Shown here piece after piece: positions 1-47,967 of a stretch of DNA of 47,967 nt. Both the position numbers and the translations under genes were made by a program. Below the pieces are notes generated by a model, which saw nothing but the letters and a program-made list of their open reading frames with translations, had not been told where the DNA came from and searched no databases. Numbering within the stretch: position 1 is the first letter of the stretch; each line of letters starts with the position of its first letter. The DNA is from Rubrivivax sp. (GTDB taxonomy: Bacteria; Pseudomonadota; Gammaproteobacteria; Burkholderiales; Burkholderiaceae_C), in assembly GCA_027490215.1 (NCBI GenBank), contig JAIXYO010000023.1, positions 1 to 47,967 on the forward strand, read 5' to 3'.

Positions 1-561
<561 letters not shown>

Positions 562-581
562 ACGATTCCAAAGAAGCAACC

Positions 582-610
582 AGCCCCGCCGTCAGGTGGG
601 GCTTTTTTTC
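582..610 (+). terminator. Rho-independent terminator of rpoD
   Basis: A 9-bp stem (AGCCCCGCC at 582-590 with GGTGGGGCT at 595-603, one G-T wobble) has a four-base loop GTCA and is followed by a run of seven T. It starts 21 bases after the rpoD stop codon. Confidence 0.92.
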
Positions 611-654
611 GCCTGTTGAAGCTAGACTGTGACTTCGATCACGGCTTGCTGCGG

Positions 655-1605
655 ATGACCCGAACCATCGAGTGTTGCGTTCTGTTTGCCGACCTGCGCG
701 GCAGCACGGGGCTGTACGAGTCCCTGGGTAATGCGATCGCCACCCAATGGGTGACGCAAAGCATCTCCATGCTGGGACGGGTCGTCGTCGCTTGCGGCGG
801 CACACTGGTCAAGACGCTGGGCGATGGCCTGATGGCGACCTTTGCCGATGCGGAATCGGCCGTCAGGGCGTCCATCGACATGCATGACGCGCTGTCCTGC
901 GGCGCCTCTCAGCCATTGGCCGTTGTGGCGCCGCCCGGGCGGGCGCTGAAGCTCCAGGTCGGGCTTGCGTACGGTGAGGTGGTCGAGATGGCCGGCGACT
1001 GCTTCGGCGACGCCGTGAATATCGCGGCGCGCCTGCTCGAGCATTCGGGCGACAACGAGACGCTGGCAACTTCCACGGTGTTGGCCGTGCTGCCAGCCTG
1101 CGAGCGGGTCCAGTTTCGCCGGCTCGATCACATCCAGTTGCGCGGTCGGGTCGAGCCGGTCGAGGTGCACATCCTTGAGACTCAGCAGTTCGCTGACATG
1201 GCAGCGACCACCTTCGGCGACATCATGGCGAACATCGAACCAGAGGGCGTACGCCTGATCTGGCTTGACGTGAACCAAGTGTTCGCCAGCAGCAGCATGC
1301 CAGTGATTCTCGGGCGAAGCACGCAGGCGACCTACTGCATCGACGACAACAGAGTCTCGCGGTCCCACGCGCGCATCGACTGGCACGGCGGGGCTTTTCA
1401 GCTGTCGGACCTCAGCTACAACGGCACCTATGTGCGATTCACCGGGGAGACTGAAGTGGTCACCCTTCGACGCGGCACCTGCACGCTGCACGGAAGCGGG
1501 GTAGTCGGACTCGGCACCTCGCCGTCAGACCCGACGGCGCCCTGTGTCCGATTCGAGGTACTGCGCTTCGCCGAAACCTCCAGGCAGCCTCCCACACAGC
1601 TCTGA
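655..1605 (+). CDS. Class III adenylate/guanylate cyclase with C-terminal FHA domain
   Basis: This 316-residue protein joins two domains. Residues about 5-180 form a class III nucleotide cyclase catalytic domain. The two metal-binding aspartates are visible in FADLRGST (D13) and LGDGLMATF (D57), followed by GDAVNIAARL. Residues about 210-305 form a forkhead-associated domain with the phosphothreonine-binding signature: GR, then SRSHARI, then NGTY. The family makes cAMP or cGMP from a nucleoside triphosphate, and the FHA part should bind a phosphothreonine partner. I see no membrane segment, so it should be cytosolic. A TTG at 616 would extend it by 13 residues but sits just after the rpoD terminator; ATG 655 keeps the conserved core start. 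Substrate (ATP or GTP) cannot be decided by eye. Confidence 0.88.
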   Translation: MTRTIECCVLFADLRGSTGLYESLGNAIATQWVTQSISMLGRVVVACGGTLVKTLGDGLMATFADAESAVRASIDMHDALSCGASQPLAVVAPPGRALKLQVGLAYGEVVEMAGDCFGDAVNIAARLLEHSGDNETLATSTVLAVLPACERVQFRRLDHIQLRGRVEPVEVHILETQQFADMAATTFGDIMANIEPEGVRLIWLDVNQVFASSSMPVILGRSTQATYCIDDNRVSRSHARIDWHGGAFQLSDLSYNGTYVRFTGETEVVTLRRGTCTLHGSGVVGLGTSPSDPTAPCVRFEVLRFAETSRQPPTQL

Positions 1606-1647
1606 GCGCGTCCGTGCCCTGCAGAGCAGCACTTTGTGGGTTTGAGC

Positions 1648-1677
1648 TTGGTCAGGCCAACGGCATGCATCGATAAT
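1648..1677 (+). promoter_or_regulatory. Possible sigma-70 promoter of hemH
   Basis: TTGGTC (1648-1653), an 18-bp spacer and GATAAT (1672-1677) resemble a sigma-70 promoter; the -10 matches 5 of 6 positions and the -35 only 3 of 6. Transcription would start near 1684, about 20 bases before the chosen hemH ATG, which argues against an upstream GTG start at 1636. Confidence 0.4.
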
Positions 1678-1704
1678 CGCGCGCTTCCCTTCTGCGGACC
1701 CCGC

Positions 1705-2802
1705 ATGCCCTTTGCTCCTGAACCCGCCCACGAACACGGCAAGCCTGTCACGCCGACCACGGCGGTGCTGTTGTGCAATCTGGGCACTCCTGACGCACCC
1801 ACGGCACCTGCGCTTCGTCGTTACCTGAAGGAATTCCTGAGCGATCCACGGGTCGTTGAGATTCCGCGCCTGGTCTGGTGGTTCATCCTGAACGGCTTGA
1901 TCCTGCCGGTACGGCCCAAGCAATCGGCGGCCAAGTACGCCACCATCTGGACCGACGAAGGTTCGCCGCTGAAGGTCTGGACCTGCAAACAGGCGTCAAT
2001 GTTGCAGGGATACCTGGGAGAACGCGGGCACCGCGTGCTGGTGCGTCCGGCGATGCGTTATGGATCGCCGGCCATTGCGGCAGTGCTGGACGAGCTCCGG
2101 GCCGCCGGCATCACCCGCGTGCTCGTGCTGCCGCTGTATCCGCAGTATTCCGGCCCGACCACTGCCAGCGTCAGCGACGCTGTATCCAACTGGAGCAGGC
2201 TTTCACGCTGGCTGCCGGAGTTCCGCTTCGTCAACCAATACCACGACGACCCGGGCTACATCGCCGCGCTGGCCAAGCGCGTCACAGACCACTGGAAGCA
2301 AAGCGGCCGGCCAGATCGCCTGGTACTGAGTTTTCATGGTGTACCGCGTCGCACCTTGTTGCTCGGCGACCCTTACCACTGCCAGTGCCTGAAAACGGCA
2401 CGCCTGCTCGGTGAGCGACTGGGTCTGAGCGCTGTCGAACTCGTCGTCACGTTCCAAAGTCGCTTTGGCAAGGCCGAATGGCTGCAGCCCTACACCGAAC
2501 CCACGCTGATCGCATTGGCCGCACAAGGGGTAAAGCGGGTGGACATCATGTGTCCCGGTTTCCCGGCCGACTGCCTCGAAACGCTGGAAGAAATTGCCCA
2601 GGAAGCCCGTGCCGCCTTCATGAGTGCCGGTGGCACTGAATTCAACTACCTGCCTTGTCTGAACGACCAGCACGAGTGGCTGCTCGCGCTGACCAATATC
2701 GCGATCACGCATCTGCAAGGCTGGGACTGCAGCACCGCACCAGACGCCGCCCTGCTGGCTGACCAACGCGAGCGCGCCCTCGCGCTCGGGGCCGAGCGCT
2801 GA
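1705..2802 (+). CDS. hemH: Ferrochelatase
   Basis: The 365-residue product is the family's usual length for proteobacteria. Ferrochelatase inserts Fe2+ into protoporphyrin IX, the last step of haem synthesis. The N-terminal LLCNLGTPDAP, the central YPQYSGPTTAS and the catalytic histidine motif LSFHGVPRR are present, as is the CPGFPADCLETLEEI segment with the conserved glutamate. It is a soluble or membrane-associated cytosolic enzyme. ATG 1705 is preferred over GTG 1636 because the core motif begins about 20 residues later and a possible promoter lies between the two. The position just before hslR-grpE-dnaK is common in betaproteobacteria. The downstream octahaem and b-type cytochromes in this window are potential consumers of its product, but no link is shown. 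Confidence 0.96.
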   Translation: MPFAPEPAHEHGKPVTPTTAVLLCNLGTPDAPTAPALRRYLKEFLSDPRVVEIPRLVWWFILNGLILPVRPKQSAAKYATIWTDEGSPLKVWTCKQASMLQGYLGERGHRVLVRPAMRYGSPAIAAVLDELRAAGITRVLVLPLYPQYSGPTTASVSDAVSNWSRLSRWLPEFRFVNQYHDDPGYIAALAKRVTDHWKQSGRPDRLVLSFHGVPRRTLLLGDPYHCQCLKTARLLGERLGLSAVELVVTFQSRFGKAEWLQPYTEPTLIALAAQGVKRVDIMCPGFPADCLETLEEIAQEARAAFMSAGGTEFNYLPCLNDQHEWLLALTNIAITHLQGWDCSTAPDAALLADQRERALALGAER

Positions 2803-2844
2803 AGCGGGCAGCCCCACAGACGACACGATGTACGGGTTAGCCGC

Positions 2845-3237
2845 TTGAGACTCGACAAGTGGCTGTGGGCCGCACGCTTCTACAAGACCCGCAGCCTGGC
2901 CACAGACGAGATCGGCAAGGGCCGGATCAGCGTCAACGCGCAGCCGGCCAAACCCTCTCGGGAGTTACGCGCGGGCGACCGCATCGAGCTGCGGCAGGGG
3001 CCCGTGCTGCGCACCATCGTCGTCGTGGGACTGAGCGAGATCCGCGGTCCGGCACCGGTCGCTCAGACCTTGTATGCGGAAACCGCGGAGAGCATCGCGC
3101 TGCGTGAGAAGGTGGCCCGCGAGCGGCGCGAATCGGCCGAGCCTTCCCTCGCCATCGAGCAAGGTCGCCCGACCAAGCGCGATCGCCGCAAGCTGGCCGA
3201 CTGGAATCGCTGGAGCGCTTCGGTCGACAGCGAATGA
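2845..3237 (+). CDS. hslR: S4-domain RNA-binding heat-shock protein (Hsp15 family)
   Basis: The 130-residue protein opens with the S4 RNA-binding fold, MRLDKWLWAARFYKTRSLA, followed by the KGRISVN strand and the GDRIEL turn. Its C-terminal third is highly basic (GRPTKRDRRKLADWNRW). Hsp15 binds 50S subunits carrying a stranded nascent chain and helps recycle them. The start is a TTG. An ATG at 2828 is in a different frame and stops after six codons, so the TTG at the beginning of the S4 domain is the best choice. It lies 42 bases after hemH and upstream of grpE, fitting a heat-shock cluster. Confidence 0.9.
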   Translation: MRLDKWLWAARFYKTRSLATDEIGKGRISVNAQPAKPSRELRAGDRIELRQGPVLRTIVVVGLSEIRGPAPVAQTLYAETAESIALREKVARERRESAEPSLAIEQGRPTKRDRRKLADWNRWSASVDSE

Positions 3238-3278
3238 AGCCGATCGAGGCATGATCGCGAGATCCTCACAAAGTCCCT

Positions 3279-3306
3279 CTTGAAAGATGGGGAATCAACC
3301 TCACGT
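3279..3306 (+). promoter_or_regulatory. RpoH (sigma-32)-type promoter upstream of grpE
   Basis: CTTGAAA (3279-3285) matches the -35 consensus of heat-shock promoters. After 13 bp, CCTCACGT (3299-3306) matches the -10 consensus CCCCATNT at 5 of 7 defined positions. I see no CIRCE inverted repeat (the HrcA operator), which suggests control by RpoH rather than HrcA. Confidence 0.65.
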
Positions 3307-3310
3307 CGAA

Positions 3311-3329
3311 GGCTGAAGGGAATTCAGCC
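3311..3329 (+). promoter_or_regulatory. Hairpin enclosing the grpE ribosome-binding region
   Basis: GGCTGAA (3311-3317) and TTCAGCC (3323-3329) form a perfect 7-bp inverted repeat around the loop GGGAA. The only purine-rich, Shine-Dalgarno-like bases before grpE (AAGGGAA) are in the loop and the edge of the stem, and the ATG starts three bases after the stem. In mRNA this could control access to the start site. A DNA operator is the alternative. Confidence 0.55.
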
Positions 3330-3332
3330 GAC

Positions 3333-3881
3333 ATGAGCCAAAACGAACCGCAAGCACCCGCAGACTCCGAACCGTCCAACCCCAACGGCGCCATCGGGTC
3401 CACGTCGTCAGATGGCAACGGCGCCCACGTTGCTTCAAAACTTGCCGAACTGGAAGCCAAGCATGCAGAGGTGGCCGACGCCTACCTGCGCGCCAAGGCA
3501 GAAGCCGAGAACACCCGCCGCCGCGCCGAAGACGAGATCTCGAAAGCGCGAAAGTTCGCCGTCGAAGGCTTTGCCGAAAGCCTGCTGCCGGTGAAGGACA
3601 GTCTGGAAGCAGCGATTGCCCTGCCCAGCGCAACGCCTGAACAACTGCTTGAAGGCGTGCACGCGACCCTGCGACAACTGTCGAGCGCCCTCGAGCGCAA
3701 CCGAGTTGTTGAGATCAATCCAGCTGCCGGCGCCAAGTTCGACCCCCATCAGCACCAGGCGATCAGCGTCGTTCCAGCCGACCAGGAGGCCAACACCGTG
3801 GTGGCCGTGCTTCAGAAGGGTTACCTCATTTCGGACCGCGTGCTGCGCCCGGCGCTGGTCACCGTCACCGCCCCCAAATAG
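3333..3881 (+). CDS. grpE: Nucleotide exchange factor GrpE
   Basis: The 182-residue protein has the GrpE layout. A disordered acidic N-terminus (residues 1-30) precedes a long coiled-coil helix with [15 protein letters not shown]. The C-terminal beta domain carries [19 protein letters not shown] and ends [11 protein letters not shown]. GrpE releases ADP from DnaK and so drives the chaperone cycle; its long helix acts as a thermosensor in other species. It has its own RpoH-type promoter and precedes dnaK by 99 bases. The start ATG is fixed by the hairpin-associated ribosome-binding region just upstream. Confidence 0.96.
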
Positions 3882-3914
3882 CTTCACTTGATCGGATCGC
3901 GGTGCACCGCACCC

Positions 3915-3942
3915 CTTGATAAACACAGAGTTATCCACAACT
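3915..3942 (+). promoter_or_regulatory. RpoH (sigma-32)-type promoter upstream of dnaK
   Basis: CTTGATA (3915-3921), a 13-bp spacer and CCACAACT (3935-3942) reproduce the geometry of the grpE promoter, with 5 of 7 matches to the -10 consensus. Transcription would start near 3949 and give a leader of about 30 bases. Confidence 0.6.
3931..3939 (+). promoter_or_regulatory. Perfect DnaA-box sequence in the dnaK promoter
   Basis: TTATCCACA is an exact match to the high-affinity DnaA box. It overlaps the end of the spacer and the -10 element of the proposed dnaK promoter. It stands alone, so it is not an origin; whether DnaA binds here is unknown and chance is possible. Confidence 0.4.
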
Positions 3943-3980
3943 CGTCATCAAGCCAGTTTCAATTTTCAGGAGATTTCGAC

Positions 3981-5933
<1,953 letters not shown>

Positions 5934-5977
5934 CACGAACTCGATGACACATCGGCGCCGGGGTGACCCGGTGACCT

Positions 5978-6031
5978 CGCCGCGTCAGGGTGCTCGTGCG
6001 CAAGCGCAGGCCCGACGCGGCGTTCTTGTTT
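5978..6031 (+). terminator. Stem-loop between dnaK and dnaJ, attenuator-like
   Basis: CGCCGCGTC (5978-5986) and GACGCGGCG (6014-6022) form a perfect 9-bp stem. Inside it GGG (5988-5990) can pair with CCC (6011-6013) and TGCG with CGCA around CAAG. A T-rich stretch TTCTTGTTTT follows, interrupted by C and G. It could end some transcripts after dnaK, lower dnaJ expression, or protect dnaK mRNA from 3' decay. Confidence 0.6.
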
Positions 6032-6064
6032 TGAACCAGACGCTGCGGCGTGACGGATGAATCG

Positions 6065-7210
6065 ATGGCAAAGCGCGATTACTACGAGATCCTGGGCGTG
6101 GCGAAGACCGCGTCCGACGAAGACATCAAGAAGGCCTATCGCAAGCTGGCGATGAAGCACCACCCTGACCGCAATCAGGGCGACGACGCGAAGAAGGCGG
6201 AAGAAAAATTCAAGGAGGCCAAGGAGGCCTACGAGATGCTCTCCGACGCGCAGAAGCGCGCTGCCTACGACCAGTACGGCCATGCAGGCGTCGACCCCAA
6301 CATGGGTGGCGGCTTCCGCCCCGGTGGCGACAACATGGGCGGCTTCGCCGAAGCCTTCGGCGACATCTTCGGCGACATTTTTGGCGGTGGCGGGGGCCAG
6401 CGCCGGGGTGGCGGCGGCCAGCAGATGTTCCGCGGCAGCGATCTGTCGTACCAGATGGAAATCACGCTGGAAGAAGCGGCCGCTGGCAAGGAAACCCAGA
6501 TCCGGATTCCGGCCTACGAAAGCTGCGAGACCTGCAAGGGCAGCGGCGCGAAGCCAGGCACCAGCGCGAAGATGTGCGGCAGCTGCAATGGCTCGGGTGC
6601 GGTCACGATGCGCCAGGGCTTCTTCAGCATCCAGCAGACCTGCCCGACCTGCCGCGGCGCCGGCAAGGTGATTCCCGAGCCCTGCACCGCCTGCAGCGGC
6701 CAGGGGCGGATCAAGAAGACGAAGACGCTGGAGGTCAAGATTCCGGCCGGCATCAACGAAGGCATGCGCATCCGATCGGCTGGCAACGGCGAACCGGGCA
6801 GCAATGGCGGACCACCGGGGGATCTGTACATCGAGATCCGCGTCAAGCAGCACGAGATCTTCGAGCGCGATGGCGATGACCTGCACTGCACTGCGCCCGT
6901 CAGCATGATCACCGCGGCGCTGGGCGGGCAGATCCAGGTGCGCACGCTCAATGGCACGGCCGAGATCCCTCTACCCGAAGGCACCCAGCACGGCAAGACC
7001 TTCCGGCTGCGCGGCAAGGGCATCAAGGGACTGCGCTCCAGCTACCCGGGCGACCTGTATTGCCATGTCACCGTGGAGACGCCCATCAAGCTGACCGAGC
7101 ACCAGCGCAAGCTGCTCAAGGAACTGGAAGAGTCGTTCCAGAAAGGCGGGGACAAGCACTCGCCGAACTCGAAGTCCTGGTCGGATCGGGTCAAAGACAT
7201 CTTCAAGTGA
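6065..7210 (+). CDS. dnaJ: Co-chaperone DnaJ (Hsp40)
   Basis: The 381-residue protein is a type I J-protein. The J domain ([12 protein letters not shown] at the start, HPD in KHHPDRNQ) stimulates DnaK ATPase. A Gly/Phe-rich linker follows. The zinc-binding region has four CxxCxGxG repeats ([32 protein letters not shown]). The C-terminal substrate-binding domains end in [15 protein letters not shown] 6065 is chosen because the J domain begins there; a start at 6050 would add five residues. A stem-loop separates it from dnaK, so its level may be lower than that of dnaK. Confidence 0.97.
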
Positions 7211-7260
7211 ACGCCGCGTGGGCCGATACCCGGTAACCGACGACCGGATATCGACAAGCC

Positions 7261-8907
7261 ATGCGACTGACCCGCCAAGAAGCCGAAGACTGCAAGGCGC
7301 TGGTGATCGACAGCAACCCGACCTCGCGCAGCATCCTGACGAACATGCTGCGCGACATCGGGGTCGGGCAGGTGTCGCAGACCAGCAGGGCAGACGATGC
7401 CCGCAAGATGCTGGAGAAGCGCACGTTTGACATCGTCATCTGCGACTACCACTTCGACAACTCGCCGATCTCGGGCAGGGATCTGCTCGACGACTTGCGA
7501 CGTTCTCAGTTGTTGCCCTTTTCGACCGTCTTCGTGATGGTCACCGGCGAACGGTCGTACGTGAGCGTGGCCGAAGCTGCGGAAGCTGCGCTCGACAGTT
7601 ACCTCATCAAGCCACACTCTGCTGCAGCGCTCGAGCAACGCGTACTGCAGGCGCGTTACCGCAAGTCCGTACTGAAGGACATCTTCGAAGCCATCGAAGC
7701 GGGACACTTTGCAGCGGCGGCGGCACTGTGCATGCAGCGCTTTCTGGACCGCGGCGAGTTCTGGCTGTACGCCGCGCGGATCGGCGCCGAACTGTACTTG
7801 CGCGTCGAGGACCACGCCTCGGCACGCACCCTCTACGAGGCTGTCCAGCAAACGCAGGCGCTGCCCTGGGCCAAGCTCGGGCTCGCGCGGGTCGAAGTCG
7901 AGACAGGTGAACTGCCCAAGGCGATACGCACCCTGGAAAGCCTGATTGCCGAGCAACCGAGCTTCGGCGATGCCTACGACGTCATGGGTCGGGTGCAGGT
8001 CGAGCAAGGCAACCTCGCGAGTGCCCTGGAGACCTACACCAAGGCCTCCGCCATCACGCCGCAGAACATCAGCCGGCTGCAGAAGACCGGCATGCTCGCC
8101 TTCTTGATGGGGCAATCCGATGAAGCGATCTCGGCGCTGGAGCGGACCGTGCGCCTCGGGCTCAGTTCGAAGATGTTCGACTGCCAGACGCTGGTCATGC
8201 TGTCGATGCTGTACTTCGACCAAGCCGACAACAAGGAACTCGCGCGCACCGTCGCTACGCTCACGCTGGCCGTCGAGCGTCGCCCCGACAGCAGCCGCCT
8301 CGTCCGCTTCCTGCGCGTCGCTCAAGTGTTTCAGACCTTGCGCTCGCGCAGGGTCGCCGAGTGTGTCGCGTTGGTGAGAGAACTGGCCGACGAACTCCAG
8401 CAGAAGGACTTCGACTTCGAGGCGGCGACCAACATGCTCGCCGTGATTGGTCGGCTGCGCCAGACCGAGATCCAGTTGCCCGAGGCCGAGGCCTGGGTGA
8501 GCAGCATCGCGAAGCGCTTCTGCGTGTCGAAGGCCTCGAGCGAAATGCTGTGCAGTGCCTGTGGAAGCGACCCAACTTACGCCGCTGCCATCCGCGAGGG
8601 GCTGCACACGATCATGCAGATGGCGGAGAAGGCCATGACCCACAGCCTGACAGGTTCGCCAGGTCTGGCCGTCGAGTCACTGCTGACCAAGGGCAGCGAG
8701 ACCCTGAACGCGAAGCTCATCGAACTCGCCGCTGCCGTACTCAAGCGCCACGCAGCCAAAATCGACGAGCACGAGTCGATGGCCAAGCAGATCGACGACC
8801 TGAAGCAGCGCTACTGCACCAAGGGCACGCAGGTAGGACTGGGTCAATCAACCGGTCGAACCGCAGGCGGGCTGAACTTGCGGGCTGCAGAGGCAGCGCC
8901 AGCCTGA
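7261..8907 (+). CDS. Response-regulator receiver fused to a TPR-like region
   Basis: The 548-residue protein starts with a receiver domain (residues about 10-130). The predicted phosphoacceptor is D62 in DIVICDYHFD, supported by D17, T95 in VMVTGE and the conserved lysine K117 in YLIKPHS. Residues about 150-400 are helical with TPR-like pairs, for example ARTLYEAVQQTQALPWAKLG and GDAYDVMGRVQVEQGNLASA. No DNA-binding or enzymatic output domain is visible, so it probably acts through protein contacts. Such receiver-TPR proteins are known in proteobacteria, often without assigned function. No histidine kinase is adjacent. The ATG at 7261 lies 50 bases after dnaJ; the gene is convergent with dnaB. 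Confidence 0.88.
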   Translation: MRLTRQEAEDCKALVIDSNPTSRSILTNMLRDIGVGQVSQTSRADDARKMLEKRTFDIVICDYHFDNSPISGRDLLDDLRRSQLLPFSTVFVMVTGERSYVSVAEAAEAALDSYLIKPHSAAALEQRVLQARYRKSVLKDIFEAIEAGHFAAAAALCMQRFLDRGEFWLYAARIGAELYLRVEDHASARTLYEAVQQTQALPWAKLGLARVEVETGELPKAIRTLESLIAEQPSFGDAYDVMGRVQVEQGNLASALETYTKASAITPQNISRLQKTGMLAFLMGQSDEAISALERTVRLGLSSKMFDCQTLVMLSMLYFDQADNKELARTVATLTLAVERRPDSSRLVRFLRVAQVFQTLRSRRVAECVALVRELADELQQKDFDFEAATNMLAVIGRLRQTEIQLPEAEAWVSSIAKRFCVSKASSEMLCSACGSDPTYAAAIREGLHTIMQMAEKAMTHSLTGSPGLAVESLLTKGSETLNAKLIELAAAVLKRHAAKIDEHESMAKQIDDLKQRYCTKGTQVGLGQSTGRTAGGLNLRAAEAAPA

Positions 8908-8914
8908 CACCCAC

Positions 8915-10339
8915 TCAGTAATCACCGCCGGCGCTGCCCGGCGCCAGGTTGTCGAACTTGGTGAGCGGCTTGAGGAAGGTCAGCTTGACCGTGCCGGTCG
9001 GCCCGTTGCGCTGCTTGCCGATGATGACCTCCGCCACGCCCGGCTCCTTGCAGGCTTCCTTCGTGTAGTACTCGTCGCGGTAGATGAACATGATGACGTC
9101 AGCGTCCTGTTCGATTGCACCGGACTCCCGCAGGTCGCTCATCATCGGCCGCTTGTCAGTGCGTGACTCGACGCTGCGATTGAGCTGCGACAGCGCGATG
9201 ACCGGGCATTGCAATTCCTTCGCCAGCGACTTCAACCCGCGCGAAATCTCGCCGATCACGGTGGCACGGTTCTCTTCGTTGCTGCCGCCGCTGCCGCTCA
9301 TCAGCTGCAGGTAGTCAACGACGATCAGCCCGAGCTTGCCGCACTGGCGTGCCTGGCGCCGCGCGCGGGCGCGCAACTCACTGGGCGTGAGCGCCGGGCT
9401 CTCGTCGATGAACATGCTGACGCTACCGAGCTTCTCGATCGCCTCGGTCAGCCGGCCCCACTCGTCGTCCTTCAGCGCACCGGTGCGCAGGTGCTGCTGG
9501 TCGATCCGACCCAGCGATCCGACCAGGCGCAAAGCCAGTTGCGCGGCCCCCATTTCCATCGAGAAGATGACGACCGGCAGGCCTTCCTGCACGGCCACAT
9601 GTTCGGCGATGTTGAGCGCCAACGCGGTCTTGCCCATCGACGGCCGGGCGGCCAGCACGATCAGGTCACCGGGCTGGAATCCGGCCGTCATGCGGTCCAG
9701 GTCGAAGTAGCCGGTCCTCACGCCGGTCACCTCTTCGGCGCCGTTCTCATGCAACTCGGTCACCCGGTCCAGGAGCTGCACGACCAGCGAATCCATGGAC
9801 TGAAAGCCCTGGCGGGAGCGCGAGCCTTCCTCGCCGATCTTGAAGATCTTCGCCTCGGCCTCGTCGAGGATTTCCGACACCGCCCTGCCCTGCGGGTTGA
9901 ACGCGCTGGTGGCAATCTCGTCGCTGGCCGACACCAGCTTGCGCAGCACTGCCCGCTCGCGAACGATCTCGGCGTAGCGGCGCAAGTTGGCCGCGCTCGG
10001 CACGCTTTGCGCCAGAGCGTTCAGGTACACCAGCCCACCGCACTCCTCAGCCTTGCCGAGGCTTTGCAGTTGCTCGAACACCGTGATGACATCGGCTGGC
10101 TTGCTGGCATTGATCAGCGCACCGATGGCCGCGTAAATCGCGCGGTGCTCGAAGCGGTAGAAGTCGCTGTCGGTGAGCAGATCGCCTGCGCGATCCCAGG
10201 CGCTGTTGTCGAGCAGCAAGCCGCCCAGCACGCTTTGTTCGGCCTCGATCGAATGCGGGGGTATCCGCAATCGCGCGACCTCGTCATCCCCGCGGGGCGA
10301 TGGGTTGGAAAACGGGGGTGAGGAGATCAGTGCCGACAT
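8915..10339 (-). CDS. dnaB: Replicative DNA helicase DnaB
   Basis: The 474-residue protein is a hexameric 5'-3' helicase of the replication fork. The N-terminal primase-interacting domain (PPHSIEAEQSVLGGLLLD) is followed by a linker and a RecA-type motor with Walker A ARPSMGKTALALNIAEH, Walker B LIVVDYLQLM, and the SDLRESGAIEQDADVIMF motif. ATG 10339 (MSALISSPP) is chosen: a longer frame to 10402 would translate the tandem CCTGTGCACA repeats. In many betaproteobacteria dnaB follows the rplI ribosomal cluster; here it follows a TerB-like gene on the same strand instead. No intein or insertion is seen. Confidence 0.97.
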   Translation of the reverse strand: MSALISSPPFSNPSPRGDDEVARLRIPPHSIEAEQSVLGGLLLDNSAWDRAGDLLTDSDFYRFEHRAIYAAIGALINASKPADVITVFEQLQSLGKAEECGGLVYLNALAQSVPSAANLRRYAEIVRERAVLRKLVSASDEIATSAFNPQGRAVSEILDEAEAKIFKIGEEGSRSRQGFQSMDSLVVQLLDRVTELHENGAEEVTGVRTGYFDLDRMTAGFQPGDLIVLAARPSMGKTALALNIAEHVAVQEGLPVVIFSMEMGAAQLALRLVGSLGRIDQQHLRTGALKDDEWGRLTEAIEKLGSVSMFIDESPALTPSELRARARRQARQCGKLGLIVVDYLQLMSGSGGSNEENRATVIGEISRGLKSLAKELQCPVIALSQLNRSVESRTDKRPMMSDLRESGAIEQDADVIMFIYRDEYYTKEACKEPGVAEVIIGKQRNGPTGTVKLTFLKPLTKFDNLAPGSAGGDY

Positions 10340-10370
10340 CTGAAGATCATAAGAGTCGCCACACCCGGCG

Positions 10371-10392
10371 CCTGTGCACAACCCTGTGCACA
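10371..10392. repeat. Tandem CCTGTGCACA pair upstream of dnaB
   Basis: CCTGTGCACA occurs at 10371-10380 and 10383-10392, a 12-bp period. Each copy contains the 8-bp palindrome TGTGCACA, so the block is both a direct and an inverted repeat. It lies 32-53 bases before the dnaB start, where a promoter or operator would be expected. The boxes match the DnaA consensus at only 6 of 9 positions. Confidence 0.7.
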
Positions 10393-10437
10393 GGCTGGGC
10401 ACGAGCAGGGGAAATCAAGCTGAAAGCGTTTCAGTCG

Positions 10438-10926
10438 TTACAGATCACGTTCAGAGCCCTGAGTCGCCTTGATTTCCTCCTGAACTCGCAGCCGCGCATT
10501 GACGTATGCACCCTGAGGCACATGCAGCAGGTCGGCAACGCGCCACAGCACATGGCGCTCGTGGGCGCTGAGGTGACCGTCGGCATAGGCCACGCGCCAC
10601 ATGTGCTCAACCATGCGCAGCTTCTGCGGCATGTCGAAATGCTCATTGAGGCGCGAGGTGAACGCGAACAGATCGGTGGCATCTCGAGCGGTGGTGACGG
10701 CCAGTTCGGTCAGGCGAGATGCCTCGTCTTCGGAGAGGGCAAACCGCTCGCGCAAAGCGTTCAGCACCGCCTCGCGTTCGCGGGCCTCGAAACTGGCATC
10801 GGCACGCATCACCTCGACCAGCATCACCGCGGTAGCGAGACGAAGCGCATGCTCGGTGGCACCAGGGTCGTCGCCTGCCGTCGGCGACAGCACCGTATCG
10901 AAAAAATCTTTGATGGACTGGAACAT
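10438..10926 (-). CDS. TerB-like protein (tellurite-resistance TerB superfamily)
   Basis: The 162-residue protein starts MFQSIKDFFDTVLSP. It has an all-helical body with acidic pairs typical of the TerB fold: LVEVMRADASFEAREREAV near residue 50 and WRVAYADGHLSAHERHVL near residue 120. The family is thought to bind metal through these acidic residues; some members belong to tellurite or stress operons, but many are housekeeping genes of unknown function. No other ter gene is nearby, so tellurite resistance should not be inferred. ATG 10926 starts the conserved part; the frame stays open further upstream but overlaps an opposite-strand small ORF. It lies about 100 bases upstream of dnaB on the same strand. 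Confidence 0.75.
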   Translation of the reverse strand: MFQSIKDFFDTVLSPTAGDDPGATEHALRLATAVMLVEVMRADASFEAREREAVLNALRERFALSEDEASRLTELAVTTARDATDLFAFTSRLNEHFDMPQKLRMVEHMWRVAYADGHLSAHERHVLWRVADLLHVPQGAYVNARLRVQEEIKATQGSERDL

Positions 10927-11007
10927 GCTCAAATCATGGCACGAGGCGGCGAGCCTGAGGTCAGGCGCGCCCCCGTGTTCCCCTTCATCCAACAACACGA
11001 GATCGAC

Positions 11008-11148
11008 ATGAGCGCTGACAAAGACCGCGGTATCCGCAGACAAAAGCAAAAACGGGCGAAGGCCTTGAAACGGCAGGCCAAGCAGCGCAGCCCAGCCGGC
11101 AGTGAAGCGAATCCCGCCGCCAGCCCCGCGCCGCAAGCCGCCGCCTGA
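11008..11148 (+). CDS. Small, very basic hypothetical protein
   Basis: This 46-codon frame encodes a peptide whose first half is almost all Arg, Lys and Gln (RGIRRQKQKRAKALKRQAK) and whose second half is Ala/Pro/Ser-rich. The composition suggests a nucleic-acid-binding or disordered peptide. It starts with ATG 11008, after a weak GAG purine stretch. It is divergent from the TerB-like gene. I do not recognise a family, and a chance ORF in GC-rich DNA is possible. Confidence 0.35.
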   Translation: MSADKDRGIRRQKQKRAKALKRQAKQRSPAGSEANPAASPAPQAAA

Positions 11149-11282
11149 ATGGCGCCTGGCCTGGGGTGAGCGCTTCGATGGGCCGAGAACGCCCGCCTAT
11201 CGTCACCCCGGCTGCTTGACTTTCGGTCAGGTGTCCGCATGTACATGACATCCAGATGACATCGACAGCACGGGAGTCCAGC
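11149..11282. other. Intergenic stretch before a small hypothetical gene
   Basis: No gene is seen here. TTGACT at 11216-11221 could be a -35 element for the downstream gene, but no good -10 follows at the right distance. GGGAG at about 11271 serves as the ribosome-binding site of the next gene. Confidence 0.5.
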
Positions 11283-11624
11283 ATGTCCACACCCCAGGTC
11301 CAGACACCTCGCAGCGCCGTCAACACGGCCGCTGCACTCGCCCATCTGCTGGAGCGGATCGATCGCAGCGGCAATCCGATCGATGCCGGTCAGTATCAGA
11401 TCGTGGTGTCGAGGCTGAAAAACGCCTTGACCAACAACCTGCCTGACGACGCGTTGACCGCCGTACTGAACACCTACCCGTCGACCGCCGAGTTGTACGA
11501 GAACATGCATTACGAGTTGTCGGGTCTGTCACGCTCCTCACTCGAGCATGCGGTGTCGGCCGAGATGATGACCACGCAGTTGCTCGGCAAGTTGTCGCTC
11601 CATCCTCGGCCGCAGCGCAGCTGA
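11283..11624 (+). CDS. Hypothetical protein, helical, 113 residues
   Basis: The product starts MSTPQVQTPRSAVNTAAALA and is predicted by eye to be mostly helical, with an amphipathic segment AALAHLLERIDRSGNPIDA and later SAEMMTTQLLGKL. No signal peptide, membrane helix or known motif is visible. GGGAG about seven bases before ATG 11283 supports this start over ATG 11256, which lacks a ribosome-binding site. It is convergent with the tpsB gene. I do not recognise the family. Confidence 0.65.
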   Translation: MSTPQVQTPRSAVNTAAALAHLLERIDRSGNPIDAGQYQIVVSRLKNALTNNLPDDALTAVLNTYPSTAELYENMHYELSGLSRSSLEHAVSAEMMTTQLLGKLSLHPRPQRS

Positions 11625-11655
11625 CGCCGCGTCGCTTCGCACCGCCCAGACAGCG

Positions 11656-13419
11656 TCAGAACAGTGCCAGCACCACGCTGGCGTCGACACGGACTGATCG
11701 AGGTTCTTCCGCTCGGTGGAACATCTGGTGGCCCACGGTCAGCCGGGCGAAGAAGCGCTGGCTGACCCTCATTTCGAACCCGGCGCCGATGCTCTGCAAG
11801 TTGATGTTGCTGAGCCCGGGGCCCTTGGGGCGCGTCTGACCACGGTCCAGGAAGCCGAGCAAGGTCAGGTCCGGCGTCAGCGAGTTGGGGGACAGGGTAC
11901 GAAGGTCCAGCGCACGGCGCAATTCGAGGTTCAGCACATAGCCCTCGAGCCCGCTGTAGTACGAGTTCGAATAGGCCCGAACCGTGCCAGCCCCCCCCAG
12001 GAAGTACTGCGCACTGCTGGGCAGGCGATCACTGCTCGTGGCCTGCCAGCCCAGATTGACGCGGCCTTCAAATCCGCGGCCAAGATCGTGATCGCGCTGC
12101 ACGTTTCCACGAAGCACCGTGTAGCCGAGGTGCTCGGGTGAGTGCGCGTCGCCGGTGGTGACATTGAAGCTGCCTGACCAGACGCCGCTGTCATCACTGC
12201 GCAGCGCATCGACACCCAGATTGAAATCCACCGTCTCCACCTTCTGCAGCCGAACCGACTGAATGAAGGTCAGGGATCGGCGATCCACCACGCCAAAGTT
12301 GGCGGCGATCAGTGTGCGCTGGTCGACCCAGACCGGCTGACGCAACGAAGCGGTCCACGACTCGGCCTTGCCAGACACATTCAGCGGCGAGAACGGACCG
12401 TACTTGATGCGCGTGCGGTCGTCGTTGTAGCCAAACGAAAAGCGGCCGCCCCAGGTGTTGATCGGCACCGAGTACGCCAGCGCCCGTCCGTCGTAGCCCC
12501 GGGCCTGCGTCGTCGAGATGGTCAGTTCATCGCGGTAGCCGAACAGGCTGTGGTTGCTGTACACCGCACCCGCCCGGTACTCGCCGGTGCTGCGGCTGCC
12601 TGCGGTGTCGGTGAACAGGCTGACCGAGTGACGCGATGGCTCCCGCAGCGTCAGATCGATGTCGGTGGTGGCAAAGGCCTGACCCGGCTTCAGCACGGCC
12701 TTCAGCTGGACATCGTTGGTTCGATTGAACCAGATCAGGTCGCGCTCCAGCCGCGCGATATCCACCAGGGCGCCGGGTGCGTCATGCATGCGATCGAGCA
12801 CGTAGGAAGCCGCCGTCGAATCGTTGCCCTTCAGGTTGTACGAGCCGATCTTGCCCTCGATCAGGCGGATCATGATCACGCCAGTGGAGACGTCCTGCGC
12901 CGGAATCACCGCCTCGGCCGCAATGGCGCCACGCGCCTTGTACAAGGCGTTGACACGCGCAACCAGCGCCTGCAGGTCGGCAAAGCCGACTTCCTTGCCT
13001 TCGTAGTCGGCAGAGATCTTTTTCAGCTCGGCATCTGACAGGATCTTCGACGGCGAGAACTCGATGCGCTTGACGATGACGCGCGCCGCTGAGGTGGCTG
13101 CGGAGCCGTCCTTGCGATCGACGGCGCTGCGGTCCAGCGGCGACGCGCGTGGATCGCTGCGCGAGCGCTGGCGCTCTTCCTCAAGCAGTCGCTTCTGCTG
13201 CTCGATGGACTGGCGCTGTATCGCACCGGGATCGAGAGAAGGGGGCAACTGCACCGGCGCTGTCTGCGCCTGGACCAGCCCCGTGCTCACGAGGCCCGCG
13301 ATGGTCAACCAACGCCAGACCGCACGGCCACGCATGCCCTCCGGGCTCATTGGGGGCCGCGTGGCAGTGCAGGGGCCCGTTCGCCGGCGACACGGGGTGA
13401 CAACTTGGTGATGTTTCAT
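11656..13419 (-). CDS. Two-partner secretion outer-membrane transporter (TpsB, FhaC/ShlB family)
   Basis: The 587-residue protein exports the giant TpsA encoded just upstream. After a signal region (hydrophobic WRWLTIAGLVSTGLVQAQT) comes a Gln/Arg-rich linker. A POTRA domain follows (RVIVKRIEFSPSKILSDAEL to LIEGKIGSYNL), then a C-terminal 16-strand barrel. Two hallmark motifs of the Omp85/TpsB barrel are visible: VRAY in place of the usual VRGY/F of loop 6, with its conserved arginine, and FLDRG (FxDxG). The last residue is Phe, as in many outer-membrane proteins. The ATG at 13419 overlaps the tpsA stop (ATGA), implying translational coupling; ATG 13350 or 13335 would give a shorter, more ordinary signal peptide and cannot be excluded. 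Confidence 0.93.
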   Translation of the reverse strand: MKHHQVVTPCRRRTGPCTATRPPMSPEGMRGRAVWRWLTIAGLVSTGLVQAQTAPVQLPPSLDPGAIQRQSIEQQKRLLEEERQRSRSDPRASPLDRSAVDRKDGSAATSAARVIVKRIEFSPSKILSDAELKKISADYEGKEVGFADLQALVARVNALYKARGAIAAEAVIPAQDVSTGVIMIRLIEGKIGSYNLKGNDSTAASYVLDRMHDAPGALVDIARLERDLIWFNRTNDVQLKAVLKPGQAFATTDIDLTLREPSRHSVSLFTDTAGSRSTGEYRAGAVYSNHSLFGYRDELTISTTQARGYDGRALAYSVPINTWGGRFSFGYNDDRTRIKYGPFSPLNVSGKAESWTASLRQPVWVDQRTLIAANFGVVDRRSLTFIQSVRLQKVETVDFNLGVDALRSDDSGVWSGSFNVTTGDAHSPEHLGYTVLRGNVQRDHDLGRGFEGRVNLGWQATSSDRLPSSAQYFLGGAGTVRAYSNSYYSGLEGYVLNLELRRALDLRTLSPNSLTPDLTLLGFLDRGQTRPKGPGLSNINLQSIGAGFEMRVSQRFFARLTVGHQMFHRAEEPRSVRVDASVVLALF

Positions 13420-16400
13420 GGACGGCGGGGCTCGGTCGGCTCGGAGGATGGGAGGTTGTTCGCGTCCGATGTGGGTGCGCCGCTCTCATTGAGTTGCAGC
13501 GGAGACGAGCTGAACTCGACGGGACCGCTGACAGTGCGACGCTTGGGCTGCGGGACCTCGCTGACCAGACCGAACTGGGCCTTCGCGATTTCATCGAGCA
13601 AGGTATCGGCCAGTGTCACGTTGCGCCCTGCCGGGCTGTCAGTCATGAATGCCGGCCGGCGCTGCAGCACATAGCCTGTGGTGACCAGCGAGCGGCCAAC
13701 CAGGGAGAAGTTCAGATCACCCCCCGGTGCGTACAACTTGATGTCGACATCTTCCAGCCCGTTGTTGCGCGAGTCGACCACCAGCTGGGTCAACGGTGTG
13801 AGCACATCCAGGCGAGTGCCGAGCACGCCGCTTCGCACTGCCACGGCGCCCGGCCCCGACACATTCAAGGCGCCGAAGTCGGCAGAGAAGAAGTCGAACA
13901 CCACGCTGTCGGGATTGACGATGTCCAGCACCACAGAACTCGCCATCGTCCCAGCGGGCCCGGAAACGCTGGCACTCACGCCACCAGCCGAGGTGTTGTT
14001 GACAGTGCCAGTGATGGTGTCGCCCGACAAGCCGAAGAAGCTCGACACATTGATCGTGCCTGCTGACAACTGCTCTTGTGCATTGAACACCACCACCGGC
14101 GCAGTGGTTTGGCCTGCGGTGATGTTCTGTCCGGCGTTCATCTCGACACGGGTGGCCGCCTGCACCTCCTGCGTCACGATGCTGCCGTTGGATGCGTTCA
14201 CCGTGATTCCACCTCCGCTGGAAAGGATGCTGCCTGCGATCACGCCGGTGCCGCCCGACAGGTTGATGTCTCCTGGCGCGGTGGCAGTGGTCAGGTTCAG
14301 CAAGCCCTGGGTACTGAGGTTCAGGTTGCCCGTGACGGCCACGGCCGAGGCGGAGGCCACGTCAATTTCCAACGGGTTGGCCGTTGCCGGATCGATGCTG
14401 CCATCGGCGCGCAGCGTGGCCGTGCCAACGCCGCTCTGCGCCGACAGGGTCATCACCGCCCCGGCCTGGTTGGCGGTGATGTCGAGGTGGACATCTCCGC
14501 CATCGAGAATCCTGCCGTTGGCAGACTGCCCGCTCACAGCGTTGGCCGTGGCATTGCCCGTGGAGATGCCGGTCACGATGGCGTCGCCTGCGGTGTCGAA
14601 GCGCACCGTGCCGACCTCGGCGCGCACCGTGGCGTCGTTCAGGATGCGCAACTCGTCGGCGGTCATCGTGATGTTGCCGGTGAGCGAGCGCACCGCGGCG
14701 GCCGACGCCACCTGGGTGCTGGTGCCTGCCAGCGAGTTCGGATCGCCGACCAGGATGTCGCGCGTGCCGCTCAGGGTCAGGCGTTTGTCGCCGACCAGAT
14801 CGATCGCGCCCGGCGCCACCACATTGCCGTTGATGCTGCCGTTCTCGTGAGCAACGATGCGGATGCGGTCGCCCGAGTTGACCGCATCGGCCCCGTCGAC
14901 CACGGCACCCAGCGTGAAGTTCGATGCCACCAGTGGGTTGCTCGGGCCCTCGAGGAAGATCGATCCACCGGCCTGCGCCTGGATCAAGCCGCTCAGCGGT
15001 GTGCCGATGTTGCTGCCCACAGCCAGTGCTTCATCCAGCGTGAGGTTGCCGATCGAGCCTTGCGACGCGGTGATCTGCACCGTGCCACCCAGCAGCACCA
15101 GACCCTCGTTGTCGTCCGGTCGCGCATTGACGACCGAGCCGGTGCTGCTTTCCACCGTGATCGCACCGCGCGAGAAGATGCCGCCGATGGCCAGATCCCC
15201 GGTTTCGATCAGGTTGATGCTGCCCACGCCGCGTGCGGTGACGCTGCCGTAGCTGTCGGCAGTGGCACCGACACCGCGCTTCACATCCAACCACAGCGGC
15301 GTGCTTCCATCGGCGTTGCCGCCGATGGTCGCGTTCGCGGCCTCGAGGATCAGGTCACCGGCCGCAATGGCCGCGCGCGACACATCGATGGCCGAGATCG
15401 CGCCCTTCACCTTGAGGCGCACCTCACCGTCGGCACGGATCTGGTCGATCGGCGCCGCACCCAGCGACGCCAGATAGATGTTGCCCACGTCGGTGTTCAC
15501 CACGTGCGGGGTCAGCGGGTTCGCGCTGTTGCCGTTCTGGTTGACGCTCGCCGACAGCCCGGTGGCCGCACTGAAGTTCACCGGCAGGCGCTGGCTGATC
15601 GTCAGCGTGCCGGTCTGGCGGTTCGGGTCGGAGAACACGAAGTCGCTGAACTCGGCGGTGGCCAGAGCCACCTTTTCGCGATCGGTCAGGTTGCCGTCGG
15701 TGTCCAGCGGAATGACCACGGCTTCGGGATCAGTCGCCTCCAGCGTCGAGCCAATGCTGGTGCCTGCGACCAGCGTGACATGGCGACCCGACGCATTCGG
15801 CGCCTTGATCACCGGGTTGGTGTCGGTCACATCCTTCAGCAGGCCCGGGTTCAGGCCCAGAGCCAGTTGCGAGGTGGTCCAGGTGGAGCCAGTGGCCTGG
15901 GCGCTGCGTTCAGCGGCCGATGCCACATAGATGAAGCCTGCCACCTGTGTTCCCGCAGTCACGGTGGGCAAGGTACCTGCGCTCTCATCGGCCAGCACCT
16001 GGGCTGCGATCTGATCCAGTGTCCAGGTCGGATTCGCTTGCTTCAACTGGGCTGCAGCGGCACCACGGGCCAGGGCTCGGGCGTCGTAGGCCGCAATCTG
16101 CGAAGACAGCGCCCAGTAACGCTCGGTGCGCGCATTCTCGAAAGCGGTGACGGCGGCGGAATCAGGCAACGTCGCACGCTCTGCAGCCGTCGCGGTGTAA
16201 CGCCAGGACGCATCGAAGGTGGCCGGCGCCTGCTGATCGGTGCGGATCTGCCAGTACTGTGCGTAGTCCTGCGTGCGTCCGGTCTGGTAGACGCTCAGAG
16301 CCTGCGCCACCTTCTGGTCGTTGGCTGTGCCAGCGCGCAATGTGACGCTGTCCCAGAAGCTGCGCAGCTGATCCCAGGTGCGGGTGTCGAGGGTGTAGAC

Positions 16401-19400
16401 CGGGTTGTTGTCCAGGATCCGGCCCGGCGCCGTTAGACGGACATCGCCGCCGAGTGAGGTGACGGTGTCGACCAGCAGGTGCCCGGCGATGTTGCCGGCC
16501 GAAGCCTGCGCGTCGATGCCGATGTCACCCGCGGCCGAGGCCTTCAGCCCGTAGAAATGCTGGTTGCCGCGATCGGCGGTGTAGCCGCTCTGGATGTTCA
16601 GCGGCAGGCGCGCGTTCGCATTGCCAGTGATGCCACCGATCGCACCATTCGACGAGCTCAGTTCGATGCGCTGTGCGCGGATCAGGTTGCCGGGGTCGCC
16701 GTAGAGATCGCCCTGCGTGCTCAGCACGACCTTGCCCTGGCCGGCAGTCGCATCGCCACTGGCGCTGACCGTGGCCACCTTGAGCGCGCCAGCGATCTGG
16801 TTGATGTTCACGTTGCCAGCGGTCGCATTGGCCGTGAGTGCCCCGCCGAGCAGCACATTGACCGGGGTCGCATTGCCGCCGATGGAACCGTTGGCCGCCG
16901 TGATCGACAGGTTTCGCGTGTCGATCAGCGAGCCACTGCCGCTGCTGAACGACTTCGCCGTGATGGTCGTGTCACCGTACCGGTTGTTCAGTTGATTCTG
17001 TGCGGCCAGGCTCACCTCCTGGCTTGAACTCACGGTCAGCGAAGGGGTGTTGGCGCCCATGAATTCGACGCGGATCGGGTAATCGGCCTTGACCGAATTC
17101 GAGGTGATGGTGGTGGTGCCGGTGACCTGCTCCCATATCGAGGTGTAGCGGGAGGCGATGCACAGCGTCCACCAGTTGCAATCGTTCCACTCGTCGAGCT
17201 TGGTGTAGACCGAGCTGGTGGTGCGCGTGGTCGAAGTCTGTTTGGTCGCCTGGGTGCTGGTGGCCCCAGTCGGGTCGCCGACCAACCGGTTCGCATGGGC
17301 CGTGGTCAGGCCTGCAGGCTTGACATACGACAGGAAGGTGCCGTTGGGCAGCGGGTAGTTCGACAACACGTTCGGGCCGCTGGTCAGCGTGCGGCTGACG
17401 TTGTCGGGCGGCAGCGACAACGACGAAGTGCCGAAGAAGCTGGCACCGCTGAACTTCCACTGGTACTTGGTCGAGGTGTCGGTGCCGTTGGTGTAGATGT
17501 AGCGCAGACCGGCCTGCGGGTCGTAGGTGCCCAGGCGCACCGTCTGCGTCGTGACGCGAGACGGCGAGTTCTGGATAGCCGACGAGTTCTGGATGTCCGT
17601 CAGGCTCAGGTTTGCCGTGCTGGCAAGCGGGCCGGTGTACTCGCCCGGGTTGAAGCTGCCATCGTCATTCCAGAAGCCGGTCTGTCTGACGGTGATCGCG
17701 TCCTGATCGCGGCTGATCACGGTGTGGATGGCGTTCACCACCGCCTGCCCGTTGACGACATCGACCGACTGCACGTCGGTGATGTCGATCGTGCCGACGA
17801 CGCCGCGGCCCGGATTCGTCGGGTCCGGGTCGGCGCCGGTGTCGATGGTCTTCAGCACCACCTTCGCAGTGCTCAGGTTGTTGATGGCCACCTGCCCGAA
17901 GCCATCGAGCACCGCCAGCTTGCCGGACCCGCCGGTCGTGCCGTTGGCCGTGTTGATGATCTGACCAAACAGCGTGATGTTGCCGCCATGCACCTTGGCG
18001 GTCGAGGTCATCGTGATGGTGTTCGTCAGCGGGTCGTAGGTGGCGCCGATGATCGAGGCATCGCCGCTCGGGTTGTACAGGTCGACCGTCAGGCCTTCCA
18101 GGTCGGCCTGCGCCTTGTCAATGACGGTGGTCTTGTCCGCCTTCAGGAACCTCAGGTCGGCATCCACCGGTATGTCGAGGCTGTAGTTGACGATGCCACT
18201 CTGCACCGTGCCGTTGATGTTCAGGTAGCGCGCGCTGATGAACACATTGCCATTGGCCACGATGCCCGCGCCCGGCGCTTTGCCGTTGTTGGGTGCCAAC
18301 ACGCCCCCGCCGCCCTGAATGTTGGCGTTGGGCTCGCCCGCCACCGAGTTGAAGCCGTTGACATAGCTCTGCACGAAGTCGCCGTTATTCGCCCGGATCT
18401 CCACGCTGCCGGCGGTGATGCTGCCGTCGACGTAGATGTCACCCGCATCGCTTCTGACGCTGACCAACCCGTTCGGGTTCGAGATGAGCTTGCTGGGCTC
18501 GCCCAGGGTGTCGCGGTAGGCGATGGTGATGTCGGGTGCGGCCGCCGGGATGCGTCGATTCACATCCGGCGAGGCCGGGTCGTAAGCGCCCGGGTCATAG
18601 GTGCTGACAATGCGGATCTCGGGTTGGCCCAGCAGCCCGTTGGCGCCGACCACCCCGTTCTCGCGCGACATGATCGTCGGCACCGAGCCCACGTAGCTCG
18701 GGTTGAAGCGCTGTACATCGGTGGTGTTGTTGACGAGGAACCCATTCAAGCGCACGTTGCCGCCGGTCGAGTCCACCGTCAGGTTGCCGATCTTCATCGA
18801 GGCCGGCGAGTTGTTCCGGATCCAGATCTTGCCGTCGCCCGGCGCTTCCAGCGAGCCAGTGCCCGCCAGCACGTCACCGCGAACATTGACGTTGCCCAGA
18901 TTGACGCTGATGTCCGGGAAGGTCAGCACCTTCTGCGAACCCGCCACCGCCGGCGTGTTGTCCGCCGCCGCGACGGTGGCGACACTGCCCGCGATCGCGG
19001 TCGCCGCATCGGCCACCAGCGCGGCCTGGGTCGACACGACATTGGCAGCGGTATCGGTGGAGGCGGCGTTGAACTGCAGCAGTTGGCCGGTCGTCGGGCT
19101 GTTGGCGGCAATCAGGCTGTCGACGGTGCTCACTTTTGCGGTGTCGACATTGCCGCTGCTGGCGGTGTCGCGCCAGGCGGTCGACAGGGTCTGCTGCGCA
19201 CTCGATGCCTGCGACAGCTGCGTGAAGATGTTTGCCGCCGACGACACGATGCTTGCGTTGGCGGTCTTGATGCTGTCCATCTGACCCGACAGCGCGGCGA
19301 TGCTGGTCGGCAGGTCGCCCGTGGCGCCCGAGCGGCGCAACGCCAGCAGACCGATGTTGTCCATCGTCTGCTGCACGGCACCCAGGTAACCGCTGCCGCT

Positions 19401-22400
19401 GACGATGCGCAGATTGCCGTCGGACGACACCGACTGGTCCAACGTACCCAGCGGCCCGACCAGCGGGTTCAGGCACGCGCCGGCTGTGGCGTCGCAGGAA
19501 TAGGCGTAGTTGCCGATGTTGGCGGTCTGGGTGCGCAGCGTGGCGTAGCTGGTCGCAGCGCTGCTGCGGTTGCTGGTGAGTCCGGCATAGGTCGTGTTGG
19601 CCGGCAGATTGGCCGTGGTTGGCGCGCTCTTCATCGCCACCAGGTTGGTGTTGATGGTCGTGTTGTTGGCGTCGATCGTCGTGTACGCATTGATCAGGCT
19701 GCCGACCGCGCCAATCTGCTCTGCGCTGGTGGCACCGGTGATGTCGCCAGTGATCAGGGTCTGATGGTTGGCCAGCGCGGTGTCAACAGCTCCGGTTGCC
19801 GCCACGGCCGCGCTGCCCTGGTTGGTCAGTGCCTCGGTCTTCTGGCCGACGCCTTGCGACCCCAGCTTCTTGGTCAGGAAGTTGATCTCGGCCTGGTAGG
19901 CCTCCCTGGAGACCGGATCAGCCGCGTACTTGGCCAGCAGGCCCTGCAACAGCGACAGGCGCTCAAGCAGCTTCGAATTGGGTGCGGCGTTGGAGACCTG
20001 GATCTGGCCTGCCGACAGCTGTCCAGGCGTCAGGTACCCGATGTATGGATTGCTCAGACTGCTGTTCAGCGGATTGGCGGCCAGCCCTGCCGGGTACTGG
20101 GTGCTGTCGACCTGCGAGTAAGCCAGATCCCAGACGACCGAGCCATCGGGGTTGGTCGAGACGATCACCGGATCGATCTGCGTCGCCGATTGGCGCAACA
20201 GGCCGGAGAGCACCCGGCCATTGGCGTTGACACGGGCCGCGCCGCCCGGCGTCGGCGCGATGCCGCCGGAGATGTCCAGTGAGGCGTCGATGCCGACCGC
20301 CTTCGCAATGGCCCCCGCGGCTTCTCGGTACAGGTCCTTGCCGACCCCGACTGCGCTCACCTGGATGTTGCCGCGATTGGCGGCGAGGCCGATGTCACCG
20401 GCGGCCAGCAGATTGCTGTTCGCGCTCAGGTTGAGTGTCGAGTTCTGCGTCACGCGAGTCTGTGCGTCGGGCGTCGAATTGATCGGTATCGCCGTCTTGT
20501 TCCACAGGTTCACCGCGGTGTGGGCGAGGATCGAGCTCGCTTGGCGAGCCGAGTTTTCGCCAGCGGCCACATTCACCTTGCCCAGTGCCGGGTCGTTCGC
20601 CAGCAGCAATGCGCCATCGCCCACCGTGGTGGTGTTCGTGCCGACGAAGTTGACATAGGCCTTGCCAGACGGCGCACCGGCCAGACCGTAGGCGTTGGCG
20701 ACCGCGCGCGCATCGAACTTCGCGTCGGTCCGGCTGCCGATGTCGATGTTGCCGGCATCGCTGGTGATGGTCGAGTCCTCGCCCAGCGAGACGATGGCGT
20801 TGACCTTCGGAAGCGTGCCGTCGGCCGGGTCGCCGGCCGAGCCGGCATTGATGATCGAGTTGGATTCGGCCAGCGCGATTGCACCCCCCGAGTCCAGCTT
20901 GGTCTTGTCGTACGACACCATCACGTTGTTGGCATCGATGCTGAAGCCGTTGCTGCCGCTGAGCATCAGCACATGGAACAGCGAGTTGTCGCCGGTGCTG
21001 ACGTTGGTGCGCTGGTCGATCGTCGTCACCGTCCTGCCCGCAGGCAGGTTCAGCAGACCGCCGGAGCCGGAATTCACATTCCAGGCAGCACCGTCGGCCA
21101 CGCCGATGGTGTTGATGTCGGAGTTCTGGCCCCACCAGTACTTGTGGGTCGCGTTGGTCGCGGCCAGCGCGATCCGGCCTGCCGTCACGCTCGCGCCGTC
21201 ACCCACATCGACGTTGACGCGGCTGGACACCGAATGGTTGTTGCTCGCCCCGCTCGCGCCAGCCAGCGAGGCCTGCGTGCTGTCGACCTTGCCGTTGTAG
21301 ACGGTGTCGTGGTTGGCAGTGACCGCGAGGCTGCCGGTGGCGATGCCGCAGGTGGCCGACGGCGCACCGCAGGTCGAATCCCCGATGGACGCGCGGGTGT
21401 CGCTGGTCTCGACGGTGTTGGCCGTGGCCGCGGCGCCGGCGATCACGCCCCCGCTGCCCGAGACCGACTGGGCGATGTTGGTGTCGGTGCCTTGCGCTGT
21501 GATGCGGGTCTGGCCGGTGGTGCCGCCGACCACGGCGACGTTGTCGCCGAAGCTCGCGGCGGTGCGGGAATTCGAACGCGCGTAGGCATCGTTCGAGCCG
21601 ATCGCCGCGATGCCGAAGGCCAGGCCACTGGATGTGGCGTCCTGGCGACTGTTATTGGTCGCGGTGACGTCGAGCGTGCCCGGCACCGTCAATACGCTGC
21701 CATTGCCGACGCTGGCGGTCACCGGTGCCGCGTTGGCGGCGCTGCCGTAATCAGCTTCCGCGCTGGTGCCGACCGCACCCAGCAGCAAGCCGCCCGAGGT
21801 GCCGGTGGCACTGGCGCGCACGGTGGTGTCGTGAGCCTCGCTGCGGGCCAGCACGCTGGCGTCGAGCGAGTTGTCGAAGGCGTAGACGAAGTCGGGCAGC
21901 TCATGGGTCGCCGACACGGTGAGGTTGTCAGCCGTCAGCACCGTGCCTGCGCCGAGGTAGGCATTGATCAGGGGTGAGGACTTGGCCTGGGCGATCGACG
22001 CCCCGATGCTGAGCCCACCGCTGACGGTGAAGCCCAAGGCATCGGCACTGGCACCCGCTGCACCCACCGCCTGCACGATGGCGTCGCCGGTCAGATTGAC
22101 CGTGCCGCCATCGACATAGGCCCGGACCGTCGGAGCGGCAGTGGCGGTGGCTTTCGAGCCTGTGGCGGCCAACGCAATGCCGCCAGCGGCGGCCAAGGTG
22201 CTGCTGGTCGCCTTGACCCGCGAGTCGGCCGACACCTCGAGGTTACCGACCACGTCGCCGCTGCCAGAGCCGATGAAGGTGCCACTGGCAATGTGGGCTT
22301 CGGTGGTGCCACCGATCTCGCTGGTCGCAATCGAGGCGCCGCCGGCGAGCGCGCCGACGCTGGCGCCAATGGCCTGCGCATCCAGTGTGCGCACATCCTT

Positions 22401-25400
22401 GGCCTCGACTGTCAACTGGTCGGCGCGGTGCACCTTGGCGCCGGTGCCGATGGTGGCCGTGGTGGTGCTGGCGTCGTCAGTCAATCCCGCCCATGCGGCG
22501 TTGACCGCAACGATGCCACCAGCGCCGGCGAAGGCCAGGCCGTTGGCGGTTTCGGTGAGCGAGGCATGCACCAGCACGTCACCGTCGGCCGTGATCTCGG
22601 CACTGGAGCCGATCGACGCCTGGTTGTTGAGGGTGAAGTTCGCAATGCCGATGCCCGCGCCCAGGCCCAGCGCACCGACCGCCGCAGCTCCTGTGGTCGA
22701 GTCATAGGTCAAGGTGCCACGGGCGTTGACGGCCACGTCGCCGCCACTGACCACGATGGCACCGGTGCCGATCGACGCCGAGTTGCCCGCCGCGGGTGCA
22801 CCGGAGGTGGCCGCGCCGGTCGAGACCGACGCCCGCTTCGTCTGCGCCTTGGCGCTGGTTGATTTGACGTGGTCGTTGTCCGATTCCTTGAGCAGGTCAT
22901 CGACCGCGCTGCCCTTGGCTTCGCTGTCCGCCTGATCCTTGACGTTGCCGTCGTCGGTGCTGAGCTGGCTTTGCGCGTCGGCACCCAGCTTGTCGCCGAC
23001 CGAGTACACCGAGACGCCTGCCGCCACTGCGGCAATGCCACCTGAGGCGCTGACCACGACGGTGTCGAGGTCAGTGTTGGAGAGCGCATTGACCGTCACA
23101 TCGTTAAGCGCATGCACCTGCGCACGGTCACCGATGCCGGCATGGGTGTTGTTCTTGGCGGTGAACACATCGACACCGCCCGAGAGCCCGACCGCACCGA
23201 CCCCCACCGAGCCGGTGAAGGCCAACGATTTGAGCTGATTGCGCGCCGTGACGTTGACATCCTGAGCGGTCGATGCGCCGGCATTCGTCAGGTTGATCTT
23301 CGCGTCATTGCCGATCACCGCCTGCGTGCTGGAATTGACGAGGGTGACGGTGACCGCACCCGAGACACCCGCGTAGAGCCCGCCGGCGCCGCTGGCCGAC
23401 ACCATGAACAGGTCTTCCTTCGAAGTCGCCTGCACCTGCAAGCCCTTCATGGCGGCGGTGCTGGTGTCGGAGACCGCATTCGGCAGATAACCGGTGAAGG
23501 TGCCCGCGTTGCCGAGGGCATTGACGGTGACTTCGTTGCCGATGCTCGCCTGCGTGTCCTTGGTGATCGTGTTGACACCCACCGCCACACCGAAACCGGC
23601 CGCACCAAAGCCAGCGGCTGCCGCGCCGGCGATCATGTTGGTTTCAGTGTCGTCGCCGGCCACCACGCGGGTGTTGCCACCGGAATCCACACGTGTGGTG
23701 GCGCCGGTTCCACCGACGATGGTGGCGTAGGTTTTGTCGTTGAGCGAAATGACGCCGACCGAGCCGGCAACCGCCACCGTGCCCGCCGCGGCCAAACCGG
23801 CGCCGAGCTCCAGATATTGCGCCTGACCATGGGCCAGCACCTCGACATCGCGCGCAGCCTTGACCTGTGCGTTCTTGCCGATGGTCGCCTTGACGGTGTT
23901 GTCGGCCACGATCACATCGGCAGCCGCGCCAATGGCGGCCGCTCCCGCGCCGGCAGCCGCACCCGCCAGTCCGAGATGGAACTGATCGCTGCCCGCGGCA
24001 ACCCGCACTGACTGGCCGGAATTCGCCACCGTGCCGTTCTGGTTGATGCGAGCCGACTCGCCGATGTCGGCTTCAGTGGCCGTGGTCAGCGTGGCGACGT
24101 TGCCACCGATCGTGACCGCCACGGCGCCGCCGGCCGCGCCGGTGACCGAGAAGGAATTGAGCTTGTCGCGGTTCGTTGCGGTCACTGCCAGACCGCGCAT
24201 CAGCGTGGTCGTGGGCGTGGCCGTGCGGGTGTTCGTGACGCCCTGGAAAGCGTTGCGGTCACCAATGGCATCGCTCTGACCGCTGGAGATCGAGCCACCC
24301 TGAGCGTCTTCAGGCGCCAACGTGCTCTTGACCCGGCCGTTGCCGCTGATCGCGCCGCCAAAATCGACAGCGATGTCACCGGTCGCGGCCTGGATGCCGG
24401 TGGCGCCGTTCCCCAGCACCTCGACATCGGCGCTGTCGCCGATCGATGCGCGGGTGGTCTTGTCGAACACCGTGACACCCGCGGCCGCGCCAATCGCGCC
24501 GGAGCCGCCCGCCGAGGCGCTGCCCGAGATCAGGTCCATGACGCTCTGGTCATCGGCAGATATCAGCGCACTGCCGCGCACACGCAGATTGGCGTTGTTG
24601 TCGACATAAGCGAGCGTGGTGCCGGTCAGCGAGTACACCGACACCGACCCCGCCGCACCGGCCGATCCGCCGATGCCCAGGCCGATCGCGATCGAGCGGA
24701 AATCCTCCGCAGCCGCCGACTGCACCAGCAGGTTGCCAGCCGTCTCGGCCCAGGCGCCTTCGCCCACGTAGGCCTGAGTCGACTTGGTGATCACCGCCAC
24801 ATCGACAGACGCACCGACGCCGACGCTCCCGCTCGCCGCTGCGCCGGCCACCACGTCGAACAGCGTGGTCGTGTCCTGTGCCGACAGGCTGGCGCTCTGG
24901 CTGACCAGCGAGGCCGCCTTGTTCAACTCGGCACCCTCGCCGAGGTAGGCGCGGGTGTCGGTGTTGATCACGTTGACCGCGGCCGCGCCACCCACGCTGA
25001 CCGAGCCGCTGGCGGCACCGGCGATCGCGAAGGTGGTCAGGTCCTGGCTGGCGGTCGCGCTGAGCGTGGTCGCCCCCGCGGCGTTGACCTTGACGTTGTC
25101 GCCGATGTAGGCGCGGGTGACGAACTGGTTGCTGGCATCGGTGCCCACGGTGTTGACCGCCCCGACCACGCCGACCGCCACGCTGCCGCTCACCGCCAGA
25201 CCGCTGGCCACGTTCAACCCCTTGACCGTGTTGGTGGCACTGGCCCCGAACGCGCCGCTGGCATTCAACACCGTCGTGGTCGAAGGCGCGACATAGGCTT
25301 CGGAGGTGTTGTTCAGCGTGATGACATTGGCGACGCCGCTGACCGCCACATTGCCGGCGACGCCACCCGCCACACCGATGACCTCGATGTCCTGCTGGTT

Positions 25401-28400
25401 GCTTGACGTGAGCTGGATGCCGCCCGAGGCCGTGACCTGCACGCCCGAGTCGATGTGGCTGCGCGTCACGTTGGTGCTGGCGACCGAAGCGCTGGACACA
25501 CCGACCCCGACGCGGCCACCCACCGACAGGCTGCCGGCGAGCGAGCGCGCCACGGTGTCGTTGTCGGCGGTCAGCGCGATGGTGCCGCTGCCGGTGGACA
25601 CCTGGGCGCCGGCGCCGATCGACGCATCGGTCGCATCGGTAAACACATTCACCGCAAACGATCCAGCCACCGCCACCTTGTCGCCGGCCGCACCGGCTGC
25701 CGCCTCGGTGTAGTAGTTGCCACCACCGAGCAGTTGGCCCGAGGTGAACTGGTTGGCGAGGGAAGTCAGCTCGTCCTTCGCGCTGTCCTTGTCGGTCATG
25801 TTGCCGAGGTTGCTCAGGTCCAGCGAGAACGGTGTGGGGCTGAACTTGTGGTTCTGCGCCCGGATCGTCAGGCTGCCGGCCGTGAGCGCACTGCCAGCGC
25901 CGAGCCGAGCGGTGTAGGCGTTGTCGGAGATGACCGTGGCCACGGACGCCCCGACCCCGACGCTGCCGAAGGCACCGGCCCAGGCCTTGGCCGACAGGGT
26001 GGCGGTGTTCTCGGCTTCGAGCGTGACGGCGTCAGAGTCGTCGATCTGGCTGTTGTCGCCGATGGTGGCGCTGGTGGTGCCCTTCGAATACGCGACTGCA
26101 AACGCACCCGCCACGCCGACCTTGTTGCCACCCGCGCCGGCAAGGCCCTCGGCCGTCAGCTTCTGGGCATACGCCGCGTCGGTGTTCTGCTCCGAGATCG
26201 CCTGCACCGTCAGGTCACCCGACTGCACGACGTGGGTGCTGTTGGCGAGGCTGGCAGTGGTGCTGCCCTTGCTGATGACGAGGCCAACGCCAATGCCGAC
26301 GCCGACCTTCGAGTTCGGGTCGACCGCATCGCCCGCCCCGCGCGCACTGAAATTCGACTCGCTGCTGGCAGCGATGTTCATGGCCTGGCCGACACCCGAC
26401 TGGATCGTGCGCCCACCCGTCACTGCGGCGTTGACGTTGTCGGTGATCGCCACGACGCCGACTGCCGCGGCGATGTTGACCTTCCCACCGCCCTGCGTGC
26501 CCTGGTTGGTCTGCGAATCCTGGTTGTTCTTCAGCGTGTTCGAACTGGTGGACTTGTCAGCCTGCTGCTGATTCTGGCTGTAGGTCTCGTCGGATCGCGA
26601 ACCACCGGCACTGGCGGTGGCCGAGGCGTCGTAGTAACGCGTCGAGCCCGCCGTGACGTCGAAGGTGCCGCCCGCGGCCACGTTGCGATCGATGGTCGCG
26701 CTGGTGCTGCTGGAACTCGTGATCACGCCGACCGAGGCGCCGATCGACACGCTGCCCGACTTGGCGGTGCCGACGGTCGTGGCGGTGTGCTGGCCGCTGC
26801 TGGTGGCACTGAGGCTGACATTGCCCGTGGCGCCGATGTCCGCACCGGAGGCGATCGACGCGTCGGTGGTCTGGTCCAGCGTGGTCACGGCCACGGCGGC
26901 GTCGAAGGCGAGCTTGCCGCCGGCCGCACCGGCGGTGGCTTCCGCCTCCGAGTCGCCCTGGGTCGTCGCCGACAGCGTGATGCTGCTCGCGTTCGTGAGG
27001 CCGGCGTTCGCAGCGATCTGCGCCTGCGACGCCGAGGTGATCAGGTTCAAGGCCACCGAGACACCGATGCCCACCTTGCCGCCTGTGGCACCGCCGTCTG
27101 TCGTCGGTGCGGCTGAGGCCGTGATCTTCGAAACGTCTTCGGCAGTCAGCAGGACGGCACCGCCGGCATTGACACCGGCACCGCTCTTGATCAGCGCCTT
27201 GCCCGAGGTGTCCGCCAGATTCAGCGCCAGCGAGGCCGCGATGCCGACATTGCTTGCGCCGGCCCCCGACTTCGCTTCGGCCTCGATCGTGTTGGTGGTG
27301 TCGCCACCCACGTCGGTCATGGTCGATTCGATCGTCACGCCACCCGCGGTGACCTGCGCGTTGCTGCCGATCGAGGCCTCGTTGTGCGAGTCGACCTTGT
27401 TCACCGACACGGCCGCGCCGATGCCGATCTTGGCGGTGCTGCCGACGGTGCTGCCATCCGAGCTGGCGCTGCTGTCGGTGTTGCCGCTGGCGCTGACTGT
27501 CAGCGCTCCAGCGGTCTTCACCGTGACGCCATCGGCCACGCGGGCGGTGGCCGTTGCGCTGACGATGTTCACCGCGACCGCCGCCGCGACGGCGACCTTG
27601 CCTTCATCGGAGCTGGCCGAGGTCTTGTTGTTGTCGGCGCTGTCGGTGGCACTCTGCTGGTCGCTGCTGCCGACACCGCTGCGTGTCTGGTTTTTCTTGC
27701 CGAAATCGGTCTGGTTGCTGACCTTGTCGTCGACCGACGCGTCTTCCTTTTTCTGACCCGTGGTCGAGTCGGTCTCACCCGCATCCTCTTCAGACTTGCC
27801 ACCCACCGCGCTCGCGGTCGCGGTGTTCGTCGAGGCGCTGCTGGCATGTGCCGAAACGCTGACCGCTCCGGTGGCGGTGTCGATGCTGCGCTCGATGGTG
27901 GCGCTCGCCACGTCGTTGAGCAGCACGATGCCCACCGCTGCGCCGACGGCCGCCTTCTCGCCCTGCGCGCTGCCCTTGACGCTGGTGGTGGTGCTGCTGG
28001 CGTGGTCGACCAGCAGCGTCACCGCGCCGGGGTTGACCAGCGTCGAGCCGGTGCCCAATCGGGCGGTGGTGGTGTTGTTGACGATGGCCAGCGCCACCGC
28101 CGGCGTGATCGCGATGCCTCCGCTGGCGCCGGCCTCGACTTCGGTGTCGACCGCATAGTCACCGCTGGCCGCGATATCGAGGGCCCCCAGATCGGTCAGC
28201 GTCGCAGTGTTCTGCACTTCGGCGATCGAGCGGTTGGCGATGATGTTGACCGCCACCGAGGCGCCGATGCCCACTGTGCTGCCGCTTGCGCCGCCTTCGG
28301 CGGGCAAGGCCTGGCCAGTGACGCTCGAGCGAGCGTCGGCGCTGAGTTGGATGGCACCGGTGTCGCCCGGCACGATGGTGACCTGCGCACCCTGGCGGAT

Positions 28401-31400
28401 CTGCGCCAGGCTTTCGGTGTCGATCAGGTTCAGCGCCAGCGAGCCCGCAATGCCGACCTTGCCGGAACCAGCACCAGCGGTCGCGCTGGCGAGGTACTGG
28501 TCGGTGCGCGTCGGCGCGGGGTTCGCGCTGCTGCCCAAGTCTGACTTCAGCGCCGACAGCGTGACAGATCCCGCGTTCACCTCGATGCCGGTGGTGCCTG
28601 AGCCATCGCCCAGCAGCGCCTGGTTGCTGGACTTCACCAGGTTGATCGACACCGCCGCACCGATGCCCACCGCCGCATCGCCGACGGTCGCGCCATTGGT
28701 CGTGACCTGGCCATCGGTGTTGTTGGCCGTGCTGAGCGTCAGGCCCTTGCCCGCGCTGATGCTGAGCGCATCCGGCAGCACCGCCTGCGTCTTGTGGGTC
28801 GCAATGTTGACCCCTACCGCAGCCGCGACGGCGACCTTGCCTTCGCTGGTCGATGCCGAGGGCTTGCTGTCATCGGACACATCGCCGCTGGTGGCAGCCT
28901 TCTGGTCGCTGTCACCGACGTCGGCAGCCTCCTGATTGTCGGTGCCCAGCTTCAGCAGACCGGTGAGCTTGTCGTCGACGCTGTCGTCTTCTTTCTTTTC
29001 GCCAGTGCTGCTGTCCGTCGCACCGGCGTCATCGCTGGTCTTGCCGCCAGCCGCGCTCGCGGTAGCCTCGACCGTGCCCAGCGAGGCGCCCGACGCCGAC
29101 AGCATGACCTTGCCCGCGCCATCGATGTCGCGGCGGCTGGTGGCCAGCACGGTGTCGTTGACGACCGCGACCGCGACCGCAGCACCCACCGCCGCGGTGC
29201 CGCCGGTTGCGCTGCCGCTTGCCGTGGTCGTTTCGGAAGCCGTCTGCCGCGCGGTCAACGTGATGTCGCCACTCGATCCGTTGACCACTTGCGTGGTGAT
29301 CGCTGCACCAGTGCCGAAATCGGCCGTCGTGCTGTTGTTGACCACCGCCACCGCTGCGCTGGGCGTGATGGCAATGCCGCCCGCAGAACCCGCCGTGGCC
29401 GCAGTGTTGACCTCATGGTCGCCGGTGGCGTCGAGCGCGATGCTGCCTGCACCGCTCACGCTGGCACCGTTGGCGATTTCAGCCAGGCTGCGATTGGCCA
29501 CCACGTTGACCGCGACCGACGCGCCAATGCCGACCTTGCCGCCCGCCGTCGGGCTGGTCGGCAGCACAGCCACGTCGCTGATCGAGGCTTCGTGGGCCTG
29601 GAGCGACAGCGGCGCCGTACCGTTGGCATTGAAGGCCACCGCGACGCCTGGCTGCAGCAGTGCCTGGGCCTGCAGATCGACCGCATTGACGCCGAGAGCG
29701 CCGGCCACGCCAACGCTCTTCGCACCGGCACCAGAGGCCACGGTGGTGATGAACTGGTTCTTCAGCGCAGAGGCACCATTCGGTGCCATGTCGGCCTGCA
29801 CCTGCAGGCTGCGCACAGCCTGGCTCTGGCCGAGGTTCTGCCCAACCAAGGCCTGGTTCGAGCCCTTGCCGAGGTTGATGCCCACGGCCACGCCCACACC
29901 GACATTCCCGCCGGTGGCGCTGGCATTCGCATCGACCGTGGCGACATTCGTCGAGAGCGATTGGACGGTCACATCGCCAGCGGCGTCGAGTGCGCCCGGC
30001 GCCACGGTTCCACTGTTGGCACCCAGCTGCGCACGGGTCGAGCCGACCCAGTCGCTCACCGCAACGGCGCCAGCGACCTTGACGCCACCTTCCGAGGTCT
30101 TGGCCTGATCACCATAGTCGGCCAGCGCCTGAGCGGCACGGCCGCCCCCCGCGGCGTCTTCCTGCGCGCCCTTGGCGGTGGATTTCGCCGTCACCGCCGC
30201 GTTGTTCACCGAACTGGCCGACAGGTTCAATGCGCCGCCACTGCTCACCTGCGCCCCACGGTCGACAACGGCTTCGGTGGTCGTGCGCAGCTTCGACACC
30301 GCCACTGTCGCGCCGGCGGCGACGCTGCCAGCCGCCGACGCATTCGCGGTGGCGGTGGTGTCGACCTGGTTGATCGCCGTCATCGACAGTGACCCGGCGG
30401 TCTGGATGCTGGAGACGGTCGCCGGCGTGTCGCCGGTGGCAGTGCCCAGACGCACACCTGAGGTGCTCGCCACGTCGGTGACGGCCACCATGGCGTCGCC
30501 ATTGAGGTTGGCCAACGCAGACCCTGGGGTGGCGACGGCGCTCGTGATGGACTGCGCGCCGATCTGCACATTGCCGCTGGCCGGTCCCGCGGTGACGGTG
30601 GTCGAGATGGCCGCACCGTTGTGCACATCGACGTTGGCGCTCGAACTCGAGCGCAGCACGGCAACCGATGTGGGCACGGTGCTGTAGGTCGAGGTGTGAA
30701 CCTCGGAGCTTGCATTGATGGCAATGCTGCCGTTCTCGGACACCACGCGCCCGCCATTGACATCGACCTTTGCCGACGCGAGCGCCTGACGCGTGCCCAG
30801 CGTGGTGAGCAGCGTCGAGTCACTGAGAGCGGAACCGGCTGTGACCGTGATGTCGCGTCCGGCGATGTCGGCGCCAGTCAGGTTCACCTGCACCGCGCCG
30901 CCGGAGGTCGAGGTCGCACTGGCGTCCACCGTGTTGGCACCCAGCGCGCCGGCCACATCAACCGTGCTGCCTGCCGCAATCAGGATCTTGCCGTCGCGCT
31001 CAACGATCCCGCCGCCGCGCACCAGCCCATTGGCGTTGACCACGTCGGTGAAGTCAGGTGCGGTGCCATTGAAGCTCGCGCCGGTAGAGATCAGGCCACT
31101 GGAGCCGACGTTGACTGCACCGGCGCGCAAATCGGTGCCGTCGATCAGATTGATTTGGCCGTAGATCGAGATCACGCCATCGGGGTTGATCGGTGCGGTG
31201 CCGTTGGCGAGCTGGGCGGCCGCGCTGCTGTTCGGGTTGCCGCCGCTGAAGAAGCCACTGATGAAATTGGGCGTTGGCGTCGAGACAAACAGGCTGCCGG
31301 TGTTGATGACGCCATTGGCGCCCACGATGAAGCCCTGCGAGCTGGCGAAATAGACCCGGCCGCCAATGCCGCCGTTCTTGATCGAATTGACAACGCCGTC

Positions 31401-31757
31401 GATCGAGACTTGAGAACTGACGATGTTGACAAGCGTCGTGGCCCCGTTGGGCAGCACCAGGTTCGCGGTCGTGCCCTGCCCTACCTGGAAGGACGAAAAC
31501 GAGTTGAAGCCGCTTGAGCCCGACACGGTGGAAGTCGTGACCGTGGACACATTGCCCACCTTGCCCACCACCGTCTGCGTGCGACCGTCGATCAAGATGC
31601 CCTGTGCGCGCACCTGCGGCGTGAAGGCCGCCTGAATCATCATCGCCACTGCCGTCAGGCTGAGCTGATGCAGGCGCTGTGGCGACCGGAGGCCAGAACG
31701 GTTGGAAACCTTCAGCGTCTTGCCGGTGAGGTGAGGGACAGAGAGATCACGATTCAT
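13416..31757 (-). CDS. Giant filamentous haemagglutinin-like exoprotein (TpsA), 6,113 residues
   Basis: One uninterrupted frame encodes an exported protein of roughly 0.6 MDa. Residues 1-51 form a long signal peptide (basic stretch, hydrophobic LSLTAVAMMIQAAF, cleavage near VRA-QG). Residues about 54-290 are the TPS secretion domain, with GFNSFSSFQVGQGTTANLVL and the GRVYFASSQGFIVGANGVIN core recognised by TpsB. Residues about 470-3160 contain some 35 short repeats of the form VGIGASVAVNVVxNxxxAxI, which I compare with Fusobacterium LktA-family adhesins. Two less repetitive helical-looking insertions follow (about 3910-4280 and 5120-5390) among further beta-helix sequence, and the C-terminus is polar. 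The expected role is a surface or released adhesin, toxin or contact factor; no toxin domain is recognised. ATG 31757 has GGGG seven bases upstream; GTG 31763 is an alternative. Confidence 0.93.
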   Translation of the reverse strand: MNRDLSVPHLTGKTLKVSNRSGLRSPQRLHQLSLTAVAMMIQAAFTPQVRAQGILIDGRTQTVVGKVGNVSTVTTSTVSGSSGFNSFSSFQVGQGTTANLVLPNGATTLVNIVSSQVSIDGVVNSIKNGGIGGRVYFASSQGFIVGANGVINTGSLFVSTPTPNFISGFFSGGNPNSSAAAQLANGTAPINPDGVISIYGQINLIDGTDLRAGAVNVGSSGLISTGASFNGTAPDFTDVVNANGLVRGGGIVERDGKILIAAGSTVDVAGALGANTVDASATSTSGGAVQVNLTGADIAGRDITVTAGSALSDSTLLTTLGTRQALASAKVDVNGGRVVSENGSIAINASSEVHTSTYSTVPTSVAVLRSSSSANVDVHNGAAISTTVTAGPASGNVQIGAQSITSAVATPGSALANLNGDAMVAVTDVASTSGVRLGTATGDTPATVSSIQTAGSLSMTAINQVDTTATANASAAGSVAAGATVAVSKLRTTTEAVVDRGAQVSSGGALNLSASSVNNAAVTAKSTAKGAQEDAAGGGRAAQALADYGDQAKTSEGGVKVAGAVAVSDWVGSTRAQLGANSGTVAPGALDAAGDVTVQSLSTNVATVDANASATGGNVGVGVAVGINLGKGSNQALVGQNLGQSQAVRSLQVQADMAPNGASALKNQFITTVASGAGAKSVGVAGALGVNAVDLQAQALLQPGVAVAFNANGTAPLSLQAHEASISDVAVLPTSPTAGGKVGIGASVAVNVVANRSLAEIANGASVSGAGSIALDATGDHEVNTAATAGSAGGIAITPSAAVAVVNNSTTADFGTGAAITTQVVNGSSGDITLTARQTASETTTASGSATGGTAAVGAAVAVAVVNDTVLATSRRDIDGAGKVMLSASGASLGTVEATASAAGGKTSDDAGATDSSTGEKKEDDSVDDKLTGLLKLGTDNQEAADVGDSDQKAATSGDVSDDSKPSASTSEGKVAVAAAVGVNIATHKTQAVLPDALSISAGKGLTLSTANNTDGQVTTNGATVGDAAVGIGAAVSINLVKSSNQALLGDGSGTTGIEVNAGSVTLSALKSDLGSSANPAPTRTDQYLASATAGAGSGKVGIAGSLALNLIDTESLAQIRQGAQVTIVPGDTGAIQLSADARSSVTGQALPAEGGASGSTVGIGASVAVNIIANRSIAEVQNTATLTDLGALDIAASGDYAVDTEVEAGASGGIAITPAVALAIVNNTTTARLGTGSTLVNPGAVTLLVDHASSTTTSVKGSAQGEKAAVGAAVGIVLLNDVASATIERSIDTATGAVSVSAHASSASTNTATASAVGGKSEEDAGETDSTTGQKKEDASVDDKVSNQTDFGKKNQTRSGVGSSDQQSATDSADNNKTSASSDEGKVAVAAAVAVNIVSATATARVADGVTVKTAGALTVSASGNTDSSASSDGSTVGSTAKIGIGAAVSVNKVDSHNEASIGSNAQVTAGGVTIESTMTDVGGDTTNTIEAEAKSGAGASNVGIAASLALNLADTSGKALIKSGAGVNAGGAVLLTAEDVSKITASAAPTTDGGATGGKVGIGVSVALNLITSASQAQIAANAGLTNASSITLSATTQGDSEAEATAGAAGGKLAFDAAVAVTTLDQTTDASIASGADIGATGNVSLSATSSGQHTATTVGTAKSGSVSIGASVGVITSSSSTSATIDRNVAAGGTFDVTAGSTRYYDASATASAGGSRSDETYSQNQQQADKSTSSNTLKNNQDSQTNQGTQGGGKVNIAAAVGVVAITDNVNAAVTGGRTIQSGVGQAMNIAASSESNFSARGAGDAVDPNSKVGVGIGVGLVISKGSTTASLANSTHVVQSGDLTVQAISEQNTDAAYAQKLTAEGLAGAGGNKVGVAGAFAVAYSKGTTSATIGDNSQIDDSDAVTLEAENTATLSAKAWAGAFGSVGVGASVATVISDNAYTARLGAGSALTAGSLTIRAQNHKFSPTPFSLDLSNLGNMTDKDSAKDELTSLANQFTSGQLLGGGNYYTEAAAGAAGDKVAVAGSFAVNVFTDATDASIGAGAQVSTGSGTIALTADNDTVARSLAGSLSVGGRVGVGVSSASVASTNVTRSHIDSGVQVTASGGIQLTSSNQQDIEVIGVAGGVAGNVAVSGVANVITLNNTSEAYVAPSTTTVLNASGAFGASATNTVKGLNVASGLAVSGSVAVGVVGAVNTVGTDASNQFVTRAYIGDNVKVNAAGATTLSATASQDLTTFAIAGAASGSVSVGGAAAVNVINTDTRAYLGEGAELNKAASLVSQSASLSAQDTTTLFDVVAGAAASGSVGVGASVDVAVITKSTQAYVGEGAWAETAGNLLVQSAAAEDFRSIAIGLGIGGSAGAAGSVSVYSLTGTTLAYVDNNANLRVRGSALISADDQSVMDLISGSASAGGSGAIGAAAGVTVFDKTTRASIGDSADVEVLGNGATGIQAATGDIAVDFGGAISGNGRVKSTLAPEDAQGGSISSGQSDAIGDRNAFQGVTNTRTATPTTTLMRGLAVTATNRDKLNSFSVTGAAGGAVAVTIGGNVATLTTATEADIGESARINQNGTVANSGQSVRVAAGSDQFHLGLAGAAAGAGAAAIGAAADVIVADNTVKATIGKNAQVKAARDVEVLAHGQAQYLELGAGLAAAGTVAVAGSVGVISLNDKTYATIVGGTGATTRVDSGGNTRVVAGDDTETNMIAGAAAAGFGAAGFGVAVGVNTITKDTQASIGNEVTVNALGNAGTFTGYLPNAVSDTSTAAMKGLQVQATSKEDLFMVSASGAGGLYAGVSGAVTVTLVNSSTQAVIGNDAKINLTNAGASTAQDVNVTARNQLKSLAFTGSVGVGAVGLSGGVDVFTAKNNTHAGIGDRAQVHALNDVTVNALSNTDLDTVVVSASGGIAAVAAGVSVYSVGDKLGADAQSQLSTDDGNVKDQADSEAKGSAVDDLLKESDNDHVKSTSAKAQTKRASVSTGAATSGAPAAGNSASIGTGAIVVSGGDVAVNARGTLTYDSTTGAAAVGALGLGAGIGIANFTLNNQASIGSSAEITADGDVLVHASLTETANGLAFAGAGGIVAVNAAWAGLTDDASTTTATIGTGAKVHRADQLTVEAKDVRTLDAQAIGASVGALAGGASIATSEIGGTTEAHIASGTFIGSGSGDVVGNLEVSADSRVKATSSTLAAAGGIALAATGSKATATAAPTVRAYVDGGTVNLTGDAIVQAVGAAGASADALGFTVSGGLSIGASIAQAKSSPLINAYLGAGTVLTADNLTVSATHELPDFVYAFDNSLDASVLARSEAHDTTVRASATGTSGGLLLGAVGTSAEADYGSAANAAPVTASVGNGSVLTVPGTLDVTATNNSRQDATSSGLAFGIAAIGSNDAYARSNSRTAASFGDNVAVVGGTTGQTRITAQGTDTNIAQSVSGSGGVIAGAAATANTVETSDTRASIGDSTCGAPSATCGIATGSLAVTANHDTVYNGKVDSTQASLAGASGASNNHSVSSRVNVDVGDGASVTAGRIALAATNATHKYWWGQNSDINTIGVADGAAWNVNSGSGGLLNLPAGRTVTTIDQRTNVSTGDNSLFHVLMLSGSNGFSIDANNVMVSYDKTKLDSGGAIALAESNSIINAGSAGDPADGTLPKVNAIVSLGEDSTITSDAGNIDIGSRTDAKFDARAVANAYGLAGAPSGKAYVNFVGTNTTTVGDGALLLANDPALGKVNVAAGENSARQASSILAHTAVNLWNKTAIPINSTPDAQTRVTQNSTLNLSANSNLLAAGDIGLAANRGNIQVSAVGVGKDLYREAAGAIAKAVGIDASLDISGGIAPTPGGAARVNANGRVLSGLLRQSATQIDPVIVSTNPDGSVVWDLAYSQVDSTQYPAGLAANPLNSSLSNPYIGYLTPGQLSAGQIQVSNAAPNSKLLERLSLLQGLLAKYAADPVSREAYQAEINFLTKKLGSQGVGQKTEALTNQGSAAVAATGAVDTALANHQTLITGDITGATSAEQIGAVGSLINAYTTIDANNTTINTNLVAMKSAPTTANLPANTTYAGLTSNRSSAATSYATLRTQTANIGNYAYSCDATAGACLNPLVGPLGTLDQSVSSDGNLRIVSGSGYLGAVQQTMDNIGLLALRRSGATGDLPTSIAALSGQMDSIKTANASIVSSAANIFTQLSQASSAQQTLSTAWRDTASSGNVDTAKVSTVDSLIAANSPTTGQLLQFNAASTDTAANVVSTQAALVADAATAIAGSVATVAAADNTPAVAGSQKVLTFPDISVNLGNVNVRGDVLAGTGSLEAPGDGKIWIRNNSPASMKIGNLTVDSTGGNVRLNGFLVNNTTDVQRFNPSYVGSVPTIMSRENGVVGANGLLGQPEIRIVSTYDPGAYDPASPDVNRRIPAAAPDITIAYRDTLGEPSKLISNPNGLVSVRSDAGDIYVDGSITAGSVEIRANNGDFVQSYVNGFNSVAGEPNANIQGGGGVLAPNNGKAPGAGIVANGNVFISARYLNINGTVQSGIVNYSLDIPVDADLRFLKADKTTVIDKAQADLEGLTVDLYNPSGDASIIGATYDPLTNTITMTSTAKVHGGNITLFGQIINTANGTTGGSGKLAVLDGFGQVAINNLSTAKVVLKTIDTGADPDPTNPGRGVVGTIDITDVQSVDVVNGQAVVNAIHTVISRDQDAITVRQTGFWNDDGSFNPGEYTGPLASTANLSLTDIQNSSAIQNSPSRVTTQTVRLGTYDPQAGLRYIYTNGTDTSTKYQWKFSGASFFGTSSLSLPPDNVSRTLTSGPNVLSNYPLPNGTFLSYVKPAGLTTAHANRLVGDPTGATSTQATKQTSTTRTTSSVYTKLDEWNDCNWWTLCIASRYTSIWEQVTGTTTITSNSVKADYPIRVEFMGANTPSLTVSSSQEVSLAAQNQLNNRYGDTTITAKSFSSGSGSLIDTRNLSITAANGSIGGNATPVNVLLGGALTANATAGNVNINQIAGALKVATVSASGDATAGQGKVVLSTQGDLYGDPGNLIRAQRIELSSSNGAIGGITGNANARLPLNIQSGYTADRGNQHFYGLKASAAGDIGIDAQASAGNIAGHLLVDTVTSLGGDVRLTAPGRILDNNPVYTLDTRTWDQLRSFWDSVTLRAGTANDQKVAQALSVYQTGRTQDYAQYWQIRTDQQAPATFDASWRYTATAAERATLPDSAAVTAFENARTERYWALSSQIAAYDARALARGAAAAQLKQANPTWTLDQIAAQVLADESAGTLPTVTAGTQVAGFIYVASAAERSAQATGSTWTTSQLALGLNPGLLKDVTDTNPVIKAPNASGRHVTLVAGTSIGSTLEATDPEAVVIPLDTDGNLTDREKVALATAEFSDFVFSDPNRQTGTLTISQRLPVNFSAATGLSASVNQNGNSANPLTPHVVNTDVGNIYLASLGAAPIDQIRADGEVRLKVKGAISAIDVSRAAIAAGDLILEAANATIGGNADGSTPLWLDVKRGVGATADSYGSVTARGVGSINLIETGDLAIGGIFSRGAITVESSTGSVVNARPDDNEGLVLLGGTVQITASQGSIGNLTLDEALAVGSNIGTPLSGLIQAQAGGSIFLEGPSNPLVASNFTLGAVVDGADAVNSGDRIRIVAHENGSINGNVVAPGAIDLVGDKRLTLSGTRDILVGDPNSLAGTSTQVASAAAVRSLTGNITMTADELRILNDATVRAEVGTVRFDTAGDAIVTGISTGNATANAVSGQSANGRILDGGDVHLDITANQAGAVMTLSAQSGVGTATLRADGSIDPATANPLEIDVASASAVAVTGNLNLSTQGLLNLTTATAPGDINLSGGTGVIAGSILSSGGGITVNASNGSIVTQEVQAATRVEMNAGQNITAGQTTAPVVVFNAQEQLSAGTINVSSFFGLSGDTITGTVNNTSAGGVSASVSGPAGTMASSVVLDIVNPDSVVFDFFSADFGALNVSGPGAVAVRSGVLGTRLDVLTPLTQLVVDSRNNGLEDVDIKLYAPGGDLNFSLVGRSLVTTGYVLQRRPAFMTDSPAGRNVTLADTLLDEIAKAQFGLVSEVPQPKRRTVSGPVEFSSSPLQLNESGAPTSDANNLPSSEPTEPRRP
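22250..30350 (-). repeat. Array of about 35 short beta-repeats inside TpsA
   Basis: The translated minus strand repeats a motif of about 25 residues, V-G-[IV]-[GA]-[AG]-x-[VA]-x-V-N-x-[IV], then a polar stretch and A-x-[IL]. Copies are separated by 30-60 residues of Gly/Ser/Thr/Ala-rich sequence. Examples are VGIGASVAVNVVANRSLAEI near 29500 and VSVGGAAAVNVINTDTRAYL near 24980. Copies are diverged at the DNA level. They are expected to stack as coils of a beta-helix. Confidence 0.8.
26472..29905 (-). repeat. Three higher-order modules of about 1.1-1.24 kb within tpsA
   Basis: Each module has five or six short beta-repeats and ends in a polar linker followed by GKVAVAAAVxVN or GKVNIAAAVGV. The GKV junctions lie near 28842, 27602 and 26486, so the periods are about 1,240 and 1,116 bp. 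Equivalent internal positions (VGVAVGINLGKGSNQAL near 29900, VGIGAAVSINLVKSSNQAL near 28670, IGIGAAVSVNKVDSHNEAS near 27430) keep the same order, which indicates duplication of a large unit. Confidence 0.7.
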
Positions 31758-31853
31758 CGACACACCCCATCAGGACAAGACAAATTTTGTTTCTTACGCT
31801 GGGGGAATGTAGGCTCAGTTCAACCGATCGACGGGGAATCTACTGGCCTGCAT

Positions 31854-31874
31854 ACCCCCCTGAATCGGGGGGGT
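31854..31874. repeat. C-run/G-run hairpin in the tpsA-modE intergenic region
   Basis: ACCCCCC (31854-31860) and GGGGGGT (31868-31874) form a perfect 7-bp stem around a seven-base loop. No T-run follows on either strand, so it is not a classic terminator. The seven-G tract directly abuts the heptamer array. Confidence 0.65.
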
Positions 31875-31916
31875 CACTGGGCACTGGGCACGGGGCACTG
31901 GGCACGGGGCACTGGA
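31875..31916. repeat. Six tandem copies of a 7-bp unit (CAC[T/G]GGG)
   Basis: Read on the + strand the copies are CACTGGG, CACTGGG, CACGGGG, CACTGGG, CACGGGG and CACTGGA. The array starts 118 bases upstream of the tpsA start codon and lies between the divergent tpsA and modE genes. Heptamer arrays of this kind can change copy number by slipped-strand mispairing. Confidence 0.9.
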
Positions 31917-31929
31917 TGCGACAACAGAT

Positions 31930-31955
31930 GCGTTATATCGTCAAGGCTATGACGC
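31930..31955. promoter_or_regulatory. ModE operator
   Basis: GCGTTATA (31930-31937), 10 bp, then TATGACGC (31948-31955) form an inverted repeat with one mismatch. Half-sites and spacing match the known ModE box (CGCTATA-N10-TATAACG type). It ends 22 bases before the modE GTG and overlaps a possible -10 element TTATAT, so ModE-molybdate should repress the modEABC genes. Confidence 0.8.
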
Positions 31956-31977
31956 TTGGTTCTTGCCCCGCAGCTTT

Positions 31978-32805
31978 GTGAAGAAGCCTCCGCGCGCTGC
32001 ACCCCACCTGACCGGTCACCTCAAGGTCAGCACCGACCTGGGCGCGTTCCTCGGCGACAAGCGGGTGCGTCTGCTTGAAGCCATCGAAGCGCATGGATCG
32101 ATCTCGCAAGCGGCCAAGCATGTGCCGCTGTCGTACAAGGCCGCCTGGGACGCGGTGGATGCCATGAACAACCTGGCCGACAGGCCGCTCGTCGAGCGCA
32201 GCACCGGCGGGCATGCAGGCGGCGGAACCCGACTGACCGAGCATGGTCGACGGGTGATTGCGCTGTACCGCGCGGTGGAAGCCGAACACCAGACTGCGCT
32301 CGATCGGCTGGCCCAGACCTTCGCATCCGAACCGGTGGGCGATGTCCAGTCCTTTCAGCGATTGCTGCGCCGCATGGCGGTGCGATCGAGCGCACGCAAC
32401 CAGTTCGTCGGCACCGTCAGCGGCCTGCGCGAGGGCCCGATCGACGTGGAGGTGCGCCTGCAGATCGACGAGCACCTGGACCTCGCAGCGGTGGTGACTC
32501 GCGAGTCGGCCGAGCGACTGGGCCTGGCGATCGGCACCGAAGCGATCGCGCTGGTCAAGGCCTCATCCCTGCTGTTGCTCGTCGGCGAATCGCTGCGCAT
32601 CAGCGCACGCAACCAGCTGTGGGGCCAGGTGCAACGCATCGTCGACGGGCCGGTGAACGCCGAAGTCACACTGGACTTGGGCCACGGCCGCACGGCGGTG
32701 GCGGTGGTCACGCGCGACTCGGTCACCTCACTCGGGCTGGCCGTGGGCGTGCGAGCCTGCGCCGCTTTCAAGGCGTCCAGCGTGATCCTGGCCGTGATCG
32801 ACTGA
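31978..32805 (+). CDS. modE: Molybdate-responsive transcriptional regulator ModE
   Basis: The 275-residue protein has the full ModE layout. An N-terminal winged helix-turn-helix (RVRLLEAIEAHGSISQAAK, then SYKAAWDAVDAMNNL) binds DNA. Two C-terminal Mop domains bind molybdate or tungstate; each starts with a SARNQ motif (SSARNQFVGTV and ISARNQLWGQV) and ends in LVKAS or AFKASSV. With molybdate bound, ModE represses uptake genes. A ModE operator lies just upstream, indicating autoregulation. GTG 31978 is chosen; TTG 31963 would add five residues and lies closer to the operator. No ribosome-binding site is obvious for either. Confidence 0.94.
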   Translation: MKKPPRAAPHLTGHLKVSTDLGAFLGDKRVRLLEAIEAHGSISQAAKHVPLSYKAAWDAVDAMNNLADRPLVERSTGGHAGGGTRLTEHGRRVIALYRAVEAEHQTALDRLAQTFASEPVGDVQSFQRLLRRMAVRSSARNQFVGTVSGLREGPIDVEVRLQIDEHLDLAAVVTRESAERLGLAIGTEAIALVKASSLLLLVGESLRISARNQLWGQVQRIVDGPVNAEVTLDLGHGRTAVAVVTRDSVTSLGLAVGVRACAAFKASSVILAVID

Positions 32806-32824
32806 ACCACCAGGGAGTCATGAC

Positions 32825-33589
32825 TTGAGGGCACCGAGCATCCGAGTTCTGCCGGCGTGGATCGCTGCTGCCAGCGCCGTGCTCTCAATGGATGCGAACG
32901 CCGACGAGGTCACGGTGGCCGTCGCTGCCAACTTCGCCGGCCCGCTGGCGAAGATCGGCGAAGGGTTCACTGCCGCCACCGGCCATACCCTGAGGGTGTC
33001 GTCGGGTTCCACCGGCAAGTTCTACTCGCAGATCATCTCCGGCGCGCCGTTCGAGGTGCTGATCGCGGCAGACGACGAGACCCCTCGCAAGCTGATGGCC
33101 GAGGGCTATGGCGTGACTGACAGCAGCTTCACTTATGCGATCGGCAAGCTGGTGCTGTGGAGTGCACAGCCCGGCTGTGTGGACGACCAGGGCGCGGTGC
33201 TCACCATTGGCAACTACGCGCACCTGGCGATCGCGAACCCGAAGCTGGCGCCCTACGGAAGGGCTGGCCTCGAGGTGCTGAAGGCACGTGGCCTGAGTGA
33301 GACGGTGGCGCCGAAACTGGTGACCGCCGAAAGCATCGCACAGGCTTATCAGTTCGCAGCCACCGGCAACGCTGAACTCGGCTTTGTCGCGCTGTCGCAG
33401 GTGGCGGTGCCCGGCAAGCCCGCAACGGGCTCCTACTGGCTGGTGCCTCCCACGCTGTACGGCGAGATACGCCAGAACGCGGTGCTGCTCAAGACAGGCG
33501 AGAAGAACCAAGCCGCGGCGGCACTGCTGGCCTACTTGAAGAGCCCGGCGGCGAAGGCGGTGATCCAGTCGTACGGCTACGGACCATGA
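32825..33589 (+). CDS. modA: Molybdate ABC transporter, periplasmic binding protein
   Basis: The 254-residue protein has a signal peptide with cleavage expected at ANA-DEV. The mature start EVTVAVAANFAGPLAKI is typical of ModA. SSGSTGKFYSQI and the GAPFEVLIAADDETP segment form the oxyanion-binding site, and YGRAGLEVL is a second family motif. It captures molybdate or tungstate for ModBC. The start is TTG 32825, with GGGAG seven bases upstream; the ATG six bases before is out of frame and followed at once by a stop. It lies 19 bases after modE. Confidence 0.95.
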   Translation: MRAPSIRVLPAWIAAASAVLSMDANADEVTVAVAANFAGPLAKIGEGFTAATGHTLRVSSGSTGKFYSQIISGAPFEVLIAADDETPRKLMAEGYGVTDSSFTYAIGKLVLWSAQPGCVDDQGAVLTIGNYAHLAIANPKLAPYGRAGLEVLKARGLSETVAPKLVTAESIAQAYQFAATGNAELGFVALSQVAVPGKPATGSYWLVPPTLYGEIRQNAVLLKTGEKNQAAAALLAYLKSPAAKAVIQSYGYGP

Positions 33590-33620
33590 ACCGCGTCATG
33601 TCAGGTTGGGTGCAACTGCC

Positions 33621-34307
33621 GTGAGCGCCGAGACCTGGGCCGCGATCCGCCTCACCGCCGAGCTGGCGGGCCTGAGCACACTGTTGCTGCTGCTGCTCGG
33701 CACACCACTCGCGTGGTGGCTGGCGCGCACCCGATCGGCGTGGAAGCCGCTGTGGGCGTCGCTGGTGGCGATGCCGCTGGTGCTGCCGCCGACCGTGCTG
33801 GGCTTCTACCTGCTGCTGCTGATGGGGCCTCACGGGCCGGTCGGGCAGTTCACCCAGTGGCTAGGCATCGGACGCCTGCCATTCACCTTCGGCGGGCTGG
33901 TGGTGGCCTCGGTGCTGTACTCGATGCCCTTCGTCGTGCAGCCGCTGCAGCAGGCCTTCGAGGCCATCCCTGAGCGACTGCTGGAAGCTGCGGCCACGCT
34001 GCGTGCGTCGCCTTGGGATCGCTTCATCAGCGTGGCGCTGCCGCTGGCGCGGCCGGGCTTCGTCACGGCCAGCGTGCTCGGTTTCGCGCACACGGTGGGC
34101 GAGTTCGGCGTGGTGCTGATGATCGGCGGCAACATCCCGGGCGAGACGCGCGTGCTCTCCGTGGCGCTGTACGACCATGTCGAGGCGGCCGAATTCGCCG
34201 AAGCGCACCGGCTGGCAGCCGGCATGGTGGTGTTTGCGCTGGTGGTGCTGGTGACGCTGTACGTTGTCAACCGACCTGCGCGCGACGAGGCACAGCCTGC
34301 CCGATGA
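33621..34307 (+). CDS. modB: Molybdate ABC transporter, permease
   Basis: The product of about 228 residues has five or six hydrophobic helices, beginning with LSTLLLLLLGTPLAWWLA. It carries the permease EAA loop EAAATLRASPWDRFISVALP, which contacts ModC. FAHTVGEFGVVLMIGGNIPG is strongly conserved in ModB. GTG 33621 is chosen; TTG 33606 would add five residues. Its stop overlaps the modC start (ATGA at 34304-34307), so the two are translationally coupled. Confidence 0.94.
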   Translation: MSAETWAAIRLTAELAGLSTLLLLLLGTPLAWWLARTRSAWKPLWASLVAMPLVLPPTVLGFYLLLLMGPHGPVGQFTQWLGIGRLPFTFGGLVVASVLYSMPFVVQPLQQAFEAIPERLLEAAATLRASPWDRFISVALPLARPGFVTASVLGFAHTVGEFGVVLMIGGNIPGETRVLSVALYDHVEAAEFAEAHRLAAGMVVFALVVLVTLYVVNRPARDEAQPAR

Positions 34308-35392
34308 TCGATGTGCGCTTGTACCTGCAACGGCGGGACTTCCAGCTCGAGGTCGCGCTCGCGCTGCCGTCGCGGGGCATCACCGCGCTGTTCGGCCCCT
34401 CAGGCTGTGGCAAGACGACCGTTCTGCGAGCCCTGGCCGGGCTCGATCGTGCGGCCGGCCGTGTCGCGTTGGACGACCAGGTGTGGCAGGACGATGCCAC
34501 CGGCTGCTTCGTGCCCACGCACCGCCGGCCGCTCGGCTATGTGATCCAGGACGCTGCGTTGTTCCCGCACCTCGATGTGCGCGGCAACCTGAACTACGGA
34601 CGAAAGCGCGCCACGGGTGAACGTGACCGCATCGCACTTGATGCGGTGATCGAACTGCTGGGGATCGGGCACCTGCAAGCGCGGCGCCCGACCACGCTGT
34701 CGGGCGGGGAACGGCAGCGCGTGGCGATCGCCCGCGCGCTGGCAACCGGCGCGCGGCTGCTGCTGATGGACGAGCCGCTGGCCGCGCTGGACGCGGCGCG
34801 CAAGGCCGAGATCCTGCCGTACCTCGAGCGCCTGCACCGCGAACTGGCGCTGCCGATCGTCTATGTCACCCATGCGATGGACGAGGTCGCCCGACTGGCG
34901 GACCACCTGGTTCTGATGCGCGATGGGCGCGTCGACGCGGCCGGTGCGCTGACCGACCTGATGGCGCGCGCCGACCTGCCACTGGCCCGGCTCGACGACG
35001 CGGGCGTGGTGATCACCGCCGAAGTGGCCGAGCACGACTTGCTGCACGGCATGACGCGCATTGCGTTGAACGGCAGCTCGATGTGGGTCGGCCCGTCGCC
35101 TGGACTGCCGGGCCAACGGGTGCGCGCGCGCATCCTCGCCCGCGATGTCAGCGTGACGCGGCAGCGACCCACCGAGACCAGCATCCTCAACGTGCTGCCG
35201 GTGGTGATCGACAGCGTGCAGCGCGAGCCCAGCACCGCGCTGCTCAGCCTGCGGGTTGGCCACGGTGACCAGCAAGCCCACTGGACGCTCTTGGCGCGCA
35301 TCACCAGCAGGAGCCTGGACGCGCTGAATCTGCAACCCGGCGATGCGCTGCACGCGCAGATCAAGGGCGTGGCATTGATGCGGGACGGCTGA
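34304..35392 (+). CDS. modC: Molybdate ABC transporter, ATP-binding protein
   Basis: The 362-residue protein has Walker A GPSGCGKTT, the signature LSGGERQRVAIARAL, Walker B LLLMDEPLAALD and the H-loop YVTHAMDEV. A C-terminal Mop/TOBE domain follows (residues about 290-360, SILNVLPVVIDSV onward), as expected for ModC, where bound molybdate can inhibit transport. It powers uptake through ModB. The ATG overlaps the modB stop. The gene is convergent with the SulP gene, with only 35 bases between the stops and no clear terminator. Confidence 0.95.
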   Translation: MIDVRLYLQRRDFQLEVALALPSRGITALFGPSGCGKTTVLRALAGLDRAAGRVALDDQVWQDDATGCFVPTHRRPLGYVIQDAALFPHLDVRGNLNYGRKRATGERDRIALDAVIELLGIGHLQARRPTTLSGGERQRVAIARALATGARLLLMDEPLAALDAARKAEILPYLERLHRELALPIVYVTHAMDEVARLADHLVLMRDGRVDAAGALTDLMARADLPLARLDDAGVVITAEVAEHDLLHGMTRIALNGSSMWVGPSPGLPGQRVRARILARDVSVTRQRPTETSILNVLPVVIDSVQREPSTALLSLRVGHGDQQAHWTLLARITSRSLDALNLQPGDALHAQIKGVALMRDG

Positions 35393-35427
35393 CAGAAGGC
35401 CTGGCCATTCAAGACCCGCATTCCTGG

Positions 35428-37248
35428 TCACGGCAGAAACGCGCGAGCAGTGTCGTCTGCCGAGTCCCCTGCACGGTCCTCCCAGTCCACCCAGGCGACG
35501 GACTCAGATTCAAGATAGCGGCTGACGGCCTCGCCCATGGTGGCAAAGAAGCGCTGCTCGCCAAGCCTCGAGAAGAGTCCGAAGCGCTTGAGTTTGTCCT
35601 TGACCGGGTCTTTCATCTCGGCAAAGCAGAGGTCGATGCCAGCCTGGCGCAGGGTCGTGTCGAGTTCACTCAGCACATCGGACGAAGTCACGTCGACGCT
35701 GGTGATCGGCTCGGCACCAACGACCAGCCAGCGCACCGGCATTGGAGAGTTGGACACCGCGTCGAGCACGCTTTCACGGAAAAACTCCGCGTTGGCGAAG
35801 AACAGCGGCGCATCCCAGCGGAACAGCACCAGCCCCGGCACGATGCGGGCGGCTGGATAGCGGGTGACGTCGTGGTAGCCCTTGACGCCGTCAACCCGCC
35901 CCAGCACCGCGCAATGCGGTCGCCAGCCATCCCACAGAAACTCGATCACCGCGATCACGATGGCGAGCCCGATGCCCGGGATCGCCCCGAGCACAACAAC
36001 CCCAATCGAGCAGCCGATGGACAGCCAGAACTCCCATCGCTGGATGCGGTAGATGCGCCGGAGGTCGTTGATCTCGAACAGCGCCAGAGCCGAAGCAATC
36101 ACCACCGCCGCCAGCGCGGCCTTGGGCAGACTTCCAAGGAGGTTTGGCGCCCACATCAGCAGACCCGCCACGGCCATGGCGCCAACCACGCCTGCCAGTT
36201 GGGTCTGGGCACCCGCCGCCTCGGCCACCGGCGTTCGTGATGCGCTTGCGCTGATGGGGATGCCGTGAAACAAGCCAGCAGCCAGATTCGCCGCGCCCAG
36301 TGCCACCATCTCCTGATCCGGATTGGAGGCACCACCCGTGCGTGCTGCATAGGCGCGTGACAGCATGCTCGTGTCGGCAAACGACACCAGAGCCACAGCC
36401 AGACCACCGAGCAACACCGGCACGATGTCGCCAGATCGGATCAGTGGCAGCGAGATGGCCGGCAGCCCTTGCGGCAAGGACCCCAACACCGGGACCCCAG
36501 CGCTGGTGGACAGATTGAGCAACACGACGATCAGGGTGGCTCCGACAACAGCCAGCAAGACGCCCGGCAGGCGATTCCAGCGCTTCAACAGGAGAATCGC
36601 CGCCAGCGCCCCGAGGCCAAGCGCAGACGCAACCCAGTTCGAGCGATGGGCCCACAGTCCATCGATCAAGGCGCGAATCTCGCCTGGGAAGCCCTCACCT
36701 GCGGCCGAGAATCCGAACAGTGCCGGCAATTGGCTGACCAGCACCGTCAGGGCAATGCCGTTCATGTAGCCGTAGCGGATGGGCTTGGACAGCAATTCCG
36801 TGATGAAACCCAGCCGCGCCGTGCCGGCCAGTACGCACAGCATGCCGGACACGAGCGCCATCATCCCGGCCAGTGCCACGGCACGTTGCGGATCCCCGCC
36901 TGACAGCGGCAGCACCACGCCCAGAATCAACGCGACCAGGGAAGAGTCGGGGCCGAGCACGAGCACGCGGCTCGGGCCGAACAGGGCGTAGGCCAGCAGC
37001 CCGAAGATGGTCGCGTACAAGCCGCTGATCGCCGGAACACCGGCGGCGACTGCATAGGCGATGCCGACGGGCAGCAAAACCGCTGTCAAGGCCAGGCCGG
37101 CACCGAGGTCGTGCCGCAGCCACGCCATCTCGTAGTGCTGCAACGTTTGCAAGCCCGGAAACCATCGCCTCCAGCCGATGACGGACTGCGACGACCGCGG
37201 CCTGATCACCCGACCCTTCGTCGAGTTTTCGGTAGGTGGCGATTCCAC
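35428..37248 (-). CDS. SulP-family anion permease with STAS domain
   Basis: The protein of about 606 residues has 10-14 hydrophobic segments, beginning with GAGLALTAVLLPVGIAYAVA, and the SulP signature GLYATIFGLLAYALFGPSR. A C-terminal STAS domain (residues about 440-570) follows, including SVDVTSSDVLSELDTTLRQ. Family members carry sulphate, bicarbonate, chloride or oxalate; the sequence does not tell which. GGGAG is eight bases before GTG 37248; GTG 37254 has too short a spacing. It follows a monohaem cytochrome gene closely on the same strand and so may belong to the redox operon, where sulphate or another oxyanion could be the link. Confidence 0.9.
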   Translation of the reverse strand: MESPPTENSTKGRVIRPRSSQSVIGWRRWFPGLQTLQHYEMAWLRHDLGAGLALTAVLLPVGIAYAVAAGVPAISGLYATIFGLLAYALFGPSRVLVLGPDSSLVALILGVVLPLSGGDPQRAVALAGMMALVSGMLCVLAGTARLGFITELLSKPIRYGYMNGIALTVLVSQLPALFGFSAAGEGFPGEIRALIDGLWAHRSNWVASALGLGALAAILLLKRWNRLPGVLLAVVGATLIVVLLNLSTSAGVPVLGSLPQGLPAISLPLIRSGDIVPVLLGGLAVALVSFADTSMLSRAYAARTGGASNPDQEMVALGAANLAAGLFHGIPISASASRTPVAEAAGAQTQLAGVVGAMAVAGLLMWAPNLLGSLPKAALAAVVIASALALFEINDLRRIYRIQRWEFWLSIGCSIGVVVLGAIPGIGLAIVIAVIEFLWDGWRPHCAVLGRVDGVKGYHDVTRYPAARIVPGLVLFRWDAPLFFANAEFFRESVLDAVSNSPMPVRWLVVGAEPITSVDVTSSDVLSELDTTLRQAGIDLCFAEMKDPVKDKLKRFGLFSRLGEQRFFATMGEAVSRYLESESVAWVDWEDRAGDSADDTARAFLP

Positions 37249-37266
37249 GCTCACAGCTCCCTGCAG

Positions 37267-37620
37267 CTAGCGATGAGGCGCACGGAGAGCCGGCCTGGAT
37301 GCAGGCGAATGGCCAGCCACGCTCGGCGAAGAAACCGGATCTGCTGTCTGCTCAAAGCGATAGATGCTCTCGTTGAGATAGCGAGACACCTCCAGGATGT
37401 CGCCATCGCTCCACGCCAACGAAGCTGCATCCTGCCAACGTCGAACCTGGAGCTTGAGTGTCGTCCAGTCATTGACCGAACGTTTGTCGCGCCAATGCAT
37501 CTCTGTCGTGTGGCAGGAGATGCAATGCGTCGTGTACAGCAACTCGCCGCGAGATTGCGCCATCGCCGACGGGGCGAAGATGGCGACGGCGATCAGCAGC
37601 CATCCAGCACGATCATTCAT
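37267..37620 (-). CDS. Small exported monohaem cytochrome c
   Basis: The 117-residue protein has a signal peptide (NDRAGWLLIAVAIFAPSAMA) and one haem-attachment site, CISCH, within LLYTTHCISCHTTEMHWRDK. The later WSDGDILEVSRYLN resembles the C-terminal helix of class I cytochromes c. It should be periplasmic. ATG 37620 follows a purine-rich GGAGGCGAGGG. It lies between the octahaem and SulP genes, with a 133-base gap after the former. It may accept electrons from the octahaem cytochrome or supply a terminal reductase. Confidence 0.85.
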   Translation of the reverse strand: MNDRAGWLLIAVAIFAPSAMAQSRGELLYTTHCISCHTTEMHWRDKRSVNDWTTLKLQVRRWQDAASLAWSDGDILEVSRYLNESIYRFEQTADPVSSPSVAGHSPASRPALRAPHR

Positions 37621-37753
37621 TTGACCCTCGCCTCCATTCGATGTGTCCTCCTGAAATGGCCGAGCCACCACCTTCGCTTGTTTCACCACGCCTGTCGGTG
37701 CGCTGTCGAACGCCGGTACCTCAAGGTTTCAGGCGCGCCTGTCGCAACGCGCT

Positions 37754-38500
37754 TCAGTCGCGCTCTCCACGTTTTCCGTCTCGACCGCCTTCACCAGATC
37801 CCTCGCCCTCGCCACGGGCATTGCGGTGACAACGCACGCAGTTGTCCAGTTTCTCGGTACCGACCTCCTCGCGGTGTTCGGCCTGCATGTTGGCGGGCGT
37901 GTGCTCGTGGCAACCGTAGCAGGTGTACTGCTTGAAGTTGTTGCCAGCGTGGCAGGTGATGCACGACGCGTTGTGGTCCTTGTCCAGCGGGAAGAACTTG
38001 CCATGGTCGAAGGTGGCCGGCTTCCAGGCTTCGGTCTGGTGGCACGTGCCGCAGCCGACGGTCAGAGCCTTGTGCAGTTCGTTCGTCGGCGCGGCATGGC
38101 AGGTGTCGCAGCGGTCCCGTGTCGCCACGCGCAGCATGGCGTGCGAAAACGGCTTGCGGCTTCGCTGCGTCAGCTTCGGGCCGGCGTGGTCGCTGTGGCA
38201 GGCCATGCAGTTCTGATCGTTCAGTTCCTGGTGAAACGACACCTTCACCGGCTTGGCATGGACGATGGCCGCGCCCTTGGTCGTGCGCAGGCCGATGTCG
38301 GCCCGCGCATGGCAGGCCACGCAGCGCTCTGCCGCGGCCCCGCGCAGGGGCGCGTGGCAGGCAAAACAATCGGTGGTCAGTTCGGCGTGGCCCTTCTCGA
38401 GCGCGCCAGGAGCCAGCATCAGATGCGGGTAGACAAATGCCAGCGTCACCAGCACCGCCAGGTTGGCGCTGATCACGATCCAGAGCCAGCGGCCTTTCAC
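37754..38500 (-). CDS. Membrane-anchored octahaem cytochrome c
   Basis: The 248-residue protein has one N-terminal membrane helix (LWIVISANLAVLVTLAFVYP) followed by eight CxxCH haem sites, with first cysteines at residues 45, 60, 98, 131, 150, 180, 194 and 221. Additional histidines (SFHQEL, SHAML, FDHGKFF, KDHNAS) can serve as distal ligands, typical of the cytochrome c3/c7 and NrfB-like small multihaem proteins. The C-terminus is Gly/Glu/Arg-rich and probably disordered. The start is a GTG that overlaps the stop of the upstream membrane cytochrome gene (GTGA at 38500-38497), so they are coupled. I do not recognise a named orthologue. It is expected in the periplasm as an electron wire. Confidence 0.93.
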   Translation of the reverse strand: MKGRWLWIVISANLAVLVTLAFVYPHLMLAPGALEKGHAELTTDCFACHAPLRGAAAERCVACHARADIGLRTTKGAAIVHAKPVKVSFHQELNDQNCMACHSDHAGPKLTQRSRKPFSHAMLRVATRDRCDTCHAAPTNELHKALTVGCGTCHQTEAWKPATFDHGKFFPLDKDHNASCITCHAGNNFKQYTCYGCHEHTPANMQAEHREEVGTEKLDNCVRCHRNARGEGEGSGEGGRDGKRGERD

Positions 38501-39084
38501 TTCCAGCTCCAGAACAGGAACTCGGCCACGATGTGCGCCAGCGCCAGCACCGCAAAGGCCAGCGTGATGGGAAAGTGCACCGATCGCCACTGCTTGACGG
38601 CGTCGAAGGTCAGGCTGTCCCAGTAGGTGCGCTCGGACTGCTGCTCGGGCGTCAGGCCCTGCGCTCGCATGCGCTGCCGCGCTTCTTCGAGGCGGCGCCG
38701 CGAACGGCCGAGCAGGAACTTGCCCGTCAAGCCACTGGCAACGTTGATGATCATCGCCACGGTGGCCAACCAGGCCAGGATCGAGTTGAAGTGGATACCG
38801 GCGTGCACCAGCACGAGCAGCGAGCCCGCCCAGGCCATGGTTTCGTGCAGCCGCAGCAGCTTGACGGGCTGGCCAGACCGGATCAGCTTGCGCTTGCGCA
38901 GCGAGTAGGCCAAAGACCCGAGGATCATCAGCGTGCCGGGGATGCCCAGCCAGCGGCCGATCCACACCGCGTTCAGCAGGTGCAATGCGGCGTCGCACAG
39001 CAGCGCGGCCGCTGCCAGCGCCAGCAGCGAGAGGTAGAACGGCAGCACCTCGCGGCTGAACAAGCGGGCTTGCAGGGAACTCAT
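38497..39084 (-). CDS. Five-helix bis-haem b membrane protein, ferric-reductase-like
   Basis: The 195-residue protein has about five hydrophobic helices (residues near 14-36, 46-62, 82-98, 104-122 and 171-192). Histidines at 80 and 94, and at 170 and 184, form two H-x13-H pairs on two helices. That is the spacing used by ferric reductases and NADPH oxidases to hold two stacked haems b across the membrane. H98 is an extra candidate. It lacks a flavin domain; the adjacent upstream gene supplies one. Start ATG 39084 is ten bases after the reductase stop, and its own stop overlaps the octahaem start. Probable role: carry electrons from the cytosolic reductase to the periplasmic octahaem protein. 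Confidence 0.82.
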   Translation of the reverse strand: MSSLQARLFSREVLPFYLSLLALAAAALLCDAALHLLNAVWIGRWLGIPGTLMILGSLAYSLRKRKLIRSGQPVKLLRLHETMAWAGSLLVLVHAGIHFNSILAWLATVAMIINVASGLTGKFLLGRSRRRLEEARQRMRAQGLTPEQQSERTYWDSLTFDAVKQWRSVHFPITLAFAVLALAHIVAEFLFWSWK

Positions 39085-39094
39085 GGCGCGTTCC

Positions 39095-40393
39095 TCATGC
39101 ATCCAGCACCAGGGCCGACTGTGGTTTGCCAACGCACAGCAGGCACTGGCCCCTCGGGATCTCGTGATCAGGTTTGTCTGCGTAGGTGACGGTGCCTGAC
39201 AGCAAGCGTGTCTGGCAGGTGCCACAGCTCCCCGACCTGCAGCCCGAATCCACCGCCAGACCGTGGCGTTCGGCGAAGTCGAGCAGGTTGGCATCTTGAC
39301 CGTCCCAGACCAGCGTGCGGCCCGCGCGGCCGAAGCGCACCTCGACGGACGCCGAACTCGCCACCGCCGGCTCGTTGCTCACCGACTCTGTCGGCCGCAC
39401 CGAGGCCGGGCCGAAGGCCTCGAAGTGAATGTCGTCGGCCTGCACGCCCCATTCGCGCAAGGCGGGCACCAGACTCTGCATCATCGGCGGAGGCCCGCAG
39501 ACGTAGAACTGGTGACGGCCATGGGGCAAGGTGCGACGCAACAAGGCCAGGTCGATGTGGCCGACGTGCTGGTAGTCATGGCCCGGCACGTCATCGGCTG
39601 TGGGGCTGCTGTAGACCACGTTCAGCTTGAAGGCAGCGTGAGCGGCTGCAAGCTCCTCCAGCACGCGCTTGAAGGCATGGTCGCTGCTGCTGCGCACGCC
39701 GTAGAAAAGATGCACCGGGCGTCCGGGCTGCTTTTCAGTGCACCAGCGCAGCATGCTCATCATCGGCGTGATGCCGATGCCGCCGGCGATGAATACGGCC
39801 GGCACGCTGGCGTCGGGATCGATGAAGAAGTACCCCGACGGCGCCTTGACCTGAAGCACATCACCCTCGTGCACATGGTCATGGAAAAAGCTGGACGACA
39901 GGCCCGGCGGCAACTCCGGACTGTCAGCCGGTGCGAGCGCGCGCTTGATGGTGATTCGGTAGCCCGCTGTATCCGGCCGGTCGGACAGCGAATAGCACCG
40001 CGTGATGGTGCGTACACTGCCTGGCGCGCCAGTAACGCCCTCAGGCAGCTTCAGCGAGAACGTGAGGTACTGACCCGGCTGGAATGGCGTGAGTGGCACG
40101 CCATCCACCGCTTGAAGGTGGAATGAACACTGCGTCTGCGCTGCATCCTCGAACCCTCGGCGCACGACCCGGAAGTCACGCCAACCCGACCAGGCACCTT
40201 TGACCGCGGTCACGATGTCTTCGTGCTCGGCTGACTGTGGCGCACTCGCCGGCAGGGTACGTCGCCACATGGCGAACGCCACGCCAGCAACCGCCTGCAG
40301 CAGCAAGGCCACCGAGATGTAGGCAAGCAGTTGACTGGCGGTCACAGACGCAATGTCCCGTACGGACTGAGCGAGCGTGTTGATCTCCGTCAA
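39095..40393 (-). CDS. Membrane-anchored FAD/NAD(P)H reductase with C-terminal 2Fe-2S ferredoxin domain
   Basis: The 432-residue protein has one N-terminal membrane helix (residues about 21-42). An FNR-type FAD domain follows, with the flavin motif RCYSLSD at 132-138. The NAD(P)H-binding domain has GGIGITPMMSM at about 204-214 and YVCGPPPMM. A plant-type ferredoxin at the end has C385-x4-C390-x2-C393 and a further cysteine at 417 or 420. The layout resembles Hcr-like and oxygenase reductases with the ferredoxin last. It should take electrons from NADH or NADPH in the cytosol. The start is a TTG without a clear ribosome-binding site. It is the first gene of the operon that continues with the haem b protein and octahaem cytochrome. 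Confidence 0.9.
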   Translation of the reverse strand: MTEINTLAQSVRDIASVTASQLLAYISVALLLQAVAGVAFAMWRRTLPASAPQSAEHEDIVTAVKGAWSGWRDFRVVRRGFEDAAQTQCSFHLQAVDGVPLTPFQPGQYLTFSLKLPEGVTGAPGSVRTITRCYSLSDRPDTAGYRITIKRALAPADSPELPPGLSSSFFHDHVHEGDVLQVKAPSGYFFIDPDASVPAVFIAGGIGITPMMSMLRWCTEKQPGRPVHLFYGVRSSSDHAFKRVLEELAAAHAAFKLNVVYSSPTADDVPGHDYQHVGHIDLALLRRTLPHGRHQFYVCGPPPMMQSLVPALREWGVQADDIHFEAFGPASVRPTESVSNEPAVASSASVEVRFGRAGRTLVWDGQDANLLDFAERHGLAVDSGCRSGSCGTCQTRLLSGTVTYADKPDHEIPRGQCLLCVGKPQSALVLDA

Positions 40394-40533
40394 TCAAGCA
40401 GTTCGCGCAAAAAGGAGCCGTGCTGTCCGTGCTGGACCTGCTGACCGTGGGTCGTGCCGGGCCCATCGCGTTTGGCGCCGATTTGCGGTCACCCGCCGCC
40501 ACATGGTGGCTACATGACCTGATAAAGCGCCAG

Positions 40534-40575
40534 GACAAAGAAAAAGGATCTGGAGGCTCCCGCCTCCAGATCCTT
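40534..40575 (-). terminator. Rho-independent terminator after tRNA-Asn
   Basis: AAGGATCTGGAGGC (40544-40557) and GCCTCCAGATCCTT (40562-40575) form a perfect 14-bp stem with loop TCCC. Read on the minus strand the stem is followed by TTTCTTTG. It ends 19 bases after the tRNA. Confidence 0.92.
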
Positions 40576-40593
40576 GATTCTTGACACTTGTTC

Positions 40594-40669
40594 TGGCTCC
40601 TCGACCTGGGCTCGAACCAGGGACCTACGGATTAACAGTCCGGCGCTCTACCGACTGAGCTATCGAGGA
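40594..40669 (-). tRNA. tRNA-Asn (anticodon GTT)
   Basis: The 76-base minus-strand gene has acceptor arms TCCTCGA and TCGAGGA with discriminator G and an encoded CCA. The D arm AGCTCAGTCGGTAGAGC, the anticodon loop CTGTTAA (GTT) and the T-loop GGTTCGAGCC are intact. Confidence 0.97.
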
Positions 40670-40679
40670 ACAGCCTGTG

Positions 40680-40685
40680 AGTATA
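40680..40685 (-). promoter_or_regulatory. Possible -10 element for tRNA-Asn
   Basis: TATACT on the minus strand lies 11 bases before the tRNA 5' end. A matching -35 element is not evident, so the promoter is uncertain. Confidence 0.35.
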
Positions 40686-40758
40686 ACGGGCTCCGGCGCG
40701 TCTGGATGCGGTGTTTCCGAACTCGGTGCGCAATCGGTCGCATCGTTGCGTTTGGAAC

Positions 40759-41865
40759 TCAAGTGTTCGAGTCGGCCTCAGCCCCACCGCGGCGACGTTG
40801 CACCGCATGTGACAGCAAGCGCAGCAGCGGCTCGGTGTCGGCCCAGCCCAGACAGGCATCGGTGATCGATACGCCGCGTGTCAGTGGCTGGCCAGCGACC
40901 AGATCCTGCCGGCCCGCTTCCAGGTGGCTTTCGATCATCACGCCGGTGATGCGCTTTTCACCGGAGGCCATCTGCGCGGCCACGTCCTGCGCCACCTCGG
41001 TCTGCCTTTGGTGGCGCTTCTCGGAATTGGCGTGAGAGCAATCGATCATCACCTGCTCGCGCAGGCCCGCTGCGCGCAGCACTTCGCAGGCGGCTGCCAC
41101 ATCGTCGGCGTGGTAGTTGGGCTTCTTGCCGCCGCGCAGGATCACATGGCAGTCGGCATTGCCGCGGGTTTCGAAGATCGCGGCCTGGCCCATCTTCGTC
41201 ATGCCCATGAAGGCATGCGGCGCGCGGGCCGCGAGCACCGCATCGGCAGCCACGCGCACACCACCATCGGTGCCATTCTTGAAGCCGACCGGGCATGACA
41301 GGCCCGAGGCCAGTTGTCGGTGGCTCTGGCTTTCGGTGGTGCGCGCGCCGATCGCGCCCCACGACACCAAATCGGAGATGTACTGCGGGCTCAGCAGATC
41401 CAGGTATTCGGTCCCTGCCGGCAGACCGATCTCGGCAATGTCGAGCAGCAATGCCCGCGCTCGGCGCAGGCCTTCATTGATGTGGGAGCTGCCGTCCAGC
41501 CGCGGGTCGTTGATGTAGCCCTTCCAGCCGACCGTGGTGCGGGGCTTCTCGAAGTACACCCGCATGACCACCAGCAGGTCATCTCGCAGTTCATCGGCCA
41601 GCGCTTTCAGATGGCGCGCGTACTCGATGGCTTCGCCGTGGTCGTGGATCGAACACGGCCCGACGACAACGATCAGCCGGTCGTCAGCGCCTTTGAGCAC
41701 CGCCGCCACCGCGTCACGCGCCTCGCGCACCAGAACCTGGGCCGCCGCAGGCATGGGCAGTTCGTCGAGGAGCAGCGCCGGTGAGATCAGCGGCCGCACC
41801 GCGCCGATGCGCAGGTCGTCGACACGCGTGGTGTCTTCGGTGGCCGGCGGCGCTGCGGGATTCAC
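40759..41865 (-). CDS. aroG: 3-deoxy-7-phosphoheptulonate synthase (DAHP synthase, class I)
   Basis: The 368-residue enzyme joins phosphoenolpyruvate and erythrose 4-phosphate in the first step of aromatic amino acid synthesis. Class I motifs are present: VVVGPCSIHDH, MRVYFEKPRTTVGWKGYIND, CPVGFKNGTDGG, and DCSHANSEK with the metal-binding histidine. The N-terminal segment (residues 1-45) resembles the feedback-sensing arm of AroG/AroF/AroH; which amino acid inhibits it cannot be read from the sequence, so the symbol is provisional. It lies upstream of tRNA-Asn on the same strand. Confidence 0.93.
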   Translation of the reverse strand: MNPAAPPATEDTTRVDDLRIGAVRPLISPALLLDELPMPAAAQVLVREARDAVAAVLKGADDRLIVVVGPCSIHDHGEAIEYARHLKALADELRDDLLVVMRVYFEKPRTTVGWKGYINDPRLDGSSHINEGLRRARALLLDIAEIGLPAGTEYLDLLSPQYISDLVSWGAIGARTTESQSHRQLASGLSCPVGFKNGTDGGVRVAADAVLAARAPHAFMGMTKMGQAAIFETRGNADCHVILRGGKKPNYHADDVAAACEVLRAAGLREQVMIDCSHANSEKRHQRQTEVAQDVAAQMASGEKRITGVMIESHLEAGRQDLVAGQPLTRGVSITDACLGWADTEPLLRLLSHAVQRRRGGAEADSNT

Positions 41866-41884
41866 GGCGCGCCGGGGTTGCGGC

Positions 41885-42616
41885 TCAGCAGCCGAGCTGC
41901 GTGGCCAGATCGATCAGGCTGGTGGCGAAGCGGGTGTTCGCCGGGACGGGCCGATCGGGGTTGGAGCAGTTCGGCCCGAACTCTCGCGGGCGCTCGATGT
42001 AGGCCGTCTGCAAACCGCAACCGCGGGCCGCGTCGAGATCGTCCTGGTGCGCGGCGACCATCATCACCTGGTGCGGTTGCACATCGCAGACGCGGGCCAC
42101 GCCGAGGTACAGCTTCGGATCGGGTTTGTACACGCCGAAGGTTTCCGCCGACAGGATCGTGTCCCAAGGCAGGCCGGCGCGCTGCGCCATCTTGAACAGC
42201 AGGCTGAGGTTGCCGTTTGACAGCGAGCAGATCGTGTAGGCCTCCTTGAGTCGCGTCAGGCCTTCGATCGCGTCGGGCCAGGGGTCGAGCTGCTCCCAGG
42301 TGCTGTTCAGCTCGCGCTTTTGCTCATCGGTCAGGTGGGTGATGCCGTGGCGGGCCAGCAGTTCGTCGAGCATCTGCAGGTGCAGCTCGTCGAAGCGGGT
42401 CCAGCCTTGGCCGCCCGTATTGACGCGGGCCAGCGCCGGCTTGTAGCCGGCGCGCCATTCGCGCGCGAAGGTGTCGCCATCGACCGTGAGGCCCAGCGCA
42501 TCGACGGCGCGGGCGATGCCGCTGTGCCAGTCGACCACGGTGCCGAAGACGTCGAAGGCAAGGACTTTCAGGGGCTCGGATTCGGCTGCGGTGTCAGCCT
42601 GGGTGTCGGTGTTCAT
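41885..42616 (-). CDS. HAD-superfamily hydrolase, haloacid dehalogenase type II-like
   Basis: The 243-residue protein has the nucleophile motif LAFDVFGTVVDW, motif II SLSNGNLSL, the lysine motif FGVYKPDPKLYL and the acidic motif VAAHQDDLDAARG. The arrangement follows the 2-haloacid dehalogenase branch, which hydrolyses C-halogen bonds or, in relatives, phosphate esters. ATG 42616 starts shortly before the core; the longer frame runs into thiE. It follows thiE by 17 bases, so it may be cotranscribed with thiamine genes and act as a phosphatase there, but that is inference. Confidence 0.82.
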   Translation of the reverse strand: MNTDTQADTAAESEPLKVLAFDVFGTVVDWHSGIARAVDALGLTVDGDTFAREWRAGYKPALARVNTGGQGWTRFDELHLQMLDELLARHGITHLTDEQKRELNSTWEQLDPWPDAIEGLTRLKEAYTICSLSNGNLSLLFKMAQRAGLPWDTILSAETFGVYKPDPKLYLGVARVCDVQPHQVMMVAAHQDDLDAARGCGLQTAYIERPREFGPNCSNPDRPVPANTRFATSLIDLATQLGC

Positions 42617-42633
42617 GCAGATTCCTGGAAGGC

Positions 42634-43551
42634 TCAATGGGTCCGTGCGGCAGTTACCGCGTCGATCAAAGCCCGCCATTTTGCCGCGACCGCCTCCGGC
42701 TGTGCAGCCGCCACCAGGGCACGCACCACCGCCACCGAACCCACGCCGCTGGCCAGGACTTCGGGCAACCGTGCTTCGTCGATACCACCGATCGCGACCA
42801 GTGCGTGGTCGCGCATCAGGTGCGCGTAGGCGGCCAACCGGCCCGGCCCCTGTGGCGCTGACGGCATCACCTTCAGGTTGGTCGGGTAGACCGCGCCCAT
42901 CGCGATGTAGCTCGGACTCAGGCGATCGACGCGCAGCATCTCGGCATAGCCGTGGGTGCTGAGGCCCAGTCGCAGGCCTTCGCTGCGGATCGCGTTCAGG
43001 TCGGCGGTGGCGATGTCTTCCTGGCCCAGGTGCACACCATAGGCGCCCGCGCGGATCGCGGCCTGCCAGTGGTCGTTGATGAAAAGTCGGGCACCGGTAC
43101 CGCGCACCGCTTCGACCGCGATGTCGACCTCGCGCTGCACGGCCACCGCGTCGTCGGATTTGAAGCGCAGTTGCACCGTTGGCACGCCAGCCTGCGCCAT
43201 GCGGCCCACCCAGGCGGCATCAGGCAGCACTGCGTACAGCCCGAGCGACTGCGGACAGGCGGCGAAGGCATCGACACGTGGATGCGGTGCGAGACCGAAA
43301 TCGATCGGCTCGTCGGGCCAGGTACGGGCATCGAAATCGCCGGTACGCCCGGCACGAGCACGCCACGCGAGCGCCACGCATTCGGCATCGGCCTCGATGA
43401 AGCCCAGCAAGCGGGCCGCCTGCTTGGCGGCGCGGTAGGCGTGTTCGGCGTGGTGATACGCCGCGGGCGAGGTGTCGGAAACAGGCAAACCGACAGTCGC
43501 GCTGTGCGCCTCGACGATGGCCTGCGCCATTGCATCCACCGAGGCGCTCAT
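42634..43551 (-). CDS. thiE: Thiamine-phosphate synthase with N-terminal extension
   Basis: The C-terminal 200 residues are ThiE, which couples HMP-PP with thiazole phosphate to give thiamine phosphate. The core reads LGLYAVLPDAAWVGRM, then VQLRFK, INDHWQAAIRAGAYGVHLGQ, YIAMGAVYPTNLK and VAIGGIDEARLPEV. The first 105 residues are not part of the usual 210-residue enzyme; they are Ala-rich, with SPAAYHHAEHAYRAAKQAAR and ALAWRARAGRTGDFDARTW. The total of 305 residues resembles longer betaproteobacterial ThiE proteins. The ATG overlaps the thiG stop (ATGA), giving translational coupling. Confidence 0.9.
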   Translation of the reverse strand: MSASVDAMAQAIVEAHSATVGLPVSDTSPAAYHHAEHAYRAAKQAARLLGFIEADAECVALAWRARAGRTGDFDARTWPDEPIDFGLAPHPRVDAFAACPQSLGLYAVLPDAAWVGRMAQAGVPTVQLRFKSDDAVAVQREVDIAVEAVRGTGARLFINDHWQAAIRAGAYGVHLGQEDIATADLNAIRSEGLRLGLSTHGYAEMLRVDRLSPSYIAMGAVYPTNLKVMPSAPQGPGRLAAYAHLMRDHALVAIGGIDEARLPEVLASGVGSVAVVRALVAAAQPEAVAAKWRALIDAVTAARTH

Positions 43552-44378
43552 TCGTGATGCCAGAACGGTGTACCCAGCACAGGTGTGCTCGGCTGCGCGG
43601 CCTGCTGCTCGCCCATCGCCCCAGCGTGAAACGCGCTGCGGCCGGCCTGCACCGCATCGGCGAACGCGCCGGCCATGCCCACCGGGTCTTGGGCCAGTGC
43701 TACCGCGGTGTTCAGCAGCACGCCGTCGTAGCCCCACTCCATCACCTGACAGGCATGCGAGGGCCGGCCCAGCCCGGCGTCGACGATCATCGGCACCCGC
43801 AGCCGCTCGCGCAGCACCTGCATCGCATACGGGTTGACCGGGCCTCGGCCGGTGCCGATCGGCGCGGCCCAGGGCATCACAGCCTGGCAGCCGACATCGA
43901 CGAGTCGCTGGCACACGACCAGGTCTTCGGTGCAGTACGGCAGCACCTGGAAGCCGTCCTTGATCAGCCATTCGGCGGCTTCGACCAGCTTCAGCGTGTC
44001 GGGCTGGAGCGTGTAGTCGTCGCCGATCAGTTCCAGCTTGAGCCAGGGGGTGGCGAACACCTCGCGCGCCATCTGCGCGGTGGTGATGACCTCCTGGATG
44101 CCGTGGCAGCCGGCGGTGTTCGGCAGCACCGGCACGCCCAATGTCTGCAGCAGTTGCCAGAAGGCATTGCCAGATTCGGCGTTCGACGCCCCCTGCCGGC
44201 GCAGCGACGCCGTCAACATCGCCGGCCGCGCGCGCCGCACTGCATCTTCAAGCACCTGCGGTGATGGGTAGCGCGAGGTGCCGAGCATCAGCCGGCTGGC
44301 GAATGTCTGGCCATAAAGCACCAGCGGGTCGTCCGCCGAGTGGACGGCGGAGGTAGGGATATCGGACATCGTGGTCAT
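43548..44378 (-). CDS. thiG: Thiazole synthase
   Basis: The 276-residue TIM-barrel enzyme forms the thiamine thiazole ring from deoxyxylulose phosphate, ThiS thiocarboxylate and dehydroglycine. Motifs include ASRLMLGTSRYPSPQVL, NTAGC, LKLELIGDDYTLQPD, VMPWAAPIGTGRGPVN and VDAGLGRPSHA. Start ATG 44378 or 44369 is possible; neither has a clear ribosome-binding site. It is 16 bases after thiS and overlaps thiE. Confidence 0.94.
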   Translation of the reverse strand: MTTMSDIPTSAVHSADDPLVLYGQTFASRLMLGTSRYPSPQVLEDAVRRARPAMLTASLRRQGASNAESGNAFWQLLQTLGVPVLPNTAGCHGIQEVITTAQMAREVFATPWLKLELIGDDYTLQPDTLKLVEAAEWLIKDGFQVLPYCTEDLVVCQRLVDVGCQAVMPWAAPIGTGRGPVNPYAMQVLRERLRVPMIVDAGLGRPSHACQVMEWGYDGVLLNTAVALAQDPVGMAGAFADAVQAGRSAFHAGAMGEQQAAQPSTPVLGTPFWHHE

Positions 44379-44394
44379 GAAAAAGGGAGTCGCT

Positions 44395-44592
44395 TCAGCC
44401 GCCGGTGACCGGCGCAATCACATCGATGCGGTCGCCGTCATGCAGCGGCGTTTCGCGGTAGCGCGTATTCGGCACGAAATTCATGTTGATGGCGGCGGCA
44501 AACGGCGGAGCAGGTTGCACGACAGCGATCGCATCCGCCAGTGTGGCACCGGTCGGCAGCTCATGCGACTGATTGTTGATATGGATCTTCAT
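44395..44592 (-). CDS. thiS: Sulphur carrier protein ThiS
   Basis: The 65-residue ubiquitin-like protein starts MKIHINNQSHELPTGATL and ends in the required Gly-Gly (VIAPVTGG), which is activated and turned into a thiocarboxylate that gives sulphur to ThiG. Its ATG overlaps the thiO stop (ATGA), so production is coupled to thiO. Confidence 0.93.
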   Translation of the reverse strand: MKIHINNQSHELPTGATLADAIAVVQPAPPFAAAINMNFVPNTRYRETPLHDGDRIDVIAPVTGG

Positions 44593-45680
44593 GTGACGAC
44601 GCCTGTGCCCGAATCAATGCGCAGCGCGAACTGCTCGGCCAGCGCGCTGTGACCGCTCTCTATGCATTGCATGACCGCATCGAGCATGGCGGGGGCGATC
44701 AGGAAGCCGTGCCGGTACAGGCCGTTGATCTGCAGTCGGCGCGGGCCGAGCCAGCGCAGCGCCGGGAGGTTGTCGCGCAGCGTCGGCCGACATTGCGCGG
44801 CCATCTCGATCACCCGCGCCTCGGCGAAACCCGGGTGCACGCTGTAGGCCGCGCTCAGCAGCTCAAGCGTCGATCGAACGCTGGCGGGCGACAGGTCGTC
44901 GGATTCGATCTCGGTCGCGCCGATGACAAAAACACCGCCCGGCTTCGGCGCGATGTACAGCGGGTAGCGCGGGTGAAGCAGCCGCGTCGGCCGGGCCAGC
45001 GAGACCTCGGGCGCGTGCACCCGGATCACCTCGCCGCGCACGCCGCGCAGCGCCGCCCAGTCGCTGCGCGCACCCAGTCCGCGGCAATCGAACAGCCAGC
45101 CGTCATGGCTGGAAAAGTCGGCGGGTGAACGCGGGCTGTTCCAGTGCAGCGCCACGCCGAGGGTCTGCAAGCGATGCAGCAGCGCCGCCAGCAGCTCGCG
45201 GTTGTCCAGCTGGCCTTCACCGGGCAGGTACAGGCCTTGCGCAAAGCGCTCGCCGATGGCCGGCTCCAGCCGGGCGACCGCACGGGCGTCGAGGGTTTCG
45301 GCCGCCGGCAGCTGGGGCATCGCGCGGGCGGTGTTGGCCAGTTGCTGCTGGAAGCGCGTGGCTTCAGCTCCGTCCTGCCGGTGCCATAGCACCAGCGTGC
45401 CCTGCTGCTGGAAGAACACCGGTGCCCCCAGCGTCGCGATCAGCTCAGGCCAACGTACCAGCGCATGGCAACCCATGCCAACCACACCGAGTTCGGTGAC
45501 CGCCGACTCGGCCAGCGGCGCGAGCATCGCCGCCGCGACATGGGCGGCAGATGCTGGCGCATCACGCGCGCTGGCGTCGTACAGATCGACGGTGCGGCCT
45601 GCTCGCGCCAGCTCGCAGGCGAGCAGCCGACCCATCAAGCCCGCCCCAAGCACCACCGTGCGATCCGTGTGGAGGCTCAT
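44589..45680 (-). CDS. thiO: Glycine oxidase ThiO
   Basis: The 363-residue flavoprotein opens with the dinucleotide-binding motif VVLGAGLMGRLLACELARAG and has DAO-family segments ARPTRLLHPRYPLYIAPKP, VFVIGATEIESDD and the C-terminal GLYRHGFLIAPAM. It oxidises glycine to the imine used by ThiG, the oxygen-dependent route in place of ThiH. No thiH is visible. It is the first gene of the thiO-thiS-thiG-thiE-HAD set and starts 26 bases from the divergent thiD. Confidence 0.92.
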   Translation of the reverse strand: MSLHTDRTVVLGAGLMGRLLACELARAGRTVDLYDASARDAPASAAHVAAAMLAPLAESAVTELGVVGMGCHALVRWPELIATLGAPVFFQQQGTLVLWHRQDGAEATRFQQQLANTARAMPQLPAAETLDARAVARLEPAIGERFAQGLYLPGEGQLDNRELLAALLHRLQTLGVALHWNSPRSPADFSSHDGWLFDCRGLGARSDWAALRGVRGEVIRVHAPEVSLARPTRLLHPRYPLYIAPKPGGVFVIGATEIESDDLSPASVRSTLELLSAAYSVHPGFAEARVIEMAAQCRPTLRDNLPALRWLGPRRLQINGLYRHGFLIAPAMLDAVMQCIESGHSALAEQFALRIDSGTGVVT

Positions 45681-45706
45681 GCAGCCGCCCCCGCATAATT
45701 TTCGTC

Positions 45707-46594
45707 ATGACCAACGTTGAACAAGCCGCTGACAGCAACGCCCTGCCCCACCGCTTTCGCTACGCCCGCGTGTTGTCGATCGCCGGATCCGACAGCGGCG
45801 GCGGAGCCGGCATCCAGGCCGATCTGAAAACCTTCAGCGCGCTCGGCTGCTACGGCATGACGGCGATCACCGCCATCACCGCTCAGAACACCCTGGGCGT
45901 CAGCGCCATCCACGGCGTGCCACCCGAGGTGCTGCGCGCGCAGATCCGTGCCGTGCTGGACGACATCGGCGCCGATGCGATCAAGATCGGCATGCTGCAC
46001 TCGCCAGAGGTCGTGGCCGTGGTGGCGCGGGCGCTGGACGACTACCGCATCCCCCACGTGGTGCTCGACCCGGTGATGGTGGCCACCAGTGGTGACCGGC
46101 TGATGGCGCAGGAAACGGTACAGGTGCTGGTGAAGGAGTTGTTTCACCGCGCGACGTTGATCACGCCGAATCTGGACGAAGCCGAGCTGCTGCTGGGCCG
46201 GCCGATCACCCGAGCTGCCGAGTTCGAGGGCGCTACCCGCGATCTGCTGGCGCTTGGTGCCCCAGCAGTCCTGCTCAAGGGCGGGCACCTGGACTCTGAC
46301 GAGATCGTCGATGTGCTGGCCACTGACAACGGCCACACGCAGCGCTGGGTATCGCCGCGGATTGCAAGCCGCAACGTCCACGGCACCGGGTGCACGCTGT
46401 CGTCGGCCATCGCGGCGCATCTGGCACTCGGGATCAGCCTGCCGCAGGCGGTGTCCGAATCGCGAGGCTATGTGCTTGCTTCGATCGCGGCGGGCGCGCC
46501 GGTACACACGGGCGCCGGGCACGGCCCACTCAACCACGCTCACGCCCCGCTGGCAATGCGCTTGTTGCCGATCGGCAAGGGCGAGCTTCGGTAA
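45707..46594 (+). CDS. thiD: Hydroxymethylpyrimidine/phosphomethylpyrimidine kinase
   Basis: The 295-residue enzyme phosphorylates HMP and HMP-P for thiamine synthesis. Family motifs are VLSIAGSDSGGGAGIQADLK, CYGMTAITAITAQNT, VVLDPVMVATSGDRL, LITPNLDEAELLLG and the anion-hole NVHGTGCTLSSAIAA. ATG 45707 has no ribosome-binding site; CATAAT at 45694-45699 is a possible -10 only eight bases upstream, so the message may be leaderless. An in-frame extension upstream overlaps thiO antisense and is rejected. Confidence 0.94.
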   Translation: MTNVEQAADSNALPHRFRYARVLSIAGSDSGGGAGIQADLKTFSALGCYGMTAITAITAQNTLGVSAIHGVPPEVLRAQIRAVLDDIGADAIKIGMLHSPEVVAVVARALDDYRIPHVVLDPVMVATSGDRLMAQETVQVLVKELFHRATLITPNLDEAELLLGRPITRAAEFEGATRDLLALGAPAVLLKGGHLDSDEIVDVLATDNGHTQRWVSPRIASRNVHGTGCTLSSAIAAHLALGISLPQAVSESRGYVLASIAAGAPVHTGAGHGPLNHAHAPLAMRLLPIGKGELR

Positions 46595-46615
46595 GGACAT
46601 CGAGAAAGCGGGCAG

Positions 46616-47311
46616 ATGGACAGCAGCGAACCCTCGACGATACCAACGCTGCCTGGTCACGCAGCGCGACGGCGGCAGTGGCTTTACTGCGCTGCGGTGC
46701 TCGTGATCGTCAGCGGCTGGCCCCGCGCCGCCCTCGCTGGCGCGGATGAGTCGGTCCTCGAATTGCAGCACGACTGGGAGATCATCAAGTACCGGACGCC
46801 CGCAGCAGAACGGATCAGCCGTTTTGAGGCGCTGGCCGCCAGAGCACACCGCACCACCGACCAGTTTCCAGGCCACTGCCCGGCGCTGGTCTGGGAGGCT
46901 GTGATCGTCAGCTCGTGGGCCGAGGCGAAGGACGATCTGGGTTCTCTGGATCTGGCCAAGCGGGCCAAGGCACTCTACGAAGCCGCGCTGAAGATCGACG
47001 CCAGCGCCGTCGGCGGCGGCGCATACACCGGTCTGGCCGCGCTGCACTACAAATTGCCCGGCTGGCCGCTGAGTTTCGGCGACGAAGGCAAGGCCCGCGA
47101 ACTGCTGCAACGGGCGCTGGCGATCAACCCGCAAGGCGTCGACCCCAACTACTACTACGGTGAGTTGCTGGTCGAAACACGGCGCCCTCAGGAAGCAGCG
47201 GCTTACCTCGAGCGCGTCCTGCAAGCCCCTGCCCGACCAGGGCGCGAGATCGGTGATGCAGGCAGGCGAGACGAGGCTCGAGCTCTGCTCGACAAGATCA
47301 AGGCGCGTTGA
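46616..47311 (+). CDS. Exported TPR-like protein
   Basis: The 231-residue protein has a basic start and a signal peptide or anchor (WLYCAAVLVIVSGWPRAALA), then helical repeats such as AKRAKALYEAALKIDASAVG, KARELLQRALAINPQGVDPN and YYYGELLVETRRPQEAAAYL. This resembles TatT-like proteins of TRAP transporters and other periplasmic TPR proteins, but no TRAP genes are nearby. It begins 21 bases after thiD. Confidence 0.8.
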   Translation: MDSSEPSTIPTLPGHAARRRQWLYCAAVLVIVSGWPRAALAGADESVLELQHDWEIIKYRTPAAERISRFEALAARAHRTTDQFPGHCPALVWEAVIVSSWAEAKDDLGSLDLAKRAKALYEAALKIDASAVGGGAYTGLAALHYKLPGWPLSFGDEGKARELLQRALAINPQGVDPNYYYGELLVETRRPQEAAAYLERVLQAPARPGREIGDAGRRDEARALLDKIKAR

Positions 47312-47445
47312 CCCTCACCACATCGGGCCGCGATGTGCGCGGGAGCGATGGCAGCCTGCTTCAGGCCGCTTAGTTAAGTTCGACTTCATTGTGGCGGCGC
47401 ACGATGGCGCATCGACCGCTGTTCCGGTCCGCTTCGGGAGTCTTC

Positions 47446-47967
47446 ATGTTCTCTGCCATGTGCACGCACGATCACGTGCCGGATGGCCCCTGCGAGATCC
47501 AGCCCAAAGGCCAGCCGACGCTGACGATCCACCCTCTCGGCGATCCGCAGCGTGGCGATGTCGAAGCCTTCATCCGCAGCGTCTACATCCAACACTACGG
47601 TGCCAACGTGCGGCAGTTCACCCCAACGCTGGTGAGCCTGCGTGATGCCAGCGGCATCGTTGCTGCCGCGGGTTACCGCAGCGCTGGCGAGGGGCCCCTG
47701 TTCCTTGAACGCTACTTCAAGGTGCCGATCGAATCGCTCCTGGCGACCCCGCCCGATGTGTTGCCGCAGCGTAATCGCATCGTCGAGATCGGGCATCTGT
47801 CTGCTGCGCGGGCCGGTGAGGGACGCCGCCTGATCGGCCTGCTCGCCCTGCACCTGCAATCGCTGCCGTTCGAATGGGTGGTCAGCACGATGACCACTGG
47901 GCTGCGGCACATGTTCTTGCGTCTGGGCATCACACCACTGGCGCTGGGGCTGGCCGATCCAGACTCG
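47446..47967 (+). CDS. Thermostable haemolysin-family protein, 5' part (runs off the window)
   Basis: The frame is open for 174 codons from ATG 47446 to the last base. Motifs typical of the T_hemolysin family are IQHYGANVRQFTPTLVSLRD, AAAGYRSAGEGPLFLERYF, RIVEIGHLSAARAGEGRRL and FEWVVSTMTTGLRHMFLRLG. The name comes from a Vibrio protein; the fold looks like an acyltransferase-type (GNAT-like) domain, and haemolytic activity should not be assumed. GGGAG five bases before the ATG decides the start over ATG 47404. The 134 bases before it hold no other gene. Confidence 0.85.
   Translation, partial: MFSAMCTHDHVPDGPCEIQPKGQPTLTIHPLGDPQRGDVEAFIRSVYIQHYGANVRQFTPTLVSLRDASGIVAAAGYRSAGEGPLFLERYFKVPIESLLATPPDVLPQRNRIVEIGHLSAARAGEGRRLIGLLALHLQSLPFEWVVSTMTTGLRHMFLRLGITPLALGLADPDS

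Follow-up and report, generated by a model that had tools for sequence, protein, structure and literature searches.

A conserved gene set for a putative NAD(P)H-driven electron conduit to the periplasm in Rubrivivax sp., and its association with metal exporters and SHP in relatives

The window analysed here, which is a 47,967-nucleotide stretch of Rubrivivax sp. DNA (contig JAIXYO010000023.1 of GenBank assembly GCA_027490215.1), carries on its (-) strand a conserved three-gene operon, hereafter the module, in which a reductase gene is followed by genes for a membrane protein and an octahaem cytochrome c (Table 1). The first two genes are 10 bases apart, while the next two overlap by 4 bases, the GTG start of the octahaem gene lying over the preceding stop. 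A monohaem cytochrome gene comes at least 64 bases further on (133 if it starts at ATG 37620), and the region 35428-40393 also includes, 12 bases 3' of it, a SulP gene that adjoins mod genes. A first-pass annotation, made from the DNA letters, had portrayed the four redox genes as one tightly packed set: their order, strand and composition are borne out by sequence and domain analysis, and so are the first two junctions, but not the one between octahaem and monohaem genes. Upstream, a terminator-like stem (the consensus has 7 matches in the region vs 3.4 in shuffles) stands between tRNA-Asn and the reductase, which suggests that the operon has its own promoter. A conserved 54-aa ORF found upstream in some loci is not present in the window, whose module has neither a metal exporter nor an SHP gene nor a TTAAG box beside it (see below).

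Table 1. Features of the module and its surroundings in the window.
Feature	Position	Strand	Basis or remark
tRNA-Asn, upstream of terminator-like stem and reductase	40594-40669	-	
Terminator-like stem, 14 pairs	40544..40575	-	consensus match; between tRNA-Asn and reductase
NAD(P)H/FAD/2Fe-2S reductase, 416 aa, N-terminal hydrophobic helix (VTASQLLAYISVALLLQAVAGVAF)	39095..40345	-	Pfam, NCBIfam, flavohaemoglobin likeness
195-aa membrane protein, two H-x13-H pairs (H80/H94, H170/H184)	38497..39084	-	alignment, model, homology
Octahaem cytochrome c, 248 aa, N-terminal membrane anchor, GTG start	37754..38500	-	Pfam, motif count
Monohaem c-type cytochrome, signal-peptide-like start, accessory	37267..37620	-	one CISCH; frame open to GTG 37689
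SulP-family transporter with STAS domain	35428..37254	-	domain match; follows module in few relatives

The open frame of the reductase extends to TTG 40393, but the start is more likely GTG 40345, since relatives begin there. In Pfam, the protein matches NAD_binding_1 (E 2e-22) and Fer2 (E 2.3e-10), FAD_binding_6 weakly (16.6 bits, cut-off 21.1) and NAD_binding_6 barely above the cut-off (23.4 vs 22.2 bits), far less strongly than NAD_binding_1, and FAD_binding_8 gave no match. Judged by its sequence, its closest relative is flavohaemoglobin (242.6 bits and E 6.7e-72 with the NCBIfam model, below the cut-off of 432; E 5.2e-51 with 1cqx), although no globin domain was matched in Pfam up to E 1. 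What it has in common with the flavohaemoglobin Hmp is therefore the FAD/NAD reductase part; unlike Hmp, it has no globin but a membrane anchor and a C-terminal 2Fe-2S domain, and the haems sit on separate membrane and periplasmic proteins.

The membrane protein is probably a di-haem b protein. The four histidines of H80-x13-H94 and H170-x13-H184 do not vary among 27 aligned sequences, the window's among them, and the structural model (mean pLDDT 80.3) has five long helices, with H80/H94 on helix 3 and H170/H184 on helix 5. Also invariant are S117, G118 and G121 of an SGxxG motif on helix 4, and W166-x3-H170; the position four residues ahead of H80 is not W. The ferric reductase/NOX family (FRD, PF01794), of which the module had been taken to be a split version, likewise carries H-x13-H pairs on its third and fifth helices. 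This stands as a likeness but fails as membership: PF01794 gave no match up to E 1, no PDB sequence relative was found up to E 10, and the reductase is a separate polypeptide nearest to flavohaemoglobin. A fold search with the model returned a best Foldseek E of 0.59 and VIA-align rows that were mostly generic helical bundles, which speaks neither for nor against an FRD fold.

The octahaem protein has eight CxxCH motifs and matches Cytochrome_C7 (39.1 bits, cut-off 24.8) and Cytochrom_CIII (39 bits, cut-off 22.9). Eight haem sites are found in 19 of 20 aligned sequences (window included), the other (L065) having six. Its PDB relatives are two weak multihaem matches, and its model is poor (pLDDT 45.6), the anchor helix being the only confident part. 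These motif and domain assignments agree with the earlier outline, in which one gene encodes a reductase with FAD, NAD(P)H and 2Fe-2S parts, a second the bis-haem b membrane protein with its two H-x13-H pairs, and a third the eight-haem extension.

The module occurs in 7 of 370 genomes of the class, and its gene order is conserved in dozens of species, so that chance is excluded. Among 73 database loci, the membrane gene was called in 71 (by a codon model), and a separate ORF-level search places a reductase-like frame next to the membrane protein/multihaem cytochrome pair in 68; the 71-locus counts given below exclude L006 and L019, where no membrane gene was called, as well as the distant or degraded L074-L080. 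By tblastn, four loci (L051, L057, L069 and L100) have membrane protein and octahaem cytochrome with no reductase, which implies that the pair does not require NAD(P)H and could be fed by quinol. Since, in addition, the Bacteroidetes form has another pyridine-nucleotide flavoprotein instead of the reductase, the core of the module is the pair. The reductase of L065 is in pieces, and the octahaem frame of L076 is broken.

Clusters of this general kind, in which a periplasmic multihaem cytochrome goes with an inner membrane protein, were reported in iron-oxidising bacteria, with their function left open, in the available part of He et al. 2017 (PMC5566968). As described there, they share with the window a five-helix membrane protein with H-x13-H on helices 3 and 5, an adjoining multihaem cytochrome and another redox protein (there in most cases), and the PCC3/PCC4 proteins have SGxxG on helix 4 and WX3HX13H on both helices. 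Beyond what that part contains, the redox protein is here identified as a flavohaemoglobin-like reductase, and the set is tied to SHP, to metal exporters, to an operator and to relatives on plasmids. Within the open literature covered, this was the only source (available in part) to describe such clusters, in general terms, and the accessible portions of PMC6357080, PMC3368242 and PMC3701524 hold nothing on the gene set; as first surmised, no named system or characterised pathway with this composition was found there. For the PCC3/PCC4 proteins with the same His pairs, a quinone-active role is proposed in the part available (PMC5566968), by analogy with which the membrane protein would take quinol electrons and the pair would be a respiratory branch with the reductase as an optional side input. 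The four loci with no reductase beside the pair agree with this, but the reductase-like frame at 68 of 73 loci does not, nor does the flavoprotein swap in Bacteroidetes, which fits NAD(P)H as the donor in most cases, and the same text judges extracellular transfer unlikely for most porin-less clusters; we consider a quinol-fed branch distinctly unlikely.

The monohaem cytochrome and SulP lie outside the conserved unit because they are present in few of the 71 loci: the former in 2 by gene calls, the latter in 7, including L009, a weak match on the opposite strand. At ORF level, the monohaem cytochrome was found in L001, L002, L006 and L008. On this synteny check the supposed four-gene unit keeps its first three members, and the monohaem cytochrome, although correctly recognised by its one haem motif, is accessory. 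The SulP and molybdate genes had also been read as a hint of oxyanion metabolism, whereby the conduit would feed reduction of a SulP-handled oxyanion linked to molybdate. In its favour are the places of SulP and the mod genes in the window, but the hint is not sustained: SulP accompanies the module at so few loci (7 of 71, L009 being doubtful), and the gene families that recur around the module include no molybdate set. We regard such a role as very improbable. A ModC-like frame was seen in L006 only.

Metal-transport genes are far more common around the module than expected from 11 background genomes. The 531 kb flanking the 71 loci contain 18 cation diffusion facilitators (CDF) vs 0.41 expected (33 genes per 43 Mb used, 34 listed over the cut-off), P-type cation ATPases in 15 loci (17 called pieces) vs 0.31 expected, 3 VIT, 2 GDT1 and, in 15 loci, SHP. 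After dereplication at 85% identity, which leaves 33 loci, there are 6 CDF vs 0.2 expected, ATPases in 9 loci (10 pieces) vs 0.16 and 3 VIT vs 0.06. A Pfam check of the neighbours upheld CDF (18/18), VIT (3/3), GDT1 (2/2), SHP (15/15) and 14 of 15 ATPases, L035 matching only a HAD domain. An exporter of any kind is found at 28 of 71 loci (13 of the 33 dereplicated) and none in the flanking DNA examined of 43; among 11 module genomes, a CDF lies within 8 kb in only 3 and a P-type ATPase or VIT in none. In G011, which belongs to the window's genus (L106), a CDF gene is immediately upstream of the module and beyond it, divergently, lie SHP, a dihaem cytochrome, cytochrome b561 and two regulator/kinase pairs. 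Across the kinases of module loci, RExxE, which we take to be an Fe(II)-sensor motif, was tried as a marker and rejected (3 of 20, without pattern).

The membrane protein has distant relatives on 52 plasmids (PLSDB), in most cases under the annotation hypothetical or 'iron reductase'; the window's own protein gave no match on plasmids or phages. From the 52 records, 11 regions were hand-picked for inspection: all three genes are annotated in 10, in the same order as in the window (2Fe-2S protein, 'iron reductase' or hypothetical, 'cytochrome c3 family protein'), and copper or heavy-metal genes surround 9. The plasmid trio differs in its membrane protein (20% identity), its reductases (411-688 aa) and its cytochromes, which have seven haem sites (10/10) vs eight in the window. 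The window's membrane protein is homologous to both the plasmid family (hhalign 99.2%, E 1e-19, four His aligned) and the Bacteroidetes family. That metal exporters or copper-resistance genes are often beside the set suggests a role connected with redox-active metals, and metal, which was among the acceptors initially suggested, gains support as a theme. Exporter neighbours are no proof that a metal is the acceptor, and for the window itself the putative metal link rests on homology to its relatives.

SHP is the second recurrent theme. It is present in 6 of 7 module genomes vs 58 of the remaining 363 (Fisher p 1.3e-4, with no correction for phylogeny), and its operon (cytochrome b561, dihaem cytochrome c, SHP, two-component system) neighbours the module in part of the relatives. 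The motif TTAAG-N6-TTAAG, chosen before inspection, has 19 exact matches on both strands vs 0, 1 and 0 in simulations; with at most one mismatch, the box precedes 14 of 60 reductase starts and 8 of 16 SHP starts vs 13 of 611 others (near-identical loci L044, L045 and L073 included, with no dereplication). Six loci have it upstream of both genes, and 46 of the 60 reductase starts do not have it. In part of the relatives, a shared operator apparently ties the SHP operon to the module in co-regulation. In Allochromatium vinosum, according to the part of PMC11267869 available, the SHP cluster (0020-0026) has a FieF gene, Alvin_0019, next to it, and all of these genes were induced on pyrite.

The conduit might be the electron supply of SHP, forming a periplasmic counterpart of flavohaemoglobin, with a reductase of that type driving an O2/NO-binding haem protein across the membrane so that it removes nitric oxide or oxygenates a substrate. 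Besides the co-occurrence and the six loci, this would suit the kinship of the reductase, the O2 and NO binding and NO dioxygenase activity reported for SHP in the part of PMC2909971 available, and the presence of SHP in the window genome, whose only match (DUF1924) is on another contig (C44) and not in the module cluster. Yet no more than 15 of 71 loci have SHP near the module, 3 of 15 module genomes searched are without it (G252, complete; G002 and G004, 85-86% complete) and it is not annotated in any of the 11 plasmid regions; moreover, the same portion of PMC2909971 already proposes a quinol route via cytochrome b and dihaem cytochromes. By that proposal the SHP operon is quinol-fed, which would set it apart from the module, and its cytochrome b matches PF01292, for which the membrane protein gave no match up to E 1. 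A dedicated SHP supply thus strikes us as rather unlikely.

The reading to which we give slightly more credence than doubt is that, in metal- or SHP-related stress, NAD(P)H supplies electrons across the membrane for the reduction of a partner in the periplasm, for which there are candidate acceptors. The three conserved gene products would form an inner-membrane conduit in which (i) NAD(P)H passes its electrons to the FAD of the membrane-anchored reductase, (ii) the 2Fe-2S domain hands single electrons to two b haems, predicted to be held by H80/H170 on the cytoplasmic side and H94/H184 on the periplasmic side, and (iii) these reduce the anchored octahaem cytochrome c in the periplasm, bypassing the quinone pool. 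The octahaem protein would in turn reduce, during a metal-stress response, a periplasmic partner, for which the likeliest candidates are redox-active metal ions (Fe(III), Cu(II)) and haem proteins that handle metals or bind O2/NO (SHP). The monohaem cytochrome may act as a local shuttle in the window. Outward flow is favoured by the potential of NAD(P)H and by the membrane potential. The reverse, in which a periplasmic donor such as Fe(II) or reduced sulfur would reduce NAD(P)+ through the conduit, might be imagined for hosts that are sulfur or iron oxidisers by name (Thiobacillus, Thiocapsa, Sideroxyarcus), but most such donors would have to push electrons uphill and the membrane potential would oppose the flow, no pump was recognised in the cluster and other hosts (Aquabacterium, Roseomonas) are heterotrophs, which makes it hardly credible.

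More tentatively, outward conduits of this sort could represent an uncharacterised, horizontally spread metal-stress machine, in which a fixed di-haem b/multihaem c pair is served by interchangeable cytoplasmic NAD(P)H flavoproteins, reduces periplasmic metal ions or metal-handling haem proteins and shares one regulon with SHP. If so, a quinone-free route from NAD(P)H would set the periplasmic metal redox state at the cost of cytoplasmic reductant, and there would be a testable role both for the membrane protein carried on so many plasmids and, with a physiological setting, for SHP, an oxygen-binding cytochrome of unsettled function, to which the TTAAG-N6-TTAAG box offers a cheap entry point.

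In the window, the reductase and membrane-protein genes are separated by 10 bases and the membrane-protein and octahaem genes overlap by 4, the monohaem gene following after 133 bases and the SulP gene after a further 12; a terminator-like stem lies between the upstream tRNA-Asn and the reductase. The reductase opens with a hydrophobic helix and carries an NAD-binding domain and, at its C-terminus, a 2Fe-2S domain; flavohaemoglobin is the nearest match to its FAD/NAD part (1cqx, E 5.2e-51). Four histidines of the membrane protein (H80, H94, H170 and H184) are invariant in 27/27 aligned sequences, window included, and lie on long helices 3 and 5 of a predicted model. By the positive-inside rule, in our reading of the Arg/Lys loops, H80/H170 would be on the cytoplasmic side and H94/H184 on the periplasmic side, so that two haems would span the membrane. 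Given the gene order and the components, the simplest path for electrons would run from NAD(P)H through FAD/2Fe-2S and two b haems to the octahaem c.

Features of the window, with those assigned by appearance marked as apparent
Feature	Coordinates	Strand	Length
Reductase	39095-40345	-	416 aa
Membrane protein	38497-39084	-	195 aa
Octahaem cytochrome	37754-38500	-	248 aa
Monohaem cytochrome	37267-37620	-	
SulP transporter	35428-37254	-	
Frame beside the giant frame	11656-13419	-	587 codons
Giant single open frame	13416-31763	-	6115 codons
Apparent molybdate set (regulator, binding protein, permease, ATPase)	31978-35392	+	
aroG-like gene	40759-41865		
Apparent thiamine biosynthesis genes (ThiE, ThiG, ThiS, ThiO, ThiD types)	42634-46594		

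One database scan gave 80 loci (L numbers). Among L001-L073, a reductase-like ORF adjoins the pair of membrane protein and octahaem cytochrome in 68 and the membrane gene is present in 71. The named hosts comprise beta-, alpha- and gamma-proteobacteria, together with one anammox genome; the module is rare among genomes, occurring in 7/370 of the class and in 11 genomes of a 60-genome relatives search (own genome counted in both; G058 in the latter is weak). Its fixed part is the pair. By tblastn, L051, L057, L069 and L100 hold the membrane and octahaem genes and no reductase, a point against NAD(P)H being an input that the pair always needs. In Bacteroidetes (L078, L080) the gene after that of the membrane protein encodes a flavoprotein, with domains of the 4Fe-4S and pyridine-nucleotide-disulphide reductase types (checked in L080); in G058 (L108) this flavoprotein is divergent from the membrane protein. 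Eight CxxCH sites are found in 19/20 aligned octahaem sequences (six in L065), and the 60 gene calls of the family in L001-L073 have eight (42), ten (10), twelve (1) or fewer sites (7, mostly cut by contig ends). The L065 module (Roseomonas rosulenta, 4077-6681), whose reductase frame is in pieces, is either a decaying copy or a sequencing error. A conserved single-helix protein of ~54 aa (no Pfam match for the L106 copy) lies near the module start in L016, L017, L025, L027, L041, L105 (same genome as L088) and L106. A second, fused ferric-reductase-like protein (PF01794 confirmed in L044) lies near the module in L037, L044, L045, L049, L073 and L103, making two transmembrane reductases neighbours.

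The 531 kb around 71 modules are rich in metal exporters: 18 CDF genes vs 0.41 expected, P-type cation ATPases in 15/71 loci (17 called pieces) vs 0.31 expected, three VIT and two GDT1, the expected counts coming from 11 module genomes, a background that therefore contains some linked genes. At least one exporter is present in 28/71 loci, and in 21/43 of those with 2.5 kb on both sides. In 33 dereplicated loci the counts are six CDF (0.2 expected), ten ATPase pieces in nine loci (0.16) and three VIT (0.06), with any exporter in 13/33. Pfam bears out these labels, bar one ATPase piece (L035) matching a HAD domain only. According to PMC7762939, some CDF members (FieF, AitP, FeoE) export iron. 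The metal link is weaker in the 11 genomes themselves than in the loci: a CDF gene lies within 8 kb of the module in three (G011, G271, G293), and a P-type ATPase or VIT in none, several of their contigs being short.

Genes for SHP (DUF1924) occur in 15/71 loci, in 6/7 module genomes vs 58/363 others of the 370-genome sample (Fisher p 1.3e-4, phylogeny uncorrected) and in 12/15 module genomes searched, a set that excludes the window's own and overlaps the 370. Part of the loci also share TTAAG-N6-TTAAG, which we take to be the binding site of BqsR, an Fe(II)-responsive regulator; similar repeats are bound by PmrA-type regulators. Exact matches number 19 in 0.9 Mb (both strands, some overlapping) vs 0, 1 and 0 in three simulations, and matches with at most one mismatch 83 vs 16, 18 and 12. 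The latter lie 20-160 bp upstream of 14/60 reductase starts, 8/16 SHP starts and 13/611 others, some of these being divergent partners; exact boxes there number seven, four and four, respectively. Both genes carry a box in L021, L030, L031, L032, L046 and L059; none was found in the window, its genome's own SHP locus or L106. On this regulatory evidence SHP is the best protein partner, if not always present. For Allochromatium vinosum, PMC11267869 reports a FieF gene next to the SHP cluster, with induction of both on pyrite. A His-rich exported protein of ~157 aa (L030:7806-8282, L037:3571-4041, L046:3526-4011; no Pfam match for the L037 copy), with a box upstream in 2/3 loci, may belong to the same regulon. 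The window's own genome has SHP, a dihaem cytochrome and cytochrome b561 ~3 kb from a metal-type-looking ABC transporter (contig C44:86000-100500, L098).

A distant form is found on plasmids, where tblastn with the octahaem protein hit trios annotated as 2Fe-2S protein, 'iron reductase' and cytochrome c3 family, membrane-protein relatives being on 52 plasmids. Among 11 regions inspected (PLSDB table, incomplete), ten have all three genes annotated and L119 two. The two membrane-protein types are homologous by profile comparison (E 1e-19, four His aligned; the second profile takes in three sequences from L078, L080 and L108). Plasmid cytochromes have seven sites in 10/10; they also match the octahaem profile (E 3.7e-28), a result of less weight given how easily CxxCH repeats align. 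Nine of the 11 regions adjoin copper/heavy-metal genes (multicopper oxidase, copper resistance protein B, four-helix copper-binding protein, heavy-metal regulator, RND efflux and metal P-type ATPase); the Methylocystis region has no such neighbour. The Alteromonas trio adjoins a NiFe hydrogenase, and metal resistance is described for these Alteromonas plasmids in PMC4781885 and PMC8478169.

Since two lineages of the set occur beside different metal-handling genes, we would set the function in metal stress, an assignment made for the window itself by homology. The closest complete parallel to the window, L106 from the same genus, has a CDF directly upstream and a divergent SHP cluster. The window's set probably belongs to clusters that PMC5566968, in its available text, describes without giving a function: a multihaem cytochrome and a five-helix protein with two HX13H motifs, mostly without porin and often with another redox protein. 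In the open literature, subscription papers mostly lying outside it, we found no paper in which the trio is named or connected with metals, SHP or the operator.

The molybdate set, which the first-pass annotation had taken, with SulP, as a hint of oxyanion metabolism, is convergent with the SulP gene and absent from the recurrent neighbour families of the loci. The thiamine genes lie beyond the aroG-like gene, and the two long frames look like a giant exported protein and its two-partner secretion transporter.
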